Origin: a virus
Virus record (IMG/VR): IMGVR_UViG_3300031566_000057
Span: 1-50,862 of that record
Length of the DNA stretch: 50,862 nucleotides
Reading direction: 5' to 3' (one strand)
Part shown: positions 1 through 50,862 of the stretch, in pieces
Layout: each line of letters starts with the position of its first letter
Numbering within the stretch: position 1 is the stretch's first letter
Translations under genes and position numbers: made by a program
The notes under the pieces: generated by a model
What the model saw: the letters and a program-made list of their open reading frames with translations, nothing else
Told to the model about the DNA's origin: nothing
The model's database searches: none

Positions 1-136
1 TGGTGTCGATTGGGCGAGGGCGTATGAGGTCGAAAAACCGGCAACGGCGAACCTCAACTACTTCGCCGGGCTGGTTGCTGGAGAGTCCGATTCCAAGACG
101 GGTCCGTGCTGGGTCAACATTATTGTGCCCGGCTCG
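1..136. repeat. terminal direct overlap, left copy
   Basis: Bases 1-136 match 50727-50862 with a single difference (G at 127, A at 50853). The reading frame running off the right edge continues in frame here. This is expected for a circular or circularly permuted genome assembled as a line, giving a unit length of about 50,726 bp. A true short terminal repeat is the alternative, but it would lie inside a coding sequence, which makes an assembly overlap likelier. Confidence 0.9.
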
Positions 137-535
137 CCGCCTGGGGTCCTTTGCAAGGCGTGGACCTACGTAAGCTCCACGATTCTCACGACTCGGCTGG
201 CGGTCACTAACGATCAGTGGTATCTGACCACGGCCAGTTCCTCGACCGTCACGGTTGCAAGGGCGATGCAGACGTTGAACACCGCATCCACCGCCGCTCT
301 GACGTTGTGCCAACTGGAAGGTGCGCCGAGTGGGGGGATCGATGTTGTCGCCCTGGTTACTCCCACTGCCCCCACGCTTACCGGAGGCACCACTGGGGGC
401 GGGGCGGCCCTTGTTGGAACTACAGCATTGATCGGCGACATGCAGCGCGTCTTTGATGGCACGGCGAAGAACACAACGGACATTGCCGCGATCATCACGG
501 CGTTGAAGAACGCCAACCTGATGTCACTTACATAG
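2..535 (+). CDS. fibre/decoration protein paralogue, 3' part (5' part at 50599-50862)
   Basis: The frame is open from the left edge and joins the gene starting at 50599, giving about 220 residues when the circle is closed. The N-terminal domain is clearly paralogous to that of the 668-residue protein at 48550-50556: both share the LNYFAG, GPCWVNII and AMQTLNT motifs. This copy carries only one Thr/Gly repeat (TAPTLTGGTTGG) and ends with a short DIAAIITALKNANLM tail where the neighbour has long arrays. It lies after the major capsid gene and before a terminator, which suits a head-decoration or fibre protein, but no biochemical role can be read. The internal start at 125 is not the true start. 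Confidence 0.85.
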   Translation, partial: GVDWARAYEVEKPATANLNYFAGLVAGESDSKTGPCWVNIIVPGSPPGVLCKAWTYVSSTILTTRLAVTNDQWYLTTASSSTVTVARAMQTLNTASTAALTLCQLEGAPSGGIDVVALVTPTAPTLTGGTTGGGAALVGTTALIGDMQRVFDGTAKNTTDIAAIITALKNANLMSLT

Positions 536-554
536 GGAGTCCTTCCCTGTCCCG

Positions 555-591
555 GACCTTGGGGGGGCCTTCCCCCCCAGGGTCTTTGTTT
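555..591 (+). terminator. intrinsic terminator after the capsid/decoration genes
   Basis: A 13-bp stem (555-567 with 572-584, one T.G pair) has a CCTT tetraloop and is followed directly by TTTGTTT. It separates the head/decoration genes from the tail genes and probably reduces rather than abolishes read-through, since no promoter is obvious before 604. The ribosome binding site of the next gene (GGAGGA) begins within the T-rich tail. Confidence 0.8.
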
Positions 592-603
592 GGAGGATCA
601 TCA

Positions 604-1062
604 ATGTTCTTAGCAAGAGATCACATAGCCCTGACCGGGACTACGCAAGCGTTCATTGTCTTTCCCGTAGATGAGAACGGACTTGTCCTGCCGGTCGCCA
701 CAACTGCCGGACAGTCCACGGGCAACAGTTCCCTGGCGGTGATCGCCGCCCTGAAGGACCTGCTTGCGCCCACTGGGCAGACGACTTTGGGCAGTACCCT
801 GGCCGGAACTACGTGGGATGCCGCCACCGCGATCACGCTGCCTCTCGGTACGGAGTGGATCTACGTCACCCCAACAGAGGCCACGATGTTCTTCGTGAAC
901 ACCACGGGCAGTTCGGCCACGGCAAGTGACTGTGCCGACCTGACTGCGGACCAGTCCCATCAGTTCCGCGCGCCTTCGTCCACTGGAACCACGGGGTATC
1001 TGCACTACAAGGCCCCCGTTACGGGTGGAACGTTCAGAGTCACTGCGCTGGGGAACTATTGA
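604..1062 (+). CDS. structural protein of unknown function, 152 aa
   Basis: Start ATG 604 is chosen over the in-frame upstream codon at 559 because GGAGGA sits 7-12 bases before it, while the longer version would read through the terminator stem. The protein opens with MFLARDHIALTGTTQAF and is rich in Thr, Gly and Ala, with beta-type alternation and no membrane segment. It resembles small virion decoration or tail-attachment proteins in composition only. Its TGA stop overlaps the ATG of the next gene (TGATG), so the two are likely co-translated. No family recognised. Confidence 0.75.
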   Translation: MFLARDHIALTGTTQAFIVFPVDENGLVLPVATTAGQSTGNSSLAVIAALKDLLAPTGQTTLGSTLAGTTWDAATAITLPLGTEWIYVTPTEATMFFVNTTGSSATASDCADLTADQSHQFRAPSSTGTTGYLHYKAPVTGGTFRVTALGNY

Positions 1063-2498
1063 TGGCTGCAACAGTCATAACGGTTGACCCAAACAGCGGA
1101 GCCGGGTTCGACTTCACGACCATCCAGGCTGCGCTCGATGCGCATTCTATCGAGGCCCAGGAAGTTTATGATCTCGCTGAGGGATATGAAATCCAATGTC
1201 GCTCCGGGGAATGCGGGGCCTTCGACATCTCCTCCTGGACCCCCGTTCCGAGCGAGGCGTACCCACTCGTCATCTGTAACGCACCCGGTTACGAGCAGGT
1301 CGCGGCGAAGGGGGATAGGACCGGACCCTACATCACCCACACCAGCGGGAACGGTTGTCTCATCCGAGAACCTTGGGTGACCATCCGGGGCCTGCGGTTC
1401 TTCTCTACCGGCTCGTCGGCGGCTGTGACAGGACTGCTGGTGCAAGCCCAGTTTGGGGCAGATAACGTAACCATCGAAAACAACGTCGTCGAACTCACTG
1501 CCGACACTTCGCATTCGATGGGAATCAGGTGCGATTACGAAACCACCGCAACCGGCACGAAGGCTATCACGATCCGTCGGAACATCGTGTACGGTAACGA
1601 TGTCGCACTGGATTATATGTATGGCATCCTGGTCAAGGCTAGCAACGCAACGCAGGCCCGTGGCGATACGGCGCTCACGATGAATGCCGCCGTTTACTGC
1701 AATACGGTCAGTAAGATCAGTGCGAACGGGAACTTTGGTTGCGGCATCTGTGCGCTATCCTACAGCAACGCGGTGGCTGATTACAACCGCACCGTTGCGT
1801 CCGTAAACGCGGGGACGGATACCATCACGTTCACTGCCGCCCACAGTTGCCCCTATGACGGCTATGCCATCAAGTTCACCACGACGGTAGGGGATCTTCC
1901 AGCACCGCTTGACACCGCAACGACCTACTACACGCATGTGGAATCGGCTACCGAGATCACCCTTTTCGACACACGCGCGAACGCCTGGACGGACTATGAT
2001 GGCACGATGGGCCTCATCAACTTGACCGATGGTGGTAGTGGCACGCACACCGGGGTCTTCACGGACGACACGAACGACGTGACGACGATTAACATGACGA
2101 CCAAGGACAACGCCGTTGCCATGACCGGCGACGGTGAGTGTTACGTCGAGGCGGAGACCCTGACAGGTTCGGGTAGTGCGACCGTGGACTGGACCACGGG
2201 CGTCAGCGACTACAACGCCGGGACGGACACGACTGCCACGAGCGTGTGCGGCGGGGCGAACAACGTGGACAGCGCGACCATTGGGGACCTGTGGGCGGAT
2301 GCTGACGCGAACCTGGCGGTCGCGGCCGGCAGTCCCCTGATCGCCGCCGGCGTGGCGATCCCCGGCATTGCCACCGACGCGATCGGCAATCCCTACAAGG
2401 ACCCCCCGAGCATTGGGGCACTGGAATACATCCGGCCTACGTCTACCGGAACATCCACTACCACTGCACGGCGACTTGGATTGGGGTTCTTCCCATGA
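1062..2498 (+). CDS. right-handed beta-helix (pectin-lyase-fold) virion protein, tailspike candidate
   Basis: A 478-residue protein starting at ATG 1062; a TTG at 1059 is possible but overlaps the upstream stop less naturally. Residues about 100-250 carry parallel beta-helix rungs of the pectate-lyase/NosD type (for example VTIRGLRFFSTGS, VTIENNVVEL, ITIRRNIVYGND), and a late motif, SPLIAAG...GNPYKDPPSIGALEY, is typical of such proteins. The middle (about 245-330) is an unrelated insertion. Phage proteins of this shape are often receptor-binding or glycan-degrading tailspikes; catalytic residues cannot be assigned by eye. It lies just before the tail adaptor gene. Confidence 0.75.
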   Translation: MAATVITVDPNSGAGFDFTTIQAALDAHSIEAQEVYDLAEGYEIQCRSGECGAFDISSWTPVPSEAYPLVICNAPGYEQVAAKGDRTGPYITHTSGNGCLIREPWVTIRGLRFFSTGSSAAVTGLLVQAQFGADNVTIENNVVELTADTSHSMGIRCDYETTATGTKAITIRRNIVYGNDVALDYMYGILVKASNATQARGDTALTMNAAVYCNTVSKISANGNFGCGICALSYSNAVADYNRTVASVNAGTDTITFTAAHSCPYDGYAIKFTTTVGDLPAPLDTATTYYTHVESATEITLFDTRANAWTDYDGTMGLINLTDGGSGTHTGVFTDDTNDVTTINMTTKDNAVAMTGDGECYVEAETLTGSGSATVDWTTGVSDYNAGTDTTATSVCGGANNVDSATIGDLWADADANLAVAAGSPLIAAGVAIPGIATDAIGNPYKDPPSIGALEYIRPTSTGTSTTTARRLGLGFFP

Positions 2499-3448
2499 GC
2501 GAACCGACGATCAACTTGGCGTTTCTGGACCTCTATACGGAGGTGGCTGATTATCTGGGATGGGGAAGAACTCCTACCACGGCCAGGGTCGCCGAAGCCA
2601 AGCGCTATGTGAACAACGGCTATCGGAGGTTCCTCTACCCCATCGACCCGAGAACCAGCAAAGCATACCACTGGAGCTTTCTGGCCCCTGAAGCCACTAT
2701 CATAGCCTGGCCGACCACGGGAGGGTCGATGACCGTGACGGACAGCACGACGGTCACGGATACAAGCAACACGCCATTTCATGCCTCCATGATCGGGCAT
2801 ACGATTGTAGCAGATGACAGCGAGAACGAATATACCATTACGGCCTACACCTCGACTTCCGTGGTGACGATAGGCACCACCGGCACTACGGATACGGGGG
2901 AAGCGTTTACGATTACTGCGGACGGGACGTATTCCCTGCCGGATGATTTCGGGGGCTTGATAGATGGGCCTGCCTTCGATTCCACCGGCGGTCTTAGTGA
3001 CATTCGAGAACGAACCGTTGCCTGGATGCGCGACCGCATCGCGGGAGGAGGCACACAAACTGGCGAGATGGATTCTTTTGCCATCCAGCCCATGACGTTT
3101 GCCACAGCTACGGGGCAGAGATACGAAATACTCGTCGGACCAATCCCCACGGCGGACAAGACGCTCTACTACCGTTACCGCATCAACCCTGCGAAACTGA
3201 GTGCCGACACAGATTACCCGTATGGGGGTCCGGCTCACGCCGAAACCATACTGGAATTGTCCTTGGCCGCCGCCGAGGAACGACTTCAGGACGGCCAGGA
3301 CTTCCATCAGGTGCGCGCGCAGCGGTTGTTGGCTGCAAGTATAGATTTGGACGCCTCATTCAAGGGCAGGAACTTAGGCTACTGCGGGGACTACTCCGAC
3401 GATACGGGTCCGATTTGGGACCGGCGCATCAACGACGTGACTTACTAA
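2495..3448 (+). CDS. head-to-tail adaptor (tail tubular protein A-like)
   Basis: A 317-residue protein whose ATG overlaps the previous stop by 4 bases. The N-terminus (TEVADYLGWG, then EAKRYVNNGYRRFLYP) and the C-terminal helix (ETILELSLAAAEERLQDGQ) match the layout of T7 gp11/P22 gp4-type adaptors, which form the ring below the portal. A beta-rich insertion of Thr/Val repeats occupies about residues 70-145. It precedes the probable nozzle gene at 4152, as tube A precedes tube B in T7-like phages. Assignment is from motif and order, not alignment. Confidence 0.7.
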   Translation: MSEPTINLAFLDLYTEVADYLGWGRTPTTARVAEAKRYVNNGYRRFLYPIDPRTSKAYHWSFLAPEATIIAWPTTGGSMTVTDSTTVTDTSNTPFHASMIGHTIVADDSENEYTITAYTSTSVVTIGTTGTTDTGEAFTITADGTYSLPDDFGGLIDGPAFDSTGGLSDIRERTVAWMRDRIAGGGTQTGEMDSFAIQPMTFATATGQRYEILVGPIPTADKTLYYRYRINPAKLSADTDYPYGGPAHAETILELSLAAAEERLQDGQDFHQVRAQRLLAASIDLDASFKGRNLGYCGDYSDDTGPIWDRRINDVTY

Positions 3449-3458
3449 GGAGACTTCG

Positions 3459-3806
3459 ATGTCCGTCAACAATCTTACTCAGAAGATGAAAGAGGCGCGG
3501 ACCTGGACGGTGAAGACCGCCACCGCGGCCCTCACCAGCCCCGAAATCAGGTTCGGGTTCGTCAAGGCTGTCCACGCGCTTACGGCTATCGTTCTGACGC
3601 TCCCGCCCGCATCCGCATCGTTTGAGGGTGCTGATCTTCTGATCGCCAGCGGAGGCGCGGCCAGCGTGAAGGTCTACGTGTTGGCCGGGTTCGGAGGGAC
3701 AACGTCCAAGGACACCTTTACTCTGGCGCAAGGGGACATGGTTCATTGTTTCTGCGATGGGGCTTACTGGTACGGAACGAACGTGACAACTGGGGCCGCA
3801 ACATAA
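3459..3806 (+). CDS. small virion-associated protein, first tandem copy
   Basis: A 115-residue protein preceded by AAGGAG. It is a tandem paralogue of the next gene: both share an N-terminal KAR.W/FT.KTATA segment and a C-terminal segment reading DTFTLAQGDMVH, FCDG and YWYGTNVTT. No membrane or catalytic motif is visible. Placement between adaptor and nozzle genes suggests a minor tail or decoration component. Function unknown. Confidence 0.7.
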   Translation: MSVNNLTQKMKEARTWTVKTATAALTSPEIRFGFVKAVHALTAIVLTLPPASASFEGADLLIASGGAASVKVYVLAGFGGTTSKDTFTLAQGDMVHCFCDGAYWYGTNVTTGAAT

Positions 3807-3816
3807 GGAGAGGCAC

Positions 3817-4152
3817 ATGGCTTCGATAATCAATCTGCACCACCAGATGGTCAAGGCGCGGCGCTTCACTGCCAAAACCGCCACGGCCACGCTGGTGAAG
3901 AACGAGGTTCGGTATGGCTTCGTCAGCGCCACGTCGGGCAGTTCGGTGGCTTTGACTATGCCGGATGTTGACGGGACGATGAAGGGGTATGACTGCCTGA
4001 TCGCGGCCGGGGGAGCCGGTGCGGTGACGGTCGTTGACTCTGACGGCTTCGGGGGTGGCGCGGACACCTTCACTCTCGCCCAGGGTGATATGGTTCATAT
4101 GTTCTGCGATGGTGTCTACTGGTACGGCACGAACGTCACCACAAGTGCATAA
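3817..4152 (+). CDS. small virion-associated protein, second tandem copy
   Basis: A 111-residue paralogue of the protein at 3459-3806, preceded by the same AAGGAG-type leader. The last 30 residues are nearly superimposable on the first copy (DTFTLAQGDMVHMFCDG), while the N-terminus has diverged, pointing to an older tandem duplication. Its TAA stop shares a base with the ATG of the nozzle gene, which lacks its own Shine-Dalgarno sequence and is probably translationally coupled. Function unknown. Confidence 0.7.
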   Translation: MASIINLHHQMVKARRFTAKTATATLVKNEVRYGFVSATSGSSVALTMPDVDGTMKGYDCLIAAGGAGAVTVVDSDGFGGGADTFTLAQGDMVHMFCDGVYWYGTNVTTSA

Positions 4153-6335
4153 TGGCTAAAGAGGTCCAGTGGCCGTTTCCCATCAAGGGATACGACGCGA
4201 ATTGGGCGTACTCGGATCAACCCCCGTTTACCACCCCCTCCGCGTCGAATGTGCGGGGGTACTCCGCCGACAGCGAGCGCGCGCGCGGGGGCTCACGACC
4301 CGGTATCAAGCAAGCCTACTCTCAGCAGGTGGGGGATACATCCAACCCCATCCAATGGGTCGGGTGGCTTGATAAAGGGTTTGGGGATACCGTCCTCTAC
4401 AAGGACCTGTTCGCCTACACCAATGGTGCGCTCAGCGGTCAGACTGCGTGGACTGGGGATACTGAGGTAGTCGTCAAGAACGGCTACGTCCACCTCAATA
4501 GCATGGTAACTGATAAGGCAGTTACCTATGCGAGCTTCGCTTCGGATGACTGGCAGGACTTCACCCTCGAATGCGACCTGGCGTGGAACTGGGGGTCTAC
4601 GGGTTCTATCTCCCTGTGGGTCTCCAGTGCCAGCGATGCAGGAACCGATGGGGCCAAGGTCACTGTGTCATTCACCAGCACGGAGATCCCCTCTCCGGGG
4701 TTGGGGTTCAGCAGCGTAGTCCAGATCGACCTTGCCTCTGGTGCGAACACGGACAAGTACACCGCCTCCTATGGGATGCTGATGTCCGTGAGGGGTAGTA
4801 ATCTCATTATCAAGGCGACCAAAGATCGGGTCACCGTCAATTGGCTCGGGGCGGAAGTGGCCTCTGTGGCAAGAGATGATGGTACTTGCGATCAGGCCGG
4901 GTTCAAGATGACCATGAGCAATCCGGTGACAGCGGCATGGTGGCCGGACACTCTGGTTGACTTCCGCATCATGGACTGGCTCCTGACGGCTGTGACACGA
5001 CCTACGACCTTGGCGCGAGAACTGGTGACTGTCTCCAACCGAACCATCTGGGCGGAGTCCGCTGAAGGAACGATGGGGAGTAGCTACGTCGATTCCAACC
5101 AGCTAACCTCCGGTATCTCCCTGATCTCCGCCGCGTACTGCAACGGGAACCTGTTCTTCCTGGATGGTACTCAGCCCTTGTGGTACAATCCTATGGCTGC
5201 CTCCGATTCGGTTGTTACCTGGAGCGCCCGGAAGGGGAAGATCGTCAACACCTGTCGGGGGATAGTGAACTGGCGCAACCGCGTTGTGCTGTTCAACTCG
5301 GTGGAAGACCCTCAGAACTACTACATGAGCCGATTGGGAGACCCTTGGGACTGGGATTACGGCAAGATGGACGCCGAAAGCGCCGTCGCCGGTAATCAGA
5401 CCATGAACGGGCGGATCGGCGATCCCATCAAAGCAATGTGCCCGATCTCCGACGACGTGCTTATCATCGGCTGCACCCGTTCGGTGTGGGCGATGTACGG
5501 CGACCCAATGGCGGGGGGGTACGTCACAAGACTCTCCGACCAGACCGGAATCGTCGGTCAGAACGCCTGGACAACCGACCCCCAGGGGAACCTCTACTTC
5601 ATGGGCGAGGAAGGTCTGTTTGTCCTTCCTCCCAGGGGAAAGCCGCAGAACCTCACGCGCCATCGGATACCGAGTCTCGGAAGCCACGACCCCGTAATGA
5701 CTGGTACTACCGGGAGCGCGGGGGAATACTACGTTACTCTGGCTTACGACGCCGACAGGCATGGTGTGGTGATCTTCCAGACTCCCTACTCTACTGGAAC
5801 CGCGGAGCACTACTTCTACGACATTCGGACGGATGCCTTCTGGCCCGAAGCCTATCCCACAACCGTTGGACCGACTTGTGCGGCCTTCTACAACGCCGCC
5901 GGTCCTACCTATCGCAAGCTCCTTCTGGGCGGGACGAACGGGTATCTGTACGAATATTCAGATTCCCAGAACTACGACCTTCCTACAACTGGTGGGACCA
6001 CGGCGATTTCAAGTTACGTCTGGTACACCCCCAGGCAGTTTGGGGGACCCATCAGGGATGCGATTGTCACGAAGGTTGTAGGAACACTGTCTTCGGGAAG
6101 CGAGAGTACCATCTTCGGGGTCTATGCTGCTGACGTACCAGAGACACTCACAGGGATGTCATCTGGGGTGGTGGGGTCTAGTGGCAACTGGACCGCGGGG
6201 TTGAACTACGCGGACAGAACAAGGGTAAGGGGAGGCGCGCACAGCATCAAGGTCTCCAACGCGACAGCGGATCAGGGCTGGGCCGTTGAGAATGTAACCG
6301 TCGAGGTCTTCCCCGGTGGGGAGTTGAGGAAGTGA
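4152..6335 (+). CDS. tail nozzle (tail tubular protein B-like)
   Basis: A 727-residue protein. The N-terminus ([20 protein letters not shown] followed by SNVRGY and [13 protein letters not shown]) is the hallmark opening of podoviral gp12-like nozzle proteins, which form the distal tail tube. A lectin-like beta insertion at about residues 75-275 is extra. The C-terminal half has repeated beta-propeller-like segments ([30 protein letters not shown]). The order adaptor, two small proteins, nozzle supports the role. The start has no separate ribosome site (TAATG). Confidence 0.8.
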
Positions 6336-7147
6336 GGCCCCCGAGAAACCCCCCAGATAAGGTAATCATCCAGCAGGGCGCTCAGACCCTAGACGAGGCC
6401 CTGCGGAACCTGCGCTTGGTCTACTCAGGGTCCTTGGCTGATGGTAGGTCGCTTGAAGGAGAGGATGGGGTTTATACTGTACGGGTCATTCCTCCCTTGG
6501 AAGTGACGGACGAAGGCTTAGTCATCAACCTGCACGACCCGATGATGCAGGTGCTTCTGCGGGTCAGGTTTGATAATGAGGACCCCGAGCTTGTTCTTCC
6601 GTCCGAGGTGGGAGTTACTGCCGGGGGGACGGCGGGCGTAACTTCGTTGCCCGCCCGCAGGGATCACGTACACGGCTTGCAGATGTTCGACGGGGTGCCG
6701 GAGACAGTCACCACCGCTGTAGGAGATGCAGGGACCACTCTTTCTCCGGCTCGCGGGGACCATGTCCATCAGGGCGTAGGATTAACGGGGCCTATAGGGC
6801 CAACAGGCGCAACGGGCTCAACAGGTGCAACAGGCCCTCAAGGGACAACAGGGCCAACAGGCTCAACAGGCCCAACAGGCGCAACAGGTTCAACGGGCTC
6901 AGCGGGTTCCACAGGGCCAACAGGACCAACAGGGCCAACAGGGTCAACTGGGGCTACAGGCTCGACAGGGGCTACAGGTTCAACGGGGCCAATAAGCGGC
7001 GGCGACAACCTCTGGACGTTCGTTGCGGGGGCCAACTTGGTGCATGGGATAATTGGCGCTGGCGGGGCAGGGCTTGTCGGAACCACGGTCAGTCCAGTGA
7101 ACACAATTGTGTTCGATCAGGCGGGGCACATACTGAGCGCGTCTTAG
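6332..7147 (+). CDS. collagen-like tail fibre protein
   Basis: A 271-residue protein starting at GTG 6332 in a 4-base overlap with the previous stop. Residues about 90-150 hold two copies of the PAR.DHVHG/Q-type fibre motif ([18 protein letters not shown]). They are followed by 23 uninterrupted Gly-X-Y triplets and a short globular C-terminus. Such proteins form trimeric fibres. Many Y positions are Thr, so the fibre is also a possible glycan acceptor. Its stop codon overlaps the stop of the convergent minus-strand gene by 4 bases. Confidence 0.85.
6788..6994 (+). repeat. collagen-like Gly-X-Y coding repeat, 23 triplets
   Basis: In-frame 9-base units encode GPT, GST, GAT and related triplets without interruption (23 x Gly-X-Y). 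Codon variation between units is modest, so slippage or recombination could change copy number. Confidence 0.9.
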
Positions 7148-7611
7148 GGTTTCTGTGGCTTATTCGGGAGTTCTTTGTCGCGCCAGTGGCCGAGTTTAGC
7201 GCTCCCGATTGTTTCCCCTTGGTAGCGCAGTTCGACTAGTAGGGGAGCGCCCGAGAAGCCCTTGTGTCGTTTCAGCCATTGTTCGCCGAGAGTCTGGCAG
7301 GAAGCGTTGGCCGCCTCCTCAAAGCGCTGTTTGTCAGCTTGGCGGACCTGATACCCGCTGGCGCGCAGAAGGATGTGGTTGTCTGTCAGCCGGGCACCAA
7401 GTTCGGTGATGAAAGTGAATCGGTTCAGCATAATCCGTTCGGCCGTGCGGAAGCCACTCAACCGACACTCCCACTCTGCCTTCGTCATGGAGACTTCGGT
7501 GTTGAGGGAATCCGACAGGTACGGGAACTTCTTCTTCTCGGCTTCCTTCCCCGCGGCAAAAGCACCGGCGACGAGAAGCCCGACCAGACAGACGATCAGC
7601 AGACGTTTCAT
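7144..7611 (-). CDS. secreted/periplasmic protein, probable moron gene
   Basis: A lone minus-strand gene inside the late plus-strand operon. The 155-residue product starts with a classical signal peptide ([20 protein letters not shown], cleavage likely after AFA); no lipobox Cys is present. The mature part is charged, mostly helical, and has two Cys (ECRLSG, ASCQTLG) that could form a disulfide. AAGGAG lies 7 bases before ATG 7611, and a near-consensus promoter sits 22 bases upstream. Independent promoter, opposite strand and export signal are features of lysogenic-conversion or superinfection-exclusion genes expressed from a prophage. The actual activity is unknown; it is not an obvious enzyme. 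Confidence 0.8.
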
Positions 7612-7632
7612 GGCGATGCTCCTTTCGCCTCC

Positions 7633-7661
7633 ATTATAGCACCCTCGGAGGGATTAGTCAA
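7633..7661 (-). promoter_or_regulatory. sigma-70 promoter for the minus-strand moron gene
   Basis: On the minus strand, TTGACT (7656-7661) and TATAAT (7633-7638) are separated by exactly 17 bases. The predicted transcript starts near 7626, leaving a short leader that contains AAGGAG. The -35 box shares its last base with the ATG of the plus-strand gene at 7661, so the two transcription units are packed back to back. Confidence 0.85.
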
Positions 7662-8239
7662 TGCCAACACCCGCAAGTATCGAATCCATGAGGCTGGAGC
7701 ACGAGCGCCGGGAGGGCCGCCGCGCCCAGCAGGCAACCGCCCGCACTGCTCGGATCGCCCGGAACACCGCCCGCTACGGCAAGAAGCCTGCGGCGCAAAC
7801 CAAGATAGTCAGGGGCCTTAGCCCCGCCGGGGCCTTCCGGCGCAAGATGATGCAGTGGATGCAGGGGTCCCTTTTCCAGCAACTCCAAGGGGAGCAGGCT
7901 TCAGCGAACAAAGCAAACCTCCAGAGATACTACCAAGCCTTGGCCCAGTGGAACCAGGTAGGACAGGCCGAGATGCAGACCATCGGGAGGAACCTTCGCC
8001 AAGGCCAGGCGATGGGCAGGCAGTCGCTCATCAACCGGGGTTTGGGGAACACCACCGTCGTCGGACCCATGATGAACAGGATGCAGGAGTCCGCGGACAT
8101 CAGCAGGCTGAACGTCCGGGGAATGGTGGCTAGGGGGAAGGCTGGGATCATCGAGCGCCGGACGGACTTGGGGCCGAACATGCAGGCTTACGGTCAAGCG
8201 CTGAGGGCGTGGGGTCAGACAGGCAGGCCGGTGGACTGA
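7661..8239 (+). CDS. internal virion protein candidate, 192 aa
   Basis: A basic, Gln/Ala/Arg-rich helical protein without membrane segments or Cys. GGAGG lies upstream of the ATG. Sequences such as QGEQASANKANLQRYYQAL, and the position directly before two further internal-protein genes, resemble the small internal proteins of podoviruses that are ejected with the DNA. The family is not recognised with certainty. Confidence 0.65.
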   Translation: MPTPASIESMRLEHERREGRRAQQATARTARIARNTARYGKKPAAQTKIVRGLSPAGAFRRKMMQWMQGSLFQQLQGEQASANKANLQRYYQALAQWNQVGQAEMQTIGRNLRQGQAMGRQSLINRGLGNTTVVGPMMNRMQESADISRLNVRGMVARGKAGIIERRTDLGPNMQAYGQALRAWGQTGRPVD

Positions 8240-8240
8240 T

Positions 8241-9755
8241 ATGCCAATCACGATACAGCATGGTAATGTAGGTCGCTACACCAAGATGATGTACCGTCTT
8301 GGCAGAGTGGAGCGCGCGGATGCGGAGGAACTCCGCCAGCGGAAGCTCCAGGACCAGCAGGCCAAAGAAGAGAGAGAGTGGGGCCGGTGGCAGCAGAAGC
8401 AAGCTGCTGAACAGGAGGCGTGGAGGGGGCAGGAGGCTACTCGACAGGGAGGGCGCAGGGAACTCGCACAGTACGGGACCGATGTTGGCTTTGCGATGGA
8501 GGCGTATCGGCAGCGCGGGAGGGAAGGTGCGCAGGGCCGTGCGAGAGGATATGCCCTTCAAGACCAGAAGGCCAAGAGGGACAAGGAGACTGCTGAGGCC
8601 AATGCGGAACTCGCCATCTTCTCGTCTACGGGTCTCCTGGAAGCTATTGATATAGCCGACCCGATGATGGGGAGGCTGACTCGACAAGTCCTGCAAACTG
8701 TTCAACAGGGGAAGGTCAAGCCTTCTGACGCTGCAAGGTTTCTCCGGGGGAAGATGACACAGTTCAATACCATGTCGAAGGTTCAGGCCCAAAGGGCTAA
8801 GGCGGGAGAAGCCACTGAGGCGAAGGGGAAGAAGCTCAAGCTGACAACCACGAACACGAACCTGAAGGCGGATGTCAAGAGGACGCAGGGGAACATCTCT
8901 CTGCTCCAGAAGCTCACTGCTGAGGCCACGAAGGTGAAGCAGGCGCGCAAACAGATAGCAACGGCGCGGAAGAAATACGAATCGGGAATCGACAAGGAAA
9001 TGACCGAGAGTACGGCCAGGGACAAGAATCAGGCGGCCTTGGAGAAAGCTCAGGACGCGGAAGCAACATCACTGGCGGCGATTGGCGCTGGGATGGTCGC
9101 CCTTGGATTAGATGGGCAGAACCCAAAGGCGGTGGAGGCTTTCATTGCGGCCCCTCTCGTCCATATCGCTCAGGCACAACAGCAGCTCCAGCAGCAGGAA
9201 GGCGCTCTTGCTGAGAACGTCACACAACAAGGAGAAGCCGAGTTGGGTATCGAGGCTGCCCAAGATCCGACACTCGGACCCCCAACTGACTGGGCCGCCC
9301 AGCGCGAGGCACAGGGGGCACAATGGGCAGAGGCTGATGCACAGGCACCCGCCCAGCCCGTTCCTGTCGAACCCATGATGGGTCCAAGTGAACCCCAAAT
9401 GGGTCCAGAGCAACCGCCCGCAGCCGAACCCGAAATGGCCGGGGTTCCCGACCCCAGCACAGGATCGGAAGAGCAGATCGCCGCCTTTGTGGGCCGGGAC
9501 ACTACCGCCGACCTTGCTCGCAAGATGACGCTTCGGATCGGGGAGGCGGAGACCCGCCGGTGGATTGCCCAATACCTTCTGCGCAAGTCCCCAAGCGAGG
9601 GGATTCGGCGCGAGGCTTACAAGCGGATGCTGGGTATGGCGGCGATGGGGATGATTCCTCCCCTTCGGAAAGGACAGCTTGACCCTGAAGACGAGGAGCA
9701 GTTCGTGATCTTCATGCAGGCTATCGGACTCTTGAGGCCAGCAAGTGCCGACTGA
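8241..9755 (+). CDS. coiled-coil internal virion protein
   Basis: A 504-residue protein starting one base after the previous stop. The first half is highly charged and helical (RQRKLQDQQAKEEREWGRW, later TNLKADVKRTQGNISLLQKL) with extensive coiled-coil character. Residues about 375-410 are a Pro/Met/Glu linker with repeated PMMGPSEPQMGPEQPP-type units, followed by a compact C-terminal domain. Size, composition and position before the giant protein fit a podoviral internal core protein (gp14/gp15-like role). No enzymatic motif is seen. Its end overlaps the next start by 11 bases. Confidence 0.65.
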   Translation: MPITIQHGNVGRYTKMMYRLGRVERADAEELRQRKLQDQQAKEEREWGRWQQKQAAEQEAWRGQEATRQGGRRELAQYGTDVGFAMEAYRQRGREGAQGRARGYALQDQKAKRDKETAEANAELAIFSSTGLLEAIDIADPMMGRLTRQVLQTVQQGKVKPSDAARFLRGKMTQFNTMSKVQAQRAKAGEATEAKGKKLKLTTTNTNLKADVKRTQGNISLLQKLTAEATKVKQARKQIATARKKYESGIDKEMTESTARDKNQAALEKAQDAEATSLAAIGAGMVALGLDGQNPKAVEAFIAAPLVHIAQAQQQLQQQEGALAENVTQQGEAELGIEAAQDPTLGPPTDWAAQREAQGAQWAEADAQAPAQPVPVEPMMGPSEPQMGPEQPPAAEPEMAGVPDPSTGSEEQIAAFVGRDTTADLARKMTLRIGEAETRRWIAQYLLRKSPSEGIRREAYKRMLGMAAMGMIPPLRKGQLDPEDEEQFVIFMQAIGLLRPASAD

Positions 9756-12700
9756 CCCAAAAGACCAATGGGAGTATTCGGCGGGGCGTCTCCTCAAACC
9801 GGAGACGTTTGACAAGCGGTTCTTCGTCACGACCCCCGGGCAGACGAGCATCGTGGATGTGGCGCGGGAGAAGTATGGACTTGTCCCGACGGACTCTATC
9901 CTCGATGTCGCCTATGAGAAGTATGGGTTGGTCCCCAAGGGGGGAAGACCTAAGACGGCTGCCGAGAAGGGCATTCTCTCGTCCTTCGGCCACGCCTTCG
10001 CGCGCCGCGCTATCGGCATGGTCGGGGCCTTGGCTCGGAGTGGCGCAAGAGAAACCCGGTTACTGCTGGCAGATCCCGAGGGGATGTTCGATCCGATCAG
10101 CGAATGGTCGGAGGAGACCCTTAGAGCGAATCCCCAGTGGGAGACCGGGAAGCCGGAAGCGATCCTCGATACCCTTACCAATCCTGCGGCTATCGCAGAC
10201 TTCATAGGCGAGCAACTCCCCTTCTACATGGGCGCTGCTGGTGCTGGGATAGCCGGTGGCCTCGCCGCCGGGCCGAGGGGTGCTACGGGTGCTGTTGTCG
10301 GCTTTACCGCTGCCGTTGAATCGGACGAACTTTATCAGGACCTCCGCAGTAGTGGTATCCCAGACAGTGACGCTCGCACAGCCGCCAACATCCACGGTGT
10401 TGTTGCCGGGCTGATCGAGAGCGTCCAGGTCTCTGAAACCCTTCGTTTGGCAGGCGTGAACCCGAGGCGCTTCACCTTGGGAGTGTTCCGCAGGGCGATG
10501 GCGCGGATGCCGAAGGGCGGGTCGATAGCGGCAGACGTGTTGTTGACGAGTTTTCGGGAGGGCGGGGAAGAGGTTCTCCAAGGCATATCCCGCGATATGA
10601 TGCAGAAGTACATGACCGAAGGAACCTGGGATGCTCTGTCTCAACTGGGGGATGAGGACTTCTGGAACCGCCGGGTCCAGGAAGGGATTGCGGGGTTCGG
10701 TGCTGGTCTGCTCTTGGGTGGACCCGCTGCCGCCATAGGTGTGATGCAGAAGCAAGAAGCCCAGCCCGAGTTGCCCCCGCCCGAACTGGCCGGAGCGGAA
10801 TGGCGCACAGAAGCGCTCCCCGACATCCCGGAACAAGTCAAGGCCGAAGTGGCTGCGGAGCCCGTCGTTGCGCCCGCAGAAGTCCAAGTAAAGGCCCCTG
10901 AGCCCCAAGTAGAAGCTCCTGATGTCCAAGTAGCTCCAATCCCCGCAGAAGCCAAGCCTACTGTCACCCAGAAAGCCAAGGCAGTCAGGGAAGCCAAGAA
11001 GACTGCCCATGAGGTAGCCAAGGAGGCCAAGAAGCGGGTAGAGGCTGAAACTGGTAAGCCGATGATCCTGCGGGACGTGACTTCGCATATCAACGAGGCC
11101 CTGAAAACTCTTGGTCTGACTCGCAAGGACATCACAATCAAATGGACGAATAAGGCCAGCGACATCAGCGCGGTGGGCAATACAATTACGCTTCCTGGCG
11201 TATTGCGTGGAGACAAACGACAGCTAGTTCGCAGCGTGGCACACGAAGCGAAGCACGTGCAACTCACCAAGACAGGAGAAGGGTTCGATCTGTCGGCAGA
11301 AGCGATTGAGACACTGGCCCGCCAAGCTGAAGATGTAGCCGAACAGAAACTCTTCGGCTCGCTGGAGGCCAAGAAGCGGGTAGAGGCTGCGCCGAAGAAA
11401 TATCTTCCGTCTGGGCTGTCTGAAGAAGCCACCAAGTTCAACACCGATGCTGACGCCTTGGAGGGTTACGCCTGGCGGCTCATGGGCGCAAAGGAGTTTG
11501 AGAGGCTCCAGGCCGGCGAGAAGGTCTACGGGGGTAAGGCTGCCGGTAAAGGCAACTTCCTTGCGCCAACTCCCCAGTCAGCCGCACAGTACAAGGCCAA
11601 AGGTAAAGTCTTGGTCGAGTTCGCCGGTGTGGAGATGGCTGAGGGGGAGACGGTTTCCAACAAGGTCGGATTGCCCAACGTCACCAGCGCCAAGCGATGG
11701 ACGGGAACGGAATGGGCGGCTGTTACTCCAGCAGAGGTCGCAGAACGCGATGTCAAAGCACCCGCAGAGGGGAAGCGACCGTGGCAACTAACACGTACCG
11801 AATACTATGCATTACGCGCCAAGCGGAAAGACACCGGGATTGGCGTAGGCTATTACGCTGGTGATGTCCACGCTCTCGCCAAGCGCCATGAAGCATCGGT
11901 TCGTGCGGCCGTCTCGCGCGGGCAACCCGTATCGTTGGAGGTGTTGGAGGATTACCGCGGCAAGGCGTGGGCGCATGCTGCGATTGTTGCACTCGAAGCC
12001 CCCGCTGAGGTCACAAAGCCTGAAGCAGAGGGCAAGCAGCCGTGGGAGATGACAGTAAAGGAACTAGACGCTGCTATTGGAGAGTCGAGCGAATCGAGGC
12101 GCGCGAGCGGCATAGAGCCGTGGATGGTGACGAAGCAGCAGGCGATAGATTACTGGCGGCTTCGGAATAAGAAAACCAAACAGAACAAGACCCACCTCGG
12201 CGGAGATCCAACAAAGACCCGCCCCGTAGAATTTATACATCTACGTGCCATCAAAGATGCCGTTGCTGAAGGCAAGCCCGTCCCCCGCTCTGTTCTCCAG
12301 GACTACGTGGGCGAGAAGTGGGCCGACGAAGCCCTTGCTCGGAAGCCAGCCCCGGCTGTCACAGCTCCTGTCACACCTACTGTCACAGAACAGGGGGAGT
12401 TGCAGGAAGCATACCAAGAGGCAGAGAAGACCGTCGAGGAGGTCAAGGCCAAGCCCCGGAAGCGCTTTGTCTCCGACGACGCTATGAACACGGCGGCGGA
12501 GAACATCAAGAAGAAACTCGGCAGCCTTCATATTGGTATCGACCCGACCATTCTCAAGGACATGGCCGTCTACGGTGTCGGTCTGGTCGAACGAGGTGCA
12601 ACTGAGTTTGCCGAATGGGCTGCGGAGATGGTCCGTGGGTTGGGAGAGTTCGTTGGACCTCACTTACAAGACATCTGGAAGCACATCCAGGCAGGCACGG

Positions 12701-14937
12701 TAGAACAAGCCCATGCCAGCATCGACCGGGCCATGGCGACCGGAGAAGTCACCAGCATCAAGAACGCGGCGGTGGATCAGGAGCGGGCCATTCTCGGACT
12801 CGGACCCGCAACCCACGGAGAAGCCGTTGAGTTTCAGACTGAGATAGACAAGGCACACGCCGACCCCGACAACCCCGTTAAGACTCGGAGACTCGTAGCG
12901 GAACTCCTCGGGCGGCCTCGACCGTTAGATGCGCAGGAAGATGCTGTTCTCTTCGTGGAACAGCGCCGTCTGACGACGGATGCCAGTAAACTCCGCGCGG
13001 ACTATATACAGGCCACGGAAGTCGGGCAGCAGGACCGTGCTTCTACTGCTGCACGGGTGCTGGAGCGGGTCGAGAAGGACCTGGAAGACCTCGGGGCCGC
13101 AGCCACACTCGCCGGGACCAAAAGCGCTCAAGGGCTCGCCATGCGGCGGGTGCTGGTCAAGGGGGACTACAGCCTCCTTACGATGACCCGCAAGGCGCGA
13201 ATGGCCCAGGGGGGCAAGGAGCTGTCCGAGAAGCAGGCCGCCGAGATCAAGGAACTCCACAACCAGCTCGCGGAAACCAACCGGCAACTGGGTCTGAGGC
13301 AGTCTGAGCTGGACCGGCGGGAAGCGAAGCGCAAGCCAACACCCCGGAACCGCCTCTTCACCAGGGCGAACAAGGACGCCGCCGTGCGTCGTATTCGGGA
13401 GAAGCTGGGTCGAGTCTCCGTGGGTGTCGATCCCACCATCCTCGCCGACATGACGATTGTGGGGGGCTACTACGTCGAGGCTGGGTTGAGGAACTTCGGG
13501 ATGTGGTCGGCCAAGATGATCTCCGATCTTGGGGAAAGCGCCAAGCCGCACCTGCGGGCTGTATGGGACAGGGTTCACGAAGAGCTGGACACGGCCCGCC
13601 GGGAGAAGAAGGAAGCCCGTCTCCAGCGTGGGATTGCCACGTATGAGGAACGATTGGCCCAGGGGGACTTCGAGACTCGGACCCGCGCACCTATCATCCA
13701 TGATGCGAAGGGCCGGAAGCTCCAATATGAGTACGACAGGGCTCGGTCCAAGTTCCATGAAGCCGTCCTTCGCTATCGGCGGAAGAACATGAGCCTCGCC
13801 GGGAAGGCCCTTGGTGCGGGGGCGGAGGTCATCAACACGACCCGCGCGCTGGTTACCAGTGTTGACGTATCCGCCGTGGGGAGGCAGGGGCTGTTCGCCG
13901 CGCTCTCTCACCCCATTATGACGCTCAAGAACTTCCCGCCCATGTTGCGGGCCATGCTCTCCGAGAAGAGGCGTCACGCCGTTGACTATGAGATCCTCCA
14001 GCGCCCGAACGCCGCGCTCTACAAGCGGGCGGGGTTGGCCCTGACCGAGCGGGGTAGTTCTCTGGCGAAGATGGAAGAGGAGTACATGAGCCGGTGGGCG
14101 CAGAAGATCCCCTGGGTTGCGGCGTCGGAACGTGCTTTTTCCACCTTCCTTAACCGGATGCGCGCGGACCTGTTCGATAGCTTGGTTGCTTCGCTGGGGC
14201 GCAACGGCGGTCAGGATATGACGCTAAACGAGGCCAAGGCCCTCGCCTTCTACGTGAACTGCTCCACTGGCCGGGGGTCTCTGGGCAAGCACGATTCAGC
14301 CCTGGTGACGCTCAACACGCTATTCTTCGCCCCTCGCCTGTTGGCCAGCCGGGTGCAGTATATCACCGGCGCTCCTCTCATGAGGGGGACGTGGCGGACC
14401 CGTCGCCTGCTGGCAAAGGAGTACGCCAAGTTCCTGATCGGGGTTGGTACGGTCTATGCCCTGTCGAGCATGATAGGAAGGCCCCCGGAGGACGACCCTC
14501 GGTCGAGCGAGTTCGGCAAGTTCCGGGTGGGTGATACAAGAATCGACCCCATGGGCGGCCTCTTACAGGTTCTTGTGTTCGGCACTCGGCTGATTACGGG
14601 CGAAACCAAGACCGGCAGGGGCAAGATTCATCCGATCCGCGGGGATGTCCCTTATGGTCGAGACGATGCGGCGGATGTGATATGGCGCTTCGTCCGGTCC
14701 AAGTTCGCCCCTGCCCCCAGCACGGTCGTCAACTTGCTCTCCGGGGAGAATGTGGTCGGCGAGCCCGCAACCGCAACCAGTCAGGCTGCACAACTGACGA
14801 TTCCTTTCAGCGTTCGGGATACTTACGAGGCCATGATCTCGGAAGGTGCGGGCAAGGGCTTGGCCCTGGGGATGCTGGCCGTTCTCGGGGTGGGGCTGCA
14901 AACGTACACGCAGAAGAAATCCAGGAAGCATAAATAG
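9745..14937 (+). CDS. giant internal virion (polyvalent-type) protein with zinc-protease motif
   Basis: A 1730-residue protein with GTG start 9745 inside the previous gene's end. Visible modules: a Gly/Ala-rich membrane-active-like stretch (about 145-330); a zincin motif HEAKH at 500-504; a possible ART-like or toxin-like fold at about 570-640 (WRLMGAKEFERL...); two copies of a unit ending VLEDYRGKAWA/VLQDYVGEKWA; two copies of an IGIDPTIL/VGVDPTIL domain (about 910-990 and 1205-1285); and a C-terminal part (about 1350-1730) like the large polyvalent-protein domains of phage core proteins. Such proteins enter the cell with the DNA, form the ejection channel and carry enzymes. The motif assignments are by eye. 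Confidence 0.75.
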   Translation: MPTDPKDQWEYSAGRLLKPETFDKRFFVTTPGQTSIVDVAREKYGLVPTDSILDVAYEKYGLVPKGGRPKTAAEKGILSSFGHAFARRAIGMVGALARSGARETRLLLADPEGMFDPISEWSEETLRANPQWETGKPEAILDTLTNPAAIADFIGEQLPFYMGAAGAGIAGGLAAGPRGATGAVVGFTAAVESDELYQDLRSSGIPDSDARTAANIHGVVAGLIESVQVSETLRLAGVNPRRFTLGVFRRAMARMPKGGSIAADVLLTSFREGGEEVLQGISRDMMQKYMTEGTWDALSQLGDEDFWNRRVQEGIAGFGAGLLLGGPAAAIGVMQKQEAQPELPPPELAGAEWRTEALPDIPEQVKAEVAAEPVVAPAEVQVKAPEPQVEAPDVQVAPIPAEAKPTVTQKAKAVREAKKTAHEVAKEAKKRVEAETGKPMILRDVTSHINEALKTLGLTRKDITIKWTNKASDISAVGNTITLPGVLRGDKRQLVRSVAHEAKHVQLTKTGEGFDLSAEAIETLARQAEDVAEQKLFGSLEAKKRVEAAPKKYLPSGLSEEATKFNTDADALEGYAWRLMGAKEFERLQAGEKVYGGKAAGKGNFLAPTPQSAAQYKAKGKVLVEFAGVEMAEGETVSNKVGLPNVTSAKRWTGTEWAAVTPAEVAERDVKAPAEGKRPWQLTRTEYYALRAKRKDTGIGVGYYAGDVHALAKRHEASVRAAVSRGQPVSLEVLEDYRGKAWAHAAIVALEAPAEVTKPEAEGKQPWEMTVKELDAAIGESSESRRASGIEPWMVTKQQAIDYWRLRNKKTKQNKTHLGGDPTKTRPVEFIHLRAIKDAVAEGKPVPRSVLQDYVGEKWADEALARKPAPAVTAPVTPTVTEQGELQEAYQEAEKTVEEVKAKPRKRFVSDDAMNTAAENIKKKLGSLHIGIDPTILKDMAVYGVGLVERGATEFAEWAAEMVRGLGEFVGPHLQDIWKHIQAGTVEQAHASIDRAMATGEVTSIKNAAVDQERAILGLGPATHGEAVEFQTEIDKAHADPDNPVKTRRLVAELLGRPRPLDAQEDAVLFVEQRRLTTDASKLRADYIQATEVGQQDRASTAARVLERVEKDLEDLGAAATLAGTKSAQGLAMRRVLVKGDYSLLTMTRKARMAQGGKELSEKQAAEIKELHNQLAETNRQLGLRQSELDRREAKRKPTPRNRLFTRANKDAAVRRIREKLGRVSVGVDPTILADMTIVGGYYVEAGLRNFGMWSAKMISDLGESAKPHLRAVWDRVHEELDTARREKKEARLQRGIATYEERLAQGDFETRTRAPIIHDAKGRKLQYEYDRARSKFHEAVLRYRRKNMSLAGKALGAGAEVINTTRALVTSVDVSAVGRQGLFAALSHPIMTLKNFPPMLRAMLSEKRRHAVDYEILQRPNAALYKRAGLALTERGSSLAKMEEEYMSRWAQKIPWVAASERAFSTFLNRMRADLFDSLVASLGRNGGQDMTLNEAKALAFYVNCSTGRGSLGKHDSALVTLNTLFFAPRLLASRVQYITGAPLMRGTWRTRRLLAKEYAKFLIGVGTVYALSSMIGRPPEDDPRSSEFGKFRVGDTRIDPMGGLLQVLVFGTRLITGETKTGRGKIHPIRGDVPYGRDDAADVIWRFVRSKFAPAPSTVVNLLSGENVVGEPATATSQAAQLTIPFSVRDTYEAMISEGAGKGLALGMLAVLGVGLQTYTQKKSRKHK

Positions 14938-14946
14938 GGGAACACC

Positions 14947-15222
14947 ATGTCCGACGAGGATTTCCGAAGTATCTGTCACGCGGTCAAAGACATCGCAGTG
15001 AGACATGCGGAGATGGGGGAGCACCTGAAGGGCATGGATGAGAAGCTGGACAACATCGGTAAAGCGGTCTTGGGGAACGGGGACACGAAGAACTCCCTGA
15101 CCTCCCGCGTGACTGCCTTGGAGACGACGCATACGAACGCGCAGCAACACGGTGATCGCTGGTGGAAGATTGCCTCTGTGGTGATCGCAGGGGTCGCCGT
15201 ACTAATAGCAGTAGTGGGATAG
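14947..15222 (+). CDS. XhlA-like membrane protein of the lysis region
   Basis: A 91-residue protein. Residues 1-65 are a helical, soluble segment (EHLKGMDEKLDNIGKAVLG), followed by one C-terminal transmembrane helix (WWKIASVVIAGVAVLIAVVG). This matches the plan of haemolysin XhlA-type proteins, which assist holins in several phages. AGGGGA precedes the ATG. It lies directly upstream of the holin candidate. XhlA identity is inferred from architecture. Confidence 0.55.
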   Translation: MSDEDFRSICHAVKDIAVRHAEMGEHLKGMDEKLDNIGKAVLGNGDTKNSLTSRVTALETTHTNAQQHGDRWWKIASVVIAGVAVLIAVVG

Positions 15223-15232
15223 GAGACACACA

Positions 15233-15541
15233 ATGGCAACGGAAGAGAAACAAGATCCTGGTGTGAAGACGAGTGAGTGGTGGACTTCCCTGATAGTGAT
15301 GGTCACGGCCATGCTGCCTGCGGTGGTGGCGGTGGTTTCGGGCTACGCCTGGGCGGGGGCCGCGTTCGGCGTGATCGCGGTGGTTGCCCCGACCGTCTAC
15401 ATCATCGGAAGGGCCTGGCTGAAGGCGGAAAGGGCCAAGCAGATCGACTTCATCCCCGAGGTGTGGGAAGATCGTCTTGACGGATTGTTCGTCCTGGTCG
15501 AACAACTGGCGGAACAAGTCAAGGCGAAGAAGGCTGAGTAA
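15233..15541 (+). CDS. holin candidate
   Basis: A 102-residue protein with two predicted membrane helices (about 18-36 and 42-60), a polar N-terminus and a charged cytoplasmic-type C-terminal tail. This is the usual form of class II holins, which permeabilise the inner membrane at lysis. AGGAG lies 7 bases upstream. It is flanked by an XhlA-like gene and the spanin-like pair. No endolysin was recognised next to it. Confidence 0.6.
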   Translation: MATEEKQDPGVKTSEWWTSLIVMVTAMLPAVVAVVSGYAWAGAAFGVIAVVAPTVYIIGRAWLKAERAKQIDFIPEVWEDRLDGLFVLVEQLAEQVKAKKAE

Positions 15542-15768
15542 TGGCGACCTACGACAAGGTGAACAGAGAGTTGGTCCCGTGTTTTGACCTTCGCCACATA
15601 CCGCCCGATGTTACAGAGGCGTGTATCGACCTTGGGATTTCCATGCACTATGAGAACGCGCTGGCGCGCGTGGGCGAGGAAGATGATGACGTACTCGTTG
15701 AATGGCTCAAGGCGCAGGGCGTGGAGTTCAAGAACGGGGTGGCTCACTTTGGCATCTGGGTGGATTGA
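15541..15768 (+). CDS. hypothetical 75-aa protein in the lysis region
   Basis: The ATG shares a base with the preceding TAA stop (TAATG), suggesting coupled translation. The product is acidic, has no membrane segment, and contains an EDDDVLVEWLKAQGVEFKNG stretch. No family recognised and no lysis motif; the assignment as coding rests on the tight packing. Confidence 0.6.
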   Translation: MATYDKVNRELVPCFDLRHIPPDVTEACIDLGISMHYENALARVGEEDDDVLVEWLKAQGVEFKNGVAHFGIWVD

Positions 15769-15771
15769 CTA

Positions 15772-15966
15772 ATGGCGGCCTGGCTTCCAATACTTGGCGG
15801 TCTACTCTCCATCGCGGGGATGCTCTTGACGTGGTGGCTCTCTACCCGGCCCGAAAGGAAAGAGAAGGCACGGAGGAAGGAAAATGCGGAGATTGACGCT
15901 GCTGTTCGTTCTGGCAACGAGCGTTTTGTTGCTGACTGGCTGCGGGACAAGCGCGCAGAGCGTTGA
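15772..15966 (+). CDS. inner-membrane spanin candidate (Rz-like)
   Basis: A 64-residue protein with one N-terminal transmembrane helix (about 4-24) followed by a highly charged helical tail (RPERKEKARRKENAEIDAAV). This is the topology of i-spanins, though it is shorter than usual. Its 3' part overlaps the lipoprotein gene at 15884 in another reading frame, an arrangement typical of Rz/Rz1 pairs. i-Spanins bridge to an outer-membrane lipoprotein and fuse the membranes at lysis. The Shine-Dalgarno sequence is weak. Confidence 0.5.
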   Translation: MAAWLPILGGLLSIAGMLLTWWLSTRPERKEKARRKENAEIDAAVRSGNERFVADWLRDKRAER

Positions 15967-16177
15967 CCCGGAACTCCAAGGCATCGCCCAGTGGCTTGAC
16001 GACGGCTACTTTATTCCCACGGCCACCGCGAACGCGATTTGGCATGAACCCGACGAGGCCAAGCGGAAGGATCTCTTCGTGATGAACGCGAAGCTCATCC
16101 AGAAGAAGTGGGCCATCGACCGCGAGAGCCTGATCTGGCTGATGCAAGAGGCCGCGAAGGGCAGGCAGATACCATGA
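15884..16177 (+). CDS. outer-membrane lipoprotein, o-spanin candidate (Rz1-like)
   Basis: A 97-residue protein with a lipoprotein signal peptide (MRRLTLLFVLATSVLLLTGC, lipid-attachment Cys20). The gene starts 83 bases inside the upstream membrane-protein gene, in the +1 frame, with AGGAAGG before the ATG. Embedded lipoprotein genes of this type are characteristic of phage spanin pairs. The mature part is not proline-rich as in lambda Rz1, so another lipoprotein role is possible. ATGA overlap with the next gene. Confidence 0.55.
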   Translation: MRRLTLLFVLATSVLLLTGCGTSAQSVDPELQGIAQWLDDGYFIPTATANAIWHEPDEAKRKDLFVMNAKLIQKKWAIDRESLIWLMQEAAKGRQIP

Positions 16178-16419
16178 GGCTCTTGAAGCGGCACATCGGC
16201 CTTCCCCTCAAGGTCTTGGTCTGGGACCACACGGAGAATGTGGGCGCGGCGGTTGTCTGCGAGGTCTACGGGAAGCTCATCGCCTTTGATGGCAAGACAA
16301 TCACCCTCTGGGCCTGGAGCGTCCCGAGCGAACCCACCGTAAAGGGCGCGCGAACCGAGTTTGTGCTGCTGAGACAGACCGTGAAGCGAGGTGGGATAAT
16401 TCCACTGATCCCTGAGTAG
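16174..16419 (+). CDS. hypothetical 81-aa protein ending the late operon
   Basis: The ATG at 16174 overlaps the previous TGA (ATGA), which decides the start over the longer frame from 16108. The product begins MRLLKRHIGLPLKVLVWDH and looks like a small beta-barrel (GKLIAFDGKTITLWAW). No known family. It is the last gene before the strong terminator. Confidence 0.65.
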   Translation: MRLLKRHIGLPLKVLVWDHTENVGAAVVCEVYGKLIAFDGKTITLWAWSVPSEPTVKGARTEFVLLRQTVKRGGIIPLIPE

Positions 16420-16439
16420 AACCCCCGACTGACCTGATG

Positions 16440-16470
16440 CCCCGTTCCCGAAAGGGAGCGGGGTTCTTTT
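16440..16470 (+). terminator. strong intrinsic terminator of the late operon
   Basis: A 10-bp stem (16440-16449 with 16454-16463, one T.G pair) closed by a GAAA tetraloop and followed by TTCTTTT. It ends the plus-strand structural/lysis block just before the 3' end of the minus-strand integrase gene. Confidence 0.92.
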
Positions 16471-16535
16471 ACGCGCTGATTGTCAAGCCTAACCCCTCTC
16501 ATTGTAAAGCGCGGTTTCACCAAGCGGTGAATGCC

Positions 16536-17510
16536 CTACAGCCGGTTGACGGCCTCCCTGCCAAACTCAGGAGACAGGTGCGCGTAGTATTTCTCGGTCA
16601 TCGTGATACTGGAGTGGCCCAGGAGCTTGGAAACAACGCCTATCCTCTCCCCCCTGGCGACTAACAGGCTGGCGAAAGTCCGTCTCAGGTCCCTCCAGCC
16701 CCCGCCCGCCCTTGCCATCTTGGGTATCTGCCGCTTCATGTCTACCAGCATCCTGCCCCACGTCCTCTCCGACAATCCCCCGAAGATCCTATCCTCAGGG
16801 TCCCCAGGTCCCAGGCGGGCCAGCAAGGCCCCTAGCCGGGGGTGTACAGGCACCGAACGGACTAGACCGGTCTTGGTAGCCTCATGGGTGCCAAAGACCA
16901 GCACAGGCCCCCTGGATGTCTCTTGCAGCGAACTCCAGCGGAGGTTCCTGATCTCGCTCATGCGCCCTCCAGTCAGCAAGGCAGCCAAGGCAGGTGGGCA
17001 GGTCTGCTCCGCGATCTCCAGGGCCTTTGCGAACTCCGCATCAGTCAGGTAGATGATGGCTTTTCTCACCACTTTCGGCCTCTCCATTCTCTTGGCGGGG
17101 TCTGTGGACAGTTGGTTTCTGGAAATGAGCCAGCCGGCGAACCGGGCGATCATGTCGAACTTATGGCGTAACGTCTGGCGGGACATGCCTTTGTCTTCCT
17201 GACAGGCAAGGTAGTGGTCGATTGCTTCGGGGGTGATGTCAGAGGCCATGTAAACCCCGGCGCTGGAGACAAAATCCTCCAGAACCCGGATTTTCTGCGT
17301 GAGATGACGGGGGCAGTTTCGTCCCCTCTCGCTATCCTTGAAACGGGCGATCAGCGTTACCACAGGAACCCCAGGCCCCGACCCCGGCTGATCGGAGTAT
17401 CGGCCTCCCCCGGACTGACTTGAATGGAAAGCGAGATTGCCGAAAGTTTTTTTGGTTTCCGGTTGACTTGGGGGGATTGGCTGCCGATAATGAAGGGTAA
17501 CAGGCTTCAT
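16536..17510 (-). CDS. int: tyrosine-family site-specific integrase
   Basis: A 324-residue protein (from ATG 17510) with a SAM-like core-binding domain (about 65-145) and a C-terminal catalytic domain. Catalytic residues seen: Arg183 (GGRMSEIRNLRW), Lys213 (ATKTG), Arg276 (WRDLRRTFAS), His299 (LLGHSS) and Tyr308 or Tyr309 (EKYYAH). The usual His of the HxxR box is Arg273. It catalyses integration and excision between attP and attB; att sites could not be identified. The start is uncertain: TTG 17558 extends it and GTG near residue 51 shortens it; no clear Shine-Dalgarno sequence. ATG 17510 lies inside a dyad next to the early promoter. Confidence 0.85.
   Translation of the reverse strand: MKPVTLHYRQPIPPSQPETKKTFGNLAFHSSQSGGGRYSDQPGSGPGVPVVTLIARFKDSERGRNCPRHLTQKIRVLEDFVSSAGVYMASDITPEAIDHYLACQEDKGMSRQTLRHKFDMIARFAGWLISRNQLSTDPAKRMERPKVVRKAIIYLTDAEFAKALEIAEQTCPPALAALLTGGRMSEIRNLRWSSLQETSRGPVLVFGTHEATKTGLVRSVPVHPRLGALLARLGPGDPEDRIFGGLSERTWGRMLVDMKRQIPKMARAGGGWRDLRRTFASLLVARGERIGVVSKLLGHSSITMTEKYYAHLSPEFGREAVNRL
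17463..17491 (+). promoter_or_regulatory. early rightward promoter
   Basis: TTGACT (17463-17468) and GATAAT (17486-17491) are separated by 17 bases on the plus strand. Transcription would begin near 17498 and read the early genes. The promoter lies within the 5' part of the minus-strand integrase gene, so the two units are divergent and overlapping. Confidence 0.8.
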
Positions 17511-17528
17511 GGCATCAGCCCATGAAGC
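17504..17528. promoter_or_regulatory. operator-like dyad at the early promoter / integrase start
   Basis: A perfect 9-bp inverted repeat, GCTTCATGG (17504-17512) and CCATGAAGC (17520-17528), with a 7-base spacer. It covers about +6 to +30 of the early transcript and the ATG of the integrase. It could be an operator, or an RNA hairpin affecting both genes. A second start-like ATG at 17522 falls in its right arm. Confidence 0.5.
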
Positions 17529-17548
17529 TGAAGACAAAGGAATTCGCC

Positions 17549-17830
17549 ATGAGCACAACTTGCAGAGCGGACAAACGGCGGCGGGCGGCTAGGGTTTCGG
17601 CGGATTCCTCTAGCCTGCCCGCTGCTTTTGTAGCGGCCGGGGCAGGGACACGGAGAGTTGAGACTGGGCACGGCTGCCCGCCCCGGCTGCGTGTAGTCCT
17701 GTGGCGTGGTCACTACCTGATAACCCGAGGACATCTGACTCCTCTCGGGCATCCTGCCGGGCCGCCCCCTTACTTCCATAGCGGCATGTCTATTCTAGCA
17801 CTGACGGATAGCTTTGGCAAGGAGAACTGA
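17549..17830 (+). CDS. possible first early gene, 93 aa (uncertain)
   Basis: AAAGGA lies 8 bases before ATG 17549, about 50 bases downstream of the early promoter, and the frame is open to 17830 just before the next gene's ribosome site. The predicted protein is Arg/Pro/Gly-rich (KRRRAARVSADSSSLPAAF) with no recognisable domain, and its composition is unlike that of its neighbours. The stretch also has hairpin-forming sequence (for example CCCGAG near 17723 with CTCGGG near 17743). A structured untranslated leader or small RNA is a real alternative. Confidence 0.35.
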   Translation: MSTTCRADKRRRAARVSADSSSLPAAFVAAGAGTRRVETGHGCPPRLRVVLWRGHYLITRGHLTPLGHPAGPPPYFHSGMSILALTDSFGKEN

Positions 17831-17833
17831 GCC

Positions 17834-18082
17834 ATGCACATTCCCAGCCGGGCCGTTCTGCTGAAGTCCCACGATGATGGTCATCGCGTGGTGCGTTTAT
17901 GGGAACTCCGCCGTGGGTATCAAACAGGCGAGGAGGGCTGGTTTGTCGCGCCTGGGCGCTGGGTTGAAATCGTTGATGATGGTAAAGAGACCTGCCTGCG
18001 CTTTGCGGGGAACAGCCTGCATCGGGCTGAGCGCTATTATCAGGAACATGCCGACTACGACGCTGCGGTGAAGGGAGATTGA
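17834..18082 (+). CDS. hypothetical early protein, 82 aa
   Basis: AAGGAG lies upstream of the ATG. The protein is a compact alpha/beta polypeptide with Trp-rich segments (EEGWFVAPGRWVEIVDDG) and no Cys cluster or membrane helix. No family recognised. It begins a run of closely spaced small genes read from the early promoter. Confidence 0.65.
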   Translation: MHIPSRAVLLKSHDDGHRVVRLWELRRGYQTGEEGWFVAPGRWVEIVDDGKETCLRFAGNSLHRAERYYQEHADYDAAVKGD

Positions 18083-18085
18083 GCC

Positions 18086-18463
18086 ATGACACACGAAGAG
18101 AAGCACACTTGGCTTGCCTTGTTCGCATCACGCATCGGGGCCTGCCTGGACTTGGAAGCGGAGTGCGGGTTCGGTCGGGAATGCGTCGGCTTGACAACAG
18201 ACGGCAAGTTTCCCGACTTGCCGGAAGATTCAACGGTACCGTTACCGGACCACGCCTACCACAAGCACCCCTGCCTCGCTGTCCTGGGGAGAGGGGAAGA
18301 GGCCGAAGCTGAGTTGTACGACTGGTGCAGGGCGTTGGAGGCGGAGGGCTTCACAAAGATCATCGTGGAGCCGAACCCCGACTGGAAGGGGAAGGACGAT
18401 ATGATCGGCGCACTGTTCGGCAACCACCAGATTGTGCGACTCGCACGACCAGGGGGAGACTGA
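18086..18463 (+). CDS. hypothetical early protein, 125 aa
   Basis: Follows the previous stop by 3 bases with GGGAGA before the start. Soluble and acidic, with an EAEAELYDWCRALEAEGFTKI segment. No motif recognised; coding status rests on packing and normal codon use. Confidence 0.65.
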   Translation: MTHEEKHTWLALFASRIGACLDLEAECGFGRECVGLTTDGKFPDLPEDSTVPLPDHAYHKHPCLAVLGRGEEAEAELYDWCRALEAEGFTKIIVEPNPDWKGKDDMIGALFGNHQIVRLARPGGD

Positions 18464-18466
18464 GCC

Positions 18467-18625
18467 ATGAGTGCATTCACAGACGAACTCGAACGGCTGG
18501 TCATCAAGCAGGTCCGCCAGGATATGGAGCATTTCCCGGAGTATGACGATGTCCGCGACGCGGCTAGGCGCAAGCTCGAAGACATGGCCGAGAAACTGTT
18601 CAAGCTGCTGACTGAGGAGAACTGA
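18467..18625 (+). CDS. small helical protein, 52 aa
   Basis: A short gene beginning 3 bases after the previous stop, with GGGGGAG before ATG 18467. The 52-residue product is one charged amphipathic helix set (TDELERLVIKQVRQDMEHF, then RKLEDMAEKLFKLLTEEN). The next gene starts 1 base after its stop. Function unknown. Confidence 0.65.
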   Translation: MSAFTDELERLVIKQVRQDMEHFPEYDDVRDAARRKLEDMAEKLFKLLTEEN

Positions 18626-18626
18626 C

Positions 18627-18992
18627 ATGAACGATGGTGGACCGGCATTTCCGATGCCAAGCGGACCAGAACCACAAGTCAACGCGGCCACTCACTTCAA
18701 TGAAGGCATGTCCCTCCGGGACTACCTCATCGCCCACGCGCCGCTGGTGCCTTACTGGTTTGACGTGGAAATGCCCACGCCCAAGCCCGAGCAGCAGATC
18801 ACGCCCGTTGGCGGGAACATGGTGGAAATCAAGGACGGTGGGCCCGCCTGGGAGAAAGACCGCGAGTGGCTCAGATGGACTCAATGGCCGATTGCCTGGG
18901 CCGACGCCATGCTCGCCGAGCGGGAGCAGCAGTCGCACAGTGACGCAACTTTCGCCGCCCAGCTTGAGGGCCAGAAGGAGAACAACCCATGA
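18627..18992 (+). CDS. conserved phage protein of unknown function (NDGGPAFP type)
   Basis: A 121-residue protein opening MNDGGPAFPMPSG, with a GMSLRDY motif at about residues 27-33 and a C-terminal WADAMLAERE segment. This combination is familiar from many small proteins in phage and prophage early regions, but its role is not known to me. GAGGAG precedes the ATG. ATGA-type 4-base overlap with the next gene. Confidence 0.75.
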   Translation: MNDGGPAFPMPSGPEPQVNAATHFNEGMSLRDYLIAHAPLVPYWFDVEMPTPKPEQQITPVGGNMVEIKDGGPAWEKDREWLRWTQWPIAWADAMLAEREQQSHSDATFAAQLEGQKENNP

Positions 18993-19294
18993 ACCAGACA
19001 GCAACAGGCGAACGTGTGCATTGGACCTCTTCGGGCCTTGTGGATGACTGGCAGGATGAAGTCCCAGCCCTCATTCAGACGCACATGAACCGGAACAACC
19101 AGCCCATGCTGGACACAAAGACCCTGCGAATCAATCTGGAAAACCACTGGGGGGAAGAAGGTCTGCGTGAGATACCAGCAATTATCTCGGTCTACAGCGA
19201 CCGCGCTGGCGTCATGCTGGAGTTCATTCTGACGCTCAACCCCAACAGTTTCGCGGGCAAGAGCGCCGTCTACAACATCGACATGGAGCACTGA
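18989..19294 (+). CDS. hypothetical early protein, 101 aa
   Basis: ATG overlaps the preceding stop by 4 bases and AAGGAG lies upstream. Soluble alpha/beta product with a beta-type C-terminus (AGVMLEFILTLNPNSFAG). No recognisable family. Confidence 0.65.
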   Translation: MNQTATGERVHWTSSGLVDDWQDEVPALIQTHMNRNNQPMLDTKTLRINLENHWGEEGLREIPAIISVYSDRAGVMLEFILTLNPNSFAGKSAVYNIDMEH

Positions 19295-19306
19295 GGGAGA
19301 GGACTG

Positions 19307-19567
19307 ATGACAACCGCATTACAAGAGCTACAGGTCCTTGGGATCAAGAACATCGACCACATGGAGGGCGAGCTTCTGCCGGACATGGAAGCCATCGGAA
19401 GGCTTGCTGGCGCAGCCAAAGACAAGGGCAGAGACTTTGTGTTTGAAGGGTGCCTGCATCACAAACCGGCAGGGGCCTTGCTGATGTGCGTGTTTTGGTA
19501 CGGCTACCAGCGCCTTCTCTGCCGGGAAATGGAAGACGCGGTGACGGAACAGGAGTTGCCGAGATGA
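19307..19567 (+). CDS. hypothetical early protein, 86 aa
   Basis: GGGAGAGGA precedes the ATG. A mostly helical protein with a hydrophobic stretch (AGALLMCVFWYGYQRLLC) too polar to be a confident membrane segment. Overlaps the next gene by 4 bases (ATGA). Function unknown. Confidence 0.6.
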   Translation: MTTALQELQVLGIKNIDHMEGELLPDMEAIGRLAGAAKDKGRDFVFEGCLHHKPAGALLMCVFWYGYQRLLCREMEDAVTEQELPR

Positions 19568-19902
19568 GCGAGAAATGCCCCAAGTGCGGGAAGAGGGGCC
19601 TCGGGACGATTCTGGATGGTCTGTGCGCGTGGTGCTGGCGAGATCGCTGGGCCGAACGGTGCTGTAATCTCGCCATAGAAATTGCCAAGCGGAAGGATGA
19701 ACTTGCCGACCTCCGCCGCCAGCTTGCCACGGCCAAGGAGCAGATCACCAAGCTGCGGGAGGCGTTGCGGGAGCATCGTCACACGGAAAAGTGCTTTAAC
19801 TACGCAGTCAAGACGGCTCTGAAGAGCGGCTGTTACTACTGTATCAAGGAGTGCGCCGACTCTCGACGCGCCGCCCTTGCCGACACGGAGCCCCCGAAAT
19901 GA
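19564..19902 (+). CDS. zinc-ribbon/coiled-coil protein
   Basis: A 112-residue protein; ATG 19564 in the ATGA overlap is preferred to the longer frame. The N-terminus carries CPKCGKRG and CAWC, a four-Cys zinc ribbon (about residues 5-27). A coiled-coil helix follows (DELADLRRQLATAKEQI, continuing to residue 75), then a second Cys cluster (CYYCIKEC). Possibly a DNA-binding or scaffold protein; no specific function can be assigned. Confidence 0.7.
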   Translation: MSEKCPKCGKRGLGTILDGLCAWCWRDRWAERCCNLAIEIAKRKDELADLRRQLATAKEQITKLREALREHRHTEKCFNYAVKTALKSGCYYCIKECADSRRAALADTEPPK

Positions 19903-19982
19903 GACTCTGGCAGGCGCTACTGCTACTGTCCCTGGTCGTCACGGGGCTGATGATCTACGCGATTCTATCAGGTGGAAACTGA
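19899..19982 (+). CDS. tiny single-pass membrane protein, 27 aa
   Basis: ATGA overlap with the previous gene. The product is one hydrophobic helix (QALLLLSLVVTGLMIYAIL) flanked by MRLW and SGGN. Tiny membrane peptides are common in phage early operons. It may be translated by coupling. Function unknown. Confidence 0.5.
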   Translation: MRLWQALLLLSLVVTGLMIYAILSGGN

Positions 19983-19992
19983 GTGGGCGCTA

Positions 19993-20037
19993 GGCCGTGG
20001 GCTGGGCGGGTCTCCCTCCGCCCGCCTCCCTGCGGCC
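19993..20037 (+). other. nested intergenic hairpin
   Basis: An outer GGCCG/CGGCC stem (19993-19997 with 20033-20037) encloses a 7-bp GGGCGGG/CCCGCCT stem (20004-20010 with 20021-20027). No T tract follows, so it is not a standard intrinsic terminator. It may be a processing or stability element before the gene at 20055. Confidence 0.4.
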
Positions 20038-20054
20038 GATGAAGGAGAAGTGAC

Positions 20055-20609
20055 ATGGACGAACGGGAAGAGAAACGCATTGCGGCAGGTGTGTTAAGGG
20101 TACTGGCCGAAGAGTACGCGGCTTTGGATTGGCCTGCCCATGCGGACGCCTGTAACAAGATTGCCCACAAGCTCGACCCGCCCGCTCCCCCTCTGCCGAA
20201 GCCGAAGTTCAAGGATGGGCAGTGGGTGACAACGAAGCATGGGACTGTGGGACAGATCATCAGCTGGTGTGGGCTTGAGCGACAGTACCACGTAGACGTG
20301 CGAGGACCTATCGGTCGTTGGTATCGAGAGAGTCACCTCTCCCCCTGGTTCGAGCCGGGGACGCTGGTGACATCAGAGACGGACAAGGACAGCCTCGGGT
20401 ACATCGACTCTGCTGGGCGGGTCGCGTGCTTGCCGGACGGATCGCTACACCACTTCGCTCGCGGCTGGAAACGAGCTGACTTTTCCGACGTGGAGCGCTG
20501 GCATCGGCAGTATTACCACTCTGCGACTAGCACGATAATGGCCTGGAACAAACAACTCCACGGCCAGCCCGCCGATGAGGGCGGGGCGACAGACAAGACA
20601 ACTGAATAG
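20055..20609 (+). CDS. hypothetical early protein, 184 aa
   Basis: GAAGGAG precedes the ATG. Residues 1-45 are helical. Residues about 53-150 look like two small beta-barrel (SH3- or KOW-like) units, for example FKDGQWVTTKHGTVGQII. Such folds are often nucleic-acid or protein binders, but this is only a fold impression. No family recognised. Confidence 0.65.
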   Translation: MDEREEKRIAAGVLRVLAEEYAALDWPAHADACNKIAHKLDPPAPPLPKPKFKDGQWVTTKHGTVGQIISWCGLERQYHVDVRGPIGRWYRESHLSPWFEPGTLVTSETDKDSLGYIDSAGRVACLPDGSLHHFARGWKRADFSDVERWHRQYYHSATSTIMAWNKQLHGQPADEGGATDKTTE

Positions 20610-20814
20610 AGAACATGCTGGTGTGCGCTGGAGCGGAGGCGAAAGCCGTTGATGCGATGAAGGCGCGCGGTACTGGCGTCCTGCTACTGATAGTCGCGAC
20701 CGACAGGAGCGGCAAGCCGACGACAACTCGGCGTTCCACTGTGGCAGATTATGAGATCACGCGAGCCGAAGAAGCCCACGAGCGCCAGGGGCATAGTAGG
20801 CCACACCAGCACCT

Positions 20815-20888
20815 GCGGCGGTAGCTCAAGTGGCAGAGCGCGTCCCTTATAAGGGCGAGGTTTGCAGGTTCAACTCCTGCCCGCCGCA
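20815..20888 (+). tRNA. tRNA-Ile, anticodon UAU
   Basis: Cloverleaf: perfect 7-bp acceptor stem (20815-20821/20881-20887), D arm GCTC/GAGC, anticodon stem 20841-20845/20853-20857 with a 7-base loop 20846-20852 and anticodon TAT at 20848-20850, 6-base variable region, T arm GCAGG/CCTGC with loop TTCAACT. Discriminator A at 20888; CCA is not encoded. It would read the rare AUA codon without lysidine modification of a CAU anticodon. The region 20610-20814 upstream holds no convincing gene: an ORF at 20615-20824 runs into the tRNA and lacks a good start. Confidence 0.88.
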
Positions 20889-21052
20889 ATCGAAGCGCGG
20901 GACGTTCCCGTGCGAGTTTCAGAGTCTCACAGCATGAAAGGTCCGTGGCAGTTGTAAGCAAAACCTGAACGGATAGTTATTCCAAGGCCCCCTCCGCGAA
21001 GCGAACCATGAGGGGGTCCGCAGACAACCCCGAAAGGGCAAGGAGATAGACC
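20889..21052 (+). other. intergenic region with two hairpins downstream of the tRNA
   Basis: An 8-bp hairpin at 20895-20913 (GCGCGGGA/TCCCGTGC, loop CGT) lies just 3' of the tRNA and could mark processing or weak termination. A second one pairs CCCCCTC near 20989 with GAGGGGG near 21011. No T tract follows either. The last bases hold AAGGAG for the gene at 21053. Confidence 0.45.
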
Positions 21053-21916
21053 ATGAGTACCGAACCCATCTGGATACCGACGCCGGAGCCCGGAATCTAC
21101 CCGGGAATCCCTGCGGAGACGTACCACAAGTGGGACGCCATGAGCAATAGCTGGCTTAAGCTGCTGGCCGATGCGAGTCCGAAGCACTTCCACTACCGGC
21201 GGGGGCATCCCAAGGCCCCCACGAAGTCCATGCTGACGGGTACCTTGCTGCACAAGCTCTGTCTGGAAAGGCATCATTTCCCTGAGAGCTACGCCGTGGC
21301 CCCCGTAGGATTGCAGCGGACGGCCACGAAGAAATGGGCGGCGTTTCTGGAGGCGAACGCGCCAAAAAGGTGCATCACGGCCACAGAGTTCGCCCAGGCT
21401 TGTGGCATGGCCGATGGGATTATGGGGCATGGGGACGCCTCCACCCTCCTGATGCAGGGCGAGCCGGAAGTCAGCATTGTCTGGGACAACGAGGAGTTCG
21501 GGGTCCGCTGCAAGCTCCGCCTCGACTATCTGGCCAGGGCGGACAAGATGATCGGGGACATCAAGTCCACAAGCGATGGTGACGACCACGCCGTTTCCTC
21601 CTCGGTCAACAAGTACGGCTATCATCGCCAAGCAGGTTTCTACCTGGATGGGACGAAGGCGGTAGGGCTAGACATCGAGAGGTTCATCCTGATCTTCGTC
21701 GAGAGCGAGCCTCCCTACGACGCCTACGCCGCCGTTCTCGACACCAACGCCCTCCAGATCGGGCGGCACGAGTACAAGAACGCCCTGCGCATCTACCAAC
21801 ACTGCGTCAAGACGGGGCAATGGCCCGGTCGGCACGAGACGGACGTGCCCGCCATCCCCCTGCCCCGCTGGGTACTTCAGTCCTATGGAATCCGAGCAGA
21901 AGGAGTCCAGATATGA
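21053..21916 (+). CDS. RecE-like PD-(D/E)XK exonuclease
   Basis: A 287-residue protein. Core motifs: GTLLHKL (63-69), GVRCKLRLDYL with Asp158, GDIKST with Asp169-x-Lys171, and QAGFY from Gln193. This is the order of the RecE/exonuclease VIII C-terminal nuclease family (DUF3799-like). The enzyme would chew one strand of double-stranded ends in a 5'-3' direction, leaving 3' tails for the annealing protein encoded next. AAGGAG precedes the ATG; the following gene overlaps by 4 bases, implying co-translation. Confidence 0.85.
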   Translation: MSTEPIWIPTPEPGIYPGIPAETYHKWDAMSNSWLKLLADASPKHFHYRRGHPKAPTKSMLTGTLLHKLCLERHHFPESYAVAPVGLQRTATKKWAAFLEANAPKRCITATEFAQACGMADGIMGHGDASTLLMQGEPEVSIVWDNEEFGVRCKLRLDYLARADKMIGDIKSTSDGDDHAVSSSVNKYGYHRQAGFYLDGTKAVGLDIERFILIFVESEPPYDAYAAVLDTNALQIGRHEYKNALRIYQHCVKTGQWPGRHETDVPAIPLPRWVLQSYGIRAEGVQI

Positions 21917-22683
21917 GCGCCAACGGGAAACCCAAGTTGGGCCTCATCTACGAACGAATGGCGCGGATCATGGAACAGGTCCCGGCGATTGGCAAGGATG
22001 GTGAGAACAAGGTACAGAACTTCCGATTTCGCTCCATTGACCAGGTGTACGACGTGCTGCACCGGCTCCTGGCCGACAATCACGTCTTCTTCACGCCCCA
22101 CGTCGTTTCGCAGGAACGGCAGGTCTTGGACCGGCTGGACAAGCAGAGCGGGAAGAAGGTCGGGCATACGGTGTTGACGTGCCTGAGCGTCAAGTACATC
22201 TTCCACTGTGCTGATGACGGCTCCTGCCTGGAGGTCGGGCCGATCCCCGCAGAGGCGGCAGACAGCGGGGACAAGGCCAGCGCCAAGGCCCTGAGCATGG
22301 CCCTGAAGTACGTCCTCCTCCAGACCTTCTGCATCCCCATCCAAGCCGAGGCGGACTTCAAGACCGAGCCTGACGAGTCCGGGGCTGATGCGGCGCAAGC
22401 CCTGGCGGAGAAGCGCCTGAAGGGCAACGGCGGCGAGGACGAGGTGGCGAAGGCGTTGCAGGCCAAGTCACAGGCCGAGTGCAACAACTTCTCCCTCTCG
22501 CCATCGGACTTGGGCAGCCTCAAGCGACAGGTGTTTGAGATGGGTGCTCGAAGCCCCAAACAGGCCCTCGACCTGTTGAACAATGTTTCCATGCGGATCA
22601 TGGAAGACGGGGCGGGCATGGTATTGGGCGTCCACCTGGAAGAGATACCCAGGGATGGCGCACGAAAACAACCTGCGGCGTAG
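21913..22683 (+). CDS. erf: ERF-family single-strand annealing protein
   Basis: A 256-residue protein; start ATG 21913 (ATGA overlap, AAGGAG upstream). The signature is the N-terminal block IYERMARIMEQVPAIGKDG followed by NFRFRSIDQVYDVLHRLL, then a Gly/Ala-rich KASAKALSMALKYVLLQTF core, as in ERF proteins of P22-like phages. ERF rings anneal complementary single strands during recombination and genome circularisation. The C-terminal third is variable and charged. Partner of the RecE-like nuclease. Confidence 0.85.
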   Translation: MSANGKPKLGLIYERMARIMEQVPAIGKDGENKVQNFRFRSIDQVYDVLHRLLADNHVFFTPHVVSQERQVLDRLDKQSGKKVGHTVLTCLSVKYIFHCADDGSCLEVGPIPAEAADSGDKASAKALSMALKYVLLQTFCIPIQAEADFKTEPDESGADAAQALAEKRLKGNGGEDEVAKALQAKSQAECNNFSLSPSDLGSLKRQVFEMGARSPKQALDLLNNVSMRIMEDGAGMVLGVHLEEIPRDGARKQPAA

Positions 22684-22692
22684 CGGGTCCAG

Positions 22693-22726
22693 GCCCGGTG
22701 GGGCAACCTGAACTGCTCCACCGGGC
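22693..22726 (+). other. 13-bp intergenic hairpin after the annealing gene
   Basis: Left arm 22693-22705 pairs with 22714-22726 over 13 bp (one G.T), with an 8-base loop. It fills the gap between the ERF gene and the zinc-ribbon gene. No T tract follows, so factor-independent termination is unlikely; transcript stability or partial termination are possible roles. Confidence 0.6.
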
Positions 22727-22740
22727 TGTAGGGAGAGCAC

Positions 22741-22932
22741 ATGCCGACCAAATGGCCGAATCACATGACGGAGAGAGAGATGGCCCGGCGCATCAAGGCA
22801 GCCTCAAAGGGCGAGTTCTGCGGCTGGTACTGTCCCGGCTGTGGTGAGGACTGGCCCCGACAGCGGAAGCGCTGCCCCAAATGCGGGGGGTGTACTCCTG
22901 AGAAGATCATCAGACCGAAGCAGATCGCGTAG
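22741..22932 (+). CDS. zinc-ribbon protein, 63 aa
   Basis: GGGAGAG precedes the ATG. The product has a basic helical N-terminus and a rubredoxin-type zinc ribbon, CPGCGEDW followed by CPKCGGC. Likely a nucleic-acid or protein adaptor in the early region; no specific role. Confidence 0.65.
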   Translation: MPTKWPNHMTEREMARRIKAASKGEFCGWYCPGCGEDWPRQRKRCPKCGGCTPEKIIRPKQIA

Positions 22933-22942
22933 GAGCATGACC

Positions 22943-23149
22943 ATGCTAAGAGGACGAAAGTGGCGCGATTGGCTAGAACCGAAGAGGTATTCATTTGAGG
23001 TAGTGCCATGCCCTGGAGAGGGAACAATCACTCTATGGATTGCGGAGTATGCAGAGAGTGTTACCCCAACGAAACTGCGCGCCCGCCAGGCCCGCGAGGT
23101 GGCTGAGTATCTCCGCAAATGCGCAGACCAGATTGAGGGCAAGACATGA
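22943..23149 (+). CDS. hypothetical early protein, 68 aa
   Basis: ATG 22943 is chosen because AGGAG lies 7 bases upstream; the in-frame ATG at 22937 is too close to it. Basic protein with a C-terminal helix (LRARQAREVAEYLRKCADQI). ATGA overlap with the next gene. No family. Confidence 0.6.
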   Translation: MLRGRKWRDWLEPKRYSFEVVPCPGEGTITLWIAEYAESVTPTKLRARQAREVAEYLRKCADQIEGKT

Positions 23150-23328
23150 TCCCCCTACGAATCTTTCGCATGTCCTGGTACTGGGCTTACAAGCGCTGCT
23201 GCCTGTTCTTGGGTATTGTCTGGCGGAAAGACGACCCTCAATGTTCCCGCATTGACTGGTGTACGGCATGGGAAGTGGCCGGGATCACCTGGGGGCCTAA
23301 AGCATGGAAGCGGTGGTGCAAGCCATGA
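23146..23328 (+). CDS. Trp/Cys-rich small protein, 60 aa
   Basis: Overlaps its neighbours by 4 bases on both sides. The sequence is aromatic and basic (MSWYWAYKRCCLFLGIVW, then GPKAWKRWCKP) with four Cys. One short hydrophobic stretch could be membrane-associated. No family recognised. Confidence 0.55.
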   Translation: MIPLRIFRMSWYWAYKRCCLFLGIVWRKDDPQCSRIDWCTAWEVAGITWGPKAWKRWCKP

Positions 23329-23477
23329 AAGAGAAAGAGCAGCTATCCGAAGCCGATGCCTACCAATGGGCTGCCCAATGCCTGCGGGGGATACGCATCT
23401 CCTCCGAGGATGCGCAGATTCTCGCTGACCGGATAGTCTCGGCACTCATAGGCAAGGATGCGAACGATGGCGAATGA
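23325..23477 (+). CDS. small helical protein, 50 aa
   Basis: ATGA overlap with the previous stop. The product (MKEKEQLSEADAYQWAAQ...) is a soluble helical peptide. It overlaps the start of the next gene by 11 bases. Function unknown. Confidence 0.5.
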   Translation: MKEKEQLSEADAYQWAAQCLRGIRISSEDAQILADRIVSALIGKDANDGE

Positions 23478-23760
23478 CTTTGAGCATTGGTGGGAGCGGA
23501 CGATGGGTGAGCGGATGTCGCATTCCAAGTACCTGGCTCATAATGCCTGGGACGCTGCGCTGGATAGTGCCGGGGCGGATGATCTGCAAGAGTGCCTGGA
23601 CGATATCCAGATCATCGCCAGCGGTTACGACGGGTATTGCACCGACGAGGGGTTGATGGAACTGATCGACGAACTGAGAGAACTGGCGGCCACTGGAAGG
23701 CCAGTCCCCATTGTCAAGGAAGACGAGAATGGCACGGAAGACCAAGAAGACAAAACGTGA
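23467..23760 (+). CDS. hypothetical acidic protein, 97 aa
   Basis: ATG 23467 is preferred to ATG 23458 because AAGGA lies 8 bases before it. Acidic helical product (ANDFEHWWERTMGERMSH at the start, QECLDDIQIIASGYDGY later). Possibly a DNA mimic by charge only; there is no motif to support that. It overlaps the HNH gene by 32 bases. Confidence 0.6.
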   Translation: MANDFEHWWERTMGERMSHSKYLAHNAWDAALDSAGADDLQECLDDIQIIASGYDGYCTDEGLMELIDELRELAATGRPVPIVKEDENGTEDQEDKT

Positions 23761-24214
23761 ACCTGTAGCATGGGCAACGTCCTGGTGCGGCAAGGCTGAC
23801 GATGAAGTAACCGAGTATTTCAAGCACCAAGTCTGTGCGGTCTGCGGAACGCCCATCAGCGTGTGCGGGCACCATATTATCCCTCGCCGCCGGTGTGTAC
23901 ATCGTCGGCACACCTTCTGGAACCTCCTCCCCCTCTGTCCGAAACACCATAGGTTTTCTGTCGAGATGGCGGCCCATTCCGAAAGCTGTCTTGTCGTGGA
24001 CCGCTTCAATGCGTGGCTCAAAGCCAACCACCCCATCCGGTGGGCCAACTCCAAGCGGGACGAGCATATCGGCGTCGAAACAGAGGGCAAGGTCAACTAC
24101 AAGGAGGCTTACGAATGGTGGCGCGACCTGAACGAGGAACATGCGGAGTACCGCTACACCTGCCGAAGGCTGGGCATTCACAACCAAGAGAAGGAGACTG
24201 ACGATGGGACCTGA
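23729..24214 (+). CDS. HNH-type endonuclease
   Basis: A 161-residue protein from ATG 23729 (AAGGA upstream). It shows a treble-clef HNH core: CAVCGTP (Cys pair), GHHIIPRR (catalytic His), FWNLLPLCPKHH (Asn and the C..H metal site). Upstream is a basic N-terminal tail (ARKTKKTKREP). Such early-region HNH proteins are either homing or accessory nucleases. It is not next to the terminase, so a packaging role is less likely. Confidence 0.7.
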   Translation: MARKTKKTKREPVAWATSWCGKADDEVTEYFKHQVCAVCGTPISVCGHHIIPRRRCVHRRHTFWNLLPLCPKHHRFSVEMAAHSESCLVVDRFNAWLKANHPIRWANSKRDEHIGVETEGKVNYKEAYEWWRDLNEEHAEYRYTCRRLGIHNQEKETDDGT

Positions 24215-24626
24215 CGACTACATCCCGATCTGTGACGCGCTTGGGGAATGGCCGGAGTGGCGGAATGACGACGAGGGGCTTCAAGAGCGGCTGAAGCCCT
24301 GGACGCGCCAAGCCTCGCACAAGTGGTGGTTCGAGTGGATGGATGGTAATTGCAAATGGCACAGGGGTATGCAGCTCGCCCCCCACGTCGCCCTGTGCAT
24401 CCTGGAGAAGTGGTTCCGTGAGAAGCTGACCAAGGCGGGTATCAGCATCATCCGCAGGGGGACGACCTACTACTGCACAAGGGACGGCGGGGCCTACTTG
24501 GCATTAGATGGAACAGGGTGGCATTTCTGGGGCGACGGCAACGCAACGCGCTTCGACACCTACGCCGAGGCCCAGCTCGCCGCAGGCAAGACGCTGTGCA
24601 AGGAGACTGACGATGGCGAAGCGTAA
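24204..24626 (+). CDS. hypothetical protein, 140 aa
   Basis: Start ATG 24204 with AAGGAGA upstream, overlapping the previous gene by 11 bases. A Trp-rich soluble protein. The C-terminal part (TTYYCTRDGGAYLALDGTGW then FDTYAEAQLAAGK) resembles small domains found in many phage early proteins. Function unknown. The following gene repeats the same end-and-start sequence (AAGGAGACTGACGATGG), suggesting duplicated leader DNA. Confidence 0.65.
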   Translation: MGPDDYIPICDALGEWPEWRNDDEGLQERLKPWTRQASHKWWFEWMDGNCKWHRGMQLAPHVALCILEKWFREKLTKAGISIIRRGTTYYCTRDGGAYLALDGTGWHFWGDGNATRFDTYAEAQLAAGKTLCKETDDGEA

Positions 24627-24825
24627 GGTGACGGTTCGTGGACCGAACAAAATCAGAGTAGCTGAGGCGGCTAGGGTCCCTCGCACGGATCTAATCCGCA
24701 TTGGTGTCCGATGGGCTCGTGAGCGCGCCGGGGAAGGGCCGGGCTCTTGCCTAAAGATAAACGCCGCCCGCAAGCTCGCCCAGGGCATCAACGCCATCTG
24801 CGACGGCATGGAGGCTGAGAAATGA
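24613..24825 (+). CDS. small basic protein, 70 aa
   Basis: Start ATG 24613 follows the leader AAGGAGACTGACG, identical to that of the previous gene. Basic product (MAKRKVTVRGPNKIRVAEAA) with a helical C-terminus; possibly nucleic-acid binding by charge. ATGA overlap with the next gene. Confidence 0.6.
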   Translation: MAKRKVTVRGPNKIRVAEAARVPRTDLIRIGVRWARERAGEGPGSCLKINAARKLAQGINAICDGMEAEK

Positions 24826-25010
24826 GTTGGTACGACCACACCTGCCACGAATGTAGCCATTGGGACGATATCAACGGCTGCTGGGCTGGGCAGGAAACCG
24901 ACGGACCATATGAATGCGCCTGTCCCCACTATCAGGGCGATGACTGGGACGATGATGATATCTCCTTCGACCATCCAGACTGCGATGGTCAGGAGGCCAA
25001 GGGTGATTGA
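24822..25010 (+). CDS. Cys/Asp-rich small protein, 62 aa
   Basis: ATGA overlap with the previous gene. Six Cys and three His in 62 residues (HTCHECSHWDDINGCW, ECACPHY) with a run of Asp in between. Probably a small metal-binding protein; no family recognised. Confidence 0.6.
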   Translation: MSWYDHTCHECSHWDDINGCWAGQETDGPYECACPHYQGDDWDDDDISFDHPDCDGQEAKGD

Positions 25011-25055
25011 GCCCCAGAAACTACCCCGCCGCGGCGGGCTGTTCCAGGAGGGGAA

Positions 25056-25583
25056 ATGAAGTGGCACCTCTCCCATCGCGCTGATCCCGAGTGTCTGCCC
25101 CTAGCGGATAGGCACTACAACCGGCAGAAGCCCGGTACGCCGCAGTTTGTTCCTCCTGGGCGATGCTTGGTCCTCAAGCACTACAACGCGGACGGAAAGG
25201 TGGGAGCTGTCTGGGTCACATCCTGGCCGTATGCCAAGTTCGTCAAGCACGACTGGGCCGGAGCCTGGGTCAACAGCATGTTCCGCAAGGAATGTGACGG
25301 AGAGGCCAGCGAGTTCATCCGTGACGCGGTCGCGGTCACGTGCTGGCGGTACATCAGCGTTCCCAAGCTGGGCATGGTTTCGTTCATCGACCCGAAGCAC
25401 GTCTGTCCCCGGATGGTTCGGGGTAGACCCACCTGGGGGCATTCGTACCTCAAGGCGGGCTTCAAGCACGTTGGCTACACGAAGGGCGGACTGTGGGCCT
25501 TTCTGCGGGCCGCAACGGATATGCCGGAGCCAGAGCCCCCAGCTGGCTGCCTGCCGCTGTTCCAGGAGGGGAAGAGTGGCTAA
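25056..25583 (+). CDS. Mom-like GNAT-fold protein, putative DNA-modifying acyltransferase
   Basis: A 175-residue protein, GGAGGGG upstream. It starts with LADRHYNRQKPG and PPGRCLVL, then AVWVTSW, FRKECDGEASEFIRDAV and LGMVSFIDP, and ends AGFKHVGYTKGGLWAF. This block order is familiar from a phage family related in fold to acetyltransferases and to Mu Mom, which modifies adenines to block restriction. That relationship is recalled from family knowledge and not tested here. Its place among early genes, just before replication genes, suits protection of phage DNA. Confidence 0.45.
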   Translation: MKWHLSHRADPECLPLADRHYNRQKPGTPQFVPPGRCLVLKHYNADGKVGAVWVTSWPYAKFVKHDWAGAWVNSMFRKECDGEASEFIRDAVAVTCWRYISVPKLGMVSFIDPKHVCPRMVRGRPTWGHSYLKAGFKHVGYTKGGLWAFLRAATDMPEPEPPAGCLPLFQEGKSG

Positions 25584-26322
25584 ACAGCCCATAGACTACG
25601 TATCTCTCAAGCCTGCGGACTTCCTGACGGATGCGGATGTGAGGTCCTGGCCCGCTCGGGAAGTGGGGGCTTACTGCCTCCTGATCTTCTTCCTTTACAA
25701 GAACCACGGCAAGGCCAACAGCGACCCCAGAGCCCTCTGCCGGATTTGCCAGTGTCAGGAATCTGAGTGGTCGGAAGTGTGGAGCACAATCGCGCAAAAG
25801 TTTTCAGAACGCGAACACGTTTTAACGCACAAGCGCGTCTCCTTGGAACTCCGCAAGGCCCGGAAGCGCATGGAAAAGGCGAAGCGGGCAGGAGTTATAG
25901 GGGCCAAGGCGCGATGGCAACCGCATAGCAACCGCAATGCGAATGCCATAGCTAAGTTAAGTAATGTAATGGTAAGTAAAGAAGATACACCCCCTACCCC
26001 CTCTGAGGGGGAATGGCTTCTCGGCTGTCAACTCCCCTCTTCTCTGGACACCCCGGAGTTTGGGGAAGCATGGCGGGATTGGTTCGACTATCGGAAGGGG
26101 ATTCGACACGCCCTGACTCCGAAAACGATAGAGCGCCAGTTAGCGAAGCTGGCCCGCGACCCCAGTACCGCAGTGGCGGTGATCGAGCAGAGCATTGAGA
26201 ACGGCTGGCAAGGACTGTTTGAGGTGAAAGATGGCAGACGTGGAAAGACTGGCCTTGGGAAAGACGGTGGAGCAGTTGAAGGCAAAGTACGGTTCGATGG
26301 TGGAGACTCCGTTGTCGCCTGA
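25576..26322 (+). CDS. DUF1376-like phage replication protein
   Basis: A 248-residue protein starting at GTG 25576 (GGAGGGG upstream; overlaps the previous gene by 8 bases). The N-terminus (DYVSLKPADFLTDADVR, EVGAYCLLIFFLY) is the DUF1376/YdaU type, a winged-helix domain of phage replication-initiation proteins. A basic linker (RMEKAKRAGVIGAKARWQ) and a C-terminal helical domain follow. It overlaps the helicase-loader gene by 92 bases, so the two are expressed together, as expected for an O/P-like pair that loads the host helicase on the phage origin. Confidence 0.7.
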   Translation: MAKQPIDYVSLKPADFLTDADVRSWPAREVGAYCLLIFFLYKNHGKANSDPRALCRICQCQESEWSEVWSTIAQKFSEREHVLTHKRVSLELRKARKRMEKAKRAGVIGAKARWQPHSNRNANAIAKLSNVMVSKEDTPPTPSEGEWLLGCQLPSSLDTPEFGEAWRDWFDYRKGIRHALTPKTIERQLAKLARDPSTAVAVIEQSIENGWQGLFEVKDGRRGKTGLGKDGGAVEGKVRFDGGDSVVA

Positions 26323-26860
26323 CCTGGATTTCACCACGGGCCTGCCTCCACGCTTCACTCGATGGCGCATGAAGGACTTCTCCCCCAGCTTAATAGACGC
26401 CGCGCGGCCGTTCTTCCAAGCTGTTGGCTGCTGGTCGCTCTATCTCTGGGGCGAGACGGGAACCCGCAAGACCTCATTCGCTATCGCCTCTCTGATTCAC
26501 ATGCGCGAGCACACAAGAACGCTCACGGGGCTCTTCCTCCCAGCCTACGAGTGCGTTCGTCAGCTACGGAACATCCATGACCCCATGAACGATGCCGTCT
26601 TGGCCCGTTGGCGCAAGGCGATGTGGCTGGTCTTTGATGATCTTGGAAAGCACAGGGACACACCCCACATCGTTGAACAACTCCTCTTCTTGTTGCACTA
26701 TCGGTACGACTGGCACGAACCAGGCTACAAGACGATCATCACGGCGAACATGAGCCTCGACCAGCTTGCGAAGACCATTGACCCGGCCACGGCGCGCAGG
26801 TTGGAAGAGGGCAAGGTACTGAAACTTGAACTACCGCAGGAGAACACAGATGGACATTGA
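26231..26860 (+). CDS. DnaC/IstB-like helicase loader ATPase
   Basis: A 209-residue AAA+ protein: Walker A GETGTRKTS (74-82), Walker B LVFDDLG (133-139), sensor-1 TIITAN (168-173), and an arginine pair (189-190). The N-terminal zinc module of some loaders is absent. It would load the replicative helicase together with the DUF1376-like protein. The Walker A Lys80 is preceded by Arg where Gly is usual in other loaders (GxxGxGK[ST]), a minor deviation. Confidence 0.78.
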   Translation: MADVERLALGKTVEQLKAKYGSMVETPLSPDLDFTTGLPPRFTRWRMKDFSPSLIDAARPFFQAVGCWSLYLWGETGTRKTSFAIASLIHMREHTRTLTGLFLPAYECVRQLRNIHDPMNDAVLARWRKAMWLVFDDLGKHRDTPHIVEQLLFLLHYRYDWHEPGYKTIITANMSLDQLAKTIDPATARRLEEGKVLKLELPQENTDGH

Positions 26861-27416
26861 CACGCGAGAAGCATGGATCACAACGGTCAGTGGAGTACGA
26901 GTGGACCTGGTAGACCCCGACCCCGCAACGATTCACATCGCCGACATCGCGCATTCGCTGGCTGCGCAATGCCGGTACAACGGGCATTGTAAGCCTTGGT
27001 ACAGTGTTGCCGAGCATTCTGTCTTGGTCAGCCACTGGCTTGAGGGGCACGGGGAGACGGAACGGGTGCAACTGCTGGGGTTGCTGCATGATGCGACGGA
27101 AGCCTACATCGGGGACATTACGTGGGGCGTGAAGCAGCTTATCCCGGAGATTCGCCAGGCAGAACACAGACTGGCCCCGCACATCTACAACGCGCTGGGT
27201 ATACTGCCTCCAACCGAAGACGAAGAGCACATCATCAAGCTCGGGGATCGCGTACTACTGGTGACGGAGTTTCAGGACATGATGGGTTGCGGATTGGTAA
27301 TGGATGGGCTGCCCGACGCGGATGAGGGCATGGTTTTCTGCTACCTCGACGCCAAGAACGCCAGGGAATGCTTCTTGGCGAACTGGCGCTGCTTGGCGGA
27401 GAAGGTTGGGATATGA
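26850..27416 (+). CDS. HD-domain phosphohydrolase
   Basis: A 188-residue protein; ATG 26850 is chosen because AGGAG lies upstream. Metal ligands: His35, His56 (YSVAEHSVLVS), His80-Asp81 (LLGLLHDATEAY) and a likely distal Asp. This is the YfbR-like HD fold whose members dephosphorylate (deoxy)nucleoside monophosphates; many phages carry one. It may tune nucleotide pools or remove a signalling nucleotide. ATGA overlap with the next gene. Confidence 0.75.
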   Translation: MDIDTREAWITTVSGVRVDLVDPDPATIHIADIAHSLAAQCRYNGHCKPWYSVAEHSVLVSHWLEGHGETERVQLLGLLHDATEAYIGDITWGVKQLIPEIRQAEHRLAPHIYNALGILPPTEDEEHIIKLGDRVLLVTEFQDMMGCGLVMDGLPDADEGMVFCYLDAKNARECFLANWRCLAEKVGI

Positions 27417-27646
27417 CCTTCGTTCTCTGGTTTGCGGCGGTGTTCAACTACTGGATTCACGTCCGGCGGTACTGGTGGGCTCCCATCGTGGGGTTGGTCT
27501 GCCAAGTGCCCTGGATTGCTTACGGGCTTTGGGTTCGTGCCTGGGGCCTTGTGGGATGTGGTATCACCTTCGGAGTGATTGCGGCGTTGGCAATACCGAC
27601 GTGGGCAAGGACGAAAGGAGCTACGGATGGCAGAGAGAATCAATAA
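27413..27646 (+). CDS. small three-helix membrane protein, 77 aa
   Basis: ATGA overlap with the HD gene. Hydrophobic segments at about 3-17, 23-41 and 45-62 with Trp/Tyr-rich borders (WVRAWGLVGCGITFGVIAAL). No enzymatic motif. It lies between two hydrolase genes; role unknown. Confidence 0.6.
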   Translation: MTFVLWFAAVFNYWIHVRRYWWAPIVGLVCQVPWIAYGLWVRAWGLVGCGITFGVIAALAIPTWARTKGATDGRENQ

Positions 27647-28463
27647 CCTGGTGATCGTGTCTGATTTGCACTGCGGGTGCAGACTGGGCCTGTGTCCGCC
27701 TGGGGATATTCCCCTGGATGATGGGGGCACGTACAAGCAGAGCAAGCTACAAGCGAAGGTGTGGAAGTGGTGGATAGAGTTCTGGACGAAGTGGCTGCCC
27801 GAAGCCAGTCGCCACGAGCCCTACGCTGTTGTTGTCAACGGGGATTCGCTGGACGGTGTTCACCACAACTCGACCACGCAAATCTCCCACAGCCTGAAGG
27901 ATCAGGCCGGGATTGCTGCGAGCATCTTATCGCCTGTGGCGGCACAGTGCAAGGGCAGATTCTACATGACGCGAGGAACTGAGGCGCATGTTGGTCCTAG
28001 TGCGGTAGAGGACGAGCGGCTTGCAGAGAAGCTGGCTGCTGTCCCCGATGAACAGGGGCGGCACGCGCGGTATGAACTTTGGTTCAAGCTGGGAAGCGGC
28101 TTGATTCACGTCATGCACACAATCGGCACTTCGGGTTCCATGCACTACGAGTCAACGGCGGTGATGAAAGAGCTTGTGGATGAGTACGTTGAAGCCGGGA
28201 AGAACAGGCTCCAGCCCCCGGACGTAACGGTGCGATCCCACCGGCACAGGCTCCTGGAGGTGCGCGTGCCCACACGTCTTGGATATGGGATCTCCTTCAC
28301 AACCCCCAGCTGGCAACTCAAGACCCCTTACACCTACAGGTTGGCTGGGGCGCGCGTGTCAACTCCCCAGATCGGGGGAAGTCTGATCCGCCAGGGGGAC
28401 GAGGACCTGTACACCCGACATCGTACATGGCACATCGAGAGGACGAAGGCGGTGACGCTATGA
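27627..28463 (+). CDS. calcineurin-like metallophosphoesterase
   Basis: A 278-residue protein from ATG 27627 (AAAGGAG upstream). Metal-site motifs occur in order: Asp13-x-His15 (SDLHCG), Asn71-Gly-Asp73 (VNGDSLDG), RGTEAH (116-121), His161/His164, and SHRH (204-207) in place of the usual GHxH. Family members cleave phosphomono- or diesters including nucleotides and nucleic-acid ends. With the HD hydrolase three genes up, it suggests nucleotide processing during replication or disarming of a nucleotide-based defence; the latter is speculation. Confidence 0.75.
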   Translation: MAERINNLVIVSDLHCGCRLGLCPPGDIPLDDGGTYKQSKLQAKVWKWWIEFWTKWLPEASRHEPYAVVVNGDSLDGVHHNSTTQISHSLKDQAGIAASILSPVAAQCKGRFYMTRGTEAHVGPSAVEDERLAEKLAAVPDEQGRHARYELWFKLGSGLIHVMHTIGTSGSMHYESTAVMKELVDEYVEAGKNRLQPPDVTVRSHRHRLLEVRVPTRLGYGISFTTPSWQLKTPYTYRLAGARVSTPQIGGSLIRQGDEDLYTRHRTWHIERTKAVTL

Positions 28464-28729
28464 GCAAAGACACGGTCACGGAAGATGAATGGCGGGCGGC
28501 GCTGGCCGAGGCGACGAAAATGGAACATCAAGATCCCGGCCCAGGGTGGAAAAGCAATCTAGAGCTTGCTAGTTTGGTGGGCCTATCACGACAGCGCATG
28601 CGCGCCAAGCTGGCGGCCTTAGACAAAGCCGGGCAGCTCGAGACTGCGATGCGGACCAAATTGGACACGCGGGGTCGCAGGTATGCCCATCCCGTCTACC
28701 GCCTCAAGAAACCTAGCAAGGGAGAATGA
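28460..28729 (+). CDS. winged-helix DNA-binding protein, 89 aa
   Basis: ATGA overlap with the phosphoesterase gene. Residues about 33-65 form a helix-turn-helix/winged-helix unit (SNLELASLVGLSRQRMRAKL then LDKAGQLET). Candidate transcriptional regulator or replication accessory; no effector domain. It could be part of lysis-lysogeny control, as no classical CI repressor was found. Confidence 0.6.
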   Translation: MSKDTVTEDEWRAALAEATKMEHQDPGPGWKSNLELASLVGLSRQRMRAKLAALDKAGQLETAMRTKLDTRGRRYAHPVYRLKKPSKGE

Positions 28730-28732
28730 GCA

Positions 28733-28945
28733 ATGGCAAAGATAGTGACTGCAAAGGTGTGGAAACAGGACATGCCGAAGACAAACACCAAGAAGGCCGA
28801 GACGCTCTGGGATATTTGGTTCCTGAATGATGGCGGAAGGTGGGCAGTGCAGGGAACCTATGACACCCAGGACGAGGCCGAACAGGCGGTGGACAGCCCC
28901 CGCAGCGTCATAGTTGAGGTGCCCCTTCCCGAGATGGAATACTGA
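28733..28945 (+). CDS. hypothetical protein, 70 aa
   Basis: AGGGAG upstream of the ATG, 3 bases after the previous stop. A small alpha/beta protein (WDIWFLNDGGRWAVQGTYDT) with an acidic helix. No family recognised. Confidence 0.6.
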   Translation: MAKIVTAKVWKQDMPKTNTKKAETLWDIWFLNDGGRWAVQGTYDTQDEAEQAVDSPRSVIVEVPLPEMEY

Positions 28946-28960
28946 CCCAGGAGAATAGCA

Positions 28961-29236
28961 ATGGCAAAGGATGTGGAAAAGCGGCTGGTGGTGCTGGAAT
29001 CCAAGGCCGAGTGCGCTGCCAATGTCCATCGGTGGAGCGCGTGTGTGGTTGTCAAGTCGTTAGGGAAGTGTCCTCGCCGCCGCAATAAGTTTGGGATCGC
29101 CCACGAAGACCGCCGAGTAAGGGTCTGGCAGAATTGTACCCGTTGCTGGCATGAACGGACAAAGGAGCTTTGGGCTGAGGATGGACGGGAACTGAAGGCA
29201 CTGGGGAAGCTCATCAGGGAATGGCAAGGCAACTGA
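28961..29236 (+). CDS. hypothetical zinc-binding protein, 91 aa
   Basis: AGGAGA upstream. Contains His/Cys pairs that could bind zinc (VHRWSACVV, KCPRRRNK, CTRCWHERT) within a mainly beta domain, bracketed by helices. Function unknown. Confidence 0.6.
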   Translation: MAKDVEKRLVVLESKAECAANVHRWSACVVVKSLGKCPRRRNKFGIAHEDRRVRVWQNCTRCWHERTKELWAEDGRELKALGKLIREWQGN

Positions 29237-29261
29237 CCCCCAGCACGGCCAGGGAGGGCCG

Positions 29262-29462
29262 ATGACGAACACAGAATCAGCATGGCAGAGGCTCACTGAG
29301 ATCCAGAGGCGCAGGGTAAAGCTGTACCTCATGGGCTTCTCACAGAGGCAGATCGCAGCGACAGAGGGGGTGACGCAACAGGCAATCTGGGATACCCTGA
29401 CAAGGGCCTACAAGAAAATACCTGCTTTAAGGACAGTGGTTTACGACTGGCAGAGACTCTAA
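29262..29462 (+). CDS. sigma-70 region-4-like HTH protein, 66 aa
   Basis: A protein that is almost entirely one helix-turn-helix unit: QRRRVKLYLMGFSQRQIAAT, then EGVTQQAIWDTL. This resembles sigma region 4 or small phage late-transcription activators of the ArpU kind. It lies near the end of the early block, where a regulator of late genes is often found. The role is inferred from fold and position. Confidence 0.6.
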   Translation: MTNTESAWQRLTEIQRRRVKLYLMGFSQRQIAATEGVTQQAIWDTLTRAYKKIPALRTVVYDWQRL

Positions 29463-29477
29463 ATGCCTTGTCAAATT

Positions 29478-29507
29478 CCGTATAGGTAGAGAGAGAACCC
29501 TATGCGG
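29478..29507 (+). promoter_or_regulatory. start-codon-sequestering hairpin
   Basis: CCGTATAGG (29478-29486) can pair over 9 bp (one U.G) with CCTATGCGG (29499-29507), which contains the ATG at 29502 of the next gene. In the transcript this would mask the start codon, a possible translational control. Confidence 0.35.
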
Positions 29508-29768
29508 ATGGTATCCTGTGACAACTGCGGGCGCGAGGTTAAGGCATCAAGAACTCGTTGCCCGCACTGCAATTACTGGTTCGTCCACCCCACCTACGGC
29601 GATGTTCGCCACGATCCGGCCACGGTCCCCTTGTCCACGCGAAAGGATCCGGCCCGGCCGGACGAGATAGCTCAAGCGAAGGAGGATGGCTGCTGCCCCA
29701 GGTGTGAGACGAACGGTGATTTCGTAGACATAGGCGGGCGCTGCGTCAGGTGCGGCTTCTCGTACTAA
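29502..29768 (+). CDS. double zinc-ribbon protein, 88 aa
   Basis: Two four-Cys ribbons, CDNCGREV/CPHCNYW at the N-terminus and CPRC...CVRCGF at the C-terminus, with a charged linker. Probably a nucleic-acid-binding or adaptor protein. The start could also be ATG 29508. Last gene of the rightward early block, ending at a hairpin. Confidence 0.65.
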   Translation: MRMVSCDNCGREVKASRTRCPHCNYWFVHPTYGDVRHDPATVPLSTRKDPARPDEIAQAKEDGCCPRCETNGDFVDIGGRCVRCGFSY

Positions 29769-29789
29769 CCCCCGCGCTGAGGCGGGGGT
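29768..29789. terminator. hairpin between convergent operons
   Basis: An 8-bp stem ACCCCCGC/GCGGGGGT with a 6-base loop, immediately after the stop of the zinc-ribbon gene and facing the end of the minus-strand cluster. No long T tract follows on either strand, so it is probably a weak, possibly bidirectional terminator. Confidence 0.6.
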
Positions 29790-29817
29790 GACTGATTGAA
29801 AACTCGGTTGCAGATGG

Positions 29818-30123
29818 TCAGGGCTTGGCCTTGGCGATCGCGGCACGGGCAGCTATGCAGGCTTTCTTCACAGCAACCATGCCCGCCGAGGCGCTGTGCG
29901 TGGAGCAGGCATCAGAGGCCACGGTCGCAAGATTCTCGCACGCTGTCAGCAGATCATCATGGGCGTTGCAGGCACGGGCAATGAACCGCATGTAAGCATC
30001 GCCCTGCTCGATGAAGGCCCTGATATTGCCTCCGTGGCTGTTAGAGCAGACATGATGGCCGTTGGCGTCGAGGATTTCGCGGCCCTCGGATCGCCAGGGA
30101 AGATTCAACGCTGTCTTGCTCAT
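29818..30123 (-). CDS. conserved small phage protein, 101 aa
   Basis: Last gene of the minus-strand cluster. The sequence begins MSKTALNLPWRSEGREILDA, then ARACNAHDDLLTACENLA, a layout common in small phage proteins of unknown role. It ends with an AARAAIAKAK tail also found at the ends of two other genes in the cluster. Overlaps the upstream gene by 4 bases. Confidence 0.7.
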   Translation of the reverse strand: MSKTALNLPWRSEGREILDANGHHVCSNSHGGNIRAFIEQGDAYMRFIARACNAHDDLLTACENLATVASDACSTHSASAGMVAVKKACIAARAAIAKAKP

Positions 30124-30329
30124 GCTGTTGCTCCTTTCTTGGCCTTGGCGATAGCGGCGAGGGTGCCCTCAAAGAAGGCGCAAAACTCGCCGTCGCTTGA
30201 CTTGCTCAAGAAGCCCTGCGCTGCTTGGTGTGCATCACAGGGGAAGTAATCAAGCCACATAGGATGTTGGCTAAAACACCAGTGGCAACATTGGCCGCAC
30301 GACTGTTTGGGCTGTTCGGGTTCGCTCAT
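30120..30329 (-). CDS. Cys-rich small protein, 69 aa
   Basis: Start ATG 30329 is chosen because GGAGAG lies upstream; the longer frame starts within the neighbouring gene. Contains CGQCCHWCF and CDAH, a likely zinc site, then GEFCAFFEGTLAAIAKAKK. Overlaps both neighbours by 4 bases. Function unknown. Confidence 0.65.
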   Translation of the reverse strand: MSEPEQPKQSCGQCCHWCFSQHPMWLDYFPCDAHQAAQGFLSKSSDGEFCAFFEGTLAAIAKAKKGATA

Positions 30330-30526
30330 CTTCTGCTCTCCTGACCGCGTTGGAGGACATCCTCGACGTGGTGGATTTGATTTTCCAAGTCTCGGCGCAG
30401 TTCTGCGCGCCAGTCGGCTGCCCGGTTGATGGCCACCCACAAGGCCGCTCCAGTGCTGTCCAGTTGGTCTTGAAGGGCCTGGATTCTGTCCTCTAGGGCA
30501 CTGATCTGCTCTGCTGTCTTGCTCAT
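30326..30526 (-). CDS. coiled-coil small protein, 66 aa
   Basis: ATG 30526 with GGAG upstream. One long amphipathic coiled-coil helix (EQISALEDRIQALQDQL) followed by a basic tail. No family recognised. Confidence 0.6.
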   Translation of the reverse strand: MSKTAEQISALEDRIQALQDQLDSTGAALWVAINRAADWRAELRRDLENQIHHVEDVLQRGQESRR

Positions 30527-30573
30527 GGTGTTGCTCCTCATCTGCGGGCCTGCTGGCCCTGGGTCACTGCCCT

Positions 30574-30608
30574 GCCATTTGATTCTGCACGGTTCTCAGT
30601 CAAATGGC
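30574..30608. promoter_or_regulatory. operator-like inverted repeat within the minus-strand cluster
   Basis: Perfect 9-bp inverted repeat GCCATTTGA (30574-30582) and TCAAATGGC (30600-30608), 17-base spacer, with a further TCAAAT at 30611. It lies in the 146-base gap before the gene at 30526. A TTGACT -35-like box on the minus strand overlaps the right arm, but no good -10 follows. Otherwise this gap (30527-30672) shows only a GGGCC/GGCCC hairpin at 30546-30559. Confidence 0.45.
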
Positions 30609-30672
30609 CGTCAAATAGGACCATCCCGGCCCATCCCCTCACCCTCCGCAGAGGGATCGGGGGCGGGTCGCG

Positions 30673-30861
30673 CTAGTTGACCAGCTCGGCCGTGCCTACT
30701 ATGTTTCCGTTGAGATTACAGAGCGGAACTTCGCCCAGCCTTCCCAACCTTGACCAGTCGCTGGCCAATGTGTCCGCCAGTTCTCGGAGGATGCGGGCGA
30801 CCTCAACGCCACGGTGATCCTCGAACGCTGCATTGTCGGTGTCGATCTTGATCTGCAACAT
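30673..30861 (-). CDS. hypothetical small protein, 62 aa
   Basis: GGAG lies before the ATG. The sequence (MLQIKIDTDNAAFEDHRG, EVARILRELADTL, LCNLNGNIVGTAEL) matches a widely seen short phage protein pattern in which a beta strand is followed by a helix and a strand. Role unknown. Confidence 0.65.
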   Translation of the reverse strand: MLQIKIDTDNAAFEDHRGVEVARILRELADTLASDWSRLGRLGEVPLCNLNGNIVGTAELVN

Positions 30862-30867
30862 AGCTCG

Positions 30868-31065
30868 TCACTCCTTCTCTGTGCTGTTGGCCTTGGCGAT
30901 AGCGGCGCGGGCTTCGTGCCTGATGGCCCTGCGACAGCGCCGGCGGATTAACTGTGTCAGAATGCGGTCAAGTACGGCCCTCGCCTGTTCTGCCTCATCA
31001 TTGCCAATACTGGCCAACTGCCCGAGAGCGGCAATCGCAGTTTCCAGGGCCGTTTCGCGGGTCAT
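30868..31065 (-). CDS. small helical protein, 65 aa
   Basis: Start ATG 31065 with AAGGAG upstream; the longer frame is rejected. Helical (TRETALETAIAALGQLASIG) and ends ARAAIAKANSTEKE, sharing the AAIAKA tail with two other cluster genes. Function unknown. Confidence 0.6.
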   Translation of the reverse strand: MTRETALETAIAALGQLASIGNDEAEQARAVLDRILTQLIRRRCRRAIRHEARAAIAKANSTEKE

Positions 31066-31087
31066 AGCTGTGTCTCCTTGTGCTGGG

Positions 31088-31312
31088 TTAGTCACTTGTC
31101 GGGCGCTTGATAGCGCGGACACTCTCGATCTCGTCAAGCTCATAGACTGTTCGGTCCACGAACTCCCAGGCGCACGGCCGCAGCTCTGATCGCGTCAGCT
31201 TACGTGGCACCCAAAACTCGAACGGTGTCCCAAGGGCGACAGCGCGATACCACTGACCGGCGACCATCCCGTCGGTGGTGTTGTAGCTCCACGGCGTTGG
31301 ATAGGTTGTCAT
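31088..31312 (-). CDS. hypothetical small protein, 74 aa
   Basis: AAGGAG before the ATG. Trp/Pro-rich N-terminus (MTTYPTPWSYNTTDGMVAG) and a beta-rich middle. No motif recognised. Confidence 0.6.
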   Translation of the reverse strand: MTTYPTPWSYNTTDGMVAGQWYRAVALGTPFEFWVPRKLTRSELRPCAWEFVDRTVYELDEIESVRAIKRPTSD

Positions 31313-31335
31313 AGCTCGTCTCCTTGTGCTGTAGG

Positions 31336-31509
31336 TTAGTCGTGTAGTGATGGATACCAGCGACGAGCAAACCTAGCTGCCGCTGCGGGGCTGTCGCCTT
31401 CGTCGTAGAACTCGGTCAGGATGTACTCCAGCGAGGGCAGGTCGTCAGGCTCAAGATTTCTGACTGCATGGAGGTACGCCGTGATCCACTTTGTGCGTGT
31501 CTGTTCCAT
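31336..31509 (-). CDS. first gene of the minus-strand cluster, 57 aa
   Basis: ATG 31509 with AGGAG upstream, at the end of a 115-base leader. Acidic helical protein (MEQTRTKWITAYLHAVRNL, SPAAAARFARRWYPSLHD). As the promoter-proximal gene it could be an immediate-early or lysogeny regulator, but it has no HTH that I can see. Confidence 0.6.
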   Translation of the reverse strand: MEQTRTKWITAYLHAVRNLEPDDLPSLEYILTEFYDEGDSPAAAARFARRWYPSLHD

Positions 31510-31548
31510 GACTGTGACTCCTGTAAAAAAACAAGCCCCCCGCCAGGC

Positions 31549-31624
31549 GGTGACACAATGCAACCGGGGTCGCTTTGTGAACCTGACGGGAGGCATGTAG
31601 GTTTGTCGTCTGCATTGCGTCACC
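31549..31624. promoter_or_regulatory. 14-bp inverted repeat flanking the leader of the minus-strand operon
   Basis: GGTGACACAATGCA (31549-31562) and TGCATTGCGTCACC (31611-31624) are inverted repeats matching at 13 of 14 positions, 48 bases apart. The right arm coincides with the predicted transcription start. They could be paired operators with DNA looping, or form the base of a leader RNA hairpin. A seven-T run (minus strand) follows a GC-rich stretch at 31525-31550, suggesting attenuation. Confidence 0.55.
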
Positions 31625-31630
31625 ATGGGT

Positions 31631-31660
31631 ATTATCGACTGGACCAAGTGTCCACGTCAA
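31631..31660 (-). promoter_or_regulatory. promoter of the minus-strand small-gene operon
   Basis: On the minus strand, TTGACG (31655-31660) and GATAAT (31631-31636) with an 18-base spacer. It drives the seven genes from 31509 down to 29818 and is back to back with the terminase operon. Confidence 0.7.
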
Positions 31661-31694
31661 GCACAAAATGAGAAATACTTGCAGATTGTGGTAA

Positions 31695-32234
31695 ATGACT
31701 GAGACACAAGAGATTGCAGCAGCACAAGCGCTGGCGTTGCAGGAGGCCGCAGCAGCAGAGCGCAAGGCCAAGCTTGAGCTTGCCGTGGTGGGTGTGCTGC
31801 CCAAAAAGGACCGGGCGCTGGCTTGTCTGGCTGCTGGTGGGCTTGTGCGCGAGGCTGCTGAGTTTGCTGGCGTGAGTGCGGAGACCCTGCGGCGCTGGCG
31901 TCATGCTGATGCTGACTATGCAGCAGCTTGGGAGCTGGCGTGGCAGGACGGAGCAGACCAGCTCGAAGACACGCTGCAGACCTGCGCAGAGCACGCTTGC
32001 CACGACCCCCGCTATCAGACGAGCCTCATCTTCAGCCTCAAGAACCGTAGACCCGACAGGTGGCGGGACGTTCAGGACTTGCGCCATACTGGCGACATTC
32101 GCCAGAGTCAGACAGACAAGGGGCTGCTGGTGCTGATAAGCCAGGTCAGGGAAGCGATAGTAGGGCCTAAGTTGTTACCGGCGCTGGATGAGGTAGACCC
32201 GCGCCAGGATTCGCAGCAGCAAGCGCCAGAGTAA
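31695..32234 (+). CDS. terS: terminase small subunit
   Basis: A 179-residue protein. The N-terminal helix is Ala-rich. Residues about 40-75 form a helix-turn-helix (LAAGGLVREAAEFAGVSAET then LRRWR) that would bind the packaging site, and a later TSLIFSLKNRRPDRWRD segment is typical of small terminases. It lies first in the packaging/head operon, upstream of the large subunit. No clear Shine-Dalgarno sequence or promoter was seen before it. Confidence 0.75.
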   Translation: MTETQEIAAAQALALQEAAAAERKAKLELAVVGVLPKKDRALACLAAGGLVREAAEFAGVSAETLRRWRHADADYAAAWELAWQDGADQLEDTLQTCAEHACHDPRYQTSLIFSLKNRRPDRWRDVQDLRHTGDIRQSQTDKGLLVLISQVREAIVGPKLLPALDEVDPRQDSQQQAPE

Positions 32235-32364
32235 GCCTACCGCTGCCAGAATCGACTCACGCCAGCAAGGTGGCCCCTGGGGTGGGTAAGCCCGAGATAA
32301 TCGATCCTGGGGCATCCTGAGCAGCCTCATGGCCTAACAGGGACCGTACAGGGAAGGAATGAGC

Positions 32365-32586
32365 ATGGATGAACGGCTTAAAGAACAGTTTGCGTTCGAG
32401 TTCTCTACTATCGGGGCAGGCCAGGCCGATCTCAAGCGGGCACTTTTCCACATAGGCGCCCGCCTGGACCGCATAGAGGCCAAGCTGGAGAAGCTTATCC
32501 CATCGTGGACTATGGGAAAGCTACTCCCGATGACCGGCGGCGTGGTGGACTGCACTGGCGGCGACCCCTTAGCAGACCTTGACTAG
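32365..32586 (+). CDS. small coiled-coil protein, 73 aa
   Basis: Start ATG 32365 follows GGGAAGGA at good spacing; ATG 32359 is too close. The core (ALFHIGARLDRIEAKLEKLI) is a coiled coil, and it is echoed in the N-terminal part of the protein at 32869. The 130 bases before it (32235-32364) contain no gene I can support. Confidence 0.6.
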   Translation: MDERLKEQFAFEFSTIGAGQADLKRALFHIGARLDRIEAKLEKLIPSWTMGKLLPMTGGVVDCTGGDPLADLD

Positions 32587-32667
32587 TGCCAGCAATCACC
32601 GGGGCGATAGACTGTCAAGCTGTAGGGATAAGTGACCCAAGGAATCTATACCGGGAAGGATGGAGCC

Positions 32668-32853
32668 ATGAAACGAGACAACCGCTACCGGCAGGAGCCC
32701 AACCGCAGGCAGGACGATGGGAAGGCACGCTTGGATGCTGTGGAGGCTGAAGAGCCCTGCGCCGAAGTAGCTGGCGAACGGCCCGAGGCTTGCGAGGCTG
32801 AAGCGCAACTCCTGGAAAGCCTGTTCTTTGCAAAGCTTCTGTGCACATTGTAG
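32668..32853 (+). CDS. small charged protein, 61 aa
   Basis: ATG 32668 with CGGGAAGGA upstream. Highly charged, probably disordered N-terminus (MKRDNRYRQEPNRRQDDG) and an acidic helix. No family recognised. Confidence 0.5.
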   Translation: MKRDNRYRQEPNRRQDDGKARLDAVEAEEPCAEVAGERPEACEAEAQLLESLFFAKLLCTL

Positions 32854-32868
32854 GGAAGGAGAACGAGC

Positions 32869-33282
32869 ATGGATGCAGAGCAATTGGCCGAAGAGGTCCA
32901 ATCCATCCGACGGACCCTCATCTACTTAGCGGCCCGTATAGAGAGCGTAGACACCAACTTGGGACTGCTTATCCCCATGTGGCCCACGGACCCGGCCCCC
33001 CATGTCTACAACGGCCCGATCTTGGACAGACCGTTGCCGCAGTCAGCTTCAAAGGTCTCCCCTGCCCCACGGGAATACGATCAGAGGTACAGAAGCCCGC
33101 CCTGTCACTGTACCCGTTGTGAGGCCATTCGGGCGAAGCGCGAAGAGGACAAGGGCAAGCCCTATGTCATGTCCACCGGCTGGGAGGGGTACATCTGGGA
33201 TAGCTGGACCTGTAACGAGCAGGAGGACCATGACCAGTGGCAGCGGGAGCGGGACAGGGCTTCCGGGAAGGATGAAGCATGA
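32869..33282 (+). CDS. chimeric small protein, 137 aa
   Basis: The N-terminal 55 residues (TLIYLAARIESVDTNLGLLI) resemble the coiled coil of the 32365 gene. The C-terminal 60 residues (PPCHCTRCEAIRA and GYIWDSWTCNEQ) are closely related to the next gene's protein. It therefore looks like a fusion of two modules that also exist separately next to it. Cys pairs suggest zinc binding. Function unknown; ATGA overlap downstream. Confidence 0.65.
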   Translation: MDAEQLAEEVQSIRRTLIYLAARIESVDTNLGLLIPMWPTDPAPHVYNGPILDRPLPQSASKVSPAPREYDQRYRSPPCHCTRCEAIRAKREEDKGKPYVMSTGWEGYIWDSWTCNEQEDHDQWQRERDRASGKDEA

Positions 33283-33506
33283 TTGAACAGAAGACAGTGC
33301 GGCGACCCAGAACCCCGCCTTGCCAATGCACCCGCTGTAAGGGGATCCGGCTGGGCCGGGAAGACCCCAGACCTGAACATCCCTATGAAGGCTTCACGGG
33401 CTATATCTGGGACAGTTGGACCTGTGACGAGCAGGCCGACCAGACGCGGCGGCAGAACATGGGGCTTGAATTCACAATCGAGTGGTATGGCGAGGATGAA
33501 ACATGA
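33279..33506 (+). CDS. CxCTRC/WDSWTC small protein, 75 aa
   Basis: Closely related to the C-terminal module of the preceding gene (PPCQCTRCKGIRL, GYIWDSWTCDEQ). Three conserved Cys plus a fourth in the WTC motif suggest a zinc site. Start in the ATGA overlap. Duplicated accessory protein of unknown role, between terminase genes. Confidence 0.65.
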   Translation: MIEQKTVRRPRTPPCQCTRCKGIRLGREDPRPEHPYEGFTGYIWDSWTCDEQADQTRRQNMGLEFTIEWYGEDET

Positions 33507-33736
33507 ACGAGCGGCACGTCTACTTCTGCTGCGTTTGTCATGTTGGGCAGGTAGGGGAACCCGGCTTGGTCTACACCAAGGGGGGCTATTACCCACCCCC
33601 GATAGGCTGGTGGGTATGGGAGAGCGGGGGCGATAGGCAGCCGCATCAGGCGTGTTCTGTACGATGCAAAGAGGCATGGATGAACAAACCCAGCAACTCA
33701 GCCATTTTCAAGCATGACATGGACCGGGAAGGATGA
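33503..33736 (+). CDS. zinc-binding small protein, 77 aa
   Basis: ATGA overlap upstream. FCCVCHVG and CSVRCKEAW form a treble-clef-like Cys set, with an aromatic glycine-rich loop between (GGYYPPPIGWWVW). Function unknown. Confidence 0.6.
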   Translation: MNERHVYFCCVCHVGQVGEPGLVYTKGGYYPPPIGWWVWESGGDRQPHQACSVRCKEAWMNKPSNSAIFKHDMDREG

Positions 33737-33739
33737 AGC

Positions 33740-33943
33740 ATGAGCGGCCATGACCTCAAGAGCCTTTTCGGGCTTGAGTATGACCTTCGCGGGATAGCAT
33801 GGTACGCCTGCAAGCGCGCCTGTCCCTACGGAGACCCGCCAGGATTCGTTGCTGAGGAATGCAGCCTGGATTGCCCCGGCTTCGAGTCGCTGATGGCGTC
33901 ATGGGGGAAGGAACCGGATGTCCCATGCCAAGCTGCTCCTTGA
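33740..33943 (+). CDS. Cys-rich small protein, 67 aa
   Basis: CGGGAAGGATG leader upstream. Six Cys (YACKRACPYG, ECSLDCPGF). It overlaps the terminase large-subunit start by 26 bases. Function unknown. Confidence 0.55.
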   Translation: MSGHDLKSLFGLEYDLRGIAWYACKRACPYGDPPGFVAEECSLDCPGFESLMASWGKEPDVPCQAAP

Positions 33944-35684
33944 CTGCCTACCCAGGAACCCCGCCGACAACCTCGACTCCCGCGAGCGCATGTTACGTCT
34001 TCCCAGGAAGTGCAGGGAAGCCCAGCTTCGTGCTTGTGAAGAGGCTTCTGCTTACGGCTTCCTCTACTGGTTGAATGCCTTTGGCTGGACCTACGACCCC
34101 CGCAACAAGAAGACTGGGGGCAAGGTCATCCCCTTCTGCACTTGGGACATTCAAGATAGAGCAGGCACAGAACTCTGGAACGCGATAGACCAGGGGCATG
34201 ACATACTGCTCGACAAGTCAAGGGACATGGGGGCTTCGTGGTTAAGTGTTGCTGCATTGGTATGGTGGTGGCTGTTCGTACCCCAGACACCCCTACTGGT
34301 AGCATCGAGGAAGGAAGACTATGTTGACGCGGCTGGGAACCCGGACTCCTTGTTCTGGAAGATTGACTTTCTCGTGGACCATCTACCCCCCTGGATGGCC
34401 CCAAAGGGACGAACACGTCGTCACATGCACCTCGGACACCCTTCTGGAAGTGTCATCGACGGAGAATCCACTAACGTGGACCTGGGCCGAGGTGGGCGTC
34501 GGAAAGCCATACTTCTCGATGAGTTTGCAGCCGTAGAGAATGGCCGGGAAATCCTCTCTGCTACTGCCGACGCTACCCCCTGTAGAATCTTCAACTCCAC
34601 TCCCAAGGGTAGAGCAAATGCTTTCGCGGAGGTGCGGTTCTCCGGCAAGGTGCAGGTAGTCACACTCCACTGGAAGGACCATCCGCTCAAAGGTAAGGAC
34701 AAGCGCGAGGTTGAAGTCGATGGCAAGAAAACCTGGACATCCCCCTGGTACGAAGCAGAGTGCGCCAGAAGGACCAGCCGCAAGGAAATCGCCCAAGAGA
34801 TTGACATCGACTATCTTGCTTCCGGGGATGCCTTCTTCGATCTCGATGTTTTGCAGAGGATGCGCATTACGGGGGTGTTGCGAAAACCTGCACAAACGGG
34901 TGAGCTCCGCTTCAAGGTAAAGACCCAGGTAGAGGGAGTCTCATACAAGTTGACCGACCCCCAGTGGGTGCCAGATGGAGGGCGGCGTCGGCTAGCGCTG
35001 TGGTGCCCACTGGTGGACGGTCGGCCCTTGCAGAACAGGAACTACGTCGTCTTCTGCGATATAGCGCATGGGACGGGGGCCAGTAACTCCGCGATCAAGG
35101 TCTACGCGGTCAACCCAAGGGAAGAGGTGGGTTCGTTCGTCTGCCCCGATACCCCACCCCACGAGTTGGCTAGGTACGCCGTAGCGCTTTGTAAGTGGTT
35201 CGGGGGGATCGTACCAGTCCTGATGGGCTGGGAAGCCAACGGACCCGGTGGGATATTCGGACTTGAGGTGTACCGCCTCGGCTACCGCTTTGTGTTGGGG
35301 AACGTGAATCCGAGTATCCCCTGGAGCCCCCAAGACAACAAGATCGGCTGGAGCAGCACCCAGGAGAAGAAGGAGAGCCTATTAGGTGATCTCCGGGGCG
35401 CGTGGGCCAGGGATGAACTGGTCCTCCACGACGAAGCAGTTGTGACTGAGGCGGAGCAGTACATCCGCTACCCCTCTAACAGCATTGGCCCAGCACAGAT
35501 GGTGGAGGACACTTCAGGCGCAAGAGCGGCGCATGGGGATAGGGTCATTGCTACAGCGGGTATTCTCCTGTGCCTGAAACAACAGCCCACGGTGAAAGCG
35601 ACCCCGCCGAAGCCGGAGGAGGGCTCGTTTGCGGACAGGTGGCGGTGGAAGAAGCAGAAGGACAAGGCAACTAGGGACTGGTAA
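33918..35684 (+). CDS. terL: terminase large subunit
   Basis: A 588-residue packaging motor. ATPase domain: Walker A-type KSRDMGAS (100-107), Walker B AILLDEF (197-203), coupling motif STP (227-229). RNase H-like nuclease domain: Asp381 (FCDIAHGTG), Glu439 (GWEANGPG) and Asp541 (AHGDRV). The SRDxG-type Walker A is common in environmental podoviruses. It translocates DNA into the prohead through the portal and cuts concatemers. GGGAAGGA precedes ATG 33918. Confidence 0.92.
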   Translation: MSHAKLLLDCLPRNPADNLDSRERMLRLPRKCREAQLRACEEASAYGFLYWLNAFGWTYDPRNKKTGGKVIPFCTWDIQDRAGTELWNAIDQGHDILLDKSRDMGASWLSVAALVWWWLFVPQTPLLVASRKEDYVDAAGNPDSLFWKIDFLVDHLPPWMAPKGRTRRHMHLGHPSGSVIDGESTNVDLGRGGRRKAILLDEFAAVENGREILSATADATPCRIFNSTPKGRANAFAEVRFSGKVQVVTLHWKDHPLKGKDKREVEVDGKKTWTSPWYEAECARRTSRKEIAQEIDIDYLASGDAFFDLDVLQRMRITGVLRKPAQTGELRFKVKTQVEGVSYKLTDPQWVPDGGRRRLALWCPLVDGRPLQNRNYVVFCDIAHGTGASNSAIKVYAVNPREEVGSFVCPDTPPHELARYAVALCKWFGGIVPVLMGWEANGPGGIFGLEVYRLGYRFVLGNVNPSIPWSPQDNKIGWSSTQEKKESLLGDLRGAWARDELVLHDEAVVTEAEQYIRYPSNSIGPAQMVEDTSGARAAHGDRVIATAGILLCLKQQPTVKATPPKPEEGSFADRWRWKKQKDKATRDW

Positions 35685-35700
35685 CGGGAAGGAGAGCAGC

Positions 35701-35841
35701 GTGGATAGGTTGGTAGAAATCATTGTACGTGTCCTAGTTGTAAGTATCTTGGTGTTTTGGCCCTGGGTTGTCTTGTTTACCATTCTTCACCTGACCAGGG
35801 CCGGGAAGGGGAATGACCCTACCCCGCCCAGAATGGGTTAA
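35701..35841 (+). CDS. tiny membrane protein, 46 aa
   Basis: GTG start at 35701 after CGGGAAGGAG. One hydrophobic helix (IIVRVLVVSILVFWPWVVLF) with a short charged tail. Function unknown. Confidence 0.5.
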   Translation: MDRLVEIIVRVLVVSILVFWPWVVLFTILHLTRAGKGNDPTPPRMG

Positions 35842-35857
35842 CGGGAAGGACAGGACA

Positions 35858-36088
35858 ATGGCAATATGGGCTATTGTGTTACTGTGCATCGTGGGTTGGA
35901 TCGTCTCCTTTGCAATCAGCTACCCCATCATACGTGCAGCGGGGCGACGGTACCCCAAGGGGTGGACAGTGTCCAGGCGCAGCGAGTCCATTGTGCTCCT
36001 GTTGCTAATGGGCCCCATTGGTATCGTGTTCTCGACTCTCGATTGGCTGACTGAATTGCAAGAGGATGATAGCCCAGCGAGTTGGTAA
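35858..36088 (+). CDS. two-helix membrane protein, 76 aa
   Basis: ATG 35858 follows CGGGAAGGACAGGACA. Hydrophobic helices at about 3-26 and 44-60 (IVLLLLMGPIGIVFSTLDWL). Could be a second holin-like protein, but it is far from the lysis genes. Function unknown. Confidence 0.6.
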   Translation: MAIWAIVLLCIVGWIVSFAISYPIIRAAGRRYPKGWTVSRRSESIVLLLLMGPIGIVFSTLDWLTELQEDDSPASW

Positions 36089-36103
36089 CGGGAAGGAAAG
36101 ACA

Positions 36104-36703
36104 ATGGACCTATGGAATGTTCGGATGGCCATTGAGGGCAAGGACTTCGACTATCCTCTTGTGCGAGGCGTGCTGTTCGATGGTGCCCGCAAGGCCGTCG
36201 AGGCGTGGAGTGGCGGGGTTGTACGTTTCTATCTGGAACGAAACGGGGCATCGACCGTTACCATCCCGGCAGACGACCTGGAAGAGGACGAACCAAAGCC
36301 AACAAGGAAGCAAATCTGGCAGAAGCTCGATGATGCAATCCGCCTTTGTGAGGGAGGGCTTCTCCCGCCCGAGTCACCCACGGGGCGGGTCATAAGCAAC
36401 AGCACGACCCACCCTCGGCCGATTGTGCGGCCTAAACAGTCACCGAAGGAAGAGGCAGTAACCGTATCACATAACCCGTATGACATACTGCCGCCCTTGC
36501 CCCCCAAGGGGCAGGCCCGCTTCCTCACTCCCACGGTGTTCCTGACCTCGAAGGGCTGGGTGCTTATCAACACGGATTCGGAAGCCCTCGCTGGTGGTAG
36601 ATTGGAACGGTTTCAGACTTTCTGTCAAATGGTCGAGGACCTTCCGGCAGACAGAATATTTCACAATGAGCGGTGGCCCGGATTTGTGGTTCGGACGCCG
36701 TAA
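36104..36703 (+). CDS. hypothetical protein, 199 aa
   Basis: CGGGAAGGAAAGACA leader. An N-terminal alpha/beta domain, a Pro/Lys-rich linker (residues about 75-150), and a C-terminal domain with GWVLINTDSEALAGGRLERF. No family recognised. Lies between terminase and portal genes. Confidence 0.65.
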   Translation: MDLWNVRMAIEGKDFDYPLVRGVLFDGARKAVEAWSGGVVRFYLERNGASTVTIPADDLEEDEPKPTRKQIWQKLDDAIRLCEGGLLPPESPTGRVISNSTTHPRPIVRPKQSPKEEAVTVSHNPYDILPPLPPKGQARFLTPTVFLTSKGWVLINTDSEALAGGRLERFQTFCQMVEDLPADRIFHNERWPGFVVRTP

Positions 36704-36719
36704 CCGGGAAGGAAAGACA

Positions 36720-36905
36720 ATGGACACGGAAGAGACAGCGTTGACGCCCGAACAGGAACGGATCGAGAAGTTGCTGGACGCCCTTCGCTGGTGTAGTGGG
36801 TCGGCGGACTTCGGCGAAGGCGGACAGGCGCGCGAAGGGTGGTTGATTCTCGTGCAACCCTTGTTTGACAAGAACGACCCATGCCCAAACCGGGCGAGCT
36901 GGTAA
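36720..36905 (+). CDS. small acidic protein, 61 aa
   Basis: ATG 36720 after the same CGGGAAGGAAAGACA leader as the previous gene. Acidic helical N-terminus (DTEETALTPEQERIEKLL). Function unknown. Confidence 0.55.
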   Translation: MDTEETALTPEQERIEKLLDALRWCSGSADFGEGGQAREGWLILVQPLFDKNDPCPNRASW

Positions 36906-36926
36906 CGGGGAAGCATCGGAGGGGAT

Positions 36927-38681
36927 ATGCCAGAAGTCATCGACAAGAACAGCGCCGTCAAGCGCCTTATGGAAGCTGTGCGCGTGGCGGACGCCCGCCT
37001 GAAGCCCTTCCGCGACAACCGCAGGACGTTTCTCAAGGAGTACGTCGGACCCTACTACACCAGGACTGGTGATGGTGCCGGCGCGAGTGCTACCGGACCC
37101 GAACCCATCAACATGCTCTTCTCCCTGGCCTCGGTGATCGTGCCCCACCTCGTCTCGCAGAATCCAAAGGCGATGGTCACTAGCAAGAACCCCCAACTCG
37201 GTCCCACTGCAAGGATGTTTGGGGAAGCCTGGAATGCCTTAGCCAAGGAAATCGACCTCTGGCGGGCACTGAGATCCTGCATCTTCGATGCCTTGTTTGG
37301 TATGGGGATTATGAAGGTGGGCTTGTCCCCAGGTGGGGAACTCATGGAGATGGAGGAGGGGTATCTCCACGACAACGGCCAAGTCTACGCCGATGCTGTT
37401 GACTTGGACGACTATGTAATAGATGCCGCCGCCAAGAGCCGGGAAGCAGCATCCTTCGAGGGGAACCGCTACCGCGTCCCCCTCGAATGGGCCTTGGAGT
37501 CCGAGCTATACGACCCCGACATTCTCCGCAAACTTCCAATCCACTATTCAGATAACACCAGTCGAGAACGTGGGGCCGCGGAACTCTCCCGTGGTGCGGC
37601 GAACTTACAGGAGGCGGCGGAGTACAGCGAACACGTCGAACTCCTGGACCTCTGGCGACCCCTGGAAGGTGATATAGTCACCATCCCCGGTAGTCCTGAT
37701 ATTGTGGTGCCCGACTTCATCGCCCAGTTTGAATACAATGGTCCTGAAAGAGGCCCCTTCGTTGACCTCAACTTCTTCCCGGTTCCGCATAACGTCATGG
37801 GGGTGTCCACAGTCGCCGAAGTCTATGACTTGCACGTGATGATTAACAAGCTCGCGCGCAAGGCCGGAAGGCAGGCGGACAGGCAGAAGGAACTGGTCTT
37901 GTTCGATGAGGTTGTTACCGAGGAGGCCGAAAGAGTCAGGGACGCCAGCGACGGGGAAATGGTGGGCGTGGGGAGTGTCTCTCGTTACGCCCAAGTGAGT
38001 TTTGGCGGAGCTAGTGAAGACACCTACAAGCAACTGGGTTTCCTGTTCGAGCAGTTCAGCCGTATCGCAGGGAACATCGACCTCATCGGGGGATTGCAAG
38101 CCGAAAGTAAGACACTAGGTCAGGACCAGATGCTCTACCAAGGGGCTTCTGGTCGCTTAGAGGACATGCGAACTCTCGCGCACACGTTTATGAAGTCCGT
38201 GGGCGAGCGGATGGCGTGGTATCTCTGGTACGACCCCCTGGCCGATCAGCCCATCACGGTCCAGGGCGCTGGTGGAGTACAAATCCCCGCCCAGTGGAAT
38301 GAGGACGAGAAGGAAGGAGAGTTCTTAGAACTCAACTTCGACATCGAACCCTACTCGATGCAGCGGGACGATCCTACCTCGAAGTTTGAGAGAGTGATGA
38401 CCTGGATCACCGGAGTTGTCCTTCCCACCGCGCAGATTGGGGCCATGCAGGGGGCGATACTCGACGTACCCAAGCTGGTGGAGATGACGGGGAAGATGCT
38501 GAACCTCCCAGAGGCGAGTGAGATTTACATGCCCGGCCCGCCGATGGGGATGGGGATGGATGCAGTTCAGCCTCCTGGGGGTAGCAACACCACGAATGTA
38601 AGCTCGGGGCGCGGAGGAGGGTCGCGCCCTGAGCCTTCTAATACGCAGTCTTCCAAACCTGCACAGGGGCCGGGTCAATGA
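36927..38681 (+). CDS. portal protein
   Basis: A 584-residue protein with the T7-like portal plan: an N-terminal LKPFRDNRRTFLKEYVGPYY segment, a long alpha/beta wing, the conserved ARKAGRQADRQKELVLFDE helix, FEQFSRIAGN, and a Gly/Pro/Ser-rich C-terminal tail. Twelve copies form the DNA entry vertex and bind terminase and adaptor. Order terminase-portal-(cassette)-scaffold-capsid supports this. GGAGGGG upstream of the ATG. Confidence 0.82.
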   Translation: MPEVIDKNSAVKRLMEAVRVADARLKPFRDNRRTFLKEYVGPYYTRTGDGAGASATGPEPINMLFSLASVIVPHLVSQNPKAMVTSKNPQLGPTARMFGEAWNALAKEIDLWRALRSCIFDALFGMGIMKVGLSPGGELMEMEEGYLHDNGQVYADAVDLDDYVIDAAAKSREAASFEGNRYRVPLEWALESELYDPDILRKLPIHYSDNTSRERGAAELSRGAANLQEAAEYSEHVELLDLWRPLEGDIVTIPGSPDIVVPDFIAQFEYNGPERGPFVDLNFFPVPHNVMGVSTVAEVYDLHVMINKLARKAGRQADRQKELVLFDEVVTEEAERVRDASDGEMVGVGSVSRYAQVSFGGASEDTYKQLGFLFEQFSRIAGNIDLIGGLQAESKTLGQDQMLYQGASGRLEDMRTLAHTFMKSVGERMAWYLWYDPLADQPITVQGAGGVQIPAQWNEDEKEGEFLELNFDIEPYSMQRDDPTSKFERVMTWITGVVLPTAQIGAMQGAILDVPKLVEMTGKMLNLPEASEIYMPGPPMGMGMDAVQPPGGSNTTNVSSGRGGGSRPEPSNTQSSKPAQGPGQ

Positions 38682-38839
38682 TTAAGCACGTCAAAGGGGG
38701 CCACAAGGTCTGGTCTTCACGCAAGCATCGTTACCTCTCGACGAAGCCCAAGAGTTACCGCGCCGCCGCCGCACAGTTAGGCGCGGTGGAGCGGAGCAAG
38801 AAGGCTCGGGGCGACACGGGCGGTTGCAAAGCACGATAA
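38678..38839 (+). CDS. small basic protein after the portal, 53 aa
   Basis: ATGA overlap with the portal gene. Very basic peptide (HVKGGHKVWSSRKHRYLSTK, QLGAVERSKKARG). Short genes of this form commonly follow portal genes in phages; the role is unknown. Confidence 0.65.
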   Translation: MIKHVKGGHKVWSSRKHRYLSTKPKSYRAAAAQLGAVERSKKARGDTGGCKAR

Positions 38840-38860
38840 TCGGGGGCTGGGGAAGGAACC

Positions 38861-40192
38861 ATGAAAGTCACCCTCATTGCAGGGAAGTATTTCAATTCCT
38901 GGGAAGCCCTTGGACTGGGGTACATCGGGGCGTACCTGAAGCGGCACTGTGATGTGGAATTGAACTTCTTCCATCCGAACTTCGACTCGGACCATGCCAT
39001 TCTCGAAGGCACCGCGGGCACCGATATTTGCATGTTCTCCTGCACCTCTCCGGCAATAGATTATGCCTTGACGCTGGCCGGAGCGATCAAGTGCCGGGAT
39101 CCCAAAGTTCGCACTGTGTTCGGTGGGTATCACCCATCGGCCCTGCCGGGGGATGTTAAACAAGCCGGGTTTGTCGATTACGTGGTTGTCGGCGAGGGCG
39201 AAGTTCCGGCCGAGGCAATCGTTCGGGGTTATCCATATTGGCGTCTCGACGGCCGCCGCATGTCTTTCGACGAACTCTCCTGGCCCGACCGGGAACTGAT
39301 CCGCAACGAGCGCCACATCGCCGTCGCGGAGAAGGATACGGGGCTCCGCATCACCTCCTTCCAAAGTCGTAGAGGTTGTCCATACGGGTGTAAGTATTGC
39401 CTGGACGGCCAGAAGGTGATGTACAAGGGCAAACCCTGCGAGCGCGACATCAAGGACCTATTAACCGAGATCGACTCCGTAGCATACAAGTACCGACTCG
39501 ACCTCATCAAGTTCTGCGATCCTACGTGGAACACCAATCCGCAGTACGTGAAGGACTTCTGCAAGGAAAAGATCCGCTGGAAGCTGCACATCCCCTTCTT
39601 TGCGAACATCCACGCCCGTAATGGGGATCAGGAGATGTTCGACATGATGGCCGAGGCGAACTGTACAACCATCGGCTTGGGGGTGGAGACGGGTTCCGAG
39701 CGTATCTTGCAGCAGATGGGCAAGGGAACCACGAAGGATGACGTGCGCGGAACCGTCCGCATGGCGAAGAACTCTGGCATTGGCATTCGGGGCTACTTTC
39801 TGACAGGGATGCCGGATGATGACAACGAGTCTCTTCAGGAGACGATGGACTTCGCGGACGAGTTGGAACTGGACGAATACGGGTTCACCATCCTCTGTCC
39901 CTATCCGGGGACCGCCTTTTATGCGGAAGACCCGGAGAGGTTCAAGGACGTGAACTGGGAAGGGGCTGACGAGTACCGCAACGACTTCTGGCGCACTAAG
40001 TACCTCACGAACGCGGAATTAGTTGCATGGCAGGACAGGTTGATGGAGCGCTTCTGCAAGAAGCTCACGGGACGGAACAAGACAGTAGGGAAAGGGACAG
40101 GAAATGAAGGTAGTGGTGATTCCCCCGGAGCAACCGGGTGCACTCCCGACTCCGACGGAGAAGGAACTGGTAGCCCTTCTGCAAGGCGCTGA
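38861..40192 (+). CDS. B12-binding-type radical SAM enzyme
   Basis: A 443-residue protein. N-terminal Rossmann domain (1-130) of the cobalamin-binding type, with GGYHPSALP and VVVGEGE but without the His of the DxHxxG loop. The radical SAM core has Cys173/Cys177/Cys180 (RGCPYGCKYC) that bind a 4Fe-4S cluster, then GLGVETGSERIL and GYFLTGMPDD. Relatives do methylations or rearrangements of unreactive carbons in sugars, lipids and antibiotics. First gene of the cassette; GGAAGGA upstream. The C-terminal 30 residues overlap the next gene and are low-complexity. Substrate unknown. Confidence 0.85.
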   Translation: MKVTLIAGKYFNSWEALGLGYIGAYLKRHCDVELNFFHPNFDSDHAILEGTAGTDICMFSCTSPAIDYALTLAGAIKCRDPKVRTVFGGYHPSALPGDVKQAGFVDYVVVGEGEVPAEAIVRGYPYWRLDGRRMSFDELSWPDRELIRNERHIAVAEKDTGLRITSFQSRRGCPYGCKYCLDGQKVMYKGKPCERDIKDLLTEIDSVAYKYRLDLIKFCDPTWNTNPQYVKDFCKEKIRWKLHIPFFANIHARNGDQEMFDMMAEANCTTIGLGVETGSERILQQMGKGTTKDDVRGTVRMAKNSGIGIRGYFLTGMPDDDNESLQETMDFADELELDEYGFTILCPYPGTAFYAEDPERFKDVNWEGADEYRNDFWRTKYLTNAELVAWQDRLMERFCKKLTGRNKTVGKGTGNEGSGDSPGATGCTPDSDGEGTGSPSARR

Positions 40193-40961
40193 AGGCGTAG
40201 TCGCGGGGACGGAGCAGTATACCCGAACCGTACTCTCGCAGTGTCCGAAGCTTCGCGTCATCTCTCGCATGGGCATCGGGGTTGATAACATCTGTCTGGA
40301 ATACTGTAAGAACCGCGGCATTACAGTCATGGCGGTTCCCAATGGCCCGACGCAGGCCGTGGCAGAACACACCATCGGGCTCATGCTCGCCCTGCTCAGG
40401 CATACCGTGGACAACCACGCAAGTATGTTGGCGGGGGCGTGGGAGCCGAAGATCGGGAAGCTGCTCTGCAACCAGACTGTAGGCGTTATAGGGCTCGGGC
40501 GCATTGGCTGTACGGTGGTCCGACTTCTCCGGGCGTTCGGAGCGAAGGTCATCGGGAACGAGATTGAGGAGAATCAGTTCAATGCTTCTCTTGGGCTGGC
40601 ATGGACCTCACCCATCGACCTGCTTCTGATGTCGAACATCGTCTCCTTGCACGTGCCGCTCACGGAGTCCACCCGGCACATGATTGACGATGTGGAGTTG
40701 GCCTGGATGCGGCCCGGCACGCTCCTTGTGAACACGGCACGCGGGTATGTGGTTAATGAAGGGGCGGTGTATAGTGCCCTCCAATCCGGTCATCTCGGGG
40801 CTTACGCAGTAGACGTGTTTGCGCACGAGCCCTATGCGAGTTTTCTGTGCGGTTGTCCCAACGTGTTGATGACTCCCCACATCGCCGGATGCACGGAAGA
40901 GACCTGGGAAATGATGCGCGAGACGGCTATCCGTCATTGTAACGAGGCTCTCAATGGGTAA
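40104..40961 (+). CDS. D-isomer-specific 2-hydroxyacid dehydrogenase
   Basis: A 285-residue NAD-dependent enzyme: cofactor loop GVIGLGRIGCTV (Gly130-x-Gly132-xx-Gly135) and catalytic Arg213 (NTARG), Glu242 (AHEPY) and His259 (TPHIAG). Closest in pattern to phosphoglycerate-dehydrogenase-like proteins. It could interconvert a 2-keto and a 2-hydroxy acid, a chemistry compatible with nine-carbon keto-sugar acids or glyceryl units, but the substrate is unknown. It overlaps the radical SAM gene by 89 bases; GGGACAGG before the ATG. Confidence 0.85.
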   Translation: MKVVVIPPEQPGALPTPTEKELVALLQGAEGVVAGTEQYTRTVLSQCPKLRVISRMGIGVDNICLEYCKNRGITVMAVPNGPTQAVAEHTIGLMLALLRHTVDNHASMLAGAWEPKIGKLLCNQTVGVIGLGRIGCTVVRLLRAFGAKVIGNEIEENQFNASLGLAWTSPIDLLLMSNIVSLHVPLTESTRHMIDDVELAWMRPGTLLVNTARGYVVNEGAVYSALQSGHLGAYAVDVFAHEPYASFLCGCPNVLMTPHIAGCTEETWEMMRETAIRHCNEALNG

Positions 40962-41301
40962 AGGAAGCAAGCGACGGCCCGGCAACACCGAAGCATACCG
41001 ACGGGGCCACAAGAGAGCTTTTGGGACTGGGCCGCGAGACTCCACCAGTGGCACCTTTGTACTGCGGAATGGCACTCTCGTACCTGGCAGAGTAAACAAG
41101 TGCGACAGCAAGAATATCGAGAGCCTTGCTGCGGGGGTACAGGCGGAACAAGCCCCACAGGCCCGGAAGGACATTGCTGAGGCAAAGCTGTCGGGGGTGA
41201 AGGTACTACCTAACGGCAACTACGTCTTTGCCACCCGTCGGGACAAGCTGCGGTTTCTGAAACACGCCAAGATGCACGATAGGGACGAAGTGAGAGGATA
41301 G
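40954..41301 (+). CDS. small basic protein inside the cassette, 115 aa
   Basis: Begins MGKGSKRRPGNTEAYRRGHK, a very basic start seen in small phage proteins near portal genes. The rest has a FVLRNGTLVPG strand pair and ends in a basic helix. It may be an original head-region gene around which the enzyme genes inserted. ATG overlaps the previous gene by 8 bases. Function unknown. Confidence 0.6.
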   Translation: MGKGSKRRPGNTEAYRRGHKRAFGTGPRDSTSGTFVLRNGTLVPGRVNKCDSKNIESLAAGVQAEQAPQARKDIAEAKLSGVKVLPNGNYVFATRRDKLRFLKHAKMHDRDEVRG

Positions 41302-41304
41302 GGA

Positions 41305-43536
41305 ATGATTACGAATTGGGACGGGGAAAAGCAGTTCATGATACCCTTGCACCGGGCGAAGATGGGGTTGGATGTGTTCCTCTGTTGCCCAGGACCGTCA
41401 TTGGCGGATGTGGACACCAGCATCCTGCGCGGCCCAGGTCGGTATGTGGTGGCCCTGAACACGGCCTACCCCGCAGTGAAGCCTGATCTCTGGATCGGGA
41501 TGGACCTACCTTCATGCTATGACCGGGGCCTCTGGTGGGAACCCTTCCCGAAGATCGTCGGGAACAAGTTCGCCGATACCCCCTTCGGGGGGATGACGGT
41601 CAAGGAACTGCCAAACGTCTGGCTACTCTCTGGTACAGGTACTACGGCGGCCGGTAAGGAGTTCTTCAGCCGCAACGAACAGAACTCCTGGCACATCTGG
41701 GTCGGGAACGCCTACACCACAGCTCTTCATGTTTGCATCTGGCTGGGTGCGCGGACGATCAACCTGGTGGGGTGTGACTTCGGGGGCAAGACCGACTACC
41801 ACGACGGGCGGAAACTCTCCCCCGAACACCGGGAGCGGAACAGGATACTCTATGAAGCGCTTGTGCAGGACACCAGGCTTCTGGCGGAAGAGGGGAAGGC
41901 ACATGGGTTGGAACTTGTCTCCTGTACGCCAGATTCTCCGATCAACACCTTCCTGAACTATGTACCTGTGGAACGGGCCATCGCCGCCGCTGAGGGCGCG
42001 ATACCATTACCTGTTGACAACCGAATATGGGATTCTGAAAACGCCGAAATGCTCCAGTGGTCTACCCAGCATGAGGGAGACGGGGTTGTCGTCGTCGCGG
42101 ATCACCAGATGGAGTGGATGTTGCCCTGGTGGTATCAGAACCTTCGGGAGCACAACCCCGATGTTCAGATAGCCTTCTGCGACTGGGGCATGACCGAAGA
42201 GGGCAAGAAGTGGTGTGCGGAGCGGGGGCTTGTCTATCCCGTACTCAAACCCGCCAACCTGATGCACCGCAAACCCTTTGCGATTCTTCATGCACCCTTC
42301 TCCCGGATCATCTGTATGGATGCGGATTGCGAGATCAAAGCAGATATTACGCCCCTGTTCGAGAGGGGGAGCATGTGCGTCACCGAAGATCCCTTCAACC
42401 CGTGGTCCAAGGACTATCGGCCAGTCCCATATTCGACGGGGATGATCGCCTGTCATCATGGAGAACCCCTGATTGACGAATGGGCGCGGTATGTGCTCCA
42501 ACCGGAGTTAGCCAAGGGGGAGGTCTGGACCGACGATCAAGCGTTCAACTTGATGATCGCGGACATGGAAGAGGGGTTAAGCGACACTTCACGCCTCCTC
42601 GTAACCCTGGAACCCGAATGGCAGTGGCTCCGCCTGGCTTCGAGGTCGGGGGACTCAACAGCCAAGATCATCCACTGGACCGGCGCAGAGGGCAAGCAGA
42701 TCATCGACCGGAAGCGCAAGGAGGCATCTCATGGGGTGGAGCGAGATAGTGTTACTACTGGTGGGGAGCATGATAATCCTGTGGTGGAAACTGGTCCGCT
42801 CGTCTCCATCCTGATGCCCGCCTTCAACAGTTCGGAGTTCATCGAGAAGGCGATCCAATCCTGTATCGACCAGACCTATCAGAACTGGGAACTGATTGTC
42901 CTGGACGATGGTAGCAAGGATCAATTGCAAACCGCCAACATCATGCAGATGATGGCCAATAAGGACAAGCGAATCCGTCCCTTCTTCGAGCATCATCGGG
43001 GCAGACTGGAGGCGCACAATCGCTGCTGGCGACTTTGTAAGGGAGACATCATTGCCCGGCTGGACTCCGACGACTTGCAGGAACCGACACGACTGGCAAA
43101 GCAAGTGGCGCATTTGCAGAACTCCACCGATTCTATCGTCAGTTGTGAGAGTTATCACATTGATCGGGATGGGGCTTCTCTCGGGCGGCGTCCATGTTCT
43201 CCGTTTGGCAACTGTGTCGAACTTGCCACGACAAATATGACGGGATCGGCAACTTATTGGCATCCTCCGCAAGCAGGGAATATGATTACGCGCTCGTTGT
43301 ACGAAGCGATCGGGGGACTTCCGGGAGACAACAACTACTGTACCGAGGAGGGGTTTCTTTACGCTGCCATCTTATTGGGACACACTATCGGCCATGTCCC
43401 CGAAGCCTTATACGTCTACCGTCGGTATCCCGAGCAGATGTCCCAGAATGACCGTTGTGGCGCAGACGAAATAGCATGGAAACAACAGTCACGTCGGTTT
43501 ATAGAAGAAATGCGAACTCGGGGACTCACGGAATGA
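41305..43536 (+). CDS. three-module glycosyltransferase (DUF115/MAF-like + GT-A + GT2)
   Basis: A 743-residue fusion. Module 1 (about 20-230): VFLCCPGPSLADVD, IGMD, WVGNAYTTALHVCIWLGA and LVGCDFGG, like DUF115/MAF proteins linked to nonulosonate transfer on flagellin. Module 2 (about 255-470): a GT-A fold with metal motif DAD (339-341, ICMDADCEI), resembling sugar transferases that use nucleotide-sugars. Module 3 (about 498-743): a family-2 transferase with SILMPAFNSS, LDDGS and DSDD (587-590). The modules could add successive sugars. Whether this is a natural fusion or joined genes is not testable here; the frame is uninterrupted. Confidence 0.8.
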   Translation: MITNWDGEKQFMIPLHRAKMGLDVFLCCPGPSLADVDTSILRGPGRYVVALNTAYPAVKPDLWIGMDLPSCYDRGLWWEPFPKIVGNKFADTPFGGMTVKELPNVWLLSGTGTTAAGKEFFSRNEQNSWHIWVGNAYTTALHVCIWLGARTINLVGCDFGGKTDYHDGRKLSPEHRERNRILYEALVQDTRLLAEEGKAHGLELVSCTPDSPINTFLNYVPVERAIAAAEGAIPLPVDNRIWDSENAEMLQWSTQHEGDGVVVVADHQMEWMLPWWYQNLREHNPDVQIAFCDWGMTEEGKKWCAERGLVYPVLKPANLMHRKPFAILHAPFSRIICMDADCEIKADITPLFERGSMCVTEDPFNPWSKDYRPVPYSTGMIACHHGEPLIDEWARYVLQPELAKGEVWTDDQAFNLMIADMEEGLSDTSRLLVTLEPEWQWLRLASRSGDSTAKIIHWTGAEGKQIIDRKRKEASHGVERDSVTTGGEHDNPVVETGPLVSILMPAFNSSEFIEKAIQSCIDQTYQNWELIVLDDGSKDQLQTANIMQMMANKDKRIRPFFEHHRGRLEAHNRCWRLCKGDIIARLDSDDLQEPTRLAKQVAHLQNSTDSIVSCESYHIDRDGASLGRRPCSPFGNCVELATTNMTGSATYWHPPQAGNMITRSLYEAIGGLPGDNNYCTEEGFLYAAILLGHTIGHVPEALYVYRRYPEQMSQNDRCGADEIAWKQQSRRFIEEMRTRGLTE

Positions 43537-43607
43537 AGAGGGCGCGGTCTATAGCGCGGCGTCTGGAGACGGGGAACTGATATGTCGTTACTGCGAGTGG
43601 CCGAAAG

Positions 43608-44378
43608 ATGAATGCCGCAATCATAACCGCACGGGGTGGATCGTGCAGCCTGTCGAACAAAAACCTCTGGCCGATCCTGGGTGAGGCGATCCTGTCTCGG
43701 ATCATTCGGACTGCACAGGCGGCTGATCTTGTCTCTGCCGTCTATGTGGATACGGATGGGAAGGAGATAGCCAAGTGCGCATCCCGGTGGGGATCGCAGA
43801 TTCTTGACCGACCGGAATATCTCGCCGAGGGCACGGGCAATCACGGGGAAGTCATCCAGAAGGCGGTTCGCGTCGTAAATGCCCGGCAGCGCGGGCACTT
43901 GGAAAACGTCGTGATCCTCCTCGGTAATTCCTGCATGTACGGCCCGGAACTCATTGACGAAGCTCTTGCGACGTTGCAGGCCCGCCCCGACCTGACAGGG
44001 GTGATGTCGGTCTGGCAGGCGGCAGACGACCATCCTTTACGCGCAATGGAGATGGACCAAGAAGGCATACTTCTTCCCTGGCGTGATCCCCATCGGGACG
44101 TGCCCAATAACCGACAGGCATACTTGCCCGCCTTCTTCTACGATCAAGGAGTCTGGGCGTTTCGGAAGGAATGCGTTGAGAAGCACGACGGCCCGAGTCC
44201 CTGGTGGTGGATGGGAAACAAAGTAGGCGCGATTGTCCGCCCGTGGATTGGTGGCAGGGATATTCATAACTTGTTGGATGTTGCAGTGACGGAGTGGTGG
44301 GTTGGAAGAAACATACGCAGACTACGTTCGGGGCAAGCGCCTGGTGATCGTGGGTCCGGCCCCACAGATCCGGGGTAG
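43608..44378 (+). CDS. CMP-sugar synthetase-like nucleotidyltransferase (NeuA/KdsB type)
   Basis: A 256-residue protein. The start AAIITARGGS (3-12), SNKNLWPI (16-23) and VYVDTDGKEIAK match the nucleotide-binding opening of acylneuraminate and KDO cytidylyltransferases (usual AIIPARGGSKG.P.KN). The signature SKG part reads SCS here, so activity is not certain. It would make a CMP-activated keto-sugar acid for the transferases. Overlaps the next gene by 77 bases. The 70 bases before it carry a remnant-like frame with a Cys pair. Confidence 0.75.
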   Translation: MNAAIITARGGSCSLSNKNLWPILGEAILSRIIRTAQAADLVSAVYVDTDGKEIAKCASRWGSQILDRPEYLAEGTGNHGEVIQKAVRVVNARQRGHLENVVILLGNSCMYGPELIDEALATLQARPDLTGVMSVWQAADDHPLRAMEMDQEGILLPWRDPHRDVPNNRQAYLPAFFYDQGVWAFRKECVEKHDGPSPWWWMGNKVGAIVRPWIGGRDIHNLLDVAVTEWWVGRNIRRLRSGQAPGDRGSGPTDPG

Positions 44379-44967
44379 CTGTCAGGGGGACTACATCGAC
44401 TCGCACGATGTAGTCATTCGCATTGCCAACGCACTTCCGATCCCCGAACACCTTCGGTGTGATGTTGGGTCACGAACGGATGTCTTGTATACCAGCTTCT
44501 ACAGTGGACCGAATCCCCAGGAATGTAACCCAGTGGCCCCGGAGATGTGGAAGGCAAATGGGGTGCAATGGGTGTGCCTTTCGTCAAAGTTTGACGACCC
44601 CTATATCTGGCCGGGATTGAATAGGTTCGTCGCCTTGAATGCCGGCCGACTCCCATTGTACATGGTTCCTCCAGACGACTGCCGGGTGCTGGAGGCCGAA
44701 CTAGAGTGTAAGCCAAATACCGGGTTCGTCGCCATCTGGGATTCGCTGCGGTTTGATATTCAGAGCCTTTATGTGACGGGGATTTCCTTCTTTCGGGGTG
44801 GGTATCTGACAGAGTACCGCCCGATGAATGAAGAGGAAGCGATGGCATTCTTGGGGAAAGGGGAACACAAACAACCGCCGCAGATTGCTAAGATGCGCAA
44901 GTTAGTCCAGACGGATAGCAGGCTGACGGTGGATGCAACCCTTCAGGCGATCCTGGACGAAACATGA
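44302..44967 (+). CDS. sialyltransferase-like glycosyltransferase (GT29-like)
   Basis: A 221-residue protein: LVIVGPAPQIRGSCQGDYID (14-33, the sialylmotif-L-like loop), then DSHDVVIRIANALPI and DVGSRTDVLY (54-63), as in bacterial/phage relatives of family-29 sialyltransferases. It would transfer a CMP-activated nonulosonate made by the protein encoded upstream. Start ATG 44302 is inside the previous gene, typical of this tightly packed cassette. ATGA overlap downstream. Confidence 0.72.
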   Translation: MEETYADYVRGKRLVIVGPAPQIRGSCQGDYIDSHDVVIRIANALPIPEHLRCDVGSRTDVLYTSFYSGPNPQECNPVAPEMWKANGVQWVCLSSKFDDPYIWPGLNRFVALNAGRLPLYMVPPDDCRVLEAELECKPNTGFVAIWDSLRFDIQSLYVTGISFFRGGYLTEYRPMNEEEAMAFLGKGEHKQPPQIAKMRKLVQTDSRLTVDATLQAILDET

Positions 44968-45653
44968 TCCTCTTGCCTGACGACCATGCGGTGTACATCT
45001 CACATCCCAGATGTGGCAGTCACACGATGTTCGCCGTACTCAAGAAGTATTATGGGGGATTGTTCTTCACCGGCGACGGATATCACAGTCGCATCCTCCC
45101 GGAGTCGGTAGCGGGATGGTATGTCTTCTCCACCTGTCGTAACCCCTATTCTCTAGCTGTATCCATCTGGCGCGCGACTACCAGTACGGGAAGTGACTTC
45201 CAGCGAGAGAGATGGAAGTTCTCTGAGCACATGCAGGACGCGGACGCGGATACCTATCTGGATGGACGTGCGGCGGGGAGTACGGAGAGTCGGTCATTCG
45301 GGGCGTTTGCGAGACTACTGGCGAAGACGGATTTCACCGACCCCAACTATCTGCTGATGGACTGCCGGTTCTCTCCACTGGCGTATCCCCAGCACATCTG
45401 GTTCTCCTTGGTTGTGTATCAGAACGTCTTGTGCAGGGTAATGCGATTGGAGAGATTGGAAGCGGAGTTTCGACTACTTCCGTTCTGGCACGGACCCAAC
45501 TTTCTTCCCAGGGCGGCTAATAGCACCAGTGACGGCAAGGGACCCCCGTGGCAGAAGTTCTACGAACAGCCTGGGGTGGCAGCGGACATAGAGAAATGGG
45601 CGGGAACGGACTTTGAGATGTTTGGGTACAGGAAAGGAAACTATCGTGACTGA
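44964..45653 (+). CDS. sulfotransferase-like protein
   Basis: A 229-residue protein. The P-loop-like PAPS-binding motif is HPRCGSHTMFA (14-24). A 3'-phosphate-binding motif is TCRNPYSLAVSIW (57-69), and it ends EKWAGTDFEMFGYRKGNY, the familiar C-terminus of carbohydrate-type sulfotransferases. It would sulfate a hydroxyl of the glycan. ATGA overlap with the sialyltransferase-like gene. Confidence 0.72.
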   Translation: MILLPDDHAVYISHPRCGSHTMFAVLKKYYGGLFFTGDGYHSRILPESVAGWYVFSTCRNPYSLAVSIWRATTSTGSDFQRERWKFSEHMQDADADTYLDGRAAGSTESRSFGAFARLLAKTDFTDPNYLLMDCRFSPLAYPQHIWFSLVVYQNVLCRVMRLERLEAEFRLLPFWHGPNFLPRAANSTSDGKGPPWQKFYEQPGVAADIEKWAGTDFEMFGYRKGNYRD

Positions 45654-46329
45654 GGAATCCTGTGTAATGGCGGAGCGGGAGGTAGGAAAGTTCCGTCCCG
45701 GATGGCAACCGTTCTTCGACCGGCTTCTGGAGTTGCCGTTTCATTCGGTTGTAGACTTCGGATGTGGCTATGGTTTTCAGGTCCGCGATTTCGCCAAGGC
45801 CGGCAAGTCGGCAGAGGGTGTTGACAGGATCATTCATCCCTTTGCGAGGGCAGAGGCGGAGCAGAACGGCTACATACTCTGGGAGAAGTCCTGGGATGAA
45901 CTTGCCCCGGCAAGCTACGGGGCGGGCTGGTCGCACCACTGTCTTGAGCACTGCCGTGACCCCGTAGGTACACTTCATACATGGGGGCAAATCATCCAAC
46001 CTGGAGGCTTGCTATGTGTGATGGTTCCGATCCACCGCACTGATGCCCTGGCGGGACACATTGCCACGGGTTGGAACATCAGCCAACTGATGTACCTGCT
46101 GGCAGTCGCAGGATGGGATTGTCGGGACGGGGAGTTCCTGGTCGCCGATGAGACTATCGGTGGCATTGTCAGACGACCGGAACAAATGATTATGGCCGAC
46201 CCTTGGCAGGGGCTTGGTCCCATCCTTCCTCTGCTGCCCTTCACCTGCGATCCGGCGACAACCAGGGGGTTCGAGTACAAGACTACCAACGTCAACTGGC
46301 GTGGTAACAAATCCGGCACTACCCGATAG
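45646..46329 (+). CDS. SAM-dependent methyltransferase
   Basis: A 227-residue class I methyltransferase: motif I VVDFGCGYG (35-43), a conserved acidic/Asp residue after beta-2 (EGVDRI), LEHCRDPVGTL, and LCVMVPIHRTDA. GTG 45646 is preferred as start because AGGAAAGGA lies 8-10 bases upstream; ATG 45613 and 45667 are alternatives. Overlaps the sulfotransferase gene by 8 bases. Probable O- or N-methylation of the glycan or of a protein; substrate unknown. Confidence 0.75.
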   Translation: MTEESCVMAEREVGKFRPGWQPFFDRLLELPFHSVVDFGCGYGFQVRDFAKAGKSAEGVDRIIHPFARAEAEQNGYILWEKSWDELAPASYGAGWSHHCLEHCRDPVGTLHTWGQIIQPGGLLCVMVPIHRTDALAGHIATGWNISQLMYLLAVAGWDCRDGEFLVADETIGGIVRRPEQMIMADPWQGLGPILPLLPFTCDPATTRGFEYKTTNVNWRGNKSGTTR

Positions 46330-46385
46330 CCGTTGGTCTACGTTGATCTGCGAGATTGGGATGTCCCATTACTAGGAGTTTTATC

Positions 46386-47342
46386 ATGGCTGAGGAAGCC
46401 ACAGAGACAGAGGAAGTCACACCAACAGAGGCAGTCACACCAACAGCAGCAGAAGAGGCGTTCTTCACAGAGAAGGAGCCTGTGGATGCGCTTGCTCCGC
46501 CCCAGGAGGATGCCGAGGACAAGGGTTCGGATGCACCTGAAGCTACCGAGCCCAAAGTCCCCGAAGCTACCGAATGGACCGCGAAGCAGGCCAGTGCGTT
46601 ACGGCGGTTCGGGTACGACCAGGACGAGTTGGAGAAGGCGTTCGGTCCCGACAAGGCGCAGACCTTCGCTGATAAGCTGGCGAAGACTCATGCCGATGTC
46701 GGGAGGCGCTATGCCCAGCTAGGTCGGGCCGAACGAAAACCCGAACCAACCGCAGAGGCGCCCCCGGAAACCGGGGCCGAAGAGGCGCTTGAGTTCAAGT
46801 ACGACCCGGAAGAGTCGGTGCTGAGTGCTACCGAAGGTCAGGCTGTCGAGAAGCTCTTTGCCACGGTGAAGGGTCTTCGGGAGAGCCTGGCCGGGGCCAC
46901 GAAGCACCTGGAGGTTCAACGAGCACAACAAAGGGAGCAGACAGCGGACACCTGGTTCGCGTCTCTCGATACGGACGTATACCCCATATTCGGTGAGGGG
47001 CCTGGCGGCAAGCTCGAAGAGGATTCCGAAGAGCTTGCGGCACGGCTGGAGATTCTGGACTATGCCCGGGAACTCACTGCCGGTCACCTCGCTGTACATG
47101 GGGAGGAAATGCCCATCGAGGATGCGCTAACCGACGCGCTGCTGCACTGTCATCCCGATGCAAGAGCCGCGGCGAGAAAGAAGACCACGGCGAAGAAAGT
47201 CAAGACCCGATCAGGCCAGCTATCCGCCCGCCCCGGAACACGTCAGGCGCAGGGTGCGCCCAAGGACGTGCATGAGGCGGCGCTGGACGCAATGGCCGAA
47301 CATCAAAAGACCAAGGGCCACGGCTTCTTCAAAGACGTGTGA
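46386..47342 (+). CDS. scaffolding protein
   Basis: A 318-residue acidic protein from ATG 46386 (AGGAG upstream). N-terminal 65 residues are Glu/Thr/Pro-rich and disordered (AEEATETEEVTPTEAVTPTA). A central helical region has coiled-coil character (EKLFATVKGLRESLAGATKH), and a basic C-terminus (RKKTTAKKVKTRSG) would contact the capsid protein. Position directly before the major capsid gene is decisive. The Thr/Pro-rich N-terminus is also a potential O-glycan acceptor. Confidence 0.75.
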   Translation: MAEEATETEEVTPTEAVTPTAAEEAFFTEKEPVDALAPPQEDAEDKGSDAPEATEPKVPEATEWTAKQASALRRFGYDQDELEKAFGPDKAQTFADKLAKTHADVGRRYAQLGRAERKPEPTAEAPPETGAEEALEFKYDPEESVLSATEGQAVEKLFATVKGLRESLAGATKHLEVQRAQQREQTADTWFASLDTDVYPIFGEGPGGKLEEDSEELAARLEILDYARELTAGHLAVHGEEMPIEDALTDALLHCHPDARAAARKKTTAKKVKTRSGQLSARPGTRQAQGAPKDVHEAALDAMAEHQKTKGHGFFKDV

Positions 47343-47367
47343 TCTCGGGCGGTAACTGGAGGGGATC

Positions 47368-48492
47368 ATGGCAGACGGAATAGACATGAGACGCACTGCG
47401 TCCCTGTCGAACACAACCCTTATGGACATTCTGAAGAACACTCAGGATGTCGAACCGTATGATGGGAGTTTCGAGACACTCCAAAACCTGCACGATTACG
47501 AAATCTGCAACCGATGGATGGCCAAGGACAAGATCACCTTCGATGGTGGTACGTCCATCGTCCGTCATGTCCAGGTCACGGAAAGCGGGGCGGCCCAGTG
47601 GGTCGTGCCCTATCAGACCACCGAGCCCAGCGTTACGGACGTGCAGGCTCGGATCAGGGCGAACTGGTGCTATATCCAGACGGATTACTCCATCGCCCGC
47701 GAAGAGATGCTGGTCAACCGTTCGCGCCCGAAGCTCATCGACCTGATGAAGTCGCGCAGGCTTGCGGCGATGATGGACCTGGCGGAGCTTCTGGAGCTGT
47801 GGGTCTGGCGTTCTCCCACCAACTCATCCGATGCACTTCACCCGTTCGGCGTGCCGATGTACATCACGCCGATCATCACGGCACAGACGTATGGTCACGT
47901 CGGATGCAATCCCCTCTACAACGACACCTCTGCGGTGGCGGACTGTGCGGGGATTGACTCGTCCTTGTCGGCTTACTCTCGGTGGCGCAACTATGCCGAC
48001 CGCTGGAATCTGGCCGACAGTTTCGAGGGCGTGATTGAGGATGAGGATATCATCAAGATCACCCGCATGTTGCGTCGGCTGCACTTCAAGTCACCGACGT
48101 TCGTGACGGATATCGACAACGGTTCCTACAAGAACCTGCGTCTGTATACGGGCGAAGAGGTGATCGAGTCTCTGGAAGAGCGTGCCCGGAAGCAGAACGA
48201 TCAGTTGGGTTCCGATGTCGCCCGGTACGCCGGGGCTACGATCATCAAGAACCTGCCGGTCATCTGGATCGAACGGCTGGACTACGCGAACTCCTCGACG
48301 TATCCGTTCTACGCGCTCAACCACACCTACTTCAAGCCCTTCGTCATGGAAGGGAACTGGCTGAGAGAGAACGAGCCCATCAGAAGCAAGGGCCAGCACA
48401 ACGTGTTCACGACCTTCGTGGACGCGCAGATGAACATCATCTGCACCAACCGGCAGCGCGCGGGTGGGATCATCAGCGCTGTCGTCGCATAA
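47368..48492 (+). CDS. major capsid protein
   Basis: A 374-residue protein. Recognisable elements of HK97-fold capsid proteins of podoviruses: an N-terminal helix (NTTLMDILKNTQDVEPYDGS), long E-loop-like strands (GGTSIVRHVQVTESGAAQWV), a spine helix (AAMMDLAELLELWVW), and a beta P-domain-like C-terminus (VMEGNWLRENEPI). Gene order and size fit. GGAGGGG upstream. Confidence 0.8.
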   Translation: MADGIDMRRTASLSNTTLMDILKNTQDVEPYDGSFETLQNLHDYEICNRWMAKDKITFDGGTSIVRHVQVTESGAAQWVVPYQTTEPSVTDVQARIRANWCYIQTDYSIAREEMLVNRSRPKLIDLMKSRRLAAMMDLAELLELWVWRSPTNSSDALHPFGVPMYITPIITAQTYGHVGCNPLYNDTSAVADCAGIDSSLSAYSRWRNYADRWNLADSFEGVIEDEDIIKITRMLRRLHFKSPTFVTDIDNGSYKNLRLYTGEEVIESLEERARKQNDQLGSDVARYAGATIIKNLPVIWIERLDYANSSTYPFYALNHTYFKPFVMEGNWLRENEPIRSKGQHNVFTTFVDAQMNIICTNRQRAGGIISAVVA

Positions 48493-48510
48493 CCGGAGGA
48501 ACTCACACAC

Positions 48511-48535
48511 GGGCGCAGGGTCTACCCCTGCGCCC
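48511..48535 (+). promoter_or_regulatory. leader hairpin before the fibre/decoration gene
   Basis: A perfect 10-bp stem GGGCGCAGGG (48511-48520) / CCCTGCGCCC (48526-48535) with loop TCTAC, immediately followed by CGGAGG, the Shine-Dalgarno sequence of the gene at 48550. It could stabilise the mRNA or weakly terminate after the capsid gene. A shorter form precedes the paralogue at 50599. Confidence 0.65.
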
Positions 48536-48549
48536 CGGAGGGTTAACAA

Positions 48550-50556
48550 ATGACTCAAACCACGTACAAGAGTGAGAAGCTCTCTAAGAAGAGAGTCTGG
48601 TACACCGGCACAGATACCCTCTACGAAGGGTACGCTCTGTGCTACGACCGCGATATCGGCACGGTGACTGCCGTGGATATCGCGCGGGCTTACTCTGTTC
48701 TGAAGCCCGCGACGGCGTATCTAAACTACTTCGCCGGTGTTGTGGCTCCCGAGAGCGACAACAAGAAAGGCCCGTGCTGGGTCAACATCATCGAGCCGGA
48801 CGGTAGTGGTGGAAGGATCTGCAAGGGTTACTGCTACGTCAACGCCACCATTCTCACGACTCGGGTTGCAGTGACCGATGGGCAGTATTACCTCACTTCC
48901 ACAAGTTCGTCCAACGTGACGGTTGGCCGGGCGATGCAAACCCTGAACACGGGGACCACGGCGGCCCTGACGATGATCTCGCTGGAGGGGGTTAGCGCCA
49001 GTGCGACGGTTGATGCAGCCGCGCACGTCACCAACCTGACGAACTCCACTGGTGGCACGAGTGAGGCGGCAGAGACGCTGGCTGATGTCTTGTCTGCCCA
49101 GACGGCCCCGGACCTTACGGGCACGACTTCGGGTGCTGCTACCACTGTCACGTTCTCGGCCACGTCTCCCACCCTGACTGGTGTTACCACGGGAGGCGGA
49201 GTGGCCATCGTAGGCTCCGACACAGGGCCGACACTGACGGGTACGACCACGGGGGCGGCGGCGTCTGTTACGTTCTCCGCCACGGCTCCTACCCTCACCG
49301 GAGTCACCACCGGCGGCGGGGTCGCTATCGCAGGTTCCGATACTGGTCCTACTCTGACCGGCACGACCACGGGAGGTGTGGCGACTGTTACATTCTCCGC
49401 CACATCCCCGGCCTTGAGTGGTACGACCAGCGGCGGCGCAACTACGGTCACATTCAGCCAGACAGCTCCAACTCTCACGGGTGGAACCACTGGTGGGGGA
49501 GTGGCCCTAGTCGCAAGCGATACCGGCCCGACCCTTACAGGTACGACCACCAGTGCTGCGGCCACCGTTACCTTCTCGGCAACCTCACCCACCCTTTCTG
49601 GTACGACCAGTGGCGGCGCAACAACGGTCACGTTCTCGGCGACTGCGCCCACGCTGACCGGAGGTACGACTGGTGGTACTGTGGGCGTTGCATTCACCGC
49701 AACGGCACCGACACTGACGGGGGGTTCGGCTGGTGGGACCGTGGCTCTTATCGGCACTACGGCGCTGTATGGTGATGTCGCGCGTGCCTTCAACGCGACC
49801 GCCCTGAACACGGCCGACATTGCCAGTTTGTTTGTTCTGGACCAGCGGGTTGGTGATGCCACCGCCAAGAACACGGCCGACATCGCCAGCCTCTTTGTGC
49901 TGGACCAGAGAATTGGTGCTGCGGCAATGGCGAACCAGGCCGACATCGCCTCTCTGTTCGTTCTCGACCAGAGAATCGGCGAGGGCGTCAACCATGTCCG
50001 ATCCGACATGACCAACGCGGTTGCGGACATTAAGCGGTGTGCGGATGCAACGGCAAAGAACGCCGCGGATGTTGCCGCACTGTATGTTCTCGACCAGCGC
50101 GTTGGTGCTGCGGCCATGACAAACAAGGCCGACATTGCCTCTCTCTTTGTACTCGATCAGCGCATTGGTGCTGGGGTTGCTGCCCTCAAGACAGACATGA
50201 CGAGTGCCGTCGCTGACATCAAACGCACGGCGGATGCTGTCGTGAAGAACTCGGCGGACATTGCAAGTCTGTTCGTGCTCGATCAGCGCATTGGTGCTGG
50301 CGTTGCTGCTCACACCGTAGACATCACATCTGCCGTGGCGGACATCAAACGGACGGCGGATGCGGTGGTCAAGACCAATGCTGATGTCGCCGCACTGTTC
50401 GTGCTCGTCCAGCGATTGGGTCACGCGATTCTCCACCAGAAGGCCGATGTTGGGGGCATCATCAGCACCACCAACAACAACCTGACGGACCTCACGGAGA
50501 AGATCGACGACATTATCACCGCGCTGGAGAACGCCAACCTGATGGCGACTGCGTAA
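48550..50556 (+). CDS. repeat-rich head fibre/decoration protein, 668 aa
   Basis: GGAGGG upstream. Residues 1-150 form a domain shared with the next gene (TYKSEKLSKKRVWYTGTDTL, LNYFAG, GPCWVNII). Residues 185-404 are eleven exact 20-residue Thr/Gly-rich repeats (TAPTLTGGTTGGGVALVASD type). Residues about 420-624 hold seven repeats of a helical unit (ADIASLFVLDQRIG), then a coiled-coil tail. The plan is a virion-anchored, trimeric fibre with a beta-rich shaft. The Thr density makes it a candidate acceptor for the glycan cassette; this is inference. No enzymatic domain. Confidence 0.8.
   Translation: MTQTTYKSEKLSKKRVWYTGTDTLYEGYALCYDRDIGTVTAVDIARAYSVLKPATAYLNYFAGVVAPESDNKKGPCWVNIIEPDGSGGRICKGYCYVNATILTTRVAVTDGQYYLTSTSSSNVTVGRAMQTLNTGTTAALTMISLEGVSASATVDAAAHVTNLTNSTGGTSEAAETLADVLSAQTAPDLTGTTSGAATTVTFSATSPTLTGVTTGGGVAIVGSDTGPTLTGTTTGAAASVTFSATAPTLTGVTTGGGVAIAGSDTGPTLTGTTTGGVATVTFSATSPALSGTTSGGATTVTFSQTAPTLTGGTTGGGVALVASDTGPTLTGTTTSAAATVTFSATSPTLSGTTSGGATTVTFSATAPTLTGGTTGGTVGVAFTATAPTLTGGSAGGTVALIGTTALYGDVARAFNATALNTADIASLFVLDQRVGDATAKNTADIASLFVLDQRIGAAAMANQADIASLFVLDQRIGEGVNHVRSDMTNAVADIKRCADATAKNAADVAALYVLDQRVGAAAMTNKADIASLFVLDQRIGAGVAALKTDMTSAVADIKRTADAVVKNSADIASLFVLDQRIGAGVAAHTVDITSAVADIKRTADAVVKTNADVAALFVLVQRLGHAILHQKADVGGIISTTNNNLTDLTEKIDDIITALENANLMATA
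49102..49761 (+). repeat. eleven tandem 60-bp coding repeats (20 aa each)
   Basis: Eleven in-register units of 60 bases with consensus T-A/S/G-P-T-L-T-G-x-T-T-G-G-..., alternating between VTFSA-ended and VAIxGSD-ended versions. Sequence divergence between units varies, which fits repeated unequal recombination. The paralogue at 50599-50862/1-535 has only one unit. Confidence 0.95.
49807..50421 (+). repeat. coding repeats of the ADIASLFVLDQRIG helix
   Basis: Seven copies of a 14-16-residue motif (N/K-x-ADIA-S/A-LFVLDQR-I/V-G) spaced by variable linkers of 6 to about 35 residues. Longer linkers contain a second repeat, SAVADIKRTADAVVK. Probably a helical coiled-coil shaft. Confidence 0.9.
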
Positions 50557-50569
50557 GCCACCAATATGA

Positions 50570-50584
50570 GGGCGCGTAGCGCCC
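50570..50584 (+). promoter_or_regulatory. short leader hairpin before the paralogous gene
   Basis: GGGCGC (50570-50575) / GCGCCC (50579-50584), loop GTA, followed by the same GCGCCCCGGAGGGTTAA leader sequence that precedes ATG 48550. The shared leader shows the duplication covered regulatory DNA as well as the coding start. Confidence 0.6.
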
Positions 50585-50598
50585 CGGAGGGTTAATTC

Positions 50599-50862
50599 AT
50601 GGTGCAAACCACCTACAAGACCGAGAAACTCAACAAGAAGCGTGTGTACTACACGGGGACCGCCACTCTCTATGAAGGGTACGCCCTGTGTTACAACCGC
50701 GACTCCAACACTGGTACTACCATCACTGGTGTCGATTGGGCGAGGGCGTATGAGGTCGAAAAACCGGCAACGGCGAACCTCAACTACTTCGCCGGGCTGG
50801 TTGCTGGAGAGTCCGATTCCAAGACGGGTCCGTGCTGGGTCAACATTATTGTACCCGGCTCG
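50599..50862 (+). CDS. fibre/decoration protein paralogue, 5' part (continues at 2-535)
   Basis: ATG 50599 after CCGGAGGG. The 88 codons here (MVQTTYKTEKLNKKRVYYTG, YEGYALCYNRD, LNYFAGLV, GPCWVNII) are homologous to the N-terminal domain of the upstream 668-residue protein. The frame is cut by the edge and joins the frame at position 2, giving about 220 residues. Only one Thr/Gly repeat is present in the complete protein. Confidence 0.85.
   Translation, partial: MVQTTYKTEKLNKKRVYYTGTATLYEGYALCYNRDSNTGTTITGVDWARAYEVEKPATANLNYFAGLVAGESDSKTGPCWVNIIVPGS
50727..50862. repeat. terminal direct overlap, right copy
   Basis: Matches bases 1-136 except at 50853 (A here, G at 127; silent codon context is not preserved across copies, Ile-Val in both). 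Supports a circular map. Confidence 0.9.

Follow-up and report, generated by a model that had tools for sequence, protein, structure and literature searches.

The window, the complete 50,862-nt stretch of IMG/VR record IMGVR_UViG_3300031566_000057, contains a glycan-type gene set within the capsid-assembly operon of an uncultured tailed phage, arranged around the small core phage gene p115. All features described here are on the + strand. The left border is the gene for an SU10-like portal protein (36927..38681; PF23899, 34.8 bits, above cut-off), a homologue of which is present in nearly all terminase relatives. The right border encodes a scaffold-like protein (46386..47342), assigned by synteny and homology with the related phages L009, L010, L012 and L014; its ATG start at 46386 is preferred over a TTG at 46356. 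The major capsid protein (MCP) gene follows (47368..48492; NF033394, 99 bits, cut-off 80). A glycan synthesis and decoration set had been predicted in the late structural region, and this is borne out by the profile-based families of its members and by the SU10-type portal and MCP, which are above cut-off as flanks.

Seven ORFs had been described on one strand between the portal and scaffold genes. All seven are intact and on the + strand, and an eighth, p115 (40954..41301, 115 aa), had been overlooked. This is a conserved core phage gene and not a glycan enzyme. Homologues were found by phmmer in L002 (BLASTP 2e-9), L007, L009, L010, L011 and L012; the L014 copy was assigned by position and alignment. 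Upstream of p115 are the radical SAM (rSAM) and dehydrogenase genes; downstream are those for a MAF/GT-A/GT2 fusion, a cytidylyltransferase, a GT29-like protein, a "sulfotransferase" and a methyltransferase. TTG starts account for some of the overlapping ends reported for these genes: the methyltransferase is likelier to begin at ATG 45667, which is preferred over TTG 45613. At 43536 and 43608, neighbouring genes are separated by 71 nt.

Related phages (L numbers) were collected via the terminase, which was the sole query that opened this phage family. Viral-contig scans with MCP, GT29 or the cytidylyltransferase as single queries found nothing, and tblastn of the GT29, sulfotransferase-like and portal proteins against named phages gave no match. 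The site is empty (portal-p115-scaffold) in L009, L012 and L014 and occupied in the window, L007, L010 and L011. Occupied and empty phages are intermixed in the terminase tree, in which node support is modest. p115 is kept in relatives both with and without the cassette, and is the predicted native occupant of the portal-scaffold interval. GC and GC3 of the block (0.55-0.59 vs 0.58-0.61) do not mark it as clearly foreign, and an argument for recent acquisition from base composition was dropped on this account.

The first gene (38861..40192) encodes a B12-binding rSAM enzyme (PF04055, 3.5e-19; PF02310, 1.9e-13) with the CxxxCxxC cluster motif CPYGCKYC. Its best NCBIfam matches, HpnJ/BchE, are far under the equivalog cut-offs; PDB matches are 9ccb and 6fd2. 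It is followed by a D-2-hydroxyacid dehydrogenase (40104..40961; PF02826, 5.7e-49), which has both 2-Hacid_dh domains above the Pfam cut-off, the NAD motif and the R/E/H residues, and is closest to phosphoglycerate dehydrogenase (PGDH; PDB match 3e-45).

The largest cassette protein is a 743-aa fusion (41305..43536). It consists of an N-terminal MAF/DUF115-like Rossmann domain (about 1-240), a GT-A/GT8-like domain (about 250-480) and a GT2 domain (about 495-740; PF00535, 3.2e-27). MAF/DUF115 (PF01973) is below its curated cut-off throughout, with E 0.26 in the window and 3e-4 to 0.02 in homologues (best 21 vs 34.6 bits). PHROG 4603, annotated as alpha-2,3-sialyltransferase, matches the same N-terminal domain (7.9e-5). 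In the AlphaFold model the first two domains have a mean pLDDT of about 90 and the GT2 domain is low; Foldseek returned glycogenin and K4CP. A PDB profile search with MAF+GT-A gave nothing usable, and a genome-contig scan with the fusion had as its sole match a Verrucomicrobia MAG GT-A (28%). Homologues at 40-44% are found in L007, L010, L011 and L087.

The cytidylyltransferase (43608..44378) belongs to the NeuA/PseF/KdsB superfamily (PF02348, 46.3 vs 22.6 bits) but has altered catalytic residues. Its best PDB match is VcNeuA (9e-16), and it misses the PseF equivalog cut-off (TIGR03584; 67 vs 205.7 bits). DIH replaces DID, so that the equivalent of Asp211 is His and one of the two Mg-binding Asp residues (Asp209 and Asp211 in Neisseria) is gone; the P-loop Lys is Cys, and LQPTSP reads LLGNSC. 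The Arg-Gln, KN and Asp209 positions are retained, with the Arg-Gln pair found in NRQAYLP at a one-residue offset in the alignment. In the Neisseria enzyme, Arg165 binds the sugar carboxylate, Gln166 supports quaternary structure, and D211A carries a 15,000-fold cost (PMC2901514). CMP-sugar synthesis by the window enzyme is not assured, because one catalytic Mg-binding Asp is lost. The GT29 (sialyltransferase)-like protein encoded next (44302..44967; PF00777, 32.0 bits vs cut-off 23) has motif L, a motif S-like PNTG and a conserved His at a VS-like position; the VS Glu is Gln in the window, and a jumbo phage homologue has His-x4-Glu. The L010 GT29 domain independently scores 28 bits with PF00777, and a two-sequence profile matches ST3Gal1 in PDB at 8.7e-4. 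CMP-sugar and GT29 families had both been predicted, and both have significant profile matches. The "sialic-acid-like" label fared less well: the PF02348 fold stands, and the label rests on that fold, with the Mg-binding Asp and the P-loop Lys lost and a canonical KdsB in L010. Given these residue losses and the L010 KdsB, Kdo, a nonulosonate and other compounds are all conceivable as the donor. As predicted, no enzyme for synthesis of a nine-carbon sugar was seen; NeuB is absent from the window, L010 and L087.

The sulfotransferase-like (ST) protein (44964..45653) is assigned by motif only (YISHPRCGSHTM; CRNPYSLAVSIW). A 5'-PSB-like HPRCGSHTM and a 3'-PB-like CRNPYSLAVSIW were picked by eye and are kept in L010, where the protein is 39% conserved. 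It has no match in Pfam, NCBIfam, PHROG or PDB, including a PDB profile search, and its structure model has a pLDDT of 32. The last gene (45667..46329) encodes a class I SAM methyltransferase (MT) above cut-off (Methyltransf_11/23: PF08241, 2.6e-7; PF13489, 2.9e-7). Among the families originally predicted, rSAM/B12, 2-hydroxyacid dehydrogenase, GT2, CTP_transf_3, GT29 and MT are thus above the Pfam cut-off, whereas MAF/DUF115 is sub-threshold and the sulfotransferase has no profile match. The sulfation claim falls back on motif-like stretches, and a "sulfated, methylated sialic acid" product is unproven.

Several of these genes recur in other arrangements. Within 8 kb, L010 has a canonical KdsB, GT29, the ST family, MT and MAF+GT-A, the last fused directly to GT29; the window and L010 share the GT29 and ST families at 39-46%, motifs included. 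In L007, MAF+GT-A is fused to MT. The window's MAF+GT-A+GT2 fusion recurs in L087, located after the MCP gene; the MAF-like module is also found as a fusion in L089, and the homologues in L091 (by inspection) and L087 lie among structural or tail genes. Related phages in which the genes occur singly and never together would have counted against the original proposal; in L010 they stand together. They had been treated as one block, which does not hold, since p115 interrupts it and relatives carry the modules in new combinations, in fusions or at another place. As the modules are recombined in L010, L007 and L087, or the site is empty, the genes co-occur and travel as modules. The differing assortments, or absence, of these genes in relatives suggest interchangeable kits that decorate the virus particle.

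The candidate acceptors are structural proteins. A 668-aa head-decoration-like protein (48550..50556) has Ser/Thr-rich 40-aa tandem repeats, with 46% S/T over 100 aa (the window maximum), and is a candidate O-glycan acceptor. Its N-terminus is homologous to post-MCP proteins of 218-237 aa in L010, L012 and L087; in L010, the nearest cassette-bearing relative, the decoration protein is short with a single repeat unit. A collagen-like tail fibre (6332..7147), identified from PHROG tail fibre matches and its translation, is a second candidate. Ser/Thr or collagen repeats are also found in phages without such glycan genes.

We tentatively favour, as a reading close to evenly balanced, that a modular set of soluble cytoplasmic phage enzymes decorates a late virion protein, before assembly or in the course of it, with a short glycan that they build and cap. 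Both initiation and extension of the chain on Ser/Thr-rich structural proteins (such as the post-MCP repeat protein or the collagen-like fibre) would fall to the MAF/DUF115-like + GT-A (+ GT2) fusion. An acidic keto-sugar would then be placed at the end by the GT29-like enzyme, its CMP donor being either host-derived or activated by the phage cytidylyltransferase, and the MT, possibly with the ST-like protein, would cap the glycan. The rSAM enzyme and dehydrogenase may alter the sugar or be unrelated passengers. Cytoplasmic action, acceptor, donor and step order are what we infer. Glycosyltransferases are linked to structural genes in the window and in L087. Strongly hydrophobic stretches are missing from all cassette proteins (Kyte-Doolittle maximum <=1.35 over 19 aa), and no flippase-type gene, polymerase or membrane-anchored transferase was seen in the block; the lack of hydrophobic stretches and of a flippase fits cytoplasmic protein glycosylation. 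Against virion glycosylation, lipid-linked host glycans are also possible substrates of soluble glycosyltransferases, and the cytidylyltransferase has catalytic losses, MAF is sub-threshold, ST lacks a profile and the GT2 model is poor. A more elaborate version, which we consider distinctly improbable, is a mucin-like capsid surface: the expanded repeat protein would be O-glycosylated in the cytoplasm by the fusion, capped through GT29 with nonulosonate or Kdo, methylated and perhaps sulfated, by an exchangeable kit swapped among related phages to vary the surface.

The inclusion of the rSAM and PGDH-like genes in a glycan pathway was not supported. It is a serious possibility, leaning towards doubtful, that the block consists of two unrelated inserts: these two genes would serve host takeover or a different metabolic function, and glycosylation would be confined to the genes downstream of p115. 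p115 sits between the two parts, no relative has the rSAM and dehydrogenase genes adjoining the GT fusion at this site, and the related phage L015 carries two B12-rSAM genes elsewhere, upstream of its terminase. However, all genes are on the same strand and tightly spaced, L087 has a radical SAM gene (of unrelated type) near its GT fusion, and an Azospirillum cytidylyltransferase homologue adjoins a radical SAM gene with an MT nearby. The residue changes in the cytidylyltransferase (Asp211 to His, P-loop Lys to Cys, LQPTSP to LLGNSC), set beside the loss in the Neisseria D211A enzyme (PMC2901514), would fit a mosaic acquisition in partial decay, in which several genes, including this one and the shortened GT29, are inactive as sugar activators or transferases. 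This is rather improbable, as every ORF is intact and stop-free, the other cytidylyltransferase positions named above are retained, and GT29 and ST are conserved in L010 together with their motifs.

Alternatively, the target might be a glycan of the host surface, in the LPS inner core, O-antigen or capsule. By altering it during infection, the enzymes would hide receptors and so prevent superinfection, in the manner of seroconverting phages. Pathways for surface polysaccharides are where KdsB, GT2 and nonulosonate enzymes belong, the cytidylyltransferase has bacterial relatives in neuB/neuC/legB/legC surface loci, and the prophage genes epaA/epaB alter capsular pseudaminic acid (PMC12053666). 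We consider this unlikely, given the missing flippase, polymerase and membrane-anchored transferase, the late position inside the head operon and the modules that adjoin structural genes in other phages. Phage glycosyltransferases can also modify DNA bases, and glycosylation of phage DNA or of a small molecule was considered. It is very improbable: no base-hypermodification genes were seen among the ORFs scanned, and the cassette is in the head operon, away from the replication genes at 21-26 kb. DNA modification as the leading role was rejected on this position.

Few phages have so far been proven to glycosylate their virions. Here a modular kit lies inside a head operon, and one MAF+GT-A core has three alternative C-terminal partners (GT2, GT29 and MT). 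Close relatives with an empty or an occupied site offer a natural experiment on the role of phage glycans in receptor binding, antibody or protist escape and particle stability. The soluble CMP-sugar-type glycosyltransferases could be used for glycoengineering tests in laboratory E. coli.

Known MAF/DUF115 flagellin glycosyltransferases (PF01973) act in the cytoplasm on Ser/Thr acceptors; the N-terminal domain of the fusion resembles them, several homologues matching PF01973 weakly and below threshold over almost its whole length, but it is under the curated cut-off, phage-borne and fused to GT-A and to GT2, GT29 or MT. The GT29-like protein shares motif L with GT29 sialyltransferases (PF00777) and has the motif S-like PNTG and the VS-like His; unlike them it is 221 aa long, has no membrane anchor and has Gln for the VS Glu. 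The cytidylyltransferase is like NeuA/PseF and KdsB at the PF02348 fold level, in its VcNeuA match and in its bacterial relatives in neuB/neuC loci, and L010 has the canonical KdsB; the window enzyme differs in lacking the P-loop Lys and one Mg-binding Asp, and in scoring under the PseF cut-off. Unlike GtrABC O-antigen conversion, the cassette has no membrane flippase or membrane transferase. The Acinetobacter prophage genes epaA/epaB (PMC12053666) are likewise phage genes that act on a host-made nonulosonic acid, but they act on the host capsule via different enzymes (epimerisation). Chlorovirus A064R is a GT-GT-methyltransferase fusion that acts on capsid glycans (PMC7019647); it is similar in having several GT domains fused together and to an MT, and in being soluble, virus-encoded and outside host glycosylation routes. 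It differs in coming from a eukaryotic algal virus with a rhamnose/xylose N-glycan and other families, whereas the phage glycan is a predicted one. The mycobacteriophage Che8 carries capsid glycans (Freeman et al. 2023, as cited in PMC11256854). Phage-encoded glycosyltransferases and structural-protein targets are common to both, the target here being a predicted one; in the present phage the set within the head operon is larger and mixed, comprising CMP-sugar-type and GT29-like enzymes, the MAF-like fusion, MT, rSAM and dehydrogenase.

The seven enzyme ORFs predicted between the portal and capsid genes of this 50.9-kb virus record (38861-46329) are all intact. They lie on a single strand, and the flanking genes encode an SU10-type portal (PF23899) and an MCP (NF033394). 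The block had been described as a single seven-enzyme cassette, and in this it was misread: p115, a conserved core phage gene encoding 115 amino acids (40954-41301), lies inside it and had been overlooked. Related phages, both those with glycan genes and those lacking them, have a p115 homologue at the corresponding position. Three related contigs (L009, L012 and L014) have the gene order portal-p115-scaffold-MCP with nothing else sizeable, and thus represent the empty site. Because p115 is native to this site, the window is best described as carrying two inserts. One, comprising the radical SAM and dehydrogenase genes, is upstream of p115; the other, running from the GT fusion through the methyltransferase, is downstream. 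It is possible, at somewhat less than an even chance, that the two inserts are unrelated, a reading which touches the radical SAM and dehydrogenase genes only. It is compatible with the preferred explanation, that soluble cytoplasmic enzymes glycosylate a late virion protein, and the confidences placed in the two therefore do not sum to one.

Curated profiles agree with most of the family assignments in the original prediction: B12/radical SAM, D-2-hydroxyacid dehydrogenase, GT2, CTP_transf_3, GT29 and class I methyltransferase. The nearest match of the D-2-hydroxyacid-type dehydrogenase is phosphoglycerate dehydrogenase. The MAF/DUF115 domain scores below the profile threshold, but the match recurs across almost the whole profile in several independent homologues. 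PHROG 4603 (alpha-2,3-sialyltransferase) also matches this domain of the GT fusion (41305-43536), at 8e-5. AlphaFold models domains 1 and 2 of the fusion confidently and domain 3 poorly. In Foldseek searches with the model, domain 2 resembles glycogenin-like GT8 and the poorly modelled domain 3 resembles the GT2 polymerase K4CP. The fusion architecture is not unique: among predicted viral proteins, the top hit comes from an uncultured Caudovirales phage and is named as MptE-like. For the sulfotransferase-like ORF (44964-45653), two conserved motif-like stretches are present, but nothing else supports the assignment.

The nucleotidyltransferase, predicted to be NeuA/KdsB-like, has NeuA as its best PDB match (9e-16). 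Its bacterial relatives (27-32% identity) are located in neuB/neuC/legB/legC loci. However, two features which the compared homologues keep are missing from the window protein, namely the P-loop Lys and one of the two Mg-binding Asp residues; loss of that Asp costs the Neisseria enzyme 15,000-fold (PMC2901514). It is therefore named NeuA-like here and not CMP-sialate synthetase. The GT29 protein keeps motifs L and S and has a His at a VS-like position. The noted absence of a gene for making the nine-carbon sugar holds, in that neither the window nor the related contigs L010 and L087 encode a NeuB.

Relatives were found through the large terminase-like protein (33918-35684), which has no Pfam match and defines an IMG/VR family of hundreds of contigs (~400). 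They are mostly contig fragments, and the absence of a gene is meaningful only inside aligned intervals. Glycan modules recur in these phages in different arrangements. In L010, one of the closest relatives, the interval from terminase to portal contains a canonical KdsB (PF02348, 145 bits) as well as a homologue of the window's sulfotransferase-like ORF. Downstream of its p115 are a likely methyltransferase (Methyltransf_24, sub-threshold) and a single 743-aa ORF in which MAF and GT-A are joined to a GT29 domain; this domain is 46% identical to the separate GT29 of the window. MAF and GT-A are also downstream of p115 in L011, and in L007 a methyltransferase is joined to them in one fusion. 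The MAF+GT-A+GT2 fusion of the window recurs in L087, but there it is located downstream of the MCP and decoration protein. Next come an unclassified ORF, which by eye resembles a glycosyltransferase, then a radical SAM gene and a methyltransferase gene. MAF or GT-A modules also occur in more distant phages, in several cases among structural genes. One of these phages, of 256 kb (L113), additionally has its own GT29-like gene (L113:1330-2007) with motif S and His-x4-Glu. The exact gene set of the window occurs in no relative found.

In the terminase tree, phages with occupied and empty sites are intermixed, with modest support. In the GT tree the window groups with L087 (0.68), which is not the case in the terminase tree. 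Both patterns fit a history of gain, loss and exchange.

Several other features were seen in the window and the compared phages. The window encodes a 1730-aa ORF with a PHROG match to DarB-like antirestriction proteins (9745-14937), and a tRNA-Ile with anticodon TAT (20814-20889). In a 135-kb phage, a single 1428-aa protein combines MAF with several GT-A-like repeats and a methyltransferase (L089:9962-14248). Two consecutive B12-type radical SAM genes are found directly upstream of the terminase in L015 (1-2024). In L007, a different, unmatched protein occupies the expected MCP position directly after the GT-methyltransferase fusion (6253-7224), and no scaffold homologue was detected in that contig; its head module is mosaic.

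Glycosylation of a virion protein in the cytoplasm is favoured over O-antigen conversion on sequence grounds, because strong hydrophobic stretches are absent from the cassette proteins, the block has no flippase gene, and the genes are in the head operon. There are two candidate acceptors. One is a 668-aa head-decoration-like protein (48550-50556), one gene past the MCP, whose N-terminus corresponds to a roughly 220-aa protein of relatives. Two kinds of repeat account for the expansion from about 220 aa to 668 aa: 40-aa Ser/Thr-rich tandem repeats (up to 46% S/T) and 21/42-aa 'ADIASLFVLDQRIGA' repeats. None of the relatives examined shares this expansion; in L010 a similar repeat is present as a single unit. 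The other candidate is a collagen-like tail fibre (6332-7147) with a Thr-rich GXT repeat.

This kind of system is already known. Virion glycosylation is established in Che8-type mycobacteriophages, according to work cited in PMC11256854. Chloroviruses use GT-GT-methyltransferase fusions on their capsid glycans (PMC7019647), prophage genes modify host nonulosonate in Acinetobacter (PMC12053666), and a sialyltransferase annotation is on record for phage TayeBlu (PMC12772287). What appears to be new, as read from sequence, is a modular, swappable set of such genes inside the head operon.

Follow-up and report, generated by a model that had tools for sequence, protein, structure and literature searches.

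A probable elongated head fibre with a Thr-rich repeat array, encoded beside the major capsid protein gene of a circular virus contig

Introduction

Why should a viral structural protein carry a long run of Thr-rich tandem repeats, and do these repeats serve as a carrier for sugars made by enzymes of the virus itself? The question is raised by a gene at positions 48550..50556 (plus strand) of IMG/VR record IMGVR_UViG_3300031566_000057, analyzed here over its entire 50,862 nucleotides (the window). In the original prediction, the repeats of a probable head fibre gene were described as mucin-like and proposed as O-glycan acceptors, with a cassette of glycan genes lying about 2.2 kb upstream. Head fibres with a defined architecture are available for comparison. 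In the homotrimer of phi29 gp8.5, small beta-barrels make up the base and the fibre is a helical supercoil (PMC6542822), and enhancement of cell binding through carbohydrates is described for Hoc, pb10, gp12 and gp8.5 (PMC7602432).

Results

The fibre gene and its neighbourhood

The gene comprises an ORF of 668 aa encoding a probable head-fibre or decoration protein, and directly upstream of it lies the major capsid protein (MCP) gene (47368..48492, plus strand; phrog_9953 major head protein, E 4.7e-11). As with gp8.5-type fibres, the gene is therefore placed in the capsid module beside the MCP gene, and this order is kept in relatives, with homologues of the N-terminal domain found directly 3' of the MCP gene in L015, L017, L035, L038, L044/L046, L078, G003 and G039. 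This position, together with the predicted match of the N-terminal domain to the base of phi29 gp8.5, bears out the original assignment as a probable head fibre gene.

Positions 1-136 of the window overlap positions 50727-50862 over 136 bp with one mismatch, indicating a circular (or circularly permuted) contig; as a consequence, an ORF beginning at 50599 resumes at the window start and stops at 535. The late operon continues across the contig junction. A GC-rich hairpin beside a GGAGGG ribosome-binding site precedes both decoration genes (48493-48552 and 50554-50601); the former was more stable than shuffled sequences (z -3.2), the latter not clearly so (z -1.3). An antisense ORF overlapping the fibre gene (48888-50135) lacks support and was dismissed as a shadow of the repeat.

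A predicted beta-barrel base

Residues 1-160 (48550..49029, plus strand) form a predicted capsid-binding base, delineated with AlphaFold2, Foldseek, VIA and profile A7. The AlphaFold2 model of this domain is beta-rich, with block-mean pLDDT mostly 73-93 over residues 11-150 and about 60 at residues 31-60. The top Foldseek match in the PDB was the N-terminal base of phi29 gp8.5 (6qyy; probability 1.00, TMt 0.64), followed by capsid entries of TW1, Pam3, BB1, Sf11 and XM1, although the E-values were weak (2.2e-3 at best, for gp8.5) and sequence identity was 7-11%. VIA gave Z scores of 12.7 with the Sf11 capsid, 11.9 with a TW1 capsid entry and 8.7 over 109 residues with gp8.5, and BFVD matches included DUF2190-family proteins as well as proteins named collagen-repeat or structural. 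The model thus suggests an N-terminal beta-barrel base of the gp8.5 type. With respect to sequence, no homology to gp8.5 or to a named decoration family was observed at usable E-values in 50,697 phage records, Pfam and PHROGs, and a sequence search of the PDB returned nothing meaningful; the protein is accordingly said to work like gp8.5 rather than to be gp8.5.

The Thr-rich array

The Thr-rich array (49108..49767, plus strand) consists of exactly eleven units of 20 residues with the skeleton P-T-L-T-G-x-T-T-G-G-x-x-x-V-x-F-S-A-T-x, which agrees with the number and unit length first reported. Anchored on P-[TDA]-L-[TS]-G, the units start at residues 187, 207 and so on to 387, every 20 residues with no exception in spacing, and P1, L3 and G5 are invariant across all eleven. 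The 220 residues include 70 Thr and 20 Ser (T 32%, S 9%, G 19%, A 14%, P 5%), giving the Ser/Thr-dense tandem composition (S+T 41%) of a mucin-like acceptor. Identity between residues was 0.49-0.58 at lags of 20, 40, 60 and 80 compared with a median of 0.15 over lags 3-89. At the DNA level Tandem Repeats Finder reported a double period of 120 nt, because two unit forms, TVTFSAT and VAIVGSDTG, partly alternate.

Between units the synonymous sites are near saturation (mean pS 0.69, mean pN 0.31), with pN lower than pS in 54 of the 55 unit pairs, and no frame shift or length drift was observed in any unit. Judging by these substitution patterns, the units are long-diverged and constrained by purifying selection. 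The saturation also makes slippage or assembly stutter improbable, and an assembly artefact as the origin of the array was dropped on these grounds.

Mucin-like acceptors are Pro-rich and have no regular hydrophobic pattern, whereas the array has one Pro per 20 residues and regularly spaced hydrophobic residues, with L3 in 11/11 units, V/I/L14 in 11/11 and F16 in 7/11. An AlphaFold2 model of the array, built as a monomer from eleven sequences with pLDDT of about 60, places three short strands in each unit. The description of the repeats as mucin-like was consequently not upheld. In VIA comparisons the array aligned with the beta-helix proteins EtpA (Z 16.1), HxuA (14.5) and the beta-helical antifreeze protein 3p4g (13.9); as repeats score high generally and can raise Z without true kinship, these modelled alignments are only suggestive of a relationship. 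The Thr-rich array would form a beta-structured shaft, predicted at modest confidence to be a beta-solenoid in which each unit makes one turn; should the fibre be a trimer, the array could instead adopt an intertwined beta fold. A role of the TxT ladder as an ice-binding face was also considered and dropped, the antifreeze match being one among several beta-helices with nothing further in its favor.

A second, predicted helical array

Downstream of the Thr units is a second repeat, absent from the original prediction, with units of about 21 residues (KNTADIASLFVLDQRIG...) spanning residues ~410-640. The corresponding predicted coiled coil occupies residues 421-661 (49810..50532, plus strand), as delineated by periodicity, predicted helices and repeat families. 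Hydrophobic periodicity at 3.5 residues was 2.04 compared with a 95% limit of 0.76 in shuffled sequences, and AlphaFold2 predicted helices at residues 421-521 and 529-661, with block-mean pLDDT mostly 67-85 and a dip to 51 at residues 521-530. Heptad periodicity and modelled helices together point to a C-terminal helical fibre of the kind seen in gp8.5. The ~21-residue units would make up a coiled coil some 240 residues long, or about 36 nm if straight.

A short paralogue and single-unit relatives

The next ORF after the fibre gene, also missed originally, encodes a short paralogue of 220 aa which is split by the contig junction. Its 5' part (50599..50862, plus strand) has the same N-terminal domain, with 75% identity to the fibre N-terminus, and continues into the contig start, where the 3' part (2..535, plus strand) encodes the remainder of that domain, a single Thr unit (PTLTGGTTGGGAALVGTTAL) and a C-terminal helix. 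Identity to the fibre N-terminal domain is 65-75% in the aligned parts, both proteins have the same C-terminal end (IITALKNANLM), and the fibre unit closest to the paralogue's single unit is the last one, with 15/20 residues identical.

Relatives were found only through a terminase alignment, which yielded at least 80 loci in one IMG/VR collection, some of them from phages whose capsid genes are related to those of the window; profile A7 detected the N-terminal domain in at least nine records. Four of the homologues resemble the short paralogue, having a single unit-like segment followed by a helix (G003, 214 aa; L015, 218 aa; L017, 231 aa; G039, 225 aa) and a conserved, IITALKxxGIM-like C-terminal end. 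Other C-termini are joined to the same base in L035, L038, L044, L078 and G038: a long extra domain in L035, lectin-like by eye and with no family match, nothing after the N-terminal domain in L038, and other C-terminal segments in L044/L046, L078 and G038. Compared at the sequence level, these varied C-termini on a common base are those of a modular surface protein.

No other contig with the 11-unit array was found in searches of IMG/VR and INPHARED. A search of IMG/VR with the core PTLTGxTTGG gave single copies in eight contigs and turned up no further array: G003, one meaningless-looking short frame, and six unrelated structural proteins in which the motif resembles the start of an Ig/Fn3-like segment, by eye and with no family match. 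Close relatives of the fibre or the MCP were not recovered by single-sequence pattern scans of IMG/VR, by an alignment of the two paralogues or by tblastn in INPHARED, and a scan of genome contigs gave distant terminases only.

The short form is the common one among the relatives listed, and alignment A9 suggests that the fibre is a short form in which both modules have been amplified. As the paralogue and four short relatives have one unit, both arrays would have arisen by amplification within a short decoration protein.

The glycan cassette and its presumed substrate

The cassette, included here as context (38861..46329, plus strand; Pfam and NCBIfam matches), encodes a B12 radical SAM protein, a 2-hydroxyacid dehydrogenase, an MptE-like/GT2 fusion, a PseF-like cytidylyltransferase, a GT29-like protein, a sulfotransferase-like protein and a methyltransferase. 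Its last ORF ends at 46329 and the fibre gene starts at 48550, which confirms the distance of about 2.2 kb. In outline the cassette is real. The GT29-like protein (44302-44967) scored over the Pfam cut-off for PF00777, the PseF-like match (1.7e-18) was below the NCBIfam cut-off, and the sulfotransferase-like label derives by eye from a P-loop-like N-terminus. The 41305 product, considered as a candidate Maf-type flagellin glycosyltransferase, matched PF01973 (MptE-like, DUF115) weakly (E 0.13; 12.4 bits, the cut-off being 34.6), while three of four homologues of this product matched the family, the best with E 2.4e-4. GT29 is mostly known from eukaryotes. No PF00777 match was observed in 14 control genomes, and the GT29-like query had no relatives by pattern scan and none in INPHARED. 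In one relative (L013:16025-18256) a GT29-like protein is fused to an MptE-like enzyme. A gene related to the 41305 enzyme stays near the capsid genes in G003, G039 and L010. In G039 (L111:9111-12841) the decoration gene is followed directly by an MptE-like/GT2 gene and then by a radical SAM gene, an order which puts the enzymes on the opposite side of the MCP gene from the cassette of the window.

We then consider whether the Thr units are the acceptor of nonulosonic acid-type O-glycans from this cassette, producing a glycan-coated head fibre. The PseF-like, GT29-like and GT2 genes have the same direction as the fibre gene and lie close upstream, the array offers 90 Ser/Thr residues, and the G039 decoration gene has an MptE-like/GT2 gene at its 3' side. 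In mycobacteriophages, phage enzymes are known to glycosylate the virion, as referred to in PMC12363180 and PMC12619734. Maf-type enzymes act on surface Ser/Thr with no need of a sequon (PMC11339370), which would permit such a target but also means that Thr density by itself predicts little.

Against this stands the distribution of the array. The check proposed originally was whether phages lacking the cassette also lack the Thr repeats, and among relatives in which no cassette gene was found this was the case in L015, L017, L035, L038, L046, L078 and G038, several of which are short contigs where absence covers the sequenced part only. Among the matches listed, however, the two informative cassette-bearing relatives also lack the array. 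In G003 (52.6 kb) the cassette genes encode a 41305-like/GT29 fusion together with a 44964-like protein, and in G039 (63.7 kb) they encode a 41305-like/GT2 protein together with a radical SAM protein; both relatives have a single-unit decoration protein with complete downstream genes. A comparable Thr-dense stretch was not found in any frame of these two contigs, which reached a maximum of 15-16 Thr per 60 residues compared with 22 in the window. Conversely, L015 and L017 (contigs of 8-10 kb), in which a search revealed no relative of the 41305 enzyme, retain the T-T-G core of the unit. Since G003 and G039 have some of the enzymes and no array, stacked beta-strands account for the Thr part better than a sugar-carrying role does; as neither has the whole cassette, the glycan link is weakened rather than excluded. 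An unrelated and strongly periodic NTGNLNTGNWNTG NTGxx pentapeptide-type repeat was observed in G039 (L149, G039:39700-59600, around 17439).

The low Pro content, regular hydrophobic positions and predicted strands described above also argue against a mucin-like acceptor. A NeuB-type synthase is absent from the genome, so that a nonulosonic donor would have to be derived from the host, and the target of the cassette may instead be LPS or DNA. The proposed acceptor role is thus unsupported by the comparison; what is left to it is proximity and composition, and we regard it as unlikely. The fibre itself may still be glycosylated.

A second explanation, which we also consider improbable, is that the virion is glycosylated elsewhere than specifically on the array, namely on the collagen-like GXT fibre, the short paralogue or a capsid protein. 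The collagen-like fibre gene (6332-7147) has a homologue in G003 which keeps the N-terminus and is without the collagen repeat. Thr residues of GPT collagen are proven O-glycan sites in C. difficile BclA3 (PMC7157674). Among the matches listed, a collagen match was present in 6/22 contigs with a 41305-related enzyme compared with 1/28 terminase relatives, but the two sets represent distinct phage lineages, and a single lineage seems to account for four of the six collagen matches, so that the contrast is confounded. Collagen GXT fibre genes lie about 1.5-7 kb from a 41305-like gene in L113, L115 and L120-L124. The proximity of the enzyme gene to capsid genes in G003, G039 and L010 would fit this explanation, while G003 and G039 carry enzymes and have no collagen match. 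The 41305-like enzyme and the collagen-like fibre are a possible enzyme-substrate pair, subject to the same confounding by lineage.

A compound explanation, in which a Thr beta-shaft is decorated by the nonulosonic acid-type cassette to give a glycan-coated capsid rod, the array having expanded to multiply acceptor sites which are single in relatives, appears quite unlikely. Relaxed neutral amplification, making the array a fibre filler of no specific function, fits its detection on this contig only in the searches above and the relatives that manage with one unit, but is very improbable given the synonymous saturation, constrained replacement sites and stable frame and length of the eleven units.

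Discussion

The gene at 48550..50556 probably encodes an elongated, gp8.5-like capsid (head) fibre, with a beta-barrel base, a beta-structured Thr shaft and a coiled-coil end, derived from a short decoration protein by amplification. The N-terminal base, as predicted from its fold, would bind the capsid exterior as the phi29 gp8.5 base does. The 20-residue units would form the shaft, with Thr at regular strand positions, as the monomer model predicts at modest confidence, and the ~21-residue units, whose periodicity was demonstrated, would form the long coiled coil. By analogy with gp8.5 the fibre may be a trimer. As the Thr content is accounted for by the predicted beta structure, the glycan cassette is not needed to explain it.

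Comparison of the short and long proteins suggests that the gene of a short decoration protein was duplicated and that its beta unit and its helical unit, each single at first, were then amplified internally, the ancestral short form persisting both in the neighbouring 220-aa paralogue and in the single-unit homologues of relatives. Judging from phi29- and Hoc-type fibres, the long form would probably position an adhesive tip well clear of the capsid, where it could attach weakly to host or matrix.

Both the genome studied here and its relatives considered together display both a short and a stretched capsid decoration protein, in which two unrelated short modules, one beta and one helical, have each been amplified about tenfold with both ends fixed. 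This provides a natural ladder for asking what sets the length of a head fibre and what that length is used for. At the same time, the main argument for a link between the cassette and the Thr repeats is removed, and better substrate candidates for the enzymes are pointed out.

With respect to known systems, mycobacteriophages share with this virus phage-encoded glycosyltransferases; as represented where PMC12363180 and PMC12619734 cite Freeman et al. 2023, the mycobacteriophage glycans are on the C-termini of capsid and tail-tube proteins. Mucin-like and BclA-type repeats (PMC7157674) are likewise tandem and Thr-rich, but the array of the fibre lacks GXT triplets and has 5% Pro, conserved hydrophobic residues and predicted strands. 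The adhesins Hoc, pb10 and SPP1 gp12 (PMC7602432) resemble the fibre in proposed role, that is, surface-exposed weak carbohydrate binding which aids attachment; these are built of Ig-like domains or, for gp12, predicted collagen, whereas the fibre would be a 20-residue beta array joined to a coiled coil. The decoration proteins of TW1, Sf11, T1, Pam3, XM1 and E217 are alike in gene position and in the predicted fold of residues 1-150 (Z about 9.3-12.7), while the matched chains are about 150-210 residues and are without long C-terminal repeat arrays. Phi29 gp8.5 (6qyy, 6qvk; PMC6542822) shares the capsid-gene neighbourhood, the beta-barrel N-terminal base, for which it is the nearest solved fold, and the C-terminal helical fibre, although no sequence similarity is detectable between the two. 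A fibre of the gp8.5 type would further be expected to bind quasi-threefold capsid sites as a homotrimer and to be dispensable for infection. To this architecture the present fibre adds the 11-unit Thr array, predicted to be of beta structure, between base and coil, and its predicted coil is built of ~21-residue repeats.
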